The notes under the pieces: model-generated
Database searches by the model: none
What the model saw: only the letters and a program-made list of their open reading frames with translations
Told to the model about the DNA's origin: nothing
DNA from: Posidonia oceanica
Taxonomy: Eukaryota; Streptophyta; Magnoliopsida; Alismatales; Posidoniaceae
NCBI GenBank assembly: GCA_037176725.1
Contig: JAZBRS010000059.1
Span: 9,845,001 to 9,909,000 of the forward strand
Direction: 5' to 3'
Length of the DNA stretch: 64,000 nt
Part shown: positions 1 through 64,000 of the stretch, piece after piece
Position numbering within the stretch: position 1 is the first letter of the stretch
How the letters are laid out: the number at the start of each line of letters is the position of its first letter
Translations under genes and position numbers: made by a program

Positions 1-474
1 ACTCCGTACGCTGAGGGCGCTCAAGCATCCACCCGAGCATATCCATCCATTCAAGCATACTCATCCATCTAAGCATACTACTCATCTTCATAAGCATATC
101 ACCTGCATCATGCATACATGCATCTTCTTTCATTCCTTTCCTCTTCCATCAATCTCTCCCGCTCTGCAATGCGCTTTGGCCCTGAGACAGTACTCCTCCC
201 CAGCAGAGCGCATTGACGACACTCAAAGCTGCGCCGGTCCAGATCACCTGCCGGCCCTCGCCCCCGCATTCGCCGGACTGCTGCCAATCCCCTTTGTTTA
301 TTTGTGCTTAATTGCTATGTTCTGTTATCAACTGCTGAATGCATATGGAACTACATTTTCAGTCTCAGCTTCTGCTTGTTGTCAAAGATTATATGCCTGC
401 GAGATCTGACTGTTTATTGATAGCAGGTACCTCAAGCCTTGCAGTAATCAGCCTGTCTTCTGCAATCAAGTATA
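1..474 (+). other. Non-coding stretch upstream of the extra ORF (element A)
   Basis: Similar to 32495-32964 in element C, with small indels. An upstream reading frame (339-560) looks like an N-terminal extension of the extra ORF, but an indel just before the ATG at 475 puts the two copies in different frames there. The stretch is therefore read as untranslated. No other feature is seen. Confidence 0.6.
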
Positions 475-1677
475 ATGGATTTTCCTACTCTGCTGACTCC
501 CGCACATTGCTCGGAAACCCTGCGAGAATGGATCGGCAGGCTCACTCAAGTAGACTGTGAAAAGTTGCGCCTGTGGGGCATACCAACCAAGCTGCTAAAG
601 GCTGCTGATGTGGAGGTCAGCCGCCACCTTCTGTGTGCCGCCGCGAGATTCTGGAAGCCGGCGCATCATGTCTTCCGCTTCAACAAAACTGAGCTGACAC
701 CTACACTGGAAGAGGTGCGTCGGATTTGCGGCTTTTCAAAGATCTTGGGGCCGCCTATCTTTATGAGGTGCGACGGATATCTCCGGGTCCTGAGCCAACT
801 GACTGGGCTCTCCACTCAAGCCTGCCAACAGAAGCTAATCTGCACCAATGGACCAGAGCCTATGCTTCGCCTTGCACACTTTGATGATATCTTGAACAAG
901 CGTGCTGACCTCGGAGATGAGCTGTGGCTCCGAGGATTCGTCATCCGCTTCCTGGGCGAACTAATCTTTACTCATGGCCGACTGACAGTGGCCATCGAGG
1001 TCGCAGAAATTGCACTAGCTGTGGTGACCCAGCACATAGATCTGGCACCAGTTGTCTTGGCAGAGACATATCGCGGGCTGGACCGCATTTCTCATCGCTG
1101 CCGCCACTTCCATGGTTGCGGAGCACTTATACAAGTCTGGCTGACCGCGCACTTAGAGATGGACATCCTGCGCCCTCAAGTGCATGCTTTCGAAGCCTAC
1201 TGCAGCAGCGCCTGTACCAGAGCAGACAAGAGCGTCAAAGACGAGTACGAGAGGCTGTCAGCACTGACTGACGACACTGTGATCTGGCGCATCGTTCCCT
1301 CTGCAGCAGAGCCGTTCACAATCTTCTTCAGCGCGCGTGACACGCGGCTGATCATTCTTCCAGGCTTCACAGCAGGCGTAGAGTACCATCCAATCAGGGT
1401 CATGCGCCAGTTCGGCTTCCGGCAGGGCGCCTTCATTGACAGTACAGCGCCCGAGCTTCTACAGACTTATCCTCTCAGCACCACTGCCCCGACCAAGAAG
1501 CTTGCTAATCTGATGCAGCACGGGGTCCAATCTACAGACGTTGCAGCTGTGAGAGGTACTGGATGCACTCCTGATTATGAAGCCGAAGTCCGACAGCTCT
1601 GGCCAATCACTGAAGTTCCGCCAGGCGGCCCCTTATTCCCCGACTCCAGGCAGCCAAAGAAGGCCCGGGTTGACTAG
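475..1677 (+). CDS. Extra ORF, DUF7745-like (PMD-related) protein, element A copy
   Basis: A 400-residue protein. The N-terminal third has the pattern typical of plant DUF7745 proteins: a short helix-rich lead, then residues around 60-90 reading ARFWKPAHHVFRF and ELTPTLEEV. The C-terminus is basic (KKARVD) and could be a nuclear signal (inference). I see no catalytic motif, zinc finger or membrane segment. The ATG at 475 is chosen because homology with the copy at 32965 starts there and the upstream frames differ. It lies downstream of where pol ends in element C and upstream of the hairpin arrays, in the same orientation as pol. Tat-lineage elements are known to carry additional ORFs between pol and the 3' LTR; their role is not established. 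The frame is intact, unlike the element C copy, which stops 26 residues early. Confidence 0.8.
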   Translation: MDFPTLLTPAHCSETLREWIGRLTQVDCEKLRLWGIPTKLLKAADVEVSRHLLCAAARFWKPAHHVFRFNKTELTPTLEEVRRICGFSKILGPPIFMRCDGYLRVLSQLTGLSTQACQQKLICTNGPEPMLRLAHFDDILNKRADLGDELWLRGFVIRFLGELIFTHGRLTVAIEVAEIALAVVTQHIDLAPVVLAETYRGLDRISHRCRHFHGCGALIQVWLTAHLEMDILRPQVHAFEAYCSSACTRADKSVKDEYERLSALTDDTVIWRIVPSAAEPFTIFFSARDTRLIILPGFTAGVEYHPIRVMRQFGFRQGAFIDSTAPELLQTYPLSTTAPTKKLANLMQHGVQSTDVAAVRGTGCTPDYEAEVRQLWPITEVPPGGPLFPDSRQPKKARVD

Positions 1678-1929
1678 GCCCTTGTGCGACCATCATGTGG
1701 CCTTCTTTCAAATTGTGCTGTACATTTCTGGCCTGCCGCAGGCATTGTACTCACCAAGATCATATCAATGAAAACTGTTTCTGCTTTCTGCTTGCACATC
1801 AAGACTCTTTGCTACATTGCATATCATCATCATCATTATCTTGGGCCCTCTAATCAGACTTGCAGACATCCCAACGCGGCCAAGTCCTCAGCACCCAATC
1901 CGGAGCCTAGAGCATCTGCAGGCCCGCGA

Positions 1930-2650
1930 CACTCAGCTCCGCTGTCCGACGTCCCCAGCTGGTCATCCCCGGCTGGACCACTGTCCTCTGCGGGCTGGCA
2001 CCCCAAACTGCCCGGCGAAAGGTCCGTCAACCTGTCATCCTCCTCAGCTGTTCATCCTCAGCTGAGTCCCTTGCGGGCTGGCACCCCAAACTGCTCGGCG
2101 ATGGGTTCGTCAACCTATCATCCATCCACTCGATTATCTATCTTTGTACCCTGATGCCAGGGGCGCATCGGCCATGCCCTGGTATCATCCTGATACCAGG
2201 GGCATCTTTTGGCCGCCCTGTGGTATCATCCCCAGCTGATCATCCCCAGCTGAGTTCTCTGCGGGCTGGCACCCCGAACTGCCCGGCGAAAGGTCCGTCA
2301 ACCTGACACTCTTCTCGACTGGTCATCCCCAGTCGAGTCCCCAGTTGGTCGCCCCCAGCTGGATCATTATCTCTGCGGGCTGGCACCCCAAACTGCTCGG
2401 CGAAAGGTCCGTCAACCTGACACTCTTCTCGGCTGGTCATCCCCAGCTGAGTCCCCAGCTGATCGCCCTCAGCTGAGTCCCTTGCGGGCTGGTACCCCAA
2501 ACTACTCGTCTGACAAGCACGACACTCTTGTCATCACTCTCTGCTTTCGATGCCATGGACGCGCTGGCCAACCCCTGGTGTCATCCTGACACCAGGGGCA
2601 TCTTTTAATCGCCCCATGGTATCATTCTCTCCCCCTTTCCCCTATGACGT
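1930..2650 (+). repeat. Long-stem hairpin cluster (element A)
   Basis: Repeated units of 80-120 bp combine a GGGCTGGCACCCCAAACTG block, a GGTCCGTCAACCT block and CAGCTG-type inverted repeats such as CTCGACTGG/CCAGTCGAG near 2315-2340. Two strong hairpins flank a third segment: CCCTGGTATCA/TGATACCAGGG (2177-2187 with 2191-2201) and CCCCTGGTGTCA/TGACACCAGGGG (2572-2583 with 2587-2598). These two differ by a paired A-T to G-C change. A further hairpin, around TATGACG/CGTCAT, lies near 2642-2662. Confidence 0.8.
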
Positions 2651-2769
2651 TCCTGGCGTCATGGGGATGGTTTCTTCTCATCATTCCCTTACCCCTTCTT
2701 TGCCGGTCGATAAGTCCGATATCTTATCATTCTCATCATTCCCTTACCCCTTCTTTGCCGGCCGATAAT

Positions 2770-3640
2770 TCCGATATCTTATCATTCTCATCATGATCTC
2801 ATCCCCCTCTTTAGCTTAACTTCTTATCATGATCTCATCCCCCTCTTTAGCTTAACTTCTTATCATGATCTCATCCCCCATTTAGCTTAACTTCTTATCA
2901 TGATCTCATCCCCCTCTTTAGCTTAACTTCTTATCATGATCTCATCCCCCTCTTTAGCTTAACTTCTTATCATGATCTCATCCCCCTCTTTAGCTTAATT
3001 TCTCATCACGATCTCATCCCCCATTTAGCTTAACTTCTTATCATGATCTCATCCCCCTCTTTAGCTTAACTTCTTATCATGATCTCATCCCCCTCTTTAG
3101 CTTAATTTCTCATCACGATCTCATCCCCCATTTAGCTTAACTTCTTATCATGATCTCATCCCCTTCTTTAGCTTAACTTCTTATCATGATCTCATCCCCC
3201 TCTTTAGCTTAATTTCTCATCATGATCTCATCCCCCTCTTTAGCTTAACTTCTTATCATGATCTCATCCCCCTCTTTAGCTTAATTTCTCATCATGATCT
3301 CATCCCCCTCTTTAGCTTAACTTCTCATCATGATCTCATCCCCCTATTTAGCTTAATTTCTCATCATGATCTCATCTCCCTCTTTAGATCAATTTCTCAT
3401 CATGATCTCATCTCCCTCTTTAGATTAATTTCTCATCATGATCTCATCCCCCTCTTTAGATTAATTTCTCATCATGATCTCATCCCCCTCTTTAGCTTAA
3501 CTTCTTATCATGATCTCATCCCCCTCTTTAGCTTAACTTCTTATCATGATCTCATCCCCCTCTTTAGTTTAATTTAATTTCTCATCATGATCTCATCCCC
3601 CTCTTTAGATCAACTTCTCATCATTACCTCATCCCCTCTT
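2770..3640 (+). repeat. 36-bp minisatellite (element A)
   Basis: About two dozen head-to-tail copies of a unit of roughly 36 bp built from TTCTTATCATGATCTCATCC and CCCTCTTTAGCTTAA, with small variants (CTCATCA for CTTATCA, ATTTAG for CTTTAG). Each unit holds the palindrome ATCATGAT. It is flanked on both sides by a GCCGGCCGATAAGTCCGATA hairpin segment (GATAAG with CTTATC). No coding potential. Confidence 0.9.
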
Positions 3641-3689
3641 TGCCGGCCGATAAGTCCGATATCTTATCATTCTCATCATGATCTTGCCC

Positions 3690-3880
3690 CCTCTTATCAA
3701 TCTATCAATCACTCGTGCTAGGCTGATATCCGAAACTATCAATCTATCAATCACTCGTGCTAGGCTGATATCCGAAACTATCTCAGGCTGATATTCCTAA
3801 ACTATCATCTATCAATCACTCGTGCTAGGCTGATATCCGAAACTATCTCAGGCTGATAATCCTAAACTATCTTCTGGTCG
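3690..3880 (+). repeat. Short tandem repeat with GCTGATATCCGAAACTATC (element A)
   Basis: Three to four units of AATCACTCGTGCTAGGCTGA followed by TATCCGAAACTATC. GATA and TATC can pair across the centre. It forms the transition into the larger hairpin array. Confidence 0.8.
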
Positions 3881-3889
3881 ATCCATGGT

Positions 3890-4800
3890 CGGCCTGCAGT
3901 TGTGTTATACGGCTGACATCCAGTAACTGTCCCTCGTAATTGCACTTTTCCAGTTGATAGGTCTGTAAACTATCCACCGGTTGACAGGACCGTAAACTGT
4001 CGCTCCAGTTGATAGGTCTGTAAACTATCGCGTGCAATTACGTTATACGGCTGACATCCAGTAACTGTCCCTTGCAATTGCGGTTTCCAGTTGATAGGTC
4101 TGTAAACTATCCTCCAGTTGATAGGTCTGTAAACTATCCACCGGTTGACAGGACCGTAAACTATCGTTAGGCTGATACTCCTAAACTATCACCAGTAATT
4201 GCATTATACGGCTGATATCCAGTAACTATCCCTCATCATTGCGCGTTTCCAGTTGATAGGTCTGTAAACTATCCGCCGGTTGACAGGACCGTAAACTGTC
4301 GCTCCAGTTGATAGGTCTGTAAACTATCCACCAGTTGGTAGGACTGTAAACTACCACGCGCAATCATGTTATACGGCTGACATCCAGTAACTGTCCCTCG
4401 CAATGCCGTTTCCAGTTGATAGGACTGTAAACTATCCTCCAGTTGATAGGTCTGTAAACTATCCGCCGGTTGACAGGACCGTAAACTGTCATTCCAGATG
4501 ATAGACTGTAAACTATCCGGCATTGCGTTATACGGTTGATATCCAGTAACTATCCCTCATGGTTTGTGGGTTCCAGTTGATAGGCCTGTAAACTATCCTC
4601 CAGTTGATAGGTCTGTAAACTATCCACCGGTTGACAGGACCGTAAACTGTCGTTAGGCTGATACTCCTAAACTATCACCCACAACCATGTTATACGGCTG
4701 ATATCCAGTAACTATCACTCACAACTGCTCCGGTTGACAGGACCGTAAACTGTCACTCCTGGTTGATAGGACCGTAAACTATCCGGACGATAAGCCCGTC
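3890..4800 (+). repeat. Array of short hairpins with covarying stems (element A)
   Basis: About 19 units of the form 5-bp arm, 9-nt loop ending GTAAA, 5-bp arm, mixed with units ending CCAGTAAC. Stems change on both sides together: GATAG/CTATC (3956-3960 with 3970-3974), GACAG/CTGTC (3983-3987 with 3997-4001) and GGTAG/CTACC (4337-4341 with 4351-4355). GACATCCAGTAACTGTC and GATATCCAGTAACTATC show the same in the second unit type. A few units have one broken pair, for example GACAG/CTATC near 4150. The last unit is GATAAG/CTTATC at the array's right edge. Confidence 0.9.
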
Positions 4801-5283
4801 ACCTTATCATTTTTTTCTCCTTTTCGGTGTGACCTTGTCCCAGGAAGACGAAGTCACGCACCCCCTTTCTGCGATAGGAGAGTTGGCCTCTCTCCCCTCG
4901 CACCCTTCTTTCCTGCTAGCTTGCTCCCCAGGCAGGGACCAGCTGCACCCTGTTTTCCTTCACTTTGTTGTGCAAGTCTGGCCTCCCTACCGGACATTCG
5001 CACCACATCGCACCTTTTTATCATTTTCTTTGCATCATCTCAGCACTTTCTTAGCTAGCACCGCATATCACTTTAGCATCATCAAGCATTACTTGCACAG
5101 CATCAGCATTTTCTTATAGCTGCACTAACTTTTATACTAACTCTTGCACTGCATTTAGCATATCACATACAGCACAGCATCCATCTGCACTGGCATCTTG
5201 CATTGCGGCAACGGGCTACGACCTTCGGTGCATCCGCCGAATAAGTAGCTCACGCCCATAGCAACCCGCTGCTCCCGCCGGTC
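4801..5283 (+). other. Spacer between hairpin array and PPT (element A)
   Basis: Matches 37371-37860 in element C. I see no conserved reading frame, repeat or RNA gene. Confidence 0.6.
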
Positions 5284-5367
5284 AGATGGGGTGTCTTGTC
5301 AACCCTGAGCAGCGGCCGCGCTCCGCTTGCCCTAGCTCAGGGAGGGGCATCTGTTGACACCCCATCT
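5284..5367 (+). promoter_or_regulatory. Polypurine tract within a stem spanning the internal/U3 junction (element A)
   Basis: The PPT (AGGGAGGGG, 5339-5347, then CATC) directly precedes the LTR start TGTTGACACC at 5352. Pairing is possible on both sides: AGATGGGGT (5284-5292) with ACCCCATCT (5359-5367), GTCAAC (5298-5303) with GTTGAC (5353-5358), and CCCTGAGC (5303-5310) with GCTCAGGG (5335-5342). Most of the PPT is left in a bulge. PPTs prime plus-strand DNA synthesis in LTR elements. Confidence 0.85.
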
Positions 5368-7066
5368 TGGCAGGCTTGGACCCTTGGAGCCCTCCTGGTA
5401 ATTGCTGGATCAAACCCCAACCAAACCCTAACCCTAATCCTCCTCTCTACCCTTCAAAAACAGCCCATTTTGACCTAAACCTTTACCCCCCTTCCCAACC
5501 TCAAAACCTAACCAAAATCCATAGGAAAACCCACCACTATCCACTCAACAAACCTACCCAAAGACTAAGGAATTTTCAAACCTAACCCATTCCCAAAAAC
5601 CCTAGAAAACTTAGGAGAAACTATCCTTTTTCTACACCTGGGAACCCCTCCAAAACCCCCTTAGAATCAAACCAAAACTTTAGAACCAAGACTTCAAACC
5701 CTAGACTACCCACTCACCAATTCTCACCTCATTCCAAGACCATTAAGACCCTCTTTCACCCAAATTATCCTTTTCTCTCTCTAGGATTATCATTTTCTCT
5801 CTCCTCTCTCTCTCCTGATTATCATCTCTCTTTCCATCCCTTTCTTATCCTTTTTCTGGTCTGGCTGTGGGCCCCCTCTGTGCTTCTATCCTTCCTCTAT
5901 CTTATCCCTATTTTTACTTCATTTTTAATATTTTTTTCTGAATTTTAAAAAATCGTTTTCTTCCAACCTATCTCTTTTCCTCTTATCTCCCTCTTTTTCC
6001 ATTTCTTTCCTCCTTCCCTTTTCCTTTTCTCCCTCTTGCAAAAATCCACAAAAACCCATAAAAATCTGCAAAACCTCAAAACATAAAATAAACAAATCAG
6101 AACCCTAAGAAAAACAATTAAAAAACATTAAACAAGCAATTAAGAACTTAAACTTAACTAAAACAAGCTAAAAAGAAAACTAAACATGCAAACTAAAAAA
6201 TGCAAAACAAATCAAAAGAAAAACACTGAAAAATCAAGGAAAAAGCTAAAATAAAATCAAAACCCACCAAAGGTAAAAACCCATCAGAAGAATTAAAAAA
6301 CAAACCCAGAAAGAAGAATTAAAAAATCAAATACTAAAACAAGTAATTAAGGAAGGCAAAAGACCTAACCTAATAAACATAAGAAAAACAAGTTAAAAAA
6401 TTAATTAAAAAAGAAAAGAAAAACACATCTGAAAGACCTAAAAAACACCCTATCAAACCAAAAAAATCCAACTAAAAACTTCAAGAAAAATCAACAAAAT
6501 AAAAATCAAAACACAACTTAAAAGACTTAAGAAGGAAAAAACCCTAAAAAGACTAAAACTTAAGAACCTAAAACCAACCCTAATTAATACGAAATAAATC
6601 CTAAAAAAATCCTAATCAATATTCTAAGTGTCCAACAAGGGAAATACAATTTTTTAAAAACAATTTAAAAAAGGTTTAACAAACATTTAATCAAGTGAAA
6701 ACCAATTAAAAACAAAACCAAAATCCTAAAACCCTAATCAAGCCCAAAACACATTAATCAACTCAAAATGACCATTAAAAATCTTAATTAAAATCCTAAT
6801 CTACAGCAAAACTCTTCTAATACTTTTATTTATTTTTAGTTTATTTTTACCTAATTTTATTTCCCTATTCTACCCTCTCTTTCTTTCTTCCTTCTCTTTT
6901 TCTTTCTTTCTTTTCCTTACTGGGCCCATCAGCCCATTCCTCCTTTTCCTTTTTATTTTTCTCGGCCCGCACGGTCCGGCCCACGCCTTCCTCTCCCTCC
7001 TTCTTCCTCCTCTCCTCCTCTGTGTTTTTCTCCACCAGCTTCTTCCCGCGGCCAGCTGCACAGTCC

Positions 7067-7262
7067 TCCCTCTCCTTTTTAAATTTCAAGCTCCCTCTCC
7101 ATCAGATCATGCAACAGCAGCCCGCCGCTCTCTCATCTCTCAGCGCCTTTTCCGGAGGCTTTGAATGCCGGTCGACTCGCCGACATCCATCGCGTCTGCT
7201 GCAGTGCCGCCGATGAGTTTGAATTCAGCAGCGCGCCAGCAGCAGCTCCTCCTGATATAAGC
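7067..7262 (+). promoter_or_regulatory. Candidate LTR core promoter (element A)
   Basis: This block differs from its counterpart at 17027-17222 at about two positions, while sequence just downstream is strongly diverged. It ends with TGATATAAG, a plausible TATA box. Conservation up to that box and loss of it beyond suggests a promoter, but no transcript data are available. Confidence 0.4.
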
Positions 7263-10239
7263 CCTTTCTTCCTTCAATTTCGCGAGGGATCAGAGAGAGA
7301 GGAACGACCATCAGTGCGAGTAGTCAGAGAGAGCAAGCCACCTGAGAGTTATCAGACCAGAATTTCACTTCTTCCCCACCTGTGCGACCCGTTCTCCCTT
7401 CTTCCTCTTCATCCTTCCAGTTCAGGAGAGAGCAGAAGAGAGTTCGAGAGTCCAGTGCATCCCGGAGAAGCCACCCAATCCCAGAGCAGTCCCCTCCTGA
7501 AACCTCTCCCATTCCTTCCTCAAAACTCAGCAGACTCTTCCCCTTCTTTTCCAATAAACCAACACCCTTCCTGACCTTCATCCTTCTCCCAATTCCTTCC
7601 CCAAGTTCACCCAGAAACCCAGTCATTTCCCAGCATCGTTCCCCAGCCATTCCACCACCTAACCTGCCCTGAAACACCACCTGAAGCCAACCGCAACCCA
7701 ACACAACCCACCAGACAATTCCCCTCACCACAGCCTGCTGCTTCCTTCCAGACTCCACCCAGAAATCCACCAAACATCCACCTTTCCAGAGCCTCCGACA
7801 GCAAACCAAACCATCCACCACAGACCTTAAACTCCACTTCAAACACCTAACCTTGTTTCTGTCAGAAATCAACCCAGACCTCAAATTCCCCTCCACTCGC
7901 ACCAGAAACCTTCTCCGAGCATCCAGATCGACTCCTCAGACCCCCAGCTTCCTCCCGGAGGGTTCCACTCCACCGGACGAGCAGCAACAACCCCCCCGGC
8001 CTCCGGCTGCCATCCTGAACCCACAATCTACCGGATCTCCCTCCAGTCTTCGCAGCTCACGTCTGACCACCTGGGAAGCTCCGGAGGATCGTTCTGAGGC
8101 GACTCCAGCCCTCGTGAGCCGCTGGAAGTCTCCCCTGCAACCGGACGACGACCACCGGCCAACTCCGACACTGCCGAGGTCGGGAGCGCCTTCCGGACAC
8201 GATCACAGGTACCACTCGCTCCCCCCTCTCTCTCTCCTCCTCCTGCTGCTTCTCCGCTAGTCAGAACCGAGTTCCGGGCATCCCAGACGCAATTGCAGTT
8301 CGCCGGACAGTTCTCCTTCTCCGGCGCCGGCTGCTGTTCCTCCGGACGCTCCGACCAGCAGAAAGGTCTCCAGATCGTTCCCAGAGCTCCGGACGGTCGC
8401 CGGCCACGCCCTCCGCCAGTCCCGCGCATCCTCAGCCTCCCCTGTCGGCGGCCACGAGCTCTGGAAGCTTTATGCTACAGTGCTCGTCGCCGTCGACGAG
8501 CTACTGTTCATTTATTTCTTTTGTTATATAGTTTTAGGTGTAAATATTGCATATCTGCCTTAAGTTTTTCAATTTTTGCACTTTAGTCCTTCTGTCTTCA
8601 TTTCAGCTTAGTTTTTAATTAAAAACTATGCCCAATTGCAGCTTTTATTTATGTTTTTTTAGTATTTGCTTTTCAGTCCTATTACTGTGCCTTTTAGTTA
8701 TAAAAAGTTTGGGTTTAGCCCCTCTGCTTTCGTTTATTGCATATAGGTCCTGCAGTAGATTATTTAATTTAATTGCATATAGTTTACCTTATAATATTGC
8801 ATTTCAGCCCCCTGTAATTTACTGTTTTTGCATGTAGATCCATTGCACTGTAGAACTTAGGGCTTATTTTCTTATTTTGCATACTGCATTGCATTTTCAA
8901 CCTTCTGCTTTTGCATATTTGCATTTAGGTCCACTTTAAATGGACAGTAACTCTTGCATGCATTTTTAGCTTATTATATTGCATTTTTAACCTCGTATTT
9001 TCCAAAAATCACACTGTAGTCCTGTCCCCTATTTTTCAGAGCATGTTTTCCATACTAAATTGCATTTTTAGCCCCTGCATGATTTCAAAATCACACATAG
9101 GTCCTTGCATCTCTTAAAAGATCATGTGAAAAGACCATTTTGCCCCTAGGTTGCATTCTAGCTCCTCTGCCTACCAAATTGCATATAGACCTTCCACTAG
9201 TATTCCCAGACTCCCCAGAACCTTGTTTTCTGGAAAATTTGCATTTTAGACCCCAGTTTTTCCAAAATTGCTTTCTGATCCCTTTCTGTTTTCAAAACCT
9301 CTTTTAATGCATACCCTCTTTTCAAAACAACTTTCTGAGCCTAGTTTTTTGCCAAATAGACCTCTGTCTTCCCCTGTTTTCAAAATCCTTTCCCATGGAA
9401 CCCTGTTTCCTGGGAAATTTGCATTTTTAGCCCCTTTTCTTTTTCAAAATGCCTCCTGAGCTCCTAGCTTTTCCCAGTTTCTTATCATTGCTTTTTCTTG
9501 CTTTTGCATGCATCCTGCACTCATTTAGTCCTGCATTTTATCATCTTTCTGCATACACCAAGCACTTTTAGCTCCCTTCCACTTGGGAGGACCTTTTTGC
9601 ACACCCCTAGGACCTCCTGAACACCTAGATCTGTTCTTCTCCCCTGTTCTGGCCCTTCTGCCTTGAAGCTGCGATATCTTCCAATCCGACCGTTGGATCT
9701 TCTCAAGTAAGCTGCCCAGGCGACCGCAGCGAAGCGCTCTTCAGCATGGACCAGACAAATTTCAGATCAGGCTCCTGGATTTCCAAGTACGTTCTCCTGA
9801 ACCCCTGCATTGCATACATTTGCATGCCATTTGCACAGTTTTCCGTGTTTTCGCTTTCTGCCTCTTTGAGCATGTAGAATAGGGCTTCCCCTTTCTGCTT
9901 GAATCTTCCAATCTCCATTTCGCGTATTCCTGTGTGTTTTGTGTTGTGTTTTCCCTGGATTTGCCACTTAATGTGACTTTCCTCCCCCTTTTCCACGATC
10001 CGATCGCATCGCGAGCTTTGGGCAGCATGCGAGACACACCGTGGAACGGTTTAGTGGGAAACAGTCGCTAAGAGGTGGTGATCCCTCCGTTTGCACACTC
10101 TCCCCTCTGTAGGTCTTCACACCTACTCTGAGTGGTCCCGAACAACGTCTGTTCTTACACACACGTTGTTTTGCCTCCCCTTTGGCCGCTTCTGATCCTT
10201 TCTGCATCCTTGCATTCGCATGGCTTTTCCGTGGTTTTT

Positions 10240-10530
10240 GCTTCGCTGTTTTGGCACCGTTTCGCGTGCCCGCTCTCGCTTTTGCACCGTTTCGCGTGCC
10301 CTTCTGTTTTCTTGCCTTGTTTTGTGCGCTGCCTTGTTTTCCCGCTTGTTTTGCGTGCCGGTTTCGTTCTTTTGCACCGTTTTGCGTGCCATTCTGTTTT
10401 CTTGTCTTGTCTTGCGTGCCGTTTTCGCTCTTTTGCATCGTTTTGCGTGCCTTTCTTGTTTCTCGCCTTGTTTTGCGTGTTTTACGCCGTTTTCCCTCGC
10501 ATGTCGATTGCATTGCATGGTTTCCTCGTT
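10240..10530 (+). repeat. GTTTTGCGTGCC minisatellite in the LTR (element A)
   Basis: Degenerate tandem units of 50-65 bp built around CGTTTTGCGTGCC and GTTTTCTTGTCTTGTTTTGCG. The same array is at about 20380-20690 and 42999-43309 in the element C LTRs with different unit numbers and sequence. Confidence 0.8.
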
Positions 10531-10749
10531 GTTTTGCTTTCTCGCCTGCATTTGCATATAGGGCTGTGATGCTTACTGTCTGGAGTTCTCACGAGCTAGG
10601 TTTCGCCTAATTCGGAACACAGACAGCGTAGCTGAGCACTTAGAGAGCACGTTTACTTCCTTGCTTTGTTTCTTCCCACTTAGAGCACACCTTGAGCATT
10701 CATTCAGGCATTTATAGGCACATAGGCATTCAATCCTGCATTTTCCTGC

Positions 10750-11020
10750 GTATGCGAGCGTAAGCCTAGAAAGACCGATTCTCGGGCGTGTCGGGGGTGC
10801 CTAACACCTTCCTCGCGCGTAACAGGAGTCCTTACCCTGTCTTTTGGCCCGCAATGGCCATACTGCCTTTATCCTAGGCTAGAGTCATCTCATTTGCATT
10901 TGTTTGCATTTGTTTTCCTTTGCATTGCTTTGCTTTGCATTTCTTGCTCGGTTTTGCGTGTTAATTCACGCATTTCCCCGATTTTCCTTGTCTCCCGTTA
11001 ATAAACATGGTGGCGACTCT
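10750..11020 (+). other. Conserved LTR 3' section with GGTGCCTAACACC hairpin and PBS-like motif (element A)
   Basis: The stretch from GCCTAGAAAGACCGATTCTC to GGGGGTGCCTAACACCTTCC is also present in C (about 20950-21010 and 43570-43630) and, on the other strand, in B (about 50865-50935), although B is otherwise unlike these LTRs. GGTG and CACC can pair. Further on, TGGCGACTC (11011-11019) repeats the first nine bases of the primer site. AATAAA (11000-11005) could be a polyadenylation signal but is not kept in C. Confidence 0.6.
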
Positions 11021-11137
11021 GATTTGTCTTATCTTTCCTTTTTCTCCTCGATTCCAAGTGTTTTCGAGTTGAGCCTCTTCCTTGGATCTCAATCGCCGCT
11101 GGAAATAGCGAGCCTGATTCCGATCGGGATCGCTACA

Positions 11138-14046
11138 CTTACCTATTATGCATTGGAAATAAACGTGCTATCTAAGTGCTCAGCCACGCTGCTAGTGTTC
11201 CAAACTGGGCGGACCCTGGTTCGTGAGAACTCCTAAGCAGTAAGCATCATGGCCCTATATGCAGATGCAAGTGATAAAACAAAACGGCGGGAAAACCAAG
11301 CAATGCAGGCGACATGCGAGCGATAAAGCAAAGCAGCTGCGGAAAACGGTGCGGAAAATACGGAAAATACTGTAAAGCACGCAAAATGATGCAAAACACG
11401 GAAAGCAATGCAAAAGGGGTGCGGAAAACCGTGCAAAGGAGCGGGAAACAATGCAAAATACTGAAAACGGGACAAAGCACGGAAAACGAGGCAAGACGGG
11501 GTGCGAAATCAAAACAAAGGGGCAGACAACATGCATTAGGGTTACAGCAAGCCAAAGAAGCAATAAAATGCGAGAAACGGCGAGCAAAACAAAATCGACG
11601 CTTTAAAATGACTGTCAGCCATCTGCATGCATTGGACGCTGGCAACACCAGCGTCCAACGTTGGACACTAGGAGAGCCTGCGTCCAACACCCACTGCAGA
11701 CAGACAGCATGCATATTTTTTAAAAACAATGCAATCTCACTATATGAGTGCAGTACTGATGCAAATATGCAACTAAATGGGTACTAGACATGCAAATCTA
11801 ACCTAACAAAAGATTAAAGGAAGAATCGGAACAAGGAGCATGCCAAAATAAGGATCCAAACATGCAGGTTGTTGGACGCCTGTAGGTTGGGCGTCCAACG
11901 TTAGACGCCAGAATGGCTGGCGTCCAACACAGGACAGAAGGCAGAGGGGAGAAGGGAGCATACAAAAGCAAAATAAAAAATGGGTGCATGCATTTGGGGT
12001 TCTGGAGATGAACAAAGAGGCAGACAAGCAAGTATGGGTAGCATATAGGCAAAGTATCATAGAAATAAATCAAAGAGGCCTTACCTGTGCTGAGTGCCAG
12101 GCCAGAGGCACAACCAGGGCGTTGGACGCGAGCTAGGTTGGCGTCCAACGTTGGACGCCAACATCAGTAGCGTACAATGCTCTTGGAGGCACAACACACA
12201 AAAAGCATGCACAAAAACAAGCAAAATAATCTACAGAAATTAAAGGACAGTTGCTACTGATGCTAAACATGCATAAGAACGTAGGGAATAAGCAAACATG
12301 CAAGATCAGGAAGGCATGCAAGCATTAAACAAACGCATGAGAAGCCAGAACGTTGGACGCTAGAGCTAGCAGCGTCCAACATAGGACGCTGAAAGCTCTG
12401 GCGTCCAATGACCCAGGCCTGCAAACTCACCTGTTCTAAAAGGGGAGCTCAGCTCAGACCCCACCTACATGCATGCAGCTACTGTAACATGCCATAATAG
12501 AAAAGGAAGCATTGAAAGCAAGCATGGCAAGCATTTAAACCAAGAGAGAAAGATAAAGAGGAAGCATGCATGAAAGAATAGGCTTATGACTTGCAAAAAG
12601 AAATAAACAACTTAGTAAAATCCTAGCAAACCTAAGCGTGGTTGCCATAGGGGCCAGGCATCTCTAACTAGGCATGGATCACAAAATAATACTCAAAATA
12701 CGCATGGAGTAGGCATGGCAGCAAAGCAAAGCAAGCAGAGGCGTTGGACGCTAGGTGAACCAACGTCCAACGTTGGACGCGGCTCACTCTAGCATCCAAC
12801 ACAGGCAGGAGACAAACTGATCATTAAGCATGCAAAAAGCAATCAAACATGCATGGAACAAGTTAAAAACATGGTATAGCATCAGAGAGAATTAAAAGGA
12901 GGCAAATAGCATATGTTTGCAAACAAGCATGCAAGGAAGAGGCATGGAAAGCAACTGAACAAGAGCAAAGCAGAGTAGAGCAAGAGGGGCCGTTGGATGC
13001 TGGCCTATGCCGCGTCCAACGTTGGACGCACCAGGTGGTGCGTCCAACACACTGAACTCCATTCCGGCCTTGAATCATGGCCAAAAGGATTCAGAAAAAA
13101 GCAAGGTTGCATGGGGACGTACACACTAGCATGCATGACCTAAAGGGATAGGGTGCTTACCTCGTCGCGGCCTGGAATGGCATGTCGGCCTCCTTCACCG
13201 GCGCTGCGGAAGTGGACGACCAGCTGACTCCGGCGAGCTCGTGCAGACTGCTGGAGGCACGGGAGAGGTTGGCAAAGGGTCTGGGATGTAGGTGGATACT
13301 TGGTTTCTCTCTAGAGTGGAGAATTGCAGTGGAAACGGGTTGTGCTGCTCTGTGTGTCTTGAGGAAGATGGGTGGTTGGTGCTGGTTTTGACCAAACGGT
13401 GCATGGGTTCTACTGCGAATTGCAACGGCTTGGGCGGGAATTGCAGGCGAATGGCAGATGCTCTGGGTGTGGGAAGGCCACAAGGAATGGCAGGAGTGGT
13501 GTGGGCATGTCAGTCGGCGGCGAGGAGGCCAATGGTGGCTGACAGAGGTGGCAGGGGTCGGTGAGGGCAAGGAGAGCTGGATTTCGGCTGAAATAGAAGA
13601 GAGATAGGTAGTAACTCAAGCTTGGAAGGTAGTGGATGGCGTGGAGTGGAGGAAGGGACGGGTAGTATGTGAGGGGAGGCGGTGGATTGGACGGGAGGTG
13701 AGCGGAAGGGGGCGGAGCAGCCGCTGCTGCAACCGAGCCGTTGGACGCCGGACCAGAGGGCGTCCAACGTTGGACGCTGGAACAGGGTGCATCCAACATT
13801 GGACACTGCCTATTCCAGCGTTCAACGAGCTCAGTTGGCAAAAGGCTGCAACAAGGCTTGGGCTTGGGCCAAAGAGGTGGAAAAAAGGTGTAAAAAGGCT
13901 TGAGGTTTTGGCTTGGGATTTAGGTGAGGTTTTGAGCTAGGTTTTGGGTTAAAAAAAGGTAGAAAAAAGGAGTGCCAATCTAGAGTCCACACAAGCTTGC
14001 ATGAGAAAACAACCAACTTCCGGGCTGTCAGAATGGGGTGTCTACA
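11138..14046 (-). mobile_element. 3' LTR of element B, truncated by element A
   Basis: Aligns with 50972-53838 of B's 5' LTR. The piece matching 50507-50976 is missing here because element A is inserted at CTTAC. It contains seven double-hairpin modules. It differs from the other LTR by scattered substitutions and by an extra segment around 12123-12160, so B is clearly older than C. No conserved ORF. Confidence 0.9.
11632..13829. repeat. Seven double-hairpin modules in the B 3' LTR
   Basis: Modules of about 60 bp at roughly 11632-11694, 11871-11931, 12120-12180, 12350-12411, 12741-12803, 12991-13048 and 13738-13829. Each is two adjacent inverted repeats with outer arms GTTGGACGC and GCGTCCAAC. 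The best is 13021-13048: arms GTTGGACGCACC and GGTGCGTCCAAC around AGGT. The inner arm bases differ from module to module but often still pair, e.g. GCTGG/CCAGC at 11632-11658. Confidence 0.9.
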
Positions 14047-14110
14047 GATGCCCCTCCCTGAGTGAGGTCAAGCGTAGCGAGACCGCTGCTCAGGGTAGAC
14101 AAGACACCCT
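14039..14110 (-). promoter_or_regulatory. PPT and folded U3 junction of element B
   Basis: On the - strand the tract AGGGAGGGGCATC directly precedes TGTAGACACC. GTCTAC (+ 14095-14100) can pair with GTAGAC (+ 14040-14045), and CCCTGAG (+ 14089-14095) with CTCAGGG (+ 14056-14062). In A and C the first pair is GTCAAC/GTTGAC, a two-sided change that keeps the pairing. Confidence 0.85.
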
Positions 14111-15302
14111 ACCTGACGCCGGCAGGAGCACAAATTGCTGTGGGCGTGAGTCACTTATCCAGCAGATGCACCGGAAATCATGACTCGATGCCACAATGCA
14201 GATGCAGATGCAGGATGCTAATGCAATGCAATGCATGCTAATGCAGAAGTTAGTGCAAAGGTTATGTTAGAAGTTAGTGCGGAACTAATATGCGATGCGA
14301 ATGCTGATGCCGGACTAGCATGAACTAGTGCACGTGCAAGTGCTGTGCACGAGGAGATGCTATGCTGATGCATGGGGAATGCTAGCACTAAGGCCGATGC
14401 TGATGCATGGGGTGCTATGCTTGCAGATGCCAATGCTTGAGTGCTAGTGCTTAAATGCTAGTGCTTGAATGCTTGCAGGAGTGCTAATGCTTGAGGGCTA
14501 GTGCCGGGATGCTAATGCTTGAAAGTGCTAGTACTGTGCGTGTTTGCTAATGCTGGGGTAGTGTAGAGTGATGCATGGAGAAGAAGCAGGGGGTTCTACA
14601 GGGCAATGCGGCAAGTTGGCTGCTTGTCCAAGCTTGCGCAGAAAAGCTGCTCCGGGAGGGCCAGTGCGCTTGCCGCTTGGGCAAGCTGCTAGCCCAAGGG
14701 AGACCAAGGGCCCTTGTCCGTTTGGGACATGTAAAGCAAGCAGGAGCTCGCAAGGCCGCGAGAAGGAGGAAATGCTTGCCTCCAGGCAAGGCAGCAGACA
14801 GGCAGAAGAGGCAGAAGGGGTAATGCCAGGCAGAGAAGGGCGCCTAAGCAATGCAAGAAAGTGAATGTAAATGCAGATGAATGTAGACACTAGAATGCTA
14901 TGCAGATGACATGCCTACGCTAACGCTTACTGCACTGAAACTCCTCTGGGGGAAAGCAGGATGGTGCATGCATGCGGAAAAGTGAAAATGAAATGCAATG
15001 CTGTCACTGGCCAATGCATGTAGGCCAAGCAACGGGGGTGCCATTCGCAAAGCTCAGCTGTAGACGAATGGCGATGCAAGTGCATGGGATACTGCAGAAA
15101 GTAAATATGCTAAAAGTAAAGCAGGGGAATGTGCATGCAGCAGCGGGCACGAAAAGACCCAGGAAAGCGGATTGCGAGAGCTGATGGAAGGGCCATAGAG
15201 GAGCGGCAGCGCAAATAAGGGCACAATGCATGAGATGTTATGCAGGGGATGCAAGGTATGCAGCGGGACGCCGAGCATGCGGAACCGAGAAAGCGATCCT
15301 GG
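14111..15302 (-). repeat. Element B 3' internal region, degenerate GATGCTAATGC-type repeats
   Basis: About 14190-14560 is a tract of short, imprecise repeats of TGCTAATGC, GCTAGTGCTT and similar. About 14590-14830 has further small inverted repeats around CAAG/CTTG and CCCAAG/CTTGGG. The rest, up to the element C insertion, is non-coding with frequent ATGCA phrases. No conserved ORF. Confidence 0.6.
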
Positions 15303-15307
15303 GTTAC
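15303..15307. repeat. Left target-site duplication of element C (GTTAC)
   Basis: GTTAC abuts the LTR start at 15308 and is repeated at 43952-43956. Five-base duplications are typical of gypsy-type integration. Confidence 0.97.
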
Positions 15308-17026
15308 TGTTGACACCCCATCTTGGCAGGCTTGGACCCTTGGAGCCCTCTGGTTGATTGCTGGATCAAACCCCAACCAAACCCTAACCCTAACCCTCCT
15401 CTCAACCCTTCAAAATCAGCCCGTTTTGGCCTAAACCTTTACCCCCCTTCCCAACCTCAAAACCTAACCAAAATTCATAGGAAAACCCACCACTATCCAC
15501 TCAACAAACCTACCCAAAAACCCAGGATTTTCCAAGCCTGACCCATTCCCAAAAACCCTAGAAAACTTAGGTGAAACTACCCTTTTTCTACACCTTGAAA
15601 CCCCTCCAAAACCTCTTTAGAATCAAACCAAAATTTCAGACCCAAGACTTCAAAACCTAGACTACCCACCCACCAATTTTCACCCCATTCCAAGACCTTT
15701 GAGACCCTCTTTCACTCAAATTATCCTTTTCTCTCTCCAGGATTATCATTTTCTCTCTCCTCTCTCTCTCCTGATTATCATCTCTCTTTTCATCCCTTTC
15801 TGATCCTTTTTCTGGTCTGGCTGTGGGCCCCCTCTGTGCTTCTATCCTTCCTCTATCTTATCCCTATTTTTACTTTATTTTTAACACTTTTTCTGAATTT
15901 TTAAAAATCGTTTTCCTCCAACCTATCTTTTTCCCTTTTATCTCCCTCTTTTTTCCATTTCTTTCCTCCATCTCTTTTCCTTTTCTCCCTTTTGCAAAAA
16001 TCCACAAAAACCCATAAAAATCTGTAAAATCTCAAAACATAAAACAAACAAATCAGTACCCTAAGAAAAACAATTAAAAAATGTTAAACAAGCAATTAAC
16101 AACTTAAACTTAACTTAAGCAAGCTAAAAAGAAAACTAAACATGCAAACTAAAAAATGCAAAACAAATCAAAAGAAAACACTGAAAAATCAAGGAAAAAA
16201 ACTAAAATGAGATCTAAATCTAGCAAAAGTAAAAAACCCACTAAAAGAATTAAAAAACAAACCCTAAAAAGGAGAATTAAAAATCAAACATTAAAACAAA
16301 TAATTAAAGAAGGCAAAGGACTTAACCTAGTAAACATAAGAAAAACAAGTTAAAAGCTTAATTAAAAAAAGAAAAGAAAAACACATCTGAAAAGCTTAAA
16401 AACACCCTATCAAACCAGAAAAATCCAACTAAAAACTTCAAGAAAAATCCTTAAATAAAAATCAAGACATAACTTAAAAGACTTAAGAAAGAAAAACCCT
16501 AAGAAGACTACAACTTTAAAATCTAAAACCAACCCTAAAATAATACAAAATAAATCCTGAAAAATCCTAATCAATACCCTAAGTGTCCAACAAAAGAAAT
16601 AAAATTTTTAAAATAATTTAAAAAGGGATTAACAAACATTTAAACAAGTGAAAACCAATTAAAAACAAAACCAAAACCCTAAAACCCTAATCAAGCCCAA
16701 AACACATTAATCAACTCAAAATAACCATTAAAAATCTTAATTAAAATCCTAACCTACAGCAAAACTCTTCTAATATTTTTACTTATTTTTAGTTTATTTT
16801 TACCTATTTTGTTTCCCCATTCTACCCTCTCTTTCTTTCCTCCTTCTTTCTTTCTTTCTTTCTTTCTTTCTTTCCTTACTGGGCTCAATCCGGCCCATTT
16901 CTTCTTTTCTTTCTTTTTCATTCCTTTTCTCAGCCCGCAGCAGTCCGGCCCACGCTTCGTCTCCTCCTTCTTCTTCCCCGCGCTTCCACTGGTTTCCTTC
17001 TTCCCGCGAGCTGCTGCCAACAGTCC

Positions 17027-17222
17027 TCCCTCTCCTTTTTAAATTTCAAGCTCCCTCTCCATCAGATCATGCAACAGCAGCCCGCCGCTCTCTCATCTCT
17101 CAGCGCCTTTTCCGGAGGCTTTGAATGCCGGTCGGCTCGTCGACATCCATCGCGTCTGCTGCAGTGCCGCCGATGAGTTTGAATTCAGCAGCGCGCCAGC
17201 AGCAGCTCCTCCTGATATAAGC
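17027..17222 (+). promoter_or_regulatory. Candidate LTR core promoter (element C)
   Basis: Nearly identical to 7067-7262 of the more diverged A LTR and ends at TGATATAAG. Element C transcription would start a little downstream if this is the TATA box (inference). Confidence 0.4.
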
Positions 17223-20200
17223 TTCCCGTCCTTCCTTCAGTGGAGAGAGAGACCTCCAATTGGCAGTGAGAGCGAGCAAGAGAGAGCAACGAGAGACCAC
17301 CAGCAAACCAGAGACCAAAATCCAAATTTTCCTTCCTTTCTGTGCGACCTTCCTCCTCCCCTGATCCTCTTCCAATTCCGGAGTGAAAAGAGAGAGGAGA
17401 AGAGAGTGTTTGTGAGTTCTGGGCATCCCGGAGAGAAGCCCTCATCAGAGCCCGATCCCTCCATCCAGTCTTCTTCTTTTCTTCTCTGAAAATATCAGCA
17501 GAGCATCCTTCTTTCTTTTCCAATCCCCCAACACCACTCCAAGCCTCCACACTTCTCCCCTTTGCTCCCCCAAGATCACCCAAAACCCAGCCATTTCCCA
17601 GCTTCATTCTCCGGCCATTCCACCCACTGAACCCACCTAAAACCACCCGGAAACACCCCGATCACCAGACCTGCAACCCAGCTCCTTTCTCTCACAATTC
17701 CCTCCACTCCAACTCACCACCCTCTCCCAAACTTTGTCCAGAGACTCACTGGACCTCCACCTCCTCAAAACACCAACCATCAAACCCAGCCACCCATCGT
17801 AGACCTTAAGCTCCACTACAAACACCTAGACCATCTTCAGCCCAGAAAACCGACTTAGCTCCAAGACCACTCCACAGCCTCCCAAAAAGCATTTCAACCA
17901 CCCAGAACCACTCCCCGCACCTCCAGCAATCTCCCAGAGCGCTCCATCCAAGCCGACGAGCAGCAACACCCCTCCCCGACCTCCGGCAGCAACCTGTGAA
18001 CCCAAATCAGTCGAACCACCACCCGTGCTGCGAAGCTTCCGTCTGACTATCTGGGAAGCACCGGAGGAACATTCGGAAGCCGCTCCAACCTTCGCGAGCG
18101 ACGGACGACGCCCGCTGTGACCGAACGACCTCCGCCGACCGGCTCTGGAACCACTGACGTCGGGGGAACAACTCAGACGCGGGAAGAGGTAAATTTTGCT
18201 TCCATTAGCTTCCTTTTCTTTTCCTCTCACTTCCCCGCCCTTTAGACTAGCTTTTCCGGCCCTCCTGCTCCGCTTCCGCTCGCCGGTCCGGTCATCTTCT
18301 CCGGCAACGTCCTCCGGTCTTCACAGCACTCCAGCCAGCGGAACGCCATCCCGGTGATCCCCGAAGCTCCGCACGGACGTCAGGAGTCTCCTCCGGTCTT
18401 CAGAGCGCAGCTTCGCTGCGTCGAACGACCGGACCGAGCTTCAGACCTTCTGTAGAGCTCCGGCGAACGCTCCGGCACGTTCCAGACAGCGTCGTCCTCC
18501 ACCGATTGCCGCCCTGTCTCCGCCAACTCCGAGAGCACCTCCTCCGTTCGACTGCGCATCCTCAGCCTCCCCCTGTCGACGGCATGAGCGCTGGAAGTTT
18601 CGTGCTACAGTGCTCGTCGCCGTCGACGATCGGCACTGTGTCTTTATTTTTCAGTTTATATAGTTTTAGGGTGAATATTGCATATCTGTCTTAAGTTTTT
18701 TTATTTTTGCAATCCGGTCCTTATTTCGTTTATTCTGCTTAGTTCTTAATTAAATACTTTGCTAAATTGCGCGATCTGTTTATGTTTTTCAATATTTGCA
18801 AGTAGATCCTTTTACTGTGCTGTGCTGCTTTAATATTTTGTAGTTTAGTCCTCCTGTTCTCAGTTTTTGCACTTAGGTCCTGCATTTAATCAGTTCATTT
18901 ATTTACTCATATTTACCATACTGCATTGCATCCTGGCCCCCTGCATTTTTCTATTTTTGCATTTAAGTCCATGCACTGTAGAAAACTTAGGTTCTGATTT
19001 TTATTTTTGGTTGATGCATTGCATTTTAGCCCCTCTGCTTTATCATATTTGCAGTTAGGTCCATTTTAAATGGACAGTAACTGTGCTGCATGCATTTTAA
19101 CTTACTGCATTGCATTTTTAACCCCATGTTTTCCAGAAATTGCACTGTGGTCCTGTCATTTAAATTCCAGAGCATATTTTCCATACTAAATTGCATTTTC
19201 AGCCCCTGCATGATTTGAAAATCACACCTAGGTCCCTGCATGTTTTAAAAAATCGTGTGAAAAGACCATTTTGCCCCTAGGTTGCATTTTAGCTCCTATG
19301 CCTACCAAATTTCGTACAGACCTTCCACTAGTACCCCCAGACTCCCCAGGACCTTGTTTTCTGGAAAATTTGCATTTTAGACCCTAGATTTTTTTCAAAA
19401 TTGCACTCTGACCCCTTTTGGTTTCAAAATCTCTTCCAAAACATACCTTCTTTTCAAAACACCTTTCTGAGCCTAGTTTTTTGCCAAATAGACCCTTGGC
19501 TTCCCCTGTTTTCAAAGTCTTCTCCTGTGGAACCCTGTTTTCTGGAAAATTTGCACTTTTAGCCCCTCTTCTTTTTCAAAATGCTTTCTGAACTCCTGGT
19601 TTTTCTCAAATTACTTCTCTTTACTTTTCTTGCTTTTGCATACCATCCTGCACTCATTTAGTCTTGCATTTTAGCATCTTCTTGCACACACTTAGCATTT
19701 CTAGCTCCCTTTCACTTGGGAGGCCCCTTTTACACATCCCTAGGACCTCCTGAACACCTAGACCTGTTCTTCTCCCCTGATCTGGCCCTTCTGCCTTGGA
19801 GCTGCAATATCTTCCAATCCGGCCGTTGGATCTTCTCAAATGAGCTGCCCAGGCGACCGCAGCGAAGCGCTCTTCAGCATAGACCAGACAGATTTCAGAT
19901 CAGGCTCCCGGATTTCCAGGTATGTCCTCCTGAACCCCTGCATTGCATTCATTTGCATGGCATTTGCACAGTTTTCCTTGTTTTCGCTTTCTGTCTCTTC
20001 GAGCATGTAGAATAGGACTTCCCCTTTCTGCTTATCTATTCAAATCCTCGTTTCGCGTTTCTCTGTGTGTTTCGTGTTGCGTTCTCCCTGGATTTGCCAC
20101 TTTATGTGACTTTCTTCCCCTTTTTCCACGATCCGATCGCATCGCGAGCTTTGGGCAGCATGCGAGACACATCGTGGAATGGTCTAGTGGGAAACAGCCG

Positions 20201-20379
20201 CAAAAAAGGTGGTAATCCCTCCATTTGCCCCTTCTCCCCTCAGAAGGTCTTCACACCTACTCTGAGTGGTCTTAAACAGCGTTTGTTCTCATACACACGT
20301 TGTCTTGCCTCCCCTTCGCCCCCTTTTAATCTCTCTCTGCATCCTCGCATTTGCATGGCTTTTTCGAGGTTTTTGCTTC

Positions 20380-20690
20380 GCTGTTTTGGCACCGTTTCGC
20401 GTGCCCGCCCTCGTTTTCGCTCCGTTTTGCGTACCCATCTGTTTTCTTGTCTCGTTTTGCGCACTGTCTTGCCGTCTCGTTCGTTTCATGTGCCGGTTTC
20501 TTTCTCTCGCTCCGTTTTGCGTACCTTTCTGTTTTCTCGTCTCGTTTTGAGTAGTTTCCTGTTTTCTTGTCTCGTTTTGCGTGTTGTCTCGCTTTTTTCG
20601 CTTGTTTTGCGCACCGGTTTCGCTCTTTCGCACTGTTTTGCGTGCGTTGTTCGCTTCCCGCCTCGTTTTGCGTGTTTCGCGCCGTTTTCC
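20380..20690 (+). repeat. GTTTTGCGTGCC-type minisatellite in the C 5' LTR
   Basis: Degenerate units around CGTTTTGCGTACC and GTTTTCTCGTCTCGTTTTG, equivalent to the A array but with a different arrangement. The long + and - strand reading frames across it are by-products of low stop-codon frequency. Confidence 0.8.
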
Positions 20691-21333
20691 ATTGCATGTC
20701 GATCGCATTGCATGGTTTTCACGCTGTTTCGTTTTCTCGCTTGCATTTGCATATAGGGCTATGATGCTTACTGCCTGGAGTTCTCACGAGCTAGGTTACG
20801 CCTGGTTCGGAACACAGACAGCGCAGCTGAGCACTTAGAGAGCACGTTTACTTCCCTGCCTTGCATTTTCCCACTTAGAGCACTCCTCGAGCATTCATTT
20901 AGGCATTCATAGGCACATAGGCATTCAATCCTGCATCTTTCTGCGTATGCGAGCGTAAGCCTAGAAAGACCGATTCTCGGGCGTGTCGGGGGTGCCTAAC
21001 ACCTTCCCCGCGCGTAACAGGAGTCCTTGCCCTGTCTTCTGGCCCGCAATGACCATATTGCCCCTATCCTAGGCTAGAGTCATCATATTTGCATCCATTT
21101 GCATTTGTTTTCCTTTGCATTGCTTTGCTTTGCATTTCTTTCTTGGTTTTGCGTGTTAATTCATGCATTTCCCCCGGTTTTCCTTGTCTCCCGTTAATAG
21201 ACATGGTGGCGACTCTGATTTGTCTTATCTTTTCCTTTTCTCCTCGATTTTAAGTGTTTTTCGAGTTGAGCCTCTTCCTCGGATCTCAATCGCCGCTAAA
21301 TAGCGAGCCTGGTTCCGATCGGGATCGCTACAG

Positions 21334-21351
21334 TGGCGACTCCGCTGGGGA
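21334..21351 (+). promoter_or_regulatory. Primer binding site for tRNA-Arg (element C)
   Basis: TGGCGACTCCGCTGGGGA lies one base after the LTR end. Its complement ends GGAGTCGCCA, as expected for a plant tRNA-Arg with a GACTCCG acceptor arm. Ogre-type elements are known to use tRNA-Arg. Confidence 0.9.
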
Positions 21352-22660
21352 TGCTAGACTCCGGCTTTCGCTTTTGGCTTTTTCGCTCGCTTGTTTTGCA
21401 GCTTTGTCTGCCTTGTGTGCCTTCTTTGCCTGTTTTGCTCGCTTTTCTGTGCAAACCCCTAGCAAGTCGCTTCGTGGCTACTTTGCTTGGGTTTTGCGCC
21501 TCTTTCGCCTCGGTTTGCGCTTCCTCTTGCTTGGCTTCGCTTATTTGCTTGTTTATTTACTTATTGCCTTGCTTATGCTGATATTTCTTTTACAGTCCGC
21601 TTACCTTTACCTTACTTAATTTTACTTGCTTATTACTGCTCTAATTCTTGCACATTGCGTGTCTACATACTTTGTTTGGCTAAAATACATGCTTTTTGGA
21701 TGTTGAATGCTTCTTTTACACTCTTGCTATGTCACTACACACGCACATACTATGCCTACGTGCCTTTTGACTTGATGAATGCTTCTTTTTCACCATCATG
21801 TTCACAAACACTCGCACATGCCATGAACGTGCCTTTTGTTGTGTTGTATGATGGTTGCTTGCCATTTTGACTGATTTTCTTCCCTTTCGCACATGCCATG
21901 CTTAGGATAGTAGAGACCTGTCTGCTTCCCCCATGGTTAACTAAAAAATGCAAGTAAAAAGAACTTCTAGGGGCAACTAGAGACTACAAACAATCCTTCA
22001 CTCCCTTTGGTTAATAAAATGTGCAAGATAAAAAACTCTAATCATTTGCATAAGCATCATATAGGGCATGCATTCTTCTCCTCTGAGTCCACCTACTAGT
22101 CTGCGAAGGACGATTCCGGCCTCTTGTTCCACTGCTTTGGGCGTGGCATAAGTTGGTCGGTCCGTCCCCTCCTTGTCCGGGGGTCGTGTCGGTGTTAGTA
22201 GAGGGTACCACCCACGCTTTGGCGGGGTAGAGGCCACCAACGCACCACCCTGTCATTACCTGAGCTTTGAGCCAGGAGTTAGGCAGGGGACCTACTTTTT
22301 CTGACCTGAGTCGGTGACCCGTACATCCAGGGATACCCGGAGTAGACAACCTTACTAGGACGCACTAGTTAGGTGAGGGGGGCATACTAGAAAGCATGCA
22401 TATCATTCACGCCACTTAACTAACTCATTTGCATTCATCCTCTAGTTTCTAACCCCAATTTCCTTCTGTTGTGTCAGCGTGATCGGTAAGCGAGTTCCCT
22501 TTGCCAGAGCTTGAGTACCGACCCTCGTTGACCCCCTTTTTGCGACTTAGTTCGCGACCATTCCCCTTCCGAGCTATCCGCACTTGCGACGATAGCTCCT
22601 CTTAGGAAGCACCGCTTGAATACCCATCGCAGCCCAGTTCTCACACGCTCTAGGTCAGCA
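21352..22660 (+). other. 5' leader of element C
   Basis: Non-coding. About 22060-22400 is clearly related to the leader of element B (about 49480-49770, other strand): both share phrases such as GGTACCACCCA and GACCTGAGT/GTGAC. Around 21700-21880 there are two imperfect repeats of a phrase containing TGCCTACGTGCCTTTTG. Ogre-type leaders are long, but I do not recognise this block. Confidence 0.7.
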
Positions 22661-25600
22661 ATGGCCCAGTACGTTAGTGAGCCTTCTTTTACTCCTGTCA
22701 CGGAGGGTGTTTTCGTTCTGGCCCCCCCGGTTGCTCTTTCTGTCCCACTTGTTCCCCCTCCGACGCCAGGGTTTCCTCCTCTGACGTCTCTAGGTTCTCA
22801 GTACACCCCGGGACAGTGGCAAGCCTCCCTTCCTCCGGATCCGGTCGCCGAATCTATCTTGACGGCCGTTACTCGCGCTCCGGAGACGCCACTGCCCCCT
22901 CCGTCCCAGGGATACGTCGCTTTCGACATCCCTTCCACCGCTGCTGCGACCTTCTCTGTAGAATCCTCCCCTCCCGGACAGTCTGTGTCCGTGCCACTTG
23001 TTTCTCAGCCTCCGCCGGCACTGCACTTCAGCGTCCCCACTGGCGAGACGCCCGAGGCGCAGTACCAGCATCTGATGGAGCTCGCCCAGAGACTGCAGGG
23101 CATGGCTCTATCAGTTCGTCCTCCTTCTGTCCCTGTCGTTCCTGAGGTTCCTCCGAGGCCAGTTCCTGCATTCCTTGCATCAACCTCTACACCTCCGCCT
23201 CGACCATCGTCGCAACTGCTCACGGTTCCGACGATGGGGGCTCGTTTACCGCCTCCTCCTGCACAACACTTGGCACAGCATGCTCCACTTTCTTCTGGTG
23301 GTCAACCCTTTGGATCGGCTGGAGCCCAGTACCTCACTGGCTCGCTGTCTGGCACCCCGCCTGCACAGCAACTGGTGCCCCGCCATCCTACCCCTGTCCC
23401 AGCACAGCATGGCATTTATTCTTCTCCTCTCCCTCAAGTCCAGCATCCTGCATACACTCCTGCATACACTATCCCCCAGCACGGATACGTCGGCCATCCC
23501 GTTGCTCCACCAGGCGACGCTATGGTAGATCCGGAGGAGCACTTAGGTGCGACCCATTCGGCGTATGTGCTCGCTACCCCTGCTGATCCCTCTCCTCCAG
23601 CAGCAATCCCAGACCCCATCAATAACCGGATGGACGTCTTGGAAAAAGCACTACGACTAGTGCAGGGTACTGAGCACCAGACCTACCAGTTCCGGGACCT
23701 CTGTTGCTTTCCAGAGGCGGTACTCCCTCCGAAGTTCAAAATCCCGGACTTCGAGAAGTATAATGGTAGGGGCTGCCCTGTAGCACACCTGAAGGCGTAT
23801 TGCGGTGATCTCGCTCAGCTTCAGGCTGACGAGAGGTTGCTGATCCGCTTGTTCCAGAAGAGTTTGACCGGGCCGGCGCTCAAGTGGTTCACGTCACTCG
23901 ATATGTCAGCCATCAAGACTTGGAACGACCTCAGTCAGGCGTTCCTGGAACAGTACTCCTTCAACCTCGATCTTGTCCCCAAAAGGGCGGACTTGATCGC
24001 CATCAAGCAGAACTCTGGTGAGCCGTTCGGGGAGTACGTCGGCCGCTGGCGCGCCCTTGCCTCTCAAGTCCGGGATAGACCCTCTGACGAGGAGTCTATC
24101 GAGATCGTTATCAAAGGGGCGCAGCCGTCTCTCGGAGCTCTGCTTAGCATCCAACCAGTCACTACTTTCGCGGCACTCATCAGAGCTGGAGCGCGCGTGG
24201 AGAGTTCTTTGCGGAGTGGCAACTTCCCAGCTCTCTCTGCGTTCGCTAAGCAGGCAGTGATAAGCAGCAACAATGCCAACAGCAGCACCTCCAACAACAA
24301 CAACAGCGGCAGCAACAACAACCGCCCGAAGAGGAAGGATTCGCCGAAACCCGCTGTTGCATTCGTCGATTCTCCTGCTGTGCCTGTTCGCTTGCCGTCG
24401 CGGCCTGCCCCAGCTCAGGTGGTGTACGCTCCTGCACCTAGGAATCCACACACACCGCACATCACAACCACCGCTAGACCGGTCTATCCTGCCGCACCGG
24501 TTCAGCAAGGCCCGTACCCAAGGCAAAGAAGACCACCCGCTGAGAGGAGGAATTTCACCCCACTGGTGGAACCGCTCACGGATATCTTGCCGAAGGTGGC
24601 ATCGCTCCTGAAGTTCCCGGAGGTTCGTCCGCCACCAAGCCCTCTGCCGCATTGGTTTAGGCCGGACCTCTTCTGCAATTTCCATCGAAGCGTCGGGCAT
24701 TCGACGGATAATTGCTTCTCCCTGCGGAACGCAATTCAGGACCTGATCGAATCGGGAACGATTGTGATCGACACGCACGAGGCTTCCACTCAAGCACGCA
24801 CCCATGCATCTGCATCTCCAGCTGTTCCCCCGCATTCTGGCATCGTCCGCCAACCTTTACCGGAGCACTCTCATCCGGGAAGGGCGGGAACCTCAGGCGT
24901 CCACTCTGTTTTTCCTTCTGGGCCCGCTACCTCTGTATTGGACCCTTCTGATCTTATCTCTGACCTCTCTGAGCCTTTCCCAGTCAGTCTCTATTTGGCG
25001 GCAGTTGCCGGCTCCGAGTCGGGAATCCATTTGATCCGACCGCGTGCCAGGCCGGAGCGCCCTCGCGCGACTCCCACCGTGCTCCCTCGGGCTCAATCTC
25101 CCATACACCTTTTAGCCAGAGCCCAGCCTAGTTCTCTCATTCACCTTCTAGGGCGACCTCAACCACACCTTCTAGGCAGACCTCAACCTGCCCCAACTTT
25201 CCCACCCCAACAACCATATCCCTTAGACAGACCTCAGTATCCTGTAGGTCCCCCTGTAACCCCTCCTGTGCTCGCAGCACATGCTCCAGTCGTCATTAAC
25301 TTGACCATGGACACCCATCGCGTCCCTTACAGCTACGCCACAGAAATGTGCGCGGAAGTAACGCGATCGGGGAGGATTTACAGGCCCCCAGCACCAGCAA
25401 CTAGGCCAACTCATCCTAGACCTGTTATACCCCCACCCTCAGGCCAGCCCTTAGCAAATCCAGCCCCAGATCAGCCTGTAGTTAGCCAAGCCCCTAGCCG
25501 GCCTGTAGTAACTCAGCTTCCTGCCACTACCCCTGTAGAACCTGCTAGAATCACCCCTCCAGCTGCTAGGAGAGACCAACCTAGAGCAGACCTAACCTCC

Positions 25601-28390
25601 CAGCTTAAGAAGGTCAAAGCCGACATTTCTATCTGGGATTTGACCCACACTTCTGCCGAACATCGCGAGGCTTTTCTTCGTGTGTTCCAGGCTGCTCGTG
25701 TGTCCCAGTCCATTGAGCCTTCTGCCTTGGAGAGCATGGTTGGGTTAATCGCGGAGCCCCAGGTCATCTCTTTTACGAGTGATGAACTGCCTCCGGTGGG
25801 GATTAATCACAACCAGCCCCTATTCGTCACGGTGCAGTTCAAAAACTTCCGCATTCCCCTAACACTGGTTGATAACGGGTCAGGCCTTAACGTCTGCCCC
25901 TTGCGTACAGCAACCAAGCTCGGATTCAAGGCCGAGGATATCACGCCAGCCGTGAAGGGAATGACTGCTTTTGACAACACTCACCATGACGCTCTAGGGA
26001 TTCTGATTATCCCTCTTGCTATCGGTCCGGTCGTCTTCGACGTAGAATTCTATGTCGTCGACTTGAAGCCTAACTTCAATCTTCTGCTTGGGCGCCCTTG
26101 GCTTCACAAGCATCAGGTCCTTCCTTCGACCCTCCATCGAATGATAAAGTACCGTCGTGGCGATGATGTCATTGTCGTCATGGCGGAGAACTTTGAGAAG
26201 GAGCGGATTGAAGCAGTCTCTCCCGTGTCTTCGCAATCCATCCCATTTGACCCTGAGACTTCTGAAGCCCTCTATCGCGTTAACCGGTGCGAGCCAGTTA
26301 ACTTTGTTCCTGATCTTGAACGTGTCAACTCCTTGACCGTTCACAGCAACCCCTTTCGAATGGTCGAGAATGTATGTCACAGGTGGGGTTACACAAAGGG
26401 TACGCCACTCGGGCGTCACGGCCAAGGGATCGCGGAGCCGATCATAGCAGTGGAGCGAAGGAAGTCTGAAGGTCTCGGCTACGAACCAAAGCTCGACGAA
26501 GATCACTGCTTTCAACTCAGAGATCGTGCACCAGCCATTCCCAGAGACCTCACTAACTTTACCAGTGCAGGAATTCTGGGATCCACCGACGATCAAGTCA
26601 CGACGCCGACAGAGGATTGGGTGTGTGTTGAGGACTACTACTCGGATGAGGAGCAGTCTGATGCAACAGAGGCAGTCCCAATCAGTTCAGCAGAAACAGT
26701 GGTCAGAGCAGAGGCCCCACAGTCAGTTTATTTAGCTCTCCCTCTGGCAGAAACAGCAGGCAGTTCAGCAGGCCCTGTGGCAAATGCAAGTTCTCATCCT
26801 TTTCCAGCCACATCAGTTCCCCAGCAACAGTCAGCAGTAGTGCAGGAGTCAGAGACACTCCTCTTGGCAGAACCAAGCATGCTACCAGCGGTCACAGCAA
26901 CATCAGTGCCACTGCCCCCATCTCTGGAGGGGCAGTCCATCAACTCAGCCGGCAGCGTGGCCCAGCCCGCTCCCTCAGCATCATCTTCAGGAATGCAGTT
27001 GGCCCAGTCCGCTCCGCATTCTCCTGACGACCTGCAGCAGCTCTCATGGCAAGACCCCACGGCGTCAGAAGCTGCGCTCTCTCAGTTACGGCCCGATACA
27101 AAAGGCCAACTGAGCACTACATTATCCGGGCCCTTGAGCCCTCCAAAGAGTACCCCCGCTTATTCTCCAACTGTGACCCCGGCAGCTTATTCATCCTTAG
27201 CACCGCCAGCCTGTCTATTTGGGCCATCTACTTCAGAGTTGCTACCATCAGACGCGCCCGTGAACCAGATCATGCAAACCCCAAGGGCGGCGATCTGTCT
27301 TGCAGCCGGGCCAGTGCCGCAGGCCCCCGGCGCCTACTACGTCGACTCCCCCTCAGACGAAGAAGAAGGAGTGGCGATAGAAGCCCAGGTCGATTCCTGG
27401 ATGTCCGACTTAGAGCTACTCTACCAAGAACAACTCAAGTCGATAGCAGATGACCTGGCAGATCACCAAGCTGCAGAAAGGAAAGGGAAAGCCGTAGTCA
27501 CGGATCCTCCTCTGCAAGAAGACCATGCCTCTATCATGGTCCTAGAAGACTCAGCAGCGCCAGACTCCCCTAGACCAGATGAGCTCATCACTCTTCAACC
27601 AGAAGGTGGGTCTAGGTGGTTTGTGCAACCCATGCCTCACCTGAACAACATACCGAGCGGCAGTAACCAGGTCAGCCGCCAGTCTGGCGTATCCCCCACA
27701 AGCACGCTAGAAGACCCAGAGGGAGGAACATCAGCAGTACATGCAGCAGCAGAAACAGAGCAGAATGCCTCAGCAGCAGAGCAGTCAGCAGCCTCAGCAG
27801 CAGAACAGTCAGCAGTACCAGCAGTAGAGTCAGCTAAGCCCTCAGCAGTATCAACAGAGCACTCAGCAGAGCCAGTCAGGCCGGAGCAAACGGTAGAAGG
27901 AGTTCCTGGGATGGAGGTCGCACACCGAGGCTACAAGAATACTCGAGTGAGCGTGACCATCCTGAAACGTCACCAGGGCCAAGCAGCGGAACACATGCAC
28001 TCTTTCGACATCACAAGCCCTTCCTTCGAGAAAGAGATCCTCTCAGAACTTATTGCCTATGGAGAGGAGGATGATACGGGCATGGATGAGACTGACGAAG
28101 CTTTGCCCGAGTTCCGGCCCTATGACGACGACCCAGAAGGCCCCAACCTCCATGTTGAAGAAGAAACGGAGGTTGTCAACATCGGCACAGCTGAGGAAGT
28201 CAGAGAAGTTTGCATCAGTGCCCAGCTGTCCACCCAGGTTCGAGCAGAATTCATCGCATTCCTGAAAGAATATGCGGACGTCTTCGCCTGGAGTTATGAG
28301 GATATGGTCGGCCTTGACATAGAAATAGTGGTGCACAATCTGCCCTTAAATCCAGATGCCAAGCCAGTAAAGCAGAAATTGAGAAGATAG
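22661..28390 (+). CDS. Gag-protease polyprotein of element C
   Basis: About 1,909 residues from the ATG at 22661, chosen because the B gag aligns from the same Met. Residues 1-350 are Pro/Ser-rich. About 355-525 is a retrotransposon gag domain. A zinc knuckle of the CX2HX4HX4C type is at C672, H675, H680 and C685; it should bind element RNA. A Pro-rich linker leads to a retropepsin-like domain (VDNGSG near residue 1071 and LLLGRPWL about 70 residues on). A G-patch-like segment follows (about 1233-1275). Residues about 1315-1815 are acidic and Ser/Ala-rich with AEQSA repeats. The last 60 residues already belong to the lead-in of RT. The frame ends at TAG and continues in frame into pol. The catalytic motif DNG is a variant of the usual D(T/S)G, as in other plant Tat proteases. 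Confidence 0.93.
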   Translation: MAQYVSEPSFTPVTEGVFVLAPPVALSVPLVPPPTPGFPPLTSLGSQYTPGQWQASLPPDPVAESILTAVTRAPETPLPPPSQGYVAFDIPSTAAATFSVESSPPGQSVSVPLVSQPPPALHFSVPTGETPEAQYQHLMELAQRLQGMALSVRPPSVPVVPEVPPRPVPAFLASTSTPPPRPSSQLLTVPTMGARLPPPPAQHLAQHAPLSSGGQPFGSAGAQYLTGSLSGTPPAQQLVPRHPTPVPAQHGIYSSPLPQVQHPAYTPAYTIPQHGYVGHPVAPPGDAMVDPEEHLGATHSAYVLATPADPSPPAAIPDPINNRMDVLEKALRLVQGTEHQTYQFRDLCCFPEAVLPPKFKIPDFEKYNGRGCPVAHLKAYCGDLAQLQADERLLIRLFQKSLTGPALKWFTSLDMSAIKTWNDLSQAFLEQYSFNLDLVPKRADLIAIKQNSGEPFGEYVGRWRALASQVRDRPSDEESIEIVIKGAQPSLGALLSIQPVTTFAALIRAGARVESSLRSGNFPALSAFAKQAVISSNNANSSTSNNNNSGSNNNRPKRKDSPKPAVAFVDSPAVPVRLPSRPAPAQVVYAPAPRNPHTPHITTTARPVYPAAPVQQGPYPRQRRPPAERRNFTPLVEPLTDILPKVASLLKFPEVRPPPSPLPHWFRPDLFCNFHRSVGHSTDNCFSLRNAIQDLIESGTIVIDTHEASTQARTHASASPAVPPHSGIVRQPLPEHSHPGRAGTSGVHSVFPSGPATSVLDPSDLISDLSEPFPVSLYLAAVAGSESGIHLIRPRARPERPRATPTVLPRAQSPIHLLARAQPSSLIHLLGRPQPHLLGRPQPAPTFPPQQPYPLDRPQYPVGPPVTPPVLAAHAPVVINLTMDTHRVPYSYATEMCAEVTRSGRIYRPPAPATRPTHPRPVIPPPSGQPLANPAPDQPVVSQAPSRPVVTQLPATTPVEPARITPPAARRDQPRADLTSQLKKVKADISIWDLTHTSAEHREAFLRVFQAARVSQSIEPSALESMVGLIAEPQVISFTSDELPPVGINHNQPLFVTVQFKNFRIPLTLVDNGSGLNVCPLRTATKLGFKAEDITPAVKGMTAFDNTHHDALGILIIPLAIGPVVFDVEFYVVDLKPNFNLLLGRPWLHKHQVLPSTLHRMIKYRRGDDVIVVMAENFEKERIEAVSPVSSQSIPFDPETSEALYRVNRCEPVNFVPDLERVNSLTVHSNPFRMVENVCHRWGYTKGTPLGRHGQGIAEPIIAVERRKSEGLGYEPKLDEDHCFQLRDRAPAIPRDLTNFTSAGILGSTDDQVTTPTEDWVCVEDYYSDEEQSDATEAVPISSAETVVRAEAPQSVYLALPLAETAGSSAGPVANASSHPFPATSVPQQQSAVVQESETLLLAEPSMLPAVTATSVPLPPSLEGQSINSAGSVAQPAPSASSSGMQLAQSAPHSPDDLQQLSWQDPTASEAALSQLRPDTKGQLSTTLSGPLSPPKSTPAYSPTVTPAAYSSLAPPACLFGPSTSELLPSDAPVNQIMQTPRAAICLAAGPVPQAPGAYYVDSPSDEEEGVAIEAQVDSWMSDLELLYQEQLKSIADDLADHQAAERKGKAVVTDPPLQEDHASIMVLEDSAAPDSPRPDELITLQPEGGSRWFVQPMPHLNNIPSGSNQVSRQSGVSPTSTLEDPEGGTSAVHAAAETEQNASAAEQSAASAAEQSAVPAVESAKPSAVSTEHSAEPVRPEQTVEGVPGMEVAHRGYKNTRVSVTILKRHQGQAAEHMHSFDITSPSFEKEILSELIAYGEEDDTGMDETDEALPEFRPYDDDPEGPNLHVEEETEVVNIGTAEEVREVCISAQLSTQVRAEFIAFLKEYADVFAWSYEDMVGLDIEIVVHNLPLNPDAKPVKQKLRR
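28388..28390 (+). other. In-frame TAG between gag-pro and pol (element C)
   Basis: The gag-pro and pol ORFs are in the same frame and separated only by this TAG, followed by CGA. It falls in the conserved QKLRR-x-RP lead-in to RT. Element D has Leu at the same place, so a single base change from a Leu codon could explain it. It may be a programmed readthrough stop or simply a disabling mutation; this one copy does not decide. Confidence 0.7.
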
Positions 28391-28408
28391 CGACCGCAGT
28401 GGCTGCTC

Positions 28409-31400
28409 ATGATCAAAGAAGAGATAATGAAGCAGTTTGGAGTCAACTTTCTGAAGGTCGTTCTTTATCCTGAATGGCTGGCAAACATTGTACCTGTGCC
28501 CAAGAAAGATGGCCGAATCCGGATCTGTATCGACTACAGGGACCTGAACAAGGCGAGTCCCAAGGACGACTTTCCATTGCCTCACATCGACGTCCTAGTC
28601 GACAATACAGCAGGCCACAAGATGCTCTCCTTCATGGACGGCTTTTCTGGATACAATCAGATCAAAATGGCAGAAGAGGACATGGAAAAGACTTCATTCA
28701 TCACCCCTTGGGGAGTCTTCTGCTACCAAGTCATGCCGTTCGGCCTGAAGAATGCTGGTGCAACCTATCAAAGGGCCATGACTGCACTATTCCACGACCT
28801 CATGCACCAAGAAGTGGAGGTCTATGTAGACGATATGATCGCCAAAACCAAAGAGCCCGAGGATCATCTTGCCTGTCTCAGAAAGCTCTTTGACCGTCTA
28901 CGGAAGTACAAGCTGCGCCTGAATCCCAAGAAGTGCGTATTCGGGGTATCTTCTGGCAAATTGCTCGGCTACATTGTTAGCCAAAGGGGGATTGAGGTGG
29001 ACCCGTTGAAAGCACAAGCCATCGTGGACATGCCACCCCCTAGAACTGAAAAGGAAGTCAGAAGTCTGCTTGGGCGTTTACAATATATCAGTCGCTTCAT
29101 TGCACAGCTTACGCCCATCTGCGAACCCATATTCAAACTCCTGAAGAAGAATGCGCAGATTCACTGGAACGAGGAGTGTCAGGCTGCATTTGCCAAGATC
29201 AAGCAGCTATTGATCAAGCCTCCTGTCCTGGTCCCGCCTACGCCGGGGAGACCTTTGCTTCTCTACCTTTCTACCACGCAGCATTCCATGGGCGCCGTCT
29301 TGGGCCAACATGACGAATCTGGTAGGAAGGAGCGCGCCATCTACTACCTGAGCAAGAAATTTAATGAATGCGAAGCCAGGTATACAACACTAGAGAAGAC
29401 TTGCTTGTCCCTTGTCTGGGCTGCACAGAAGCTGAGACACTACATGATGGCATACCCAGTACAGCTCTTATGCCGGCACGATCCCATCAAATTCCTCTTC
29501 CAGAAGCCGGCCATGGTGGGCAGATGTGCTAAGTGGCAGGTGTTATTGTCTCAGTACGACATCACCTTCGTCACACAGAAATCCATGAAGGGTCAAGCAA
29601 TGGCCGACCATCTTGCTGACCTCCCTCTGCCTGAATACCAACCCCTCCAGACGCAGTTCCCTGATGAAGACATTCTCTTTGCAATGGAGGACTCTGAGCA
29701 GAAAGATCCTGAAGAAGCAGAGGAATGGCAGCTCTACTTTGATGGTGCAGTCAACAAGAAGGGTCGAGGCGTAGGCGTAGTGCTGACCACGCCCCAAGGA
29801 CAGATGACTCCTTTCGCGAGGAAGCTGACTTTCACCTGCACAAACAACGAAGCAGAGTACGAAGCATGCATCCTGGGGTTGAAAGTCGCCCTCGAGCATG
29901 AGGCGCAGAAGCTGCATGTGCACGGCGATGCCATGCTGGTGATTTCTCAAGTGAACGGCGAATGGAAGACAAAAGATCCCAAGCTTGTGCCGTATCACGA
30001 ACACCTGCTGAGGCTGATGAAAGAATTCAAGAGCATCCGCTTCACATACCTGAACAGAGCGAAGAACGCGTATGCAGACGCACTAGCAACTCTGGCATCC
30101 TGGCTCACTGTATCGGAAGACAGCACTGTGGATGTATCAGTCACTCGCATCGAGCAGCCTGCATACTGCATGAGCATAGAAGAAGCGGATCCCGCAGAGG
30201 GGCAGCCCTGGTATCAAGACATAAAATCTTTCCTGGAGTCTGGTAACTTTCCTCCTGATACCACGGCAGCAGACAAGAGAACTTTGGCACGTCTGGCGTC
30301 AAAGTATGTGTTAGGGGCCGGGCAGCTGTACAGAAGGTCATACAATCAGATGCTACTGCGCTGCCTGAACAAGTCGGAGGCTGACACGCTGATGCTTCAA
30401 GTGCATGCGGGAACCTGTGGCCCGCACATGAACGGCGTCCTCCTGGCCAAGAAGATCATGCTTCAAGGATATTTCTGGCAGACCATGGAAGCCGACTGCT
30501 GCCGGTTCGTGCGTAGATGCCACAACTGTCAGGTCCATGGTAACTTCATCAAGGCCCCTCCACATCAGCTGCATAATATGTCTTCGCCATGGCCTTTCTC
30601 CACCTGGGGGATCGATGTCATCGGCGCCATCCACCCCGCTGCTTCAAATGGTCATCGTTACATTCTCGTAGCGATCGATTACTTTACCAAGTGGGTGGAA
30701 GCGGCCTCTTACAGGACAGTCACCGCTGCGGCAACAGAAAAATTTATCAGAAACAATATTGTTGCCCGATATGGGGTCCCGTACTCTGTCATCTCTGATA
30801 ACGGCTCAAACTTTATTGCCAAAAGGATCGAAGAATACCTGCAAAGTCTCAAGATCAAGCACCATCGATCCTCGCCTTATCGGCCTCAGATGAACGGAGC
30901 AGTGGAATCTGCAAACAAGAATATTGTCAAGATCCTGAAGAAAATGGCAGAAATCCACAAGGATTGGCATGACAAGCTCCCGTACGCACTCTGGGCGTAC
31001 AGGACATCAATACGGACCTCTACAGGAGCCACCCCGTACTCTCTGGTGTACGGCATGGAAGCGGTGTTACCTGTTGAAGTGGAGATCCCCTCTCTACGGA
31101 TCCTGCGGGAAGCTGAGTTGGAAGAAGCAGAATGGGTCGAAGACCGCTGCATCCAACTGAACTTGATTGATGAGCGCAGATTGCAAGCCATACATAACGC
31201 TCACTGCTATCAGAAGCGGATGGCCAAAGCATTCTTGAAGAAGGTCCAGCCCAGAAGCTTTCAGCCAGGGGACCTTGTCTTGCGCGCCATTCACTTACCG
31301 GACGGTCGAGGGAAATTCCGGCCCAATTGGCGCGGCCCCTTTATGGTCAAACAGATCTTCTCCGGAGGCGCTGTGACTCTTGAGGATATGGACCAGATTG

Positions 31401-31450
31401 AGCAGTCTGAACCCGTCAACCTCTGCTATCTCAAGAAGTACTATCAGTAG
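28409..31450 (+). CDS. Pol of element C: reverse transcriptase, RNase H, integrase
   Basis: 1,013 residues from the first ATG; the open frame starts at 28391, right after the TAG. RT comes first, with YVDD at Y139-D142. RNase H follows (FDGA with D445, then an AEYEA helix). Integrase has an HHCC zinc site (H666, H673, C704, C707) and a D736, D797, E833 triad with 35 residues between the last two. A GPF/Y-type segment is near the C-terminus. There is no chromodomain, which fits the Tat lineage. The protein would copy element RNA into DNA and integrate it. No internal stop is present, so pol looks intact apart from its dependence on getting past the TAG. Confidence 0.96.
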   Translation: MIKEEIMKQFGVNFLKVVLYPEWLANIVPVPKKDGRIRICIDYRDLNKASPKDDFPLPHIDVLVDNTAGHKMLSFMDGFSGYNQIKMAEEDMEKTSFITPWGVFCYQVMPFGLKNAGATYQRAMTALFHDLMHQEVEVYVDDMIAKTKEPEDHLACLRKLFDRLRKYKLRLNPKKCVFGVSSGKLLGYIVSQRGIEVDPLKAQAIVDMPPPRTEKEVRSLLGRLQYISRFIAQLTPICEPIFKLLKKNAQIHWNEECQAAFAKIKQLLIKPPVLVPPTPGRPLLLYLSTTQHSMGAVLGQHDESGRKERAIYYLSKKFNECEARYTTLEKTCLSLVWAAQKLRHYMMAYPVQLLCRHDPIKFLFQKPAMVGRCAKWQVLLSQYDITFVTQKSMKGQAMADHLADLPLPEYQPLQTQFPDEDILFAMEDSEQKDPEEAEEWQLYFDGAVNKKGRGVGVVLTTPQGQMTPFARKLTFTCTNNEAEYEACILGLKVALEHEAQKLHVHGDAMLVISQVNGEWKTKDPKLVPYHEHLLRLMKEFKSIRFTYLNRAKNAYADALATLASWLTVSEDSTVDVSVTRIEQPAYCMSIEEADPAEGQPWYQDIKSFLESGNFPPDTTAADKRTLARLASKYVLGAGQLYRRSYNQMLLRCLNKSEADTLMLQVHAGTCGPHMNGVLLAKKIMLQGYFWQTMEADCCRFVRRCHNCQVHGNFIKAPPHQLHNMSSPWPFSTWGIDVIGAIHPAASNGHRYILVAIDYFTKWVEAASYRTVTAAATEKFIRNNIVARYGVPYSVISDNGSNFIAKRIEEYLQSLKIKHHRSSPYRPQMNGAVESANKNIVKILKKMAEIHKDWHDKLPYALWAYRTSIRTSTGATPYSLVYGMEAVLPVEVEIPSLRILREAELEEAEWVEDRCIQLNLIDERRLQAIHNAHCYQKRMAKAFLKKVQPRSFQPGDLVLRAIHLPDGRGKFRPNWRGPFMVKQIFSGGAVTLEDMDQIEQSEPVNLCYLKKYYQ

Positions 31451-32964
31451 CCGAAAGCGGCCCCGTTGCAGATGCCCTTCTCCCACTTGCATTTTCATTC
31501 TCGCCTTCTTGATTCATCTCCTTTCAGATCATGATCATCATTCTTTCAACTCTTGCGACTCTCTGTTTCAAATCATCATCATCCTTTCAACTCTTGCATC
31601 CCTAGTCAAATCATCATCGTCATTCTCTTAAGCATTGCATCTTGGGCCCGGTGATGACAACCGGAAGTGCTCGCCTGCTCTGGAAAGGGTCACCCTGCCT
31701 CACCCGGCACTACTTAGATGACTTAGCAAGTGAGGGAGCCACCACCAATTAGGACAGGCGAACTGCCCAATCTCACAAGGACATACACCTCTGAGGGAGA
31801 AAAAATGTTAGGTTGTGAGCTTGAAAAAAAAGTGAGAATAGACATCTAGGTTTGGGCACCAAGGAACAGAAGACGAAGACAGAAGCCGGTCCTAGAGATA
31901 GGGGTGTGCAGTCTAACCCTGCTCCTTCTACTCATCACACAGCAGACCCAAAACCTGAATCCATTACATTTTAAGCACCCTTCTTTTGCCACCAGAATGG
32001 GGATAGCAAAAGCCTAAAAAAAAAAGGAGAAAAGCAAAACAACAAGCGAAAAAAAAAGAAAAAAAGATAGAACAAAAACCAAAAAAAAAAAGGAAAAAAG
32101 CAAGTAAAGCAAAAAACAAAAAAAAAAAGAAGAAGAAAAGGGCAAGTTGCAGCCCGAAAATACAGGCACTGTTATCCCCCATACCATCACTAGAGATCCC
32201 CAGGGATTTAAGCCTGGAAAAGGGGTCTACCACATCCTCCCAAAAGCAAACACATACCTTCTCCTAGTTAGGGGCAGAGAAAGACTGCATACCTATGAGG
32301 GAGAAACCTTTCAAAAAAGAGAGAGCTGAAAGAATAGGTGTAGGTCCTGAGAGTGCAGCCAGTAGCCTGTCCTCACCACATCACCACCTGTATAGTGCCA
32401 ACGACCTGTTCCGGAGCGCCACCAATAAGCCGAGAGTCTGAGTAGGGCCCGGTGAGTCAAGGACCACTCCCTTCCTCTGCAGCAGGCACCAAAGCACTCC
32501 GTACGCTGAGGGCACTCAGGCATCCACCCAGGCATATCCATCCATTCAAACACACTTAGTCATCCAATAATATTCATCCACATAAGCATATCACTAGCAT
32601 CTTGCACTCATGCATCTTCCTTCTTTCCTTTCCCCTTCCGCCAATCCCTCCGCTCTGCAACGCGCTCAGGCCCTGAGACAGTACTCTTCCCCAGCAGAGG
32701 CACATCGGCGACACTCAAGCTGCGCCAGTCCACATCATCTGCTGGTCCTCGCCCCTGCATTCACCGGACTGCTGCCAATTCCCTTTATTCACTTATGCTT
32801 AACTGCTGTGTTCTGTTGTCAACTGCTGAATGCATATGGAACTACACTTTCAGTCTCAGCTTCTGTTTGTTGTCAAAGATTATATGCCTGCGAGATCTGA
32901 CTGTTTATTGATAGCAGGTACCTCAAGCCTTGAAGCAATCAGCCTGTCTTCTGCAACCAGTGCA
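31451..32964 (+). other. Non-coding region between pol and the extra ORF (element C)
   Basis: Holds an ATCATCATCATTC-rich stretch (31520-31630), an A-rich tract (about 32010-32140), and phrases occurring twice (GGGCCCGGTGA at about 31645 and 32448; TGAGGGAGAAA at about 31791 and 32297). From about 32495 it matches element A. No convincing protein-coding ORF before 32965. Confidence 0.6.
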
Positions 32965-34092
32965 ATGGGTTTTCCTACTCTGTTGACTCCCGCACACTGC
33001 TCGGAAACCCTGCGAGAATGGATCAGCAGGCTCACTCTACAAGACTGTGAAAAGTTGCGCCTGTGGGGCATACCAACTAAGCTGCTAAAGGCCGCTGATG
33101 TGGAGGTCAGCCGCCACCTTCTGTGTGCCGCCGCGAGGTTCTGGAAGCCGGCACATCATGTCTTCCGCTTCAACAAGACCGAACTGACACCTACACTGGA
33201 AGAGGTGCGTCGGATCTGCGGCTTTTCAAAAATCATGGGACCGCCAGTTTTCATGAGGCGCGACGGATATCTCCGAGTCCTGAACCAACTGACTGGACTC
33301 TCCACTCAAGACTGCCAACAAAAGCTAATCTGCACCAGTGGACAAGAGCCTATGCTTCGCCTTGCACACTTTGATGATATCTTGAACAAGCGTGCTGACC
33401 TCGGAAATGAGCTGTGGCTCCGAGGATTCGTCATCCGCTTTCTCGGCGAGCTAATCTTTACTCATGGCCGACTGACAGTGGCCATCGAAGTTGCAGAGAT
33501 TGCACTAGCTGTGGTGACCCAGCATATAGACCTGGCACCAGTTGTCTTGGCAGAGACTTATCGCGGGCTGGACCGCATTTCTCATCGCTGCCGCCACTTC
33601 CACGGTTGCGGAGCACTTATACAAGTCTGGCTGACCGCGCACTTAGAAATGGACTTCCTGCGCCCTCAAGTACACGCCTTCGAAGCATACTGCAGCAGCG
33701 CCCGTACCAGAGCAGACAAGAGCGTCAAAGAAGAGTACGAGAGGCTGTCAGCGTTGACTGACGACGCTGTGACCTGGCGTATCGTCCCCTCTGCAGCCGA
33801 GCCATTCACTGTCTTTTTCAGCGCGCGCGACACGCGACTGATCGTTCTTCCAGGCTTCACAGCAGGCGTAGAGTACCATCCAATCAGGGTCATGCGCCAG
33901 TTCGGCTTCCAGCAGGGCGCCTTCATCGACAGTGCAGCGCCCAAGCTTCTACAGATGTACCCTCTCAGCACAACTGCCCCGACCAAGAAGCTTGCTAGTC
34001 TGATGCAGCATGGGGTCCAATCTACTGACATTGCAGCTGTGAGAGGTGTAGGATGCACCCCTGAATATGAAGCTGAAGTCCGACAGCTCTAG
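32965..34092 (+). CDS. Extra ORF, DUF7745-like protein, element C copy (C-terminally truncated)
   Basis: 375 residues from ATG 32965. It aligns end to end with the element A protein at about 93% identity by eye. The Trp codon that follows RQL in A (TGG) is TAG here (34090-34092), removing the last 26 residues, including the basic KKAR tail. The frame beyond the stop is still open, so the stop looks recent. The N-terminal ELTPTLEEV region characteristic of DUF7745 is unchanged. A 45-residue extension from an upstream ATG (32830) exists only in this copy's frame and is probably not real. The role is unknown; position and orientation suggest expression from the element's own transcript or a spliced form (inference). 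Confidence 0.8.
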   Translation: MGFPTLLTPAHCSETLREWISRLTLQDCEKLRLWGIPTKLLKAADVEVSRHLLCAAARFWKPAHHVFRFNKTELTPTLEEVRRICGFSKIMGPPVFMRRDGYLRVLNQLTGLSTQDCQQKLICTSGQEPMLRLAHFDDILNKRADLGNELWLRGFVIRFLGELIFTHGRLTVAIEVAEIALAVVTQHIDLAPVVLAETYRGLDRISHRCRHFHGCGALIQVWLTAHLEMDFLRPQVHAFEAYCSSARTRADKSVKEEYERLSALTDDAVTWRIVPSAAEPFTVFFSARDTRLIVLPGFTAGVEYHPIRVMRQFGFQQGAFIDSAAPKLLQMYPLSTTAPTKKLASLMQHGVQSTDIAAVRGVGCTPEYEAEVRQL

Positions 34093-34429
34093 CCTATCAC
34101 TGAAGTCCCGCCAGGCGGTCCCTTATTCCCCGACTCCAGGCAGTCGAAGAAGGCCCGAACTGACTAGGCCCTTGTGCAACCATCATGTGGTCTTCTTTCG
34201 GATTATGCTGTACATTTCTGGCCTGCCATAGGCATTGTACTCATCAAGCTTTATTAATGAAAACTGTTTCTGCTATCTGCTTGCACATCAAGACTCATTG
34301 CTGCATTGCATATCATTATCATCATCATCTTGGGCCCTCTAACCAGACTTGCAGACATCACAACGCAGCAAAGTCCTCAGCACCCAATCCAGAGTCCAGA
34401 ACATCTCCGGACCCGCGTCGTCAAGCTAC

Positions 34430-35470
34430 GCCATCCGGCATCCTCAGCTGATCATCCCCAGCTGAGTCCCTTGCGGGCTGGCACCCCAAACTGCCCGGCG
34501 AAAGGTCCGTCAACCTGTCATCATCCTCAGCTGATCATCCCCAGCTGAGTCCTTTGCAGGCTGGCACCCCAAACTGCCCGGCGAAAGGTCCGTCAACCTG
34601 TCATCACCCTCAACTGATTATCCCCAGCTGAGTCCCCTACGGGCTGGCACCCCAAACTGCTCGGCGATGGGTTCGTCAACCTATCATCCATCCACTCGTT
34701 CATCTATCTTTGCATCCTGATGCCAGGGGCGCTTCGACCATCCCCTGGTATCATCCTGATACCAGGGACATCTCCTGGCTGCCCTGCGGTATCATCCCCA
34801 GCTGATCATCCTCAGCTAAATTCCCTTGCGGGCTGGCACCCCAAACTGCTCGGCGAAAGGTCCGTCAACCTGACACTCTTCTCGGCTGCTCACCCCAGCT
34901 GAGTCCCCAGTTGATCGCCCCCAGCTGGACCACCATTCCCTTGCGGGCTGGCACCCCAAACTGCTCGGCGAAAGGTCCGTCAACCTGACACTCTTCTCGG
35001 CCGCTCACCCCAGCTGAGTCCCCAGCTGATCGCCCCCAGCTGGACCACCATCCCCTGCGGGCTGGCACCCCAAACTGCTCGGCGAAAGGTCCGTCAACCT
35101 GACACTCTTCTCGGCTGCTCACCCCAGCTGAGTCCCCAGTTGGTCGCCCCCAGCTGGATCATTATCTCTGCGGGCTGGCACCCCAAACTGCTCGACGAAA
35201 GGTCCGTCAACCTGACACTTCTCTCGGCTGGTCACCCCAGCTGAGTCCCCAGCTGATCGCCCTCAGCTGAATCCTTTGCGGGCTGGTACCCCAAACTACT
35301 CGTCTGACAAGCACGACACTCTTGTCATCACTCTCTGCTTTCGATGCCATGGACGCGCTGGCCAACCCCTGGTGTCATCCCGACACCAGGGGCATCTTTT
35401 GATCGCCCCTTGGTATCGTTCTCTCCCTCTTTCCCCTATGACGTTCCTGGCGTCATAGGGATGGTTTCTT
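34430..35470 (+). repeat. Long-stem hairpin cluster (element C)
   Basis: Same unit types as 1930-2650, but with more copies of the GGGCTGGCACCCCAAACTGC and GGTCCGTCAACCTGACAC unit (about seven). Includes CCCCTGGTGTC/GACACCAGGGG near 35368-35392 and a CCCTATGACG/CGTCATAGGG hairpin near 35432-35462. In element A the second arm of the latter is changed to a G-U compatible form. Confidence 0.85.
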
Positions 35471-35479
35471 CTCATCATT

Positions 35480-36290
35480 CCCTTACCCCTTCTTTGCCGG
35501 CCGATAAGTCCGATATCTTATCATTCTCATCATTCCCTCATCCCCTCTTTAGCTTAATTTCTCATCATTCCCTCATCCCCTCTTTAGCTTAATTTCTCAT
35601 CATTCCCTCATCCCCTCTTTAGCTTAAATTCTCATCATGATCTCACCCCCCTCTTTAGCTTAAACTCTCATCATGATCTCATCCCCCTCTTTAGCTTAAA
35701 CTCTCATCATGATCTCATCCCCCTCTTTAGCTTAATTTCTCATCATTCCCTCATCCCCTATTTAGCTTAATTTCTCATCATGATCTCATCCCCTCTTTAG
35801 CTTAATTTCTCATCATGATCTCATCCCTTTCTTTAGCTTAATTTCCCATCATGATCTCATCCCCCTCTTTAGCTTAAATTCTCATCATGATCTCATCCCC
35901 TCTTTAGCTTAATTTCTCATCATTCCCTCATCCCCTCTTTAGCTTAATTTCTCATCATGATCTCATCCCCTCTTTAGCTTAAATTCTCATCATGATCTCA
36001 TCCCCTCTTTAGCTTAATTTCTCATCATTCCCTCATCCCCTCTTTAGCTTAACTTCTCATCATGATCTCATCCCCCTCTTTAGCTTAGCTTCTCATCATG
36101 ATCTCATCCCCCTCTTTAGCTCAAATTCTCATCATGATCTCATCCCCCTCTTTAGCTTAAATTCTCATCATGATCTCATCCCCCTCTTTAGCTTAGCTTC
36201 TCATCATGATCTCATCCCCCTCTGTAGCTTAACTTCTCATCATTCCCTCATCCCCTCTTTGCCGGCCGATAAGTCCGATATCTTATCATT
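35480..36290 (+). repeat. 34-36-bp minisatellite (element C)
   Basis: About 22 units of TCTCATCATGATCTCATCCC and CTCTTTAGCTTAA with ATCATTCCCTCATCC variants. The variant order differs from element A, so the array turns over fast. Confidence 0.9.
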
Positions 36291-36309
36291 CTCATCATGC
36301 TCTCGTCCC

Positions 36310-36450
36310 CTCTTATCAATCAATCAATCAAACTCGTGCTAGGCTGATATCCGAAACTATCAACAATCAATCACTCGTGCTAGGCTGATATCCGAAACTA
36401 TCAACAATCAATCACTCTCAGGCTGATAACCTAAACTATCTTCTGGCCGA
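36310..36450 (+). repeat. Short tandem repeat with GCTGATATCCGAAACTATC (element C)
   Basis: Two full units and one partial unit, equivalent to 3690-3880. Confidence 0.8.
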
Positions 36451-36459
36451 TCCATGGTT

Positions 36460-37370
36460 GGCCCGCAGTTGTGTTATACGGCTGACATCCAGTAACTGTC
36501 CCTCGTAATTGCACTTTTCCTGTTGATAGGTCTGTAAACTATCCACCGGTTGACAGGACCGTAAACTGTCGCTCCAGTTGGTAGGACTGCAAACTACCGC
36601 GTGCAATTACGTTATACGGCTGACATCCAGTAACTGTCCCTTGCAATTGCGGTTTCCAGTTGATAGGACTGTAAACTATCCTCCAGTTGATAGGTCTGTA
36701 AACTATCCGCCGGTTGACAGGACCGTAAACTGTCGTTCCAGATGATAGACTGTAAACTATCCCGCAATTGCATTATACGGCTGATATCCAGTAACTATCC
36801 CTCATCATCGCGCGTTTCCAGTTGATAGGTCTGTAAACTATCCGCCGGTTGACAGGACCGTAAACTGTGGCTCCAGTTGATAGGTCTGTAAACTATCCAC
36901 CAGTTGGTAGGACTGTAAACTACCATGCGCAATGATGTTATACGGCTGACATCCAGTAACTGTCCCTCGCAATGCTGTTTCCAGTTGATAGGACTGTAAA
37001 CTATCCACCAGTTGATAGGACTGTAAACTATCCGCCGGTTGACAGGACCGTAAACTGTCGTTCCAGATGATAGACTGTAAACTATCCGGCATTGCGTTAT
37101 ACGGCTGATATCCAGTAACTATCACTCATGGTTTGTGGGTTTCCAGTTGATAGGACTGTAAACTATCCTCCAGTTGATAGGTCTGTAAACTATCCACCGG
37201 TTGACAGGACCGTAAACTGTCGTTAGGCTGATATTCCTAAACTATCACCCACAACCATGTTATACGGCTGATATCCAGTAACTATCACTCACAACTGCTC
37301 CGGTTGACAGGACCGTAAACTGTCGCTCCCGGTTGATAGGACCGTAAACTATCCGGACGATAAGCCCGTC
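36460..37370 (+). repeat. Array of short hairpins with covarying stems (element C)
   Basis: Equivalent to 3890-4800, with the same GATAG/CTATC, GACAG/CTGTC and GGTAG/CTACC stems and GTAAA loops. Comparison with A shows that units have swapped between stem types at matching places. For example, the unit after the first GACAG hairpin is GATAG/CTATC in A, but begins GGTAG and ends CTACC in C (about 36569-36588). Confidence 0.9.
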
Positions 37371-37860
37371 ACCTTATCGTTTTTTTTTTTTCCTTTTCGG
37401 CGTGACCTTGTCCCAGGAAGACGAGATCACGCACCCCCTTTCTGCGATGGGAGAGTTGGCCTCTCTCCCCTCGCGCCCTTCTTTCCTGCTAGCTTGCTCC
37501 CCAGGCGGGGACCAGCTGCACCCTGTTTTCCTTCGCTTTGTCGCGCAAGCCTGCCCTCCCTGCCAGGCATTTGCACCACATCGCGCCTTTTTACCATTTT
37601 CTTGCATCATCTCTGCATTTTCTTAGCTAGCACTGCACGCCATTTTAGCATCATCAGTATCACTTGCACAGCATTAACATTTTCTTCTAGCTGCACTAAC
37701 TTTTATACTAACTCTTGCATTGCACTCGCATCAGCATACATACACACAGCACAGCATCCATCTGCACTGGCATTTTGCACTGCGGCAATGGGCTACGATC
37801 TTCGGTGCATCTGCCGAATAAGTAGCTCACGCCCATAGCAACCCGCTGCTCCCGCCGGTC
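37371..37860 (+). other. Spacer between hairpin array and PPT (element C)
   Basis: Matches 4801-5283. No gene, repeat array or RNA gene recognised. Confidence 0.6.
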
Positions 37861-37944
37861 AGATGGGGTGTCTTGTCAACCCTAAGCAGCGGCCGCGCTC
37901 CGCTTGCCCTCGCTCAGGGAGGGGCATCTGTTGACACCCCATCT
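37861..37944 (+). promoter_or_regulatory. PPT and folded U3 junction of element C
   Basis: PPT AGGGAGGGG at 37916-37924, LTR start at 37929. Pairings: AGATGGGGT (37861-37869) with ACCCCATCT (37936-37944), GTCAAC (37875-37880) with GTTGAC (37930-37935), and CCCTAAGC (37880-37887) with GCTCAGGG (37912-37919, one mismatch relative to A). Confidence 0.85.
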
Positions 37945-40900
37945 TGGCAGGCTTGGACCCTTGGAGCCCTCTGGTTGATTGCTGGATCAAACCCCAACCA
38001 AACCCTAACCCTAACCCTCCTCTCAACCCTTCAAAATCAGCCCGTTTTGGCCTAAACCTTTACCCCCCTTCCCAACCTCAAAACCTAACCAAAATTCATA
38101 GGAAAACCCACCACTATCCACTCAACAAACCTACCCAAAAACCCAGGATTTTCCAAGCTTGACCCATTCCCAAAAACCCTAGAAAACTTAGGTGAAACTA
38201 CCCTTTTTCTACACCTTGAAACCCCTCCAAAACCTCTTTAGAATCAAACCAAAATTTCAGACCCAAGACTTCAAAACCTAGACTACCCACCCACCAATTT
38301 TCACCCCATTCCAAGACCTTTGAGACCCTCTTTCACTCAAATTATCCTTTTCTCTCTCCAGGATTATCATTTTCTCTCTCCTCTCTCTCTCCTGATTATC
38401 ATCTCTCTTTTCATCCCTTTCTGATCCTTTTTCTGGTCTGGCTGTGGGCCCCCTCTGTGCTTCTATCCTTCCTCTATCTTATCCCTATTTTTACTTTATT
38501 TTTAACACTTTTTCTGAATTTTTAAAAATCGTTTTCCTCCAACCTATCTTTTTCCCTTTTATCTCCCTCTTTTTTCCATTTCTTTCCTCCATCTCTTTTC
38601 CTTTTCTCCCTTTTGCAAAAATCCACAAAAACCCATAAAAATCTGTAAAATCTCAAAACATAAAACAAACAAATCAGTACCCTAAGAAAAACAATTAAAA
38701 AATGTTAAACAAGCAATTAACAACTTAAACTTAACTTAAGCAAGCTAAAAAGAAAACTAAACATGCAAACTAAAAAATGCAAAACAAATCAAAAGAAAAC
38801 ACTGAAAAATCAAGGAAAAAAACTAAAATGAGATCTAAACCGAGCAAAAGTAAAAAACCCACTAAAAGAATTAAAAAACAAACCCTAAAAAGGAGAATTA
38901 AAAATCAAACATTAAAACAAATAATTAAAGAAGGCAAAGGACTTAACCTAGTAAACATAAGAAAAACAAGTTAAAAGCTTAATTAAAAAAAGAAAAGAAA
39001 AACACATCTGAAAAGCTTAAAAACACCCTATCAAACCAGAAAAATCCAACTAAAAACTTCAAGAAAAATCCTTAAATAAAAATCAAGACATAACTTAAAA
39101 GACTTAAGAAAGAAAAACCCTAAGAAGACTACAACTTTAAAATCTAAAACCAACCCTAAAATAATACAAAATAAATCCTGAAAAATCCTAATCAATACCC
39201 TAAGTGTCCAACAAAAGAAATAAAATTTTTAAAATAATTTAAAAAGGGATTAACAAACATTTAAACAAGTGAAAACCAATTAAAAACAAAACCAAAACCC
39301 TAAAACCCTAATCAAGCCCAAAACACATTAATCAACTCAAAATAACCATTAAAAATCTTAATTAAAATCCTAACCTACAGCAAAACTCTTCTAATATTTT
39401 TACTTATTTTTAGTTTATTTTTACCTATTTTGTTTCCCCATTCTACCCTCTCTTTCTTTCCTCCTTCTTTCTTGCTTTCTTTCTTTCTTTCTTTCCTTAC
39501 TGGGCTCAATCCGGCCCATTTCTTCTTTTCTTTCTTTTTCATTCCTTTTCTCAGCCCGCAGCAGTCCGGCCCACGCTTCGTCTCCTCCTTCTTCTTCCCC
39601 GCGCTTCCACTGGTTTCCTTCTTCTCGCGAGCTGCTGCCAACAGTCCTCCCTCTCCTTTTTAAATTTCAAGCTCCCTCTCCATCAGATCATGCAACAGCA
39701 GCCCGCCGCTCTCTCATCTCTCAGCGCCTTTTCCGGAGGCTTTGAATGCCGGTCGGCTCGCCGACATCCATCGCGTCTGCTGCAGTGCCGCCGATGAGTT
39801 TGAATTCAGCAGCGCGCCAGCAGCAGCTCCTCCTGATATAAGCTTCCCGTCCTTCCTTCAGTGGAGAGAGAGACCTCCAATTGGCAGTGAGAGCGAGCAA
39901 GAGAGGGCAACGAGAGACCACCAGCAAACCAGAGACCAAAATCCAAATTTTCCTTCCTTTCTGTGCGACCTTCCTCCTCCCCTGATCCTCTTCCAATTCC
40001 GGAGTGAAAAGAGAGAGGAGAAGAGAGTGTTTGTGAGTTCTGGGCATCCCGGAGAGAAGCCCTCATCAGAGCCCGATCCCTCCATCCAGTCTTCTTCTTT
40101 TCTTCTCTGAAAATATCAGCAGAGCATCCTTCTTTCTTTTCCAATCCCCCAACACCACTCCAAGCCTCCACACTTCTCCCCTTTGCTCCCCCAAGATCAC
40201 CCAAAACCCAGCCATTTCCCAGCTTCATTCTCCGGCCATTCCACCCACTGAACCCACCTAAAACCACCCGGAAACACCCCGATCACCAGACCTGCAACCC
40301 AGCTCCTTTCTCTCACAATTCCCTCCACTCCAACTCACCACCCTCTCCCAAACTTTGTCCAGAGACTCACTGGACCTCCACCTCCTCAAAACACCAACCA
40401 TCAAACCCAGCCACCCATCGTAGACCTTAAGCTCCACTACAAACACCTAGACCATCTTCAGCCTAGAAAACCGACTTAGCTCCAAGACCACTCCACAGCC
40501 TCCCAAAAAGCATTTCAACCACCCAGAACCACTCCCCGCACCTCCAGCAATCTCCCAGAGCGCTCCATCCAAGCCGACGAGCAGCAACACCCCTCCCCGA
40601 CCTCCGGCAGCAACCTGTGAACCCAAATCAGTCGAACCACCACCCGTGCTGCGAAGCTTCCGTCTGACTATCTGGGAAGCACCGGAGGAACATTCGGAAG
40701 CCGCTCCAACCTTCGCGAGCGACGGACGACGCCCGCTGTGACCGAACGACCTCCGCCGACCGGCTCTGGAACCACTGACGTCGGGGGAACAACTCAGACG
40801 CGGGAAGAGGTAAATTTTGCTTCCATTAGCTTCCTTTTCTTTTCCTCTCGCTTCCCCGCCCTTTAGACTAGCTTTTCCGGCCCTCCTGCTCCGCTTCCGC

Positions 40901-43900
40901 TCGCCGGTCCGGTCATCTTCTCCGGCAACGTCCTCCGGTCTTCACAGCACTCCAGCCAGCGGAACGCCATCCCGGTGATCCCCGAAGCTCCGCACGGACG
41001 TCAGGAGTCTCCTCCGGTCTTCAGAGCGCAGCTTCGCTGCGTCGAACGACCGGACCGAGCTTCAGACCTTCTGTAGAGCTCCGGCGAACGCTCCGGCACG
41101 TTCCAGACAGCGTCGTCCTCCACCGATTGCCGCCTTGTCTCCGCCAACTCCGGGAGCACCTCCTCCGTTCGACTGCGCATCCTCAGCCCCCCTGTCGACG
41201 GCATGAGCGCTGGAAGTTTCGTGCTACAGTGCTCGTCGCCGTCGACGATCGGCACTGTGTCTTTATTTTTCAGTTTATATAGTTTTAGGGTGAATATTGC
41301 ATATCTGTCTTAAGTTTTTTTATTTTTGCAATCCGGTCCTTATTTCGTTTATTCTGCTTAGTTCTTAATTAAATACTTTGCTAAATTGCGCGATCTGTTT
41401 ATGTTTTTCAATATTTGCAAGTAGATCCTTTTACTGTGCTGTGCTGCTTTAATATTTTGTAGTTTAGTCCTCCTGTTCTCAGTTTTTGCACTTAGGTCCT
41501 GCATTTAATCAGTTCATTTATTTACTCATATTTACCATACTGCATTGCATCCTGGCCCCCTGCATTTTTCTATTTTTGCATTTAAGTCCATGCACTGTAG
41601 AAAACTTAGGTTCTGATTTTTATTTTTGGTTGATGCATTGCATTTTAGCCCCTCTGCTTTATCATATTTGCAGTTAGGTCCATTTTAAATGGACAGTAAC
41701 TGTGCTGCATGCATTTTAACTTGCTGCATTGCATTTTTAACCCCATGTTTTCCAGAAATTGCACTGTGGTCCTGTCATTTAAATTCCAGAGCATATTTTC
41801 CATACTAAATTGCATTTTCAGCCCCTGCATGATTTGAAAATCACACCTAGGTCCCTGCATGTTTTAAAAAATCGTGTGAAAAGACCATTTTGCCCCTAGG
41901 TTGCATTTTAGCTCCTATGCCTACCAAATTTCGTACAGACCTTCCACTAGTACCCCCAGACTCCCCAGGACCTTGTTTTCTGGAAAATTTGCATTTTAGA
42001 CCCTAGATTTTTTTCAAAATTGCACTCTGACCCCTTTTGGTTTCAAAATCTCTTCCAAAACATACCTTCTTTTCAAAACACCTTTCTGAGCCTAGTTTTT
42101 TGCCAAATAGACCCTTGGCTTCCCCTGTTTTCAAAGTCTTCTCCTGTGGAACCCTGTTTTCTGGAAAATTTGCACTTTTAGCCCCTCTTCTTTTTCAAAA
42201 TGCTTTCTGAACTCCTGGTTTTTCTCAAATTACTTCTCTTTACTTTTCTTGCTTTTGCATACCATCCTGCACTCATTTAGTCTTGCATTTTAGCATCTTC
42301 TTGCACACACTTAGCATTTCTAGCTCCCTTTCACTTGGGAGGCCCCTTTTACACATCCCTAGGACCTCCTGAACACCTAGACCTGTTCTTCTCCCCTGAT
42401 CTGGCCCTTCTGCCTTGGAGCTGCAATATCTTCCAATCCGGCCGTTGGATCTTCTCAAATGAGCTGCCCAGGCGACCGCAGCGAAGCGCTCTTCAGCATA
42501 GACCAGACAGATTTCAGATCAGGCTCCCGGATTTCCAGGTATGTCCTCCTGAACCCCTGCATTGCATTCATTTGCATGGCATTTGCACAGTTTTCCTTGT
42601 TTTCGCTTTCTGTCTCTTCGAGCATGTAGAATAGGACTTCCCCTTTCTGCTTATCTATTCAAATCCTCGTTTCGCGTTTCTCTGTGTGTTTCGTGTTGCG
42701 TTCTCCCTGGATTTGCCACTTTATGTGACTTTCTTCCCCTTTTTCCACGATCCGATCGCATCGCGAGCTTTGGGCAGCATGCGAGACACATCGTGGAATG
42801 GTCTAGTGGGAAACAGCCGCAAAAAAGGTGGTAATCCCTCCATTTGCCCCTTCTCCCCTCAGAAGGTCTTCACACCTACTCTGAGTGGTCTTAAACAGCG
42901 TTTGTTCTCATACACACGTTGTCTTGCCTCCCCTTCGCCCCCTTTTAATCTCTCTCTGCATCCTCGCATTTGCATGGCTTTTTCGAGGTTTTTGCTTCGC
43001 TGTTTTGGCACCGTTTCGCGTGCCCGCCCTCGTTTTCGCTCCGTTTTGCGTACCCATCTGTTTTCTTGTCTCGTTTTGCGCACTGTCTTGCCGTCTCGTT
43101 CGTTTCATGTGCCGGTTTCTTTCTCTCGCTCCGTTTTGCGTACCTTTCTGTTTTCTCGTCTCGTTTTGAGTAGTTTCCTGTTTTCTTGTCTCGTTTTGCG
43201 TGTTGTCTCGCTTTTTTCGCTTGTTTTGCGCACCGGTTTCGCTCTTTCGCACTGTTTTGCGTGCGTTGTTCGCTTCCCGCCTCGTTTTGCGTGTTTCGCG
43301 CCGTTTTCCATTGCATGTCGATCGCATTGCATGGTTTTCACGCTGTTTCGTTTTCTCGCTTGCATTTGCATATAGGGCTATGATGCTTACTGCCTGGAGT
43401 TCTCACGAGCTAGGTTACGCCTGGTTCGGAACACAGACAGCGCAGCTGAGCACTTAGAGAGCACGTTTACTTCCCTGCCTTGCATTTTCCCACTTAGAGC
43501 ACTCCTCGAGCATTCATTTAGGCATTCATAGGCACATAGGCATTCAATCCTGCATCTTTCTGCGTATGCGAGCGTAAGCCTAGAAAGACCGATTCTCGGG
43601 CGTGTCGGGGGTGCCTAACACCTTCCCCGCGCGTAACAGGAGTCCTTGCCCTGTCTTCTGGCCCGCAATGACCATATTGCCCCTATCCTAGGCTAGAGTC
43701 ATCATATTTGCATCCATTTGCATTTGTTTTCCTTTGCATTGCTTTGCTTTGCATTTCTTTCTTGGTTTTGCGTGTTAATTCATGCATTTCCCCCGGTTTT
43801 CCTTGTCTCCCGTTAATAGACATGGTGGCGACTCTGATTTGTCTTATCTTTTCCTTTTCTCCTCGATTTTAAGTGTTTTTCGAGTTGAGCCTCTTCCTCG

Positions 43901-43951
43901 GATCTCAATCGCCGCTAAATAGCGAGCCTGGTTCCGATCGGGATCGCTACA
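37929..43951 (+). mobile_element. 3' LTR of element C (6,023 bp)
   Basis: Near-identical to 15308-21332. Differences seen by eye include sites near 38158, 38838-38840, 39474, 39626, 39761, 39906, 40464, 40850, 41133, 41151 and 41723, plus a 2-bp indel near 41187. It repeats the promoter-like block (39648-39843), the GTTTTGCGTGCC minisatellite (42999-43309) and the PBS-like TGGCGACTCTG (about 43826). Confidence 0.97.
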
Positions 43952-43956
43952 GTTAC
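43952..43956. repeat. Right target-site duplication of element C (GTTAC)
   Basis: Identical to 15303-15307; element B sequence resumes here. Confidence 0.97.
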
Positions 43957-44280
43957 GCACTACTGCGAGCATCATCTTGAGCCTGCGATGCTATAAAAAG
44001 AAGCATGCGGGCGACGAAGATGCTGCCTTAGGCAATACGTGAACTTGGGGTTCGGATCCTAAGCACGCGATGTCCGTGTAATGATGAGATGCAGTACTAG
44101 GACTGACTCTGCAAGGCATACAAAGGAGCTATATGATGCTATGCAATGCGAATGCTATGAAATGCTGTGTACTGATAATGATGGAACGCCGGGCACGCGA
44201 GACCTGGAAAACGATCCTGATCGCACGATGTCCGGGCGATGATGAAATGCTAATGCCATGCAACAAAATGCTACTACACT
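43957..44280 (-). other. Element B interior right of the C insertion
   Basis: Continues the B region cut at 15302. Contains ATGATGAAATGCTAATGC-type phrases and two copies of a phrase with CACGCGA/GATGTCCG. No ORF. Confidence 0.6.
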
Positions 44281-44960
44281 AAGATGAAATGGGTGATAGG
44301 TTAACGGACCTATCGCCGGATAGTTAGGGCTATCAGCCCGCAGGGAGTTGATGGACTCACCACTGCATAGTTGGGGCTATCAGCCCGATGGATGGTGACA
44401 GGCCAGCAAGTCTGTCAGGCAAGAGGAGTGATTACAAGTGCGGCAGCTTGTGATCACGAATGCAATGGGAATACCATACCCAAGGGTGTGGCAGAGGTCC
44501 GCAGACGCTCCCGTAATAGTTAGGGATGTCAGCCCAAATGCAGATGGAAATGGGATACCAGGGGGCAGCTGAATAAAGATGCCCCTGGTATCGATGAACG
44601 ATACCAGGGGGCAGCCGAAGCGCCCCTGGCATCAAAATGCAAGGCAGAGACAACACTAACGGGTTTGTCAGTCGAGTAGTTAGGGCTACCAGCCTGAATG
44701 CAGTGGGATGGATGTAAGGGCGCACCATGCAAAGTGCAATGACGGTGGGGGATGCAATGGAATAATGCAAATGCAAGGTGATAAGTTAACGGACTTATCG
44801 CCGAATAGTTAGGGATATCAACCCATATGCAGCACGGATATGCGGGATGACATTTTAACGGGCGTCAACCGAGCAGTTAGGGCTACCAGCCCGATGCAGA
44901 GGAATGCAAAGTGATAGGTTAACGGACCCATCGCCGAGCAGTTAAGGCTGCCAGCCCGGA
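44281..44960 (-). repeat. Covarying hairpin array of element B, first block
   Basis: Two unit types alternate. Type 1 has 7-bp arms around TAACGG: GATAGGT/ACCTATC (44295-44301 with 44308-44314) and GATAAGT/ACTTATC (44780-44786 with 44793-44799). Type 2 has 4-5-bp arms around TTAGGG or TTAAGG: GATAG/CTATC (44319-44323 with 44330-44334), GTAG/CTAC (44676-44679 with 44686-44689) and GCAG/CTGC (44938-44941 with 44948-44951). A long CCCCTGGTATC/GATACCAGGGG hairpin is at about 44577-44608. The sense strand is -. Confidence 0.9.
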
Positions 44961-46379
44961 TGCAGAAATGATGGCAGAACGGAAACAGAAACCCATCGCG
45001 ATAGGCATGCAATGGTCTCAGCGCGGCATGCTTCACGGCGTCACGAGGTGACAAACGAGGTACATGCCAGTCGTCACGGACCTACCCACGCGGTGGGTGG
45101 CAAAATTTGAAAATTGCGGAGCCTCTGAGCGAGGCAGGCAAAAATGCTCGTCCTTGGCTCCGATTTTCGAAAACAAGGAGAAGAGAAGAAGATAACAATA
45201 TGTTACAGCATGCATGATTTGGTGGCTATGGACTCAAAGCAGCTGTGCCATGAGGATGCTTCTGCGGTTGCTGTCTCAGGAGACTCGATCCTCAAGCGAT
45301 GCCATGCCGAGTTGTGGTTGGTGGCTCTCTTTCTCACTCTTGGCTTAGGATGAGGCCACGGCTTCGCAGAGTATAGCCTTCGGCTGCAGGGTAGCAGGAG
45401 CGTTAGATGCAGCTTCTTAGCCTCCATCTCAATTCTTCGGGGACCGACTGCCACTTTTGACGCTCACAGAATGATGTTTCTTTTTCCCTCATGAGTGACC
45501 GGAGTTGCATCTAGCCTGCCAAGGGAGTAGTGATGCCTATAGAGGAGATTGGAGCATGCTGCTGTGCTCGGAGGGTGGGGCCAGGTCCTCCTGATAATGT
45601 ATCTCATGCAGTTGCCAGTGTGGTGCTTGAAGCTAATAGCTGAGGTGGCTTCGACGCTCGTTCGAGTCACTCCTCTCATGAGCGCCTTCTTTCTTCGCCT
45701 TCTTTCGGCATTTTTCTTTTGTGCTCAGCATGCATATCATGTTGTCATTTCTTTTGCTCACATGACCTCTATTCTTTTGGATATGCATGTCTTCGCCCTC
45801 TTGGGGTAGCAGAGAGTTCGGTTGATCGGCGTACATCCTCAGCCTCTGCAATGTGTCGACAGCCTCTGGTTATGCTCTGCTCTGCTTTGGTCCTATCCAT
45901 GATCGGTGGACTCTCTGGTTAAGGTGGACATCGCTTTAGGAGTTTTTTAAGCTCAGCGAGTTGCTCTGTTCTACTCTAGTCTCACTCTGTAGCCACGTAC
46001 ACGAGATGGCGCCGCTCGGGTGAGACCTACCTGAGACCGTCACTGCTTGACATCCTCTGGGCACTGCTTGTTTGTCCAATGTCAGGTTTCTGATTATGCA
46101 AATTTTTGTGGGTTTTGTATATTTTAGCAAGGGAAAGGACAAACATGTTTTTGGGTTTTGCATTGGTTTTGTATTTTTATGATTTTTGCTTAGGAAAACA
46201 TAAAAGCGAAAACCAGCAGAAAGGCAAAGAAAATATTTTTGCTATTTTTTTATTTTCTTGATGTTTTTGGCTTTATGCTTTACAGAATGCAAGAAATGAT
46301 ATGTACATGCGATAAATGACAATGCATGATGGCAGATATGTGCAGGATGAATGGATATGCATGTAGAGGGATTGATATG
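44961..46379 (-). other. Element B interior, unrecognised sequence
   Basis: About 45100-46080 is of more ordinary base composition with short open frames on both strands (e.g. 45144-45353 +, 45203-45454 -), none of which resembles a known protein. 46080-46300 is T-rich. I call no gene. In a full Tat element the extra ORF would be expected somewhere here, but nothing like DUF7745 is visible. Confidence 0.5.
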
Positions 46380-46640
46380 TGCAGGTGATAAGTTGACGGA
46401 CTTATCGCCGAATAGTTAGGGATATTAGCCCATATGGTAAGTTGACGGACTTACCGCCGAGCAGTTAGGGCTGCCAGCCCAGTGATGATAAGTTGACGAA
46501 CCCATCGCCGGATAGTTAGGGGTACCAACCCGATGATGATAGGTTAACGGACCTATCACCGGATAGTTAGGGGTATCAGCCCGAATGATGATAGGTTAAC
46601 GGACCCGTTGCTGGATAGTTAGGGGTATCAGCCCGTATGC
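46380..46640 (-). repeat. Covarying hairpin array of element B, second block
   Basis: Same unit types as 44281-44960: GATAAGT/ACTTATC, GTAAGT/ACTTAC and GATAGGT/ACCTATC around a 6-base TGACGG or TAACGG loop, then GCAG/CTGC and GATAG-type units with TTAGGG loops. Confidence 0.85.
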
Positions 46641-47055
46641 TAAATGCATGCAGAAAAAGAAATGCAGGTTTTTAAGGTTTTTGCTGTTTTTATGCTTTTT
46701 ATGATTTTCTGACATAGCAAGAAAACACAAAAAAACAAAACAAAACAAAACGAAAAGAAAGACAGTGCAGGAAACAAGAGGGAGGTAAGAAAGACTTACC
46801 TATCAGCAACCTCGGGAGGGAGGTGCTGGGTCTGCCCCTACGCTGCTCATGCTGTCGGTGAGATCTGCTGTCGGCAGTGCGGGGAGCACTAGGGCTGCTG
46901 ATATTGGAGAAGAAGCTTACCTGAACAGTGTTGCGATTGGGCTTGCTGTTGATTCTGTCGTTGCGCTTCCGAGCGTCCCTCGGACAAACAGGGAGGGACA
47001 GGAAGGGGGGATTGCACTGATGGGATCAAAAGGACCCACCGGGGCAGAGCTGAAG
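46641..47055 (-). other. Element B interior between hairpin block and gag
   Basis: A T/A-rich stretch (46650-46760) followed by mixed sequence. No protease-like DxG motif or RT is found after the gag stop, so the protein-coding part of B appears to end with gag. Confidence 0.5.
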
Positions 47056-49247
47056 TCAAAGAAGATTGGGGTAAGCCCTCGAGGTTCCGACATCCTCGAA
47101 GCCTGCAGGCTCAGAAGAGGAAGGGCCAGCTACGCTAGGGTGTGCAAGTGCGGGTGCAGGTGTGTGAGCAGCCCCCTGCAGACTGACGACGAGGGTCCCA
47201 TTGTCAATCAGGTCCTGAACGACATCCTGAAGAGTGAGGCAATTATCTGTCGAATGCCCCGGGGCTCGATGGTAATCGCAATGCTTGCTCGCATCGTACC
47301 ACCTCGGAAGAGGACTTGGTGGCGAGCGAGTTTCCAGAAGCCTCAGAAGCGACACAACCTGGGGAAAGACGGCGCCTAGCGGCACACCAAGTGGGGTGAA
47401 GTCGCTTTTAGTGCAGTGAACCCGTCTCTGCCTAGGCTGTCGTCCTTGCCGAGCTGGTGCGATGTGATGCACTGGCTCAACGGTGACAGTGTGTGTAGTG
47501 GGTGCAAAAATAGGTGCAGGCGCTAGCGGAAAAGGATCTGGCTGACTTTCTGCAAAGGCAGGCACCTCAAGAGGATCAGCGCAGGCGATGGCATGCTGCT
47601 CGGAGTAGTCGGAAGCGAAGTAGTTGCTGCTGTTGCTGCTACGACGATTGCTGGTGCTGTCGGCCTGCCTAGCCAGTGCAGAAAGTGCAGGGAAATGCCC
47701 ACTCTGCAGTGAGCTTTCTACGTGGGTGCCAGCCCTAATCAGCGATGCAAAACTAGTGATGTGCTGGATGCAAAGCAAAGTCCCTGTCGCTGGCAGCGCC
47801 CCTTTGACGATCATCTCGATAGAATCCTCCTCGAAGGGTCTATCTCTGACCTGGGTGGTTGTGGAACGCCAGCGACTGACATACACCCCGAATGGCTCTT
47901 GGGGCGTCTGCCGGATGGCGACGAGATCCTCCCTCTTGGGGATCAAGTCGAGGTTGAAAGCATATTGCTCAAGGAAAGCCCGAGAAAGACCAATCCAAGT
48001 CTGAACCGCAGCCGTGTCAAGGGACGTGAACCACCTGAGCGCGGGGCCAGTTAAACTCTTCTGGAACAGGCGGATAAGAAGCCTTTCATCAGCCTAAAGC
48101 TGAGAAAGATCCCCGTAATATGCCTTCAGATGCAAGATGGGGCAGCCTCTACCATCATATTTATCGAAGTCCGAGATGCAGAACTTCGAAGGGAGTACGG
48201 CCTCAGGAAAGAGACAGAGGTCGCAAAATTGGTGAGGCTGGCGGTCCTAGCCTTGCACTTGACGAAGTGCTCTCTCTAGATCACCCAACTTGGTAAGGAA
48301 GGCGTCTGAGGCTGCTGCTGGCGAGGGTCGAGCAGCAGACGCAGGGACCACGTATGCTGTGCCGGTCGCGCGAGAGCGCTCCTCCAGATCCACCGTCACG
48401 CCACCTGGTGTCGTAGCGTGAGGGCCAGCATACCCATGCAAGGGTGCAAGGTGTGGTGCTATGAATGCAGGAGCCTGAAACTGATGCAAGGAAGATGGAT
48501 TGGTAGTATGTTGTGCGGTGTAAGGTGTAGTGCGGAGGAGCAGCAGCTATTGCACTGGCACGGTGCCGAGCAATGGGCTTTAGGGGTGCTGTGCTCCTGC
48601 CAATCAGAAGACTAGCCACTAGAGGAAGGAGTTGTATGCTGTGCAAAGTGTTGTGCAGGTGCAGGAGGCTGAAAGTGCGCCCCCATCGCCGGAGCCGTGA
48701 GGAGCTGGGGCGATGGAAAGCGCAAAGGTGCAGTGTAGTGAGCCTGCAGGGCTACAGAGGGTGGCACTGGAACCTCAGGGGTTGAACGGGATAAGCAGGC
48801 CATAGTCGGGTCGAGTGCGATAGCCATGCTTCGCAGCCTATCGGCCTTAGCCAACAAACGTTGCGCCTGCGCGGCAGAGAACGCGTCGACCGACGGGCCG
48901 GGACGCAAGGAGGTGCCCGCCAAAGGAGGCATGGAAACCAAGGAGGCAACAGGAGTGGATCCTATGCAAAGGGTAGCCGTAGAAGGCTAGATCCCCGAGA
49001 CGGGGAGGCCCTGGGATGGAACAGAAGGCGACGCTCCTGGAGCCGGAGTGGCGGTCACCGCGGCAAACGCGGTGACAAGCCCCAGGTCAGCTGGGGTCGA
49101 CCCTTGATCCAGATGAAGGGGCTGCGAGGTCTCCTGTACCAGAAGTGGAGAGGAGACAAGGGATGCCAAAGCAGGGGAAGGAGAGATCGAAATCAATACC
49201 TCTCCTGACGTCAATGAGGAAGGAGGCTCGCCGGTGAGCTAGGCCAT
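47056..49247 (-). pseudogene. Gag pseudogene of element B
   Basis: On the - strand a Met at 49247 aligns with the start of element C gag, but the third codon is TAG. Further stops and frame breaks occur near 48970, 48610 and 48250 and in the gag core around 48100. The last piece (47946-47056) covers the second half of the gag domain (VRDRP, VESSL) and a CX2HX4HX4C zinc knuckle beginning CDYH and ending DNC, then stops about 55 residues later. Most stops are TAG at places where element C has CAG, which fits C-to-T decay. Without downstream pol it was probably a gag-only element even when intact (inference). Confidence 0.85.
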
Positions 49248-50487
49248 AGCGGACGGCGAGCGAAAGCAAACAGGTCTACGGCTAAAAGCAGGGATACAAG
49301 ACCTAAAGAGAGCTACTGTTGGCGGCGACAGATAGCTCAGAGAGAGAGACGCTTAGAAACCAAGCCGAGGGGATCTGCACCTACCTGCAAAACAAATAAA
49401 CGCATTAGAGGTTGGATGCAACAAAGTTATTAGGGGTGGCATGATGCAAATGTATGCCCTAATATGCGCTCTCTCACCATGCATGTCCTGAGTAGATGAC
49501 CTACCAGGATGCACTCAGGGGTAATGGGATTATGCAGACTCTAGGTCAGAAAAAAAGGCTCCCGTCTCGACCCTGCCAAAGCTCAGGTACGACGGGTGGT
49601 GCATTGGTAGCCTTGACCTTGCTAGAAGCATGGGTGGTACCCTCCAATAACACCGATGCGACCCCTGGACAAGGGGGGACAGACCGATCTTCTCACACCA
49701 TGCCAAAGCGTTGGGAGTAAGAGACCGGGACTATCCTTCTCAGACTGTGGGTTGACTCAGATGAGAAGAATGTATGCTTTCTAAATGCTGATGCAAATGC
49801 TTTAGAACGTTTTACTTGCGTTTTATTAACCGAAGGGGAAAATTGCAAGTTTTGGCTCTAGTTGTGCCTAGATGTTATTGCTTTGCTTTATTGTGACTTT
49901 TAGATCAAGCAAGAAAGGGAAGCAGGCAAGTTTCTACTATCCTAGGCATGGCATATGCAAAGGGGAGAGAAACAAGAAGTCATGGCATGCAGGCAATTCA
50001 CACAGCAAGGCAAAAAGCATGGGCATGGCATGTGCAAGTGTATGTGGTCATGATAATGAAAAGAAAACACTTATCATGTCAAAAGTAGACATGCATGGCA
50101 TGTGCGTGTGCAGTGGCATAGCAAATGTGCAAAGCAAAGCATTCATTATCCAAAAAGCATGTATGGTGACAAGCAAGTATTTAGACATGTGATGCAAGCA
50201 AAATGAAGCAGCGCAGGCAATCATGGCATAAGCAGGTAAATAAACAAGCAAGCAGGTAAGTAGGTAAAGCAGGCAGAAGCAAAAGACAAGCAAAACACCC
50301 AAGCAAGAGGCGAGAAGGCCAAGGCGAAAGCCGGAGTACTGCTCCCCAGCGGAGTCGCCACTGTGCGACTCTGCTAGGAGCCGACATAAGCAAGCAGGCA
50401 CACAGACAAGGCAAGCAGGGGCACGAGGCAAGCAAAGGAATGCAAAATGCAAGCGGCGAGAAAGCCAGAGCGAAAGCTGGAGTCTGG
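49248..50487 (-). other. Leader of element B
   Basis: Non-coding. The part at about 49480-49770 is related to 22060-22400 of element C. 49880-50200 is rich in GGCATGGCATGTGCAAG-type phrases, also seen in the C leader. A second PBS copy is at 50343-50360. Confidence 0.6.
50343..50360 (-). promoter_or_regulatory. Second, displaced primer-site copy in element B
   Basis: The - strand reads TGGCGACTCCGCTGGGGA, identical to element C's PBS, 145 bases further into the leader than the expected PBS. The surrounding GCGAGAAGGCCAAGGCGAAAG matches sequence around the first PBS, so this is a tandem duplication of about 145 bp. Confidence 0.85.
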
Positions 50488-50505
50488 TCCCCAGCAGAGT
50501 CGCCA
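50488..50505 (-). promoter_or_regulatory. Primer binding site for tRNA-Arg (element B)
   Basis: The - strand reads TGGCGACTCTGCTGGGGA, one base after the LTR end, differing by one base from the C site. Confidence 0.9.
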
Positions 50506-50506
50506 C

Positions 50507-53500
50507 TGTAGTAATCCTGAATTCTAATCGTCCATGCACATTACCAAAGCTTGTGTGCACCGATCAAAATAGGCTCACTATATGCGGCTGGATCCGAGGG
50601 AAGAACTCGACTCGGAAATGCTGGCAAAAGAAAAGAAAAGGAATGATAAAACAATTCAAAGTCGCCACCGGGTCTATTGAATTGAAAGACAAGGAAAACC
50701 AGGGGGTAAAGCATGAAAAGACATGCTGAACCAGATGCAAGGAGGGGCAAAGAGATGCAAAGATAAGCTAAGCTATGCTATGCTATTATGCTATGCTATG
50801 ACTCAGGCCTAAGATAAGGGAAAGGTCGATGCGAGCCAAGAGAAAGGGCAAGGACACCTGTTACGCACGGGGAAGGTGTTAGGCACCCTGATACGTCCGA
50901 GAGTCGGTCTTTCTTAGGCAATCTCGTGCTATACAGGGAATTGCTAGCCTAATGCCTAAATGCCTTAAATGCTTACCTATTATGCATTGGAAATAAATGT
51001 GCTATCTAAGTGCTCAGCCACGCTGCTAGTGTTCCGAACTGGGCGGACCCTGGTTCGTGAGAACTCCTAAGCAGTAAGCATCATGGCCCAATATGCAGAT
51101 GCAAGCGATAAAACAAAACGGCAAGAAAACCAAGCAATGCAGGCGACATGCGAGTGATAAAGTAAAGCAGGCGCGGAAAACGGTGCGGAAAATGCAGGAA
51201 ATACTGCAAAGCGTGCAAAATGATGCAAAAGGCAGAAAGCAATGCAAAAGGGGTGCGGAAAACCACGCAAAGGAGCAGAAAACAATGCAAAATGCCGAAA
51301 ATGGGGCAAAGCACAGAAAACGAGGCAAGGCAGGGTGCGAAATCAAAACAAAGAGGCGGGCAACATGCATTAGGGTTACAGCAAGCCAAAGAAGCAATAA
51401 AACACGAGAAACGGCGAGCGAAACAAAATCGACGCTTTAAAATGGTTGTCAGCCATCTGCATGCATTGGACGCTGGCAACACCAGCGTCCAACGTTGGAC
51501 ACTAGGAGAGCCTGCGTCCAACACCCACTGCAGACAGACAGCATGCATATTTTTTAAAAACAATGCAATCTCACTATATGAGTGCAGTACTGATGCAAAT
51601 ATGCAACTAAATGGGTACTAGACATGCAAATCTAACCTAACAAAAGATTAGAGGAAGAATCAGAACAAGGAGCATGCCAAAATAAGGATCCAAACATGCA
51701 GGTTGTTGGACGCCTGTAGGCTGGGCGTCCAATGTTAGACGCCAGAATGGCTGGCGTCCAACACAGGACAGAAGGCAGAGGGGAGAAGGGAGCATACAAA
51801 AGCAAAATAAAAAATGAGTGCATGCATTTGGGGTTCTGGAGATGAACAAAGAGGCAGACAAGCAAGCATGGGTAGCATACAGGCAAAGGATCACAGAAAT
51901 AAATCAAAGAGGCCTTACCTGTGCTGAGTGCCAGGCCAGAGGCACAACCAGGGCGTTGTAGCATCAGCAGCGTACAACGCTCTAGGAGGCACAACACACA
52001 AAAAGCATGCACAAAAACAAGCAAAATAATCCCCAGAAATTAAAGGACAGTTGCTACTAATGCTAAACATGCATAAGAACATAGGGAATAAGCAAACAAG
52101 CAAGGCATGCAAGCATTAAACAAACGCATGAGAAGCCAGAACGTTGGACGCTAGAGCTAGCAGCGTCCAACATAGGACGCTGAAAGCTCTGGCGTCCAAC
52201 GACCCAGGCCTGCAAACTCACCTGTTCTAAAGGGGGAGCTCAGCTCAAACCCCACCTACATGCATGCAGCTACTGTAACATGCCATAACAGAAAAGGAAG
52301 CATTGAAAGCAAGCATGGCAAGCATTTAAACCAGGAGAGAAAGATAAAGAGGAAGCATGCATGAAAGAATAGGCTTATGACTTGCAAAAAGAAATAAACA
52401 ACTTAGTAAAATCTTAGCAAACCTAAGCATGGTTGCCATATGGGCCAGGCATCTCAAACTAGGCATGGATCACAAAATAATACTCAAAATACGCATGGAG
52501 TAGGCATGGCAGCAAAGCAAAGCAAGCAGAGGCGTTGTACGCTAGGTGAACCAGCGTCCAACGTTGGACACGGCTCACTCTAGCATCCAACACAGGCAGG
52601 AGACAAACTGATCATTAAGCATGCAAAAAGCAATCAAACATGCATGGAACAAGTTAAAAACATGGTATAGCATTAGAGAGAATTAAAAGGAGGCAAATAG
52701 CATATGTTTGCAAACAAGCATGCAAGGAAGAGGCATGGAAAGCAACTGAACAAGAGCAAAGCAGAGTAGAGCAAGAGGGGCCGTTGGACGCTGGCCTATG
52801 CCGCGTCCAACGTTGGACGCACCAGGTGGTGCGTCCAACACACTGAACTCCATTCCGGCCTTGAATCATGGCCAAAAGGATTCAGAAAAAAGCAAGGTTG
52901 CATGGGGACGTATACACTAGCATGCATGACCTAAAGGGATAGGGTGCTTACCTCGTCGCGGCCTGGAATGGCGTGTCGGCCTCCTTCACTGGCGCTGCGG
53001 AAGTGGACGACTAGCTGACTCCGGCGAGCTCGTGCAGACTGCTGGAGGCACGGGAGAGGTTGGCAAAGGGTCTGGGATGTAGGTGGATACTTGGTTTCTC
53101 TCTGGAGTGGAGAATTGCAGTGGAAACGGGTTGTGTTGCTCTGTGTGTCTTGAGGAAGATGGGTGGTTGGTGCTGGTTTTGACCAAACGGTGCATGGATT
53201 CTGCTGCGAATTGCAACGGCTTGGGCGGGAATTGCAGGCGATTGGCAGGTGCTCTGGGTGTAGGAAGGCCACGAGGAATGGCAGGAGGGGTGTGGGCATG
53301 TCAGTCGGCGGCGAGGAGGCCAATGGTGGCTGACAGAGGTGGCAGGGGTCGGTGAGGGCAAGGAGAGCTGGATTTCGGCTGAAATAGAAGAGAGATAGGT
53401 AGTAACTCAAGCTTGGAAGGTAGTGGATGGCGTGGAGTGGAGGAAGGGACGGGTAGTATGTGAGGGGAGGCGGTGGATTGGACGGGAGGTGAGCGGAAGG

Positions 53501-53838
53501 GGGCAGAGCAGCCGCTACTACAACCGAGCCGTTGGACGCCAGACCAGAGGGCGTCCAACGTTGGATGCTGGAACAGGGCGTGTCCAACGTTGGACGCTGC
53601 CTATTCCAGTGTTCAACGAGCTCAGTTGGCAAAAGGTTGCAACAAGCCTTGGGCTTGGGCCAAAGAGGTGGAAAATAGGTGTAAAAAGGCTTGAGGTTTT
53701 GGCTTGGGATTTAGGTGAGGTTTTGAGCTAGGTTTTGGGTTAGAAAAAAGGTAGAAAAAAGGAGTGCCAATCCAGAGTCCGCACGAGCCTGTAGGAGAAA
53801 ACAACCAACTTCTGGGCTGTCAGAATCGGGTGTCTACA
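50507..53838 (-). mobile_element. 5' LTR of element B (3,332 bp)
   Basis: On the - strand it begins TGTAGACACC (53838) and ends GGATTACTACA (50507). It includes the double-hairpin modules, the AAAGACCGACTCTCG to GGTGCCTAACACC section shared with A and C (50865-50935), and a PBS-like GGTGGCGACT (+ 50660-50669). It is uninterrupted and shows what the left LTR looked like before element A inserted. Confidence 0.93.
51464..53620. repeat. Double-hairpin modules in the B 5' LTR
   Basis: Equivalent to the modules in 11632-13829, at about 51464-51524, 51703-51763, 52140-52200, 52532-52592, 52782-52839 and 53528-53620. The third module of the other LTR is reduced here to a short remnant (about 51952-51982). 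The perfect 12-bp stem is at 52812-52839. Confidence 0.9.
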
Positions 53839-55402
53839 GTGGACCTGAGGGTTGATGGAGAGCCCATGGTGGTGATTTGGCATCCCTGCTATGGTGACGA
53901 GCTGGAGGCCTACTACGGTGTGCGACCCCCCCCCCGTTCTGGCCGTTAACATACGCATGTCAATGTGTAGTGGTTGAAGGATCGGCTCGACACTCTCCTG
54001 CTAGCTGACGAGGTGACTCCGGATGTGGCGGACCAGCAACTCCGGGTCTTCTTGTCCATCCTATTCCACAGACTTTTCTTTGGCACATCTTCGCAGATGC
54101 TTCATGCCTGCTCCATTCCTCTTCTTTTGGATGTAGAGAGGATTGGTACTTACTCTTGGGGCTCAGCCGTGCTGGTCCACTTGATCTCTCGGCTAGAGGC
54201 CTTTGCTGCGGGCCATACCCGCTCTCTTTCTGCCTATCTGCCTCTTCTCCAGGTTCGTGCTTTACTTATCTGCCTGTCTTCTGTTTAGTTGCCTGCTTCT
54301 GACTTGAAACTGCTTCTCTCTTTTTGTGACAGACATGGATCTTCGAGCACTTTGTGTACCTTAGTCCCAGAGTTCCAGGAGATGGCCCCGTCGAGTTTCC
54401 TCGAGCTCGGCAGTGGAGCGTCATGCGGTTGGCTCCAGAGTGACTTCGCCCTGTTAGGCATCTGGGCCGTTTCTTGTTAGAGATCCTCCCAGAGGAGTGG
54501 GTAAGTTTCTATGTTTAGTCCTTTCCTTCCCTGCACAGTTTTGTTGGTTTCTAACTGAGTTGTGCTTGCAGGTTGTCTGGAGACCCTATTCTGCGGACGA
54601 GCATGCTGCTGAGGAGCCCGTGGTATGCGGTTCCCACCTGTTTTTTCGGGAGTGTTGGCTCTTTAGCCTCTTCTGAGGGCATACTTGCTGAGGAGGTCCG
54701 GGCTCGTGATTCAGAGGTACTACCGCACTTTTCTTGCTTTAAGTACTTGTAAATACCTGTACTCTAACTCATATAATTTCATTGTGCAGATTCAGGCGAT
54801 GATGGATCTGATCCACACACCTCCAGCCATCGGTCCCACTCACGACCAGCTAGACGATGCCTTAGGGCGTGCCGAGGAGCTACAGGGGCATCTCAGTCAG
54901 GTGGAGCAGGAGCGTGACAGTTGCATCGAGGTCTCAGAGACTCGATATAGGGAGTTGGAGACTCGAGCATCTGCGTTTGAGAGGGAGGCAGCTAGGGCAC
55001 GTCTTGAGGCGGACTCCCTGAGACAGGTACCCTCTTTCTTTTACTACTTCTCCGTCTGTACTTGCTACCTACTAGTTCTCTTTATTTATGAACTGTTTTC
55101 TGATATTGTCTTCTCTTTCGTTACAGCTGAGCGCTCACCGCAGTCGGCTGATACAGGACTTGGAGGCGGGGATGTCACAAGCTAAGGCATCAGCGGCGGT
55201 GGCTCTTCCGGGTACCCTTCTTTTCGACACTGCCCCTGTTCCAGCTGCTGCTGCGTCTGTCTCAGGACACTCTAGGGCTCTGACAGTGGAGGAGGTTGAA
55301 AGAGTGCAGTCTACGCCCCACTTTCAGATGCTTCATTCTGCACTTCGGGGGTCCCGAGAGAGGAGTCAGTCCTGGAGTCAGGCCACTTCTTCAGTTGCTT
55401 AG
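53839..55402 (+). pseudogene. Plant mobile domain (PMD) protein pseudogene, 5' part removed by element B
   Basis: Exons with good splice sites can be read on the + strand: 53839-54252, 54333-54500, 54572-54716, 54790-55026 and 55127-55402, with introns of 71-100 bp. The second half of exon 1 (WLKDRLDTLL, SWGSAVLVHL, LPLLQ) running into exon 2 (TWIFEHF) is typical of the plant mobile domain. Exons 4-5 encode a long acidic coiled coil (RAEELQGHLSQVEQERD). It is broken by TAA (about 53947) and TAG upstream of WLK, a TGA in exon 2 and frame loss in exon 3. It starts directly at the end of element B, so the first part would be left of the window. It may be a host gene relic or the antisense extra ORF of element D, which lies just downstream on the other strand. 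Confidence 0.75.
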
Positions 55403-56955
55403 CCTGCACCGAGGCCTCAGGACAGCGATCGCAAGGGTAGTGGCGAGTCGGGCCACTGAGCTTGTACCTTTCTTTTGTTTCTGTCAGAGTCTGTACTTTT
55501 CTTTTGTCAAAGTCTGTACTTGTAAAGATGTGAATATTCATATGAAATGTTTTCTGCTTTGTTTACCTGCACATGCTTACTTTTCTTATTAGTAATCACA
55601 AAGCATACCTTCCTTAGCGAAAGATTTGGTTAAGTTGATTAATTAATCAAAGAGAAGATATGTTAAATGAAAAAGGTTTGGGCTAAGTTAATTAACTAAA
55701 AAGAAGACATAACAAATGTTGATGCAAAGAAAGCATGCTTATTTTAAAATGGGTGGAGGGAATTAATTTCTGGCCTCAGCTAAAGAGATGGAAATCAGAG
55801 CCCAGTAGATGCTGATTGTGAGTCATCCGTGGATGCTCTAAAGATCATTATGTGAGTAATGTCTTTGTTAAGAGAGCGCACCCAAGCCGTGAGACACGCT
55901 TGAGTAGGACGCTAACTCTGAATCCTGGTGAGTTGATGGTTGCATCATCGGCCAGATTAATTCCAGTTTTCCTACTTACTAAGTTCTCACTTGTAGGTAG
56001 GTTGGATGTTTTGGTTTCTTGGTTTTTTTTGTTTTTTTTTCTTCTTTAGGTTTTGTAATTTATTTTTTTTGGTGTTTTGGCTTTTACAATCTTTTTGGTA
56101 TTTTGACATATGTGATTTTTTTGGATTTTCGGGTTATATGATTTTTTTGGATTTTTGGGTTATATGATTTTTTTTGGATTTTTGGGTTATATGATTTTTT
56201 TTGGATTTTTTGGGTTGTGTGATTCTTTTGGATTTTAGGGTTTTCTCTAATGGAGAAAGATGAGTACCTACTTTAAGCGTTAACCTTTGGGTCTGTTTCA
56301 ACTAGATGAGTGGGCCCTATTTTCGTGGACATGTCCCTTGGGCCATGCCTGTACCTTTTAGAAACTTTGGTCCACGCACCAGTCCTTACTTGGGTCGCTA
56401 TTCCCCGGGCCTTTTCAGTCCTTGACCACCTGGGGTTGCTTACTCCTTGCCTATTGGTGGAAATAGGATGGGGGAGGTTTCGGGATACAGTGAACTCTCG
56501 ATTTTGGCTTAGGCCTTGAATCCCACTTGCCCTTCTTCGGTCCTTAATGCGTCTTTCTAGGATTTACACTTTAGACACATAGACAGCTTTTGCCATGTTC
56601 TTTTCCGCTCTTTGGACAGCTCTTTGCTAACCTCTTTTAGTTGGACAATTTCTTTTACTGTCTCTTTTCATTTGTTCCTCACTTGGACAGCTTCTTTGCT
56701 GCCTTCTTTCCTCTCTATTTGGGCGTTTTTGCCACCGTCTTTTCTGGACGCTTTCTAGGTTACTTGACAAGCAATTTGTATTCTAAGCCTCTACTTCGAG
56801 CCTACCTTTCCCTTACCTCCCCGTGTAGTGTGTATGTGGAGACAGGTCAAGGCATGGGTCCCCCCAGGTATTCCTCTTCCTATTGGCTTTGGGAATCTCT
56901 CCCCTTCTGGCTTGGTGTTAGGCCCTAGGTCTTTTCAATGATATAAGCATACTGG
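55403..56955 (-). other. Non-coding stretch between the PMD pseudogene and element D pol
   Basis: AT-rich. 56010-56240 has a run of T tracts and about four imperfect copies of a 26-bp unit, GGATTTTTGGGTTATATGAT plus T's. I could not identify the 3' LTR or PPT of element D here. There is no convincing ORF. Confidence 0.5.
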
Positions 56956-58343
56956 TCAAGGGTAGTACCTTTTCAGGTGCATTGCATTCCAAGGGTCAGA
57001 AAGATCTGTCCCATTCTGGTATAATCGATAGGCATTCCCTAGATATGCAGCAACCACTATGTAGGGCCCTTCCCAGTTTGGCTTCAACTTTCCCTTAGGG
57101 TGGGGCTTATTGTAAGGCAACACTTCTTTAAGCACTAGATCACCAATTTTAAATTTGCGTTCGATTACTTTATTTTGGTAAGCCTTGGTTAACCTTTGTT
57201 GGTAGACACGCGTATGCTCGGCGGCTGCCAGTCGTTTCTCATCAAGGAGTTCCAAATGATGGAGTAAAGCCTACCTCTTTTCTTCAGCAGACATTCTCCT
57301 ATCGATTTTAACTCTTAATGAGGGGATCAGGATCTCGTATGGGACTACTGCTTCCATCCCACAGGCTAAAGCATAGGGGGTTTGACCCGTTGCCGTCCTT
57401 ATGGTGGTGCGGTATACCTATAACGCATTAACAAGCTTATCTGACCAATCCGATCCCTTAGCGTCTTCTACCATCTTTTTAATGATTTTGATTAAGGTCT
57501 TATTAGTAGCTTCTGCTTGGCCGTTCCCTTGCGGGTATACAAGGAAGAGTGGTGTAGGGTTATACCAAATTTTTGGCATAACCGCTTGAACTCTTCTGAG
57601 ATGAAGATCGGCCCGTTGTCTGCTACTAAGGCTTTAGGCAGCCCGAACCTTGCAATGATATTTTGCTGTACGAATCGGCACAGGGTTGTGGCCTTGATGT
57701 TCGCGAACGCCTCCGCTTCTGTCCATTTGGTAAAGTATTCCGTCGCTGTTAGGATGAAAGTGTTGCCCTTTCCCTAATGGATGGGTCCCACCACATCGAA
57801 GGCCCACATAGAGAAAGGCCATGGTGTCAATAAAGCATGAAGTGCTGAAGCTGGAGCATGAATCTTGTTGGCGTGCAGTTGGCAACTCTTGCACCGCTTG
57901 ACTTTACTTGCACAGTCAGCTTCCATGGTAGGCCAGTAATACCCCCTTCTGATGATCATCTTAGCCATGAACTGGGAGTTGATGTGGCCCCCGTAGACTC
58001 CCTCATGTGTTTCCTTGAGAATCTTGGCTGACTCAGATGCATCCACACATCAGAGTTCAATCCCTAAGGGCGTTCTCCGGAAGAGTGTGTTGGCTCTGAT
58101 GTAGTACTTCGTAGCCATCCTCCTCAGTGCTTCTCTGTCCTTGGGAATTGCATAGGTCGGGAAGGTGCGATCTTGTACATAATTCTGTATGTCATAATAC
58201 CACAGGTTGCCATCGTCGTTTACTTCTGTAGCTCCTTGATAACAAACCTCTGTGCACATTAAGCTTTCCTGGTTCAGTCCCTCTCTGAGTTTTTGAACCC
58301 ATTCAGTGGCAGACTCCACTGTTGGTGTGCTGATTTTTCGCAC
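56956..58343 (-). pseudogene. Integrase region of element D
   Basis: 58343-58050 is the RNase H-integrase connection. 58046-57774 holds the zinc domain (EGVYGGH, CKSCQ) and the first part of the core (FDVVGPIH). About 57770-57256 keeps the core in broken frames (ADNGPIF-like region, then several stops). 57255-56956 is the C-terminal GPY/F-type part ending KRYYP. A stop lies directly after GPIH and another before the zinc domain. Non-functional. Confidence 0.9.
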
Positions 58344-58349
58344 CGTGAT

Positions 58350-60200
58350 GGATTACTTATCTGTCTCTAAGCTGAAGGGGAGCGAGGATGCCAATGAGGC
58401 TAATGAATCGGCCAAGATGTTGTTGCTTCTAAGTGCGTGCACATACATAACCCTGTCAAATTTCTTCAGTAAGGCTTTAGCCAGGTTACGGTATTCCTAC
58501 AGCTTTGGCGAGAGGGTCTTGTATTTGTTGAGGACTTGCCGTATGACAAGCTGTGAGTCCCCAACTACTTTTAGTCTTCTTATCTCTAGATCGAGAGCCA
58601 TTCGGAGCCCTAGAATGAGTGTCTCGTATTCTACAATGTTATTACTCGCTGAGAAGAGTAGCTGGGCCGCAGCGAGGAAAACAATACTCTCTGGAGTGAG
58701 GAGTGTTGCCCCTATTCCGGTGCCCTGTGAATTAAGCGCTCCATCGAAATGGAGGGTCCATTCTCTGATGAGTGGCATGACATTACTGATTGCCAGTATT
58801 TCCTTGTCTGGGAAATCTGTTGATACTGGCTGATACTCCGACACAGGTAGCCCAGCGAGTTGATCCGCGATAGCTTGCCCCTTGATCGCCTTCTGAGTGA
58901 TGAACTGCAGGTCGAACTCAGTGAGGAGCATTTGCCATCGTGCTAGCCTTCCGGACAATGCTGGTTTCTCGAACATATACTTGATAGGGTCCATCTTGGC
59001 TTTGTAACAGACTCTGTGTGCTAGAAAGTAGTGCCTGAGCTTCTGTGAGGCCCATACTAAGGCTAGGCAGTGTCTCTCGATCTAGGAGTACTTCCTCTCG
59101 TATTCAATGAATGTCCTACTGAGGTAATAAACCACTTTCTCCTTCCTTCCAGTCTCATCGTGTTGTGCTAGGACGACACCCACCGAGTTATCAATGATGG
59201 CCAAGTAGAGTAGCAATGGCCTCTCGGGGACCGGAGCAGTCAATACTGGAGGATTGAGGAGGTAGAGCTTTAGATTATCGAAAGCCTTTTGATAGGTATG
59301 ATCCCACTTGAATTCCACACCGTCTTTTAAAAGCTCATAGAATGGTCTACACTTTTCCACATGCTGAGAGATGAATCTGCGGATGAACTGTAGCCTCCCT
59401 ATGAGTCCTCTGAGCTCCTTGATATTCTTCGGTGGTGGCATGGCTGTTATAGCTTTAGCTTTGGTGGGATCCACTTCTATGCCCCTTTTGCTTACTATGA
59501 AGCCGAGTAGCTTTCCGGCAGTGACCCCGAAGACACATTTCTTGGGGTTCATCCTGAGATTGTACTGGTCTGCTCTCTGGAGTACTCTTTCTAGTGCTTC
59601 AAAGTGTTCCTCTCTTGTTTTTGACTTTACTAACAAATCATCCACATAGCACTCCATGCAATCATGTATCATGTCGTGAAAGATTGCCATCATAGCCCTC
59701 TGATAGGTGGCTCCAACGTTCTTTAATCCGAACGGCATGACTACATAGCAGTAGGTTCCCCATGGAGTGGTAAATGAGGTCTTCTCCTGATCTTCTTCTG
59801 CGAGTTTAATCTAGTTGTAACCGAAGAAACCATCCATGAATGAGAGCATCTCATGGCCTGCGGTGTTGTCTATGAGGATGTCTATATGTGGAAGAGGGAA
59901 ATCATCTTTTGGGCATGCTTCATTAAGGTTTCTGTAATCAATGCATAGGCGCACTTTACCATCTCTCTTCATTACTGGAACTATGTTTGCGATCCACTCT
60001 GGATATACCACAACTATAATGAACTTTGCTTTATGTAGCTTGTCTATTTCTTCTTTGACTTTTAGAGCGAGGTTTGGACGTAGACGTTGGAGCTTCTGCT
60101 TTGCTGTCTTGGCGCCTGGCTTGAGAGGGAGCCTGTGCTCCACCAGTAGTGAATCAAGCTCGAGCATTTCTCTGTAGGAGAAGACCAGTACCTTCACATA
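58350..60200 (-). pseudogene. RT and RNase H region of element D
   Basis: 60197-59811 carries the RT lead-in (KQKLQRLRP) and fingers (DYRNLNEACPKDDFPLPHID). A TAG follows GYN. 59738-59082 has the palm with YVDD (near 59640) and thumb (MPPPKNIKELRGLIGRLQF), ended by TAG. 58994-58497 covers the RT-RNase H connection and the first part of RNase H (FDGA near 58745), ended by a stop; the remainder of RNase H is in 58496-58350. The order and motifs match element C pol. Confidence 0.92.
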
Positions 60201-60205
60201 TTTTT

Positions 60206-62086
60206 GAGTAGTTTCTCCATTCTGAGTCGTTCATCTGAGTGGAGGGCAGAGCTTATCCGAACTGGTCGTGGATCATCTTCAGTCCCTAGATTTATTTCTT
60301 CTGTTTCTTCAGTGACAGCCTTGGTCTGCTCATCGTATTTCTTCATTATTTCTTCGAAGATGGCAGGGTCTACCGGTTCTTCTTCATCTAGTCTTCTTCT
60401 GTGTCCACCAGCTCGAAGACTTCATAGTTCCCAGTATTTTTGCCAGTGATGTTCGACACTTCTTCGACCAGGAAGATGGCGTGCGACGTGGCTAGCTCCT
60501 GTGGCAACGTCGTGGTATAATGACATATCTTGACTGTTTGGGTGATTGGTTCCTTCCTGTTTTGGCCTGCACGCTTAGTAGAGTGATTAGATACTCTTTG
60601 TGAGGACGTGGTGGCGATTAGGCTGTCCCTGCCATGCCCTTGGCTACCTTCCCCACTATTAACTAGACTAGGAAGTAAATTGCTGGAAAGTAAATTATGC
60701 AAAAATAAAATGCAGGAATTGAAAGTGGGAAAGAAATTATTTACAAGAGTAGGGTGGTTGCCCCTAGGTTTGCCTCCGCGGTGGAGGCGGTTCGCCATCG
60801 GGCATTCAGTCTGTGGCCCCAACCCCTTCTTGCTCAGAATGGCAAGACCATAGGTCGCTGAAGAGACAGGTGAGCTCGCAGACAGGGTCGGAGTCTTCTG
60901 CTTCAGTGCCTTCAATGGAGGTTCCGGAAGAGTCGTTTGTCTGGACGTCTGGAGGCAAGGGAGCTTCTAGAGAAGCAGGGAGAGCAGCAGGGACCTCTTT
61001 TGTGCAAGAGGTTGGTGCTTCTTTCTCGGGCTTCGTCAGAGCGTTGAGGATGACTGGAACTTCTTCTAGATGGGGAGAAGGAGTTGGTGCCGTCTTGGAA
61101 TCTGTAAGAGTGCCAAGGATGACAGGCTTAGAGGCTTCTTCAAGGTGGTGAGAAGAAGTTGTAGCTATTGTTGTTGCTGGGAGGTTGGGAACCATGTCTG
61201 ACACTTGCTTTTCGTGCACTTGTAGTCCGACTAATATGAAGTGGTTGGCAAGTGACCACGCCAGAGGTTTGCTTGGATCTGGATGCCCAAGGTACCCTAG
61301 CCCTGTACGGCTGCGCTCCTCAGGTGTTTCGAGCACGTCCCTCATTCCTTGCTCTTGGCGGCCGAGTCCTTTCCCCGGGGTGTATCCTATCTTGAGGAAA
61401 ATCTCCCACTGCCTTTTCATGTGGTCCGGGTAATCGTATTGATTCATATCAATACTCCAGGGAGCAAAGACTTTCTTGACATTGTTTATGGCCTTGGCAG
61501 CCGAGTCCCTGATTAATGGTGCCGGCGTGGTAGTTGGGATTGTCACTAGGTGGCCTTCCGCCTCTATTGGCTCATCTCCCAGTATTTTGATGATCTTCCT
61601 TTGGTAAGGGAACTTCATGCATTGGTGGCGCGGGGAGGTGACTGCCTTGATCTCTTCGATCCATTGGTGCCCTAGGATGAGTCGATACGAGATTGGTGCA
61701 TCGACTATTATCAATTCAGTTTCTATTTGGAGAGGGCCAATGGTAACTCTGACGGTGATCTTCCCCAGAGCTGCTTTCTTGTTGGTGTCGTACCCTGATA
61801 CAGTTAAGGCCGCTGGGCATAATTGAGACTCTGTTAGCCTAATTAACTGTAGGGTTTCTAAGAAGCATATATTTAGAGTTGCCCCTATATCCACAAGCAC
61901 ACCACAAAGTTTATAATTGTTTATTACAATGGTAACACTTAATGGTAGAGTTCTTCTTTCAGGAGGAGCTAGTTTGGAATCAGTGAAGAAGACCGTAGGC
62001 TCTATGAACACGGCAGCGGCAATGGCTGCCAGAGTTTCAACGGGTATGTCCTCCAGTACTTGGGCTTTCTTCAATACCTCCATCAA
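60206..62086 (-). pseudogene. Second retropepsin-like domain, G-patch and linker of element D
   Basis: 62086-60806 begins with a helical lead-in like the one before the element C protease, then a retropepsin-like fold with VDIGAT (Asp codon near 61890) and LILGHQWI. A G-patch-like segment follows (YTPGKGLGRQEQGM), and then a Pro/Thr/Ser-rich linker. A frame change near 60810-60915 leads to 60915-60388, an acidic linker before RT. Position and context equate this domain, not the first, with the protease of element C. Confidence 0.85.
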
Positions 62087-62090
62087 GATA

Positions 62091-62948
62091 TCACGGTGCT
62101 TCCCTGATCAGCTCATAGATAGAGATCTTCACTTGTGTCTTCCTGAGCTGCTCTAGGATGTCGAACGTGCCTTCTATTCTCCGGGGTATGTGGAACTCTT
62201 GGCGAGGCGGAGAAATGGCTGGTTCTACATTAGGTGGAGGCGGTGTGACTTGGTTGAAGATCTGCCCTGTTCTTGTGATGGGGGCTTGCTGAGCTTGATT
62301 GTGTCCTTCCCTGGCGTAGCCAGACTTAAGCAAAGATAGAGGTCTTCTGAGGAGAGACTGCCCTTGATTTACGGGCAACTGAGATGAACTCAGCAGTGCA
62401 GGCCTCTGAATCTGGGTACACCCTTGGATGGCTTGAACATCTGTGAGCTGCTGAAATCCTTGGATGCTTGGGGCTTCATTGTTCCAGTCATCGGTCCAGC
62501 CACCTGTGCCATCTGGTGATGAACCTCCCATGTGAAATCCCGTTAGATAGGGTCTCCAGATCATTTCCAGGGCTGTTTCATGGTCTGCTTTGATGGTGAT
62601 CACCTTCCCTTGGAATTTGAACTTTAATAGCTGGTGTGTCGGGGATGCGACTGCACATATCTCTGCCAACCAAGTTCTTCCCAGGATTAACGGTTCTGCC
62701 AATTCACACTCCACCACCATCACCTTGGTAATGCTGGTGAGGGGGCCGATAGTAATTGCTAGCTGAACCATCCCTATCACCTCTATCTGACTGTTATCAA
62801 AGCCCTTGCAGAAGATCTTTTCCTTAGTGATTTCTTCTTGTCCGACATCTAAGTAGTCGAGTGTGTTTAAAGAGCATGCACTGTGACTAGCCCCTGTGTC
62901 TACAAGTATGCCAGGGAGGAGGTAACCGTTGACTTCTACAGTGATCAC
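62091..62948 (-). pseudogene. First retropepsin-like domain of element D
   Basis: Residues 1-110 have a canonical retropepsin layout: LVDTGAS with the Asp codon at 62898-62900, a middle flap region, and EPLILGRTWL near residue 90. A Gln/Pro-rich linker follows and ends in a segment (VKISIYELI) that precedes the protease in Tat elements. A one-base frame difference and TGA at about 62091 separate it from the second domain. Element C has no comparable domain in this interval. Confidence 0.85.
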
Positions 62949-62999
62949 TAAGGGCCAGAGCTGTTCCTTTGGAGCGGGTAGTTCCGAGTCCTTGAAGAC

Positions 63000-64000
63000 T
63001 ATATTCCTCCTCTCGTATCCTTTGATTATCTCTCGGGCTAGTTCAAAGGGATCAACCTCGCCATTCTACTTTTGGGGTTGACCTTCTCCTGGGAGGAAAT
63101 TGAAGTATTTGAGGAGCTCCAGGTCATTTGCCTCGCTTTCTCAGTCTTGTATTGCTTCTACTGGGAATTCCCATTCTACAGATCCCTATTCAGAGCATAT
63201 CTCAAACTCATTGCTTTCCACAATGGAGGAAACCAGCACCAGCTCTACTTCGAGTAGGCAAATGGACACGGTCTCTACCTCTGGTGGACTGCCTTTTGCC
63301 TCCAGGTGCGCCACTAAATGATTAGGCAGAGGGTTCTGGTGTATTTGTAACTTGTGTTGTCCTGTCCTAGCCTTTTTCTACCTGTCTTTGAGGACTGACC
63401 ACATTATTTCTCCCTTGTCATTTAGATCATATATTCTGTCCATTAACACATAACATTCCTCGAGTGTGTGCCCATTTTTCTGGTGATATGCACAGTACTT
63501 GGACATGTTCATGTTGGGAGCGTTTGGCTTTGGCACTGGGAGTTGCAAGTCCCCACTTTCAACCAGCATTCTGAAGATGTCTGGAATTGTCTCTGGAAGT
63601 GGTGGGTAACTCTATCTTTTTGGTCCTTTAAGTGCCTGTGGTGGAGGAACATTGTGGTAGTCCCTCTACCCTTGTGGTGGTGCTTTGTATTGATTATTGG
63701 TTTGCCCTTGTTGGGCATTTATCGGGGAGTTAGAGTGTTGGGGTTGGAACTGTTGGAGTGGCTGCTTCTGCTGTTCTGCTTGTTGGTATTGAGGCTGCTG
63801 GAAATGTTGCCCCTTCCATCCCCTTTGGTTCTGCATGGTTAGCTGTGCCATGCTGCCAGTGACACCTTCTATTGTATGCTCCGCAGTCTTCTTCCTGTTC
63901 TTTGTTTCGAGCTCCAGGAATGGTAGCTCTTCTTTGTTACGCATCACTTTTGCGGCCCGCTCGTATAATTGTGGATAGGTGTGGAAGTCACCTACCAACA
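63000..64000 (-). pseudogene. Gag C-terminal region of element D
   Basis: 63998-63666 is the end of the gag domain (FLELETKNRKK) and a Gln-rich stretch. 63569-63378 has a CX2HX4HX4C zinc knuckle (from CAYHQ to EEC). Between 63378 and 62948 the frame is interrupted. The gag N-terminal part is outside the window. Confidence 0.85.

What the first reader, a model, noticed from the sequence alone, without database searches (positions are those of the whole stretch)
3890..4800. Tandem array of small hairpins whose stems covary (elements A and C)
About 19 adjacent units keep a 5-bp stem and 9-nt loop ending GTAAA, while the stem sequence changes on both arms together: GATAG/CTATC, GACAG/CTGTC, GGTAG/CTACC. 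A second unit type shows GATA/TATC and GACA/TGTC. The paired changes affect two different stem positions. This is what selection on base pairing would produce, and simple tandem duplication does not explain it. The same array lies in element C at 36460-37370, with units switched between stem types. I know of no description of such an array in Tat/Ogre elements. Possible roles include RNA packaging, dimerisation, nuclear export, or a structure that triggers or blocks small-RNA silencing (all inference).
Basis: partly seen in the sequence, partly recalled or inferred. Interest (0 to 1): 0.85.

Follow-up and report, generated by a model that had tools for sequence, protein, structure and literature searches.

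The report
Six-armed pseudoknot RNA in plant retrotransposons
What looked like a row of small hairpins in plant jumping genes is a repeated RNA design, in which tiny knotted stems hang on arms of a closed six-way ring, and its matched sequence changes suggest that this folded RNA matters to the element.

Summary
The hairpins fit H-type pseudoknots: the 9-nt loop holds the partner of a second stem (CAG/CTG or CGG/CCG). In elements A and C they sit in five arms. Each arm is closed by its own 7-13-bp stem, and near-identical 30-nt linkers join the arms into a six-way junction closed by an outer 9-bp stem (A 3896-4728, C 36465-37298), in the 3' UTR of Tat/Ogre-type elements. Unconstrained folding recovers all six junction stems in A and C.

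The window's 2.96-Gb genome holds at least 172,370 linker matches (reversed-pattern control 0), roughly 29,000 rings if six per ring. Of 20 ring loci fetched, 16 have exactly six linkers. Covariation supports the junction stems, pseudoknot stem 2, and the first pair of stem 1 in alpha-type units (all four Watson-Crick pairs). For beta and gamma units stem 1 rests on one variable pair or on conservation. Function is inferred: a cis-acting RNA of the genomic transcript, most likely for stability or export; packaging is the main rival.

The parts
3896..4728 (+). Ring of element A: outer stem 3896-3904 / 4720-4728 (GCAGTTGTG/CACAACTGC) enclosing six linkers and five arms
   Evidence: unconstrained RNAfold mean pair probability of the outer stem 0.994
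3905..3934 (+). Linker 1 of ring A (30 nt, TTATACGGCTGAYATCCAGTAACTRTC + 3 nt); linkers 2-6 at 4043-4072, 4204-4233, 4369-4398, 4528-4557, 4690-4719
3935..4042 (+). Arm 1 of ring A, stem CGTAATTGCAC/GTGCAATTACG, three pseudoknot units (3951, 3978, 4006)
4073..4203 (+). Arm 2 of ring A, stem TGCAATTGC/GTAATTGCA with one G-U pair, four units (4088, 4115, 4142, 4169)
4234..4368 (+). Arm 3 of ring A, stem CATCATTGCGCGT/ACGCGCAATCATG with one mismatch, four units (4250, 4277, 4305, 4332)
4399..4527 (+). Arm 4 of ring A, stem CGCAATGCCG/CGGCATTGCG, four units (4413, 4440, 4467, 4495)
4558..4689 (+). Arm 5 of ring A, stem CATGGTT(T)GTGGGT/ACCCACAACCATG with a one-base bulge, four units (4574, 4601, 4628, 4655)
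4731..4808 (+). Three pseudoknot units after ring A: 4731-4754, 4760-4783, 4784-4808
36465..37298 (+). Ring of element C: outer stem 36465-36473 / 37290-37298; linkers at 36474-36503, 36612-36641, 36773-36802, 36938-36967, 37097-37126, 37260-37289
   Evidence: mean pair probabilities of the six stems 0.848-0.997 unconstrained; fold z -2.8
36504..37259 (+). Five arms of ring C: 36504-36611, 36642-36772, 36803-36937, 36968-37096, 37127-37259
37301..37378 (+). Three pseudoknot units after ring C: 37301-37324, 37330-37353, 37354-37378
1992..2533 (+). Upstream alpha-gamma unit pairs of element A (GGGctGGCAcCCCaaacTGCC followed directly by CGG...CCG units), ending with the variant unit TCGTcTGACAAGcACGAcactCTTGTCA at 2506-2533
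   Evidence: scan count for 1940-2670 7 against 1.8 +/- 1.3 in 30 shuffles
34475..35327 (+). The same alpha-gamma pairs in element C
   Evidence: scan count for 34430-35470 only 5 against 2.5 +/- 1.1 (maximum 4 of 30 shuffles), and 6 against 2.9 on the antisense strand
44295..46634 (-). Alpha-gamma unit pairs of a third element (D), opposite strand; gag present, no pol match between gag and array
   Evidence: scan count 10 against 3.2 +/- 1.8, maximum 8 of 30 shuffles

Best explanation
The array encodes a structured RNA in the 3' untranslated region of the genomic transcript of Tat/Ogre-type LTR retrotransposons. Supported by sequence and covariation: junction stems pair each 5' flank with the flank before the next linker, giving a closed six-way junction; the arms carry tandem H-type pseudoknot units (stem 1 of 3-4 bp, a loop of 1-2 nt across a 4-7-bp stem 2, and a last loop of 3-6 nt, often A-rich). 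Inferred: because the geometry fits only the sense strand and the array is placed and kept like a cis element, it acts on the element's own RNA. My choice of step is a 3'-end platform that many copies of a protein can bind and that protects the very long transcript or aids its export, so that more genomic RNA reaches the particle.
For: Junction stems: cognate pairing is the best of 720 permutations in A and in C; 9 distinct stem sequences, 95% of cells paired against 74% shuffled, 0/20000; all six stems recovered without constraints, mean probability 0.834-0.999 in A and 0.848-0.997 in C; 18 six-linker rings, 108 stems, 40 distinct: 92.9% of the first seven pairs formed against 75.3%, 62 double-change cells against 19.6, 0/5000. 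Ring size: 16 of 20 fetched loci have six linkers. Linkers: 130 of 130 keep the variable stem-2 pair, 96 T-A and 34 C-G; genome-wide exact counts C-G 45,303, C.A 920, T.G 227. Stem 2: in 158 distinct alpha-gamma pairs four of eleven pairs exceed independence (.899/.706.873/.690.994/.839.949/.802), and two rival cross-pairings exceed it by at most .02; G.U outnumbers A.C in stem 2, 151 to 52 (summed). Stem 1: all four Watson-Crick types at the first pair of alpha units in the ring loci, 31 of 43 distinct units Watson-Crick against 26% expected. Place: between the PMD ORF and the 3' LTR in A and C. D keeps gag and an array without pol. Precedent for a 3'-UTR RNA structure stabilising a plant LTR element: Evade ENE, PMC12501189 (abstract and opening text seen).
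Against: No probing, expression or protein-binding data. In the 20 gamma-chosen stretches, found with stem 1 left free, stem 1 of alpha and gamma units pairs in 74-89% but at about the independent expectation (largest excess .842 against .791), with G.U 79 against A.C 95 (summed). Seven of eleven stem-2 pairs show no clear excess, one lies below expectation (.886 against .922). The linker's own stem 1 shows none (.872 against .888), so the linker is not established as a pseudoknot. Junction stems show G.U 6 against A.C 9 and exact linkers T.G 227 against C.A 920. With a 9.6 kcal/mol pseudoknot penalty (recalled value) the pseudoknot beats the best nested hairpin in only 4 of 8 units tested; with 7 in 8 of 8. 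Unit variants recur as whole copies, so cells overcount events; no test here used a tree. Nothing tested separates stability or export from packaging.
Confidence: 0.5

Rival explanations
1. Same RNA structure, but its job is packaging: the many near-identical pseudoknots are binding sites for Gag, and the ring gathers Gag copies on one genomic RNA.
For: Many near-identical small modules per RNA; element D keeps gag and an array without pol.
Against: Known retroviral packaging signals are mostly 5' (recalled); no Gag binding data; D's keeping of the array is explained as well by a stability or export role.
Confidence: 0.27
2. Same RNA structure, but it serves to escape silencing or decay, for example by blocking an exonuclease or the RNA-dependent RNA polymerase of small-RNA amplification.
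For: Compact RNA structures, some with pseudoknots, stall the exonuclease Xrn1 in viruses (PMC10520033, passages); matches to the units are very many in this genome.
Against: The coremin motif itself was not found (best match in the window has 6 of 20 mismatches, outside the array); no small-RNA data.
Confidence: 0.1
3. No RNA function: tandem repeats arise during replication, and template switching at quasi-palindromes makes both arms of a stem match without selection.
For: Tandem repeats are common in Tat 3' UTRs and were hypothesised to arise in replication (PMC7004042, passages); few founder variants explain many beta units.
Against: Pairing partners of the listed junction stems are 87-110 nt or 816-817 nt apart; two interleaved stems per unit vary; linkers are 94% identical while junction-stem strands are only 47-58% identical between arms yet stay paired; six linkers recur in 16 of 20 loci although arm sequences and unit numbers differ.
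Confidence: 0.08
4. The repeats act as DNA (cruciforms, chromatin or replication elements), not as RNA.
For: Scans also find more pseudoknot-like sites on the antisense strand than shuffles (8 against 1.5-1.7 in A and C, 7 against 3.7 in D); junction stems show no G.U preference.
Against: Short first loop and longer last loop fit only the sense RNA (geometry rule recalled); sense counts 22 and 21 against 8 antisense in the A and C beta regions; the arrays lie on the coding strand of their element in A, C and D.
Confidence: 0.05

Closest known systems
Hypervariable tandem repeats in the 3' UTR of Tat/Ogre elements (Macas et al. 2009, cited in PMC7004042; the 2009 paper itself not seen)
   Same: Same element group, same place, tandem monomers; PMC7004042 passages seen
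   Different: Treated there as DNA repeats and a source of satellites; 'secondary structure' does not occur in that paper's text
Upstream pseudoknot domain of tobamoviruses (TMV)
   Same: Consecutive pseudoknots in a plant RNA 3' UTR; three in TMV, with roles in replication and translation (PMC4683447 passages)
   Different: Three in a row before a tRNA-like structure; here 22 units in the arms and tail of element A, on a closed ring, in an LTR retrotransposon
ENE of the Arabidopsis LTR element Evade
   Same: Cis-acting RNA structure in the 3' UTR of a plant LTR retrotransposon that raises RNA stability (PMC12501189 abstract)
   Different: Triple helix with the poly(A) tail; Rfam reported no ENE-type match in the window
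MTE and RTE of mouse musD and IAP elements
   Different: No sequence or structure comparison made; no six-way ring mentioned in those passages
GOLLD, ROOL, OLE large ornate RNAs
   Same: Large ornate RNAs with covariation support (PMC12286853 abstract and outline)
   Different: Bacterial, assemble as homo-oligomers; no Rfam match in the window
tmRNA
   Different: tRNA-like, not a transposon part; ARAGORN found none in the window

Membership tests
Tat/Ogre lineage of LTR retrotransposons | gag, protease, RT, RNase H, second (RVT_3-type) RNase H, integrase in that order (definition recalled) | tested here: met
   Pfam on element C ORFs: Retrotrans_gag, Asp_protease_2 (21 bits, below its cut-off of 24.3), RVT_1, RT_RNaseH, RVT_3, rve
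Tat/Ogre lineage of LTR retrotransposons | Tandem repeats in the 3' UTR | tested here: met
Tat/Ogre lineage of LTR retrotransposons | Placement in a tree of RT sequences | not tested
   No tree built; the 120 listed pol hits are mostly 60-67% identical, the named ones mainly from plants
H-type RNA pseudoknot | Stem 2 pairing | tested here: met
H-type RNA pseudoknot | Stem 1 pairing | tested here: met
   alpha units in ring loci, all four Watson-Crick pairs; 48 distinct window units of several classes, linkers left out, 95.8% against 75.3% shuffled; but no clear covariation of stem 1 in the units
H-type RNA pseudoknot | Both stems formed together in solution | not testable with these tools
   Estimated energies are marginal
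Tobamovirus-type upstream pseudoknot domain | Followed by a tRNA-like structure at the RNA 3' end | tested here: inconclusive
   ARAGORN finds no tRNA in the window; tRNA-like structures may escape it
Coremin Xrn1-resistant RNA | Conserved 20-nt motif given in PMC10520033 | tested here: not met
   Best match in the window 6 mismatches of 20, at 7816, outside the array
Any Rfam family | Score at the family's gathering threshold | tested here: not met
   Four matches with E 0.42-2.9, all far below gathering scores, none in the rings

The most novel reading that the evidence does not exclude
A plant retrotransposon group carries a six-fold closed RNA assembly of pseudoknot-bearing arms, kept at six through turnover of its arms, that builds a defined ribonucleoprotein on each genomic RNA; with roughly 29,000 copies it would be one of the most abundant large structured RNAs encoded in a genome.
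Probability: 0.45. Interest if true: 0.93.

Novelty: categorically new. Interest (0 to 1): 0.88.

Why it matters
The 3' UTR repeats of Tat/Ogre elements have been treated as hypervariable DNA and a source of satellites (PMC7004042, passages). If they are selected RNA structure, a large share of some plant genomes encodes a complex RNA whose role in the life cycle of very large plant retrotransposons can be tested directly. The six-way ring, with arms that differ in sequence while staying correctly paired, is also a natural example of RNA architecture for which I found no parallel in the searches named in the report.

Tried and rejected
Simple hairpins only: rejected, because the loop holds the partner of stem 1 and that pair varies in step in alpha units and across classes. 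Hairpin across the alpha-gamma joint and alpha-5' with gamma-3' pairing: excess over independence at most .02. Extension of alpha stem 1 by pair 4-10: none. Linker stem 1: no support. Coremin: not met. Rfam: nothing at threshold. Relatives in viral contigs by pattern and by pol profile: none; genome contigs gave one 32%-identical locus, L001, not used. Beta units in the 20 gamma-chosen stretches: 0. Count of the exact T-A linker type: not obtained. An earlier count said that the CAG, GACAG and GGTAG types are confined to the A/C lineage; one search shows CAG/CTG also in L033 and L042, so I withdraw it. Gamma pair counts in the window alone are weak. Rows left out of counts: the three 23-nt beta hits; the 22-nt alpha hits; 7 of 26 gamma hits (25-nt subtype); the linkers; rings without exactly six linkers (4 of 22).

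Full report
WHAT THE WINDOW HOLDS. The window lies at G000:C58:9845001-9909000 of a 2.96-Gb, 80-contig genome. Element C has two LTRs (blast match 15307-21334 with 37928-43953, 99.77% identical); the ends read TGTTGACA...CTACA with GTTAC on both sides, so about 15308-43951 (read). It carries gag/protease (22532-28390), RT/RNase H/second RNase H/integrase (28391-31450) and an ORF with a plant mobile domain (32830-34092). Element A has the same mobile-domain ORF (448-1677), the array, and an LTR start at about 5351. Element D, on the minus strand, has gag matches (49319-47167) and then an array, with no pol match between them; matches 11138-14047 and 50972-53839, 94.9% identical, look like its LTRs (inference). 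A separate pol match on the minus strand lies at about 60.2-57.0 kb. The arrays lie on the coding strand: in A and C between the mobile-domain ORF and the 3' LTR, ending about 0.55 kb before it.

CHECK OF THE OBSERVATION. A scan by sequence alone found 18 beta units in A and 18 in C, three 23-nt variants, and six linker units in each. Beta pairs (11 distinct 24-nt rows): 93.9% of cells paired against 88.5% in shuffles, 9 double-change cells against 2.6, 0/500 for both; pairs with a double change 3 against 1.4, 57/500; sliding the partner by 1-3 columns drops pairing to 23-53%. Alpha units of A, C and D (18 distinct 21-nt rows): 96.0% against 88.9%, 16 double-change cells against 6.8, 0/500; pairs with a double change 4 against 2.5, 56/500. 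Gamma units (12 distinct rows; 7 of 26 hits, a 25-nt subtype, left out) are weaker: 92.5% against 90.4% and 4 double-change cells against 1.5, 9/500 each; covariation score 32/500. These shuffles ignore descent.

PSEUDOKNOTS. Units have a second stem whose 3' partner lies in the 'loop': CAG...CTG or CGG...CCG in beta, GGG...CCC or AGG...CCT in alpha, CGG...CCG or CGT...ACG in gamma. A grammar scan finds 22 and 21 such sites in the A and C beta regions (30 shuffles: 1.3 and 1.4, maximum 3), 10 in D (3.2 +/- 1.8, maximum 8), 7 in the A alpha/gamma region (1.8, maximum 5) and 5 in the C alpha/gamma region (2.5 +/- 1.1, maximum 4); the gag and pol control stretches have 3 against 6.0 and 4 against 5.1. 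Antisense counts are raised too: 8 in the A and C beta regions (1.7, 1.5), 7 in D (3.7), 6 in the C alpha/gamma region (2.9) and 11 in gag (7.5). Tandem duplication makes these counts non-independent, so the weight rests on covariation. Stem 1 across 48 distinct window units (linkers left out) pairs in 95.8% against 75.3% shuffled; collapsed to 13 distinct arm types, 87.2% against 69.7%, 3/5000. Energies are marginal: with a 9.6 kcal/mol penalty (recalled) the pseudoknot beats the nested hairpin in 4 of 8 units, with 7 in 8 of 8.

THE RING. Between the units lie longer inverted pairs. The flank after each linker pairs, in register and ungapped, with the flank before the next, and the last with the first. 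Cognate pairing is the best of 720 permutations in A and in C. The 9 distinct stem sequences of A and C pair in 95.1% of cells against 74.0%, 0/20000, with double changes in 8 of 9 columns; the number of further pair types shows no excess. RNAfold without constraints recovers all six stems in both (mean probability 0.834-0.999 in A, 0.848-0.997 in C), and masking the units leaves a clean six-way junction. The C ring folds better than 20 of 20 shuffles, z -2.8. Within A and C the linkers are 94% identical while the junction-stem strands are 47-58% identical: sequence differs between arms but pairing is kept.

GENOME-WIDE. The gamma pattern (up to 2 mismatches) has 163,112 matches and the linker pattern (up to 3) 172,370, both lower bounds; the reversed patterns have none. 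The 100 listed linker matches, all exact, keep the variable pair although the pattern allows C.A and T.G. Exact linkers with the other 25 bases fixed: C-G 45,303, C.A 920, T.G 227; the T-A type did not complete. The excess of C.A over T.G does not fit tolerance of G-U and is unexplained.

Each of these ring loci was therefore chosen for at least one exact linker. In the first set, with the tested positions left free, stem 2 covaries: gamma pairs .931 against .751 expected if independent and .893 against .716, alpha .855 against .626 and .834 against .671; the other four stem-2 pairs tested exceed expectation by at most .04. Stem 1, left free in its turn, pairs in 74-89% but close to expectation (largest excess .842 against .791). 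G.U against A.C, summed by me, is 151 to 52 in stem 2 and 79 to 95 in stem 1. In 168 alpha-gamma pairs (158 distinct, 20 loci) four of eleven stem-2 pairs exceed expectation, seven do not or by at most .01 (one below.886 against .922), and two rival cross-pairings exceed it by at most .02. Gamma follows alpha without a gap in 163 of 197 gamma sites.

In the second set 16 of 20 loci have exactly six linkers; the others have 3, 4, 7 and 8. Of the 19 loci with four or more, cognate pairing ranks first in 9 and second in 6; the other four rank 4 and 13 of 720, 12 of 5040 and 20 of 40320 (scoring is ungapped and penalises the bulged fifth stem). With A and C, 18 six-linker rings give 108 stems, 40 distinct: 92.9% of cells paired over the first seven pairs against 75.3% shuffled, 62 double-change cells against 19.6, 0/5000; G.U 6, A.C 9. 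All 130 linkers (118 fetched, 12 in the window) keep the variable pair; the linker's own stem 1 shows no covariation. The number of units detected per arm ranges from 1 to 6 while six linkers remain the rule (patterns for known unit types only), and L042 has a different set of arms yet six linkers.

Beta stem 1, 368 units: CGG/CCG 214, CAG/CTG 69, against one-sided CAG/CCG 12 and CGG/CTG 7, the rest mostly single changes at the other two pairs. Beta stem 2, 376 units: GATAG/CTATC 287, GACAG/CTGTC 30, GGTAG/CTACC 8, GACAG/CTATC 2, the rest mostly single changes or shifted hits. Among distinct beta rows the excess over independence is small, largest at stem-1 pair 2 (.872 against .807) and stem-2 pair 8-22 (.924 against .887), as expected if few founder changes were copied. 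Alpha units in the ring loci and A and C, found with the first stem-1 pair free, show A-T 64, T-A 39, C-G 9, G-C 8 of 146; the other 26 are A.G 10, G.A 8, T.G 4, A.A 3, C.A 1. Of 43 distinct units 31 are Watson-Crick against 26% expected. This is the best evidence for the pseudoknot. Shuffles and independence tests ignore descent, so the numbers are not probabilities.

HOW IT MAY WORK. Supported: conserved and covarying pairing in three layers, on the coding strand, in the 3' UTR. Inferred: an RNA role in cis. D, which shows no pol, keeps an alpha-gamma array. RNA structures of other LTR elements act in stability or export (Evade ENE; musD MTE and IAP RTE as described in a review). I therefore favour a stability/export platform over packaging, with modest confidence.

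KNOWN WORK. Searches of the held PMC library for Ogre + retrotransposon + pseudoknot, LTR retrotransposon + tandem repeats + untranslated region + Tat + Ogre, pseudoknot + LTR retrotransposon + plant + untranslated region, plant retrotransposon + RNA structure + SHAPE + packaging (no paper), Tat lineage + retrotransposon + RNA secondary structure (no paper) and 'tandem pseudoknots' listed no title or abstract start that describes such a structure. Of papers I saw only the passages, abstracts or outlines named above; most subscription papers are not held. Rfam has no match at threshold. I rate the architecture as categorically new, although each ingredient (H-type pseudoknots, 3'-UTR cis elements, Tat 3'-UTR repeats) is known.

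Noticed in passing
2785-3641 and 35524-36260: A 36-nt pyrimidine-rich tandem repeat (about 24 and 21 copies) precedes the pseudoknot array in A and C; no pairing was looked for in detail.
   Followed up: no
1940-2670, 34430-35470: Short hairpins built on CAGCTG/CCAGCTGG and CCCCTGGTATCA-like arms alternate with the alpha-gamma units (listed fold probabilities 0.73-1.00, most above 0.9).
   Followed up: partly
32830-34092 and 448-1677: Elements A and C carry an ORF with a plant mobile domain (PF10536) and DUF7745 between pol and the 3' UTR.
   Followed up: no
L036, L039, L048: Rings with 4, 8 and 7 linkers; in L036 the four remaining stems still pair cognately (rank 1 of 24), as if whole arms were lost or gained in register.
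   Followed up: partly
L010-L029: A frequent gamma variant (GATGAGT/ACTCCTC) keeps a T.C mismatch inside stem 2, and other unit types fill the slot after alpha.
   Followed up: partly
genome-wide linker counts: Exact linkers with C.A (920) outnumber those with T.G (227), against the expectation that G-U is tolerated.
   Followed up: no
listing, P0008: A 65%-identical pol protein is filed under Salmonella enterica, probably plant DNA contamination.
   Followed up: no
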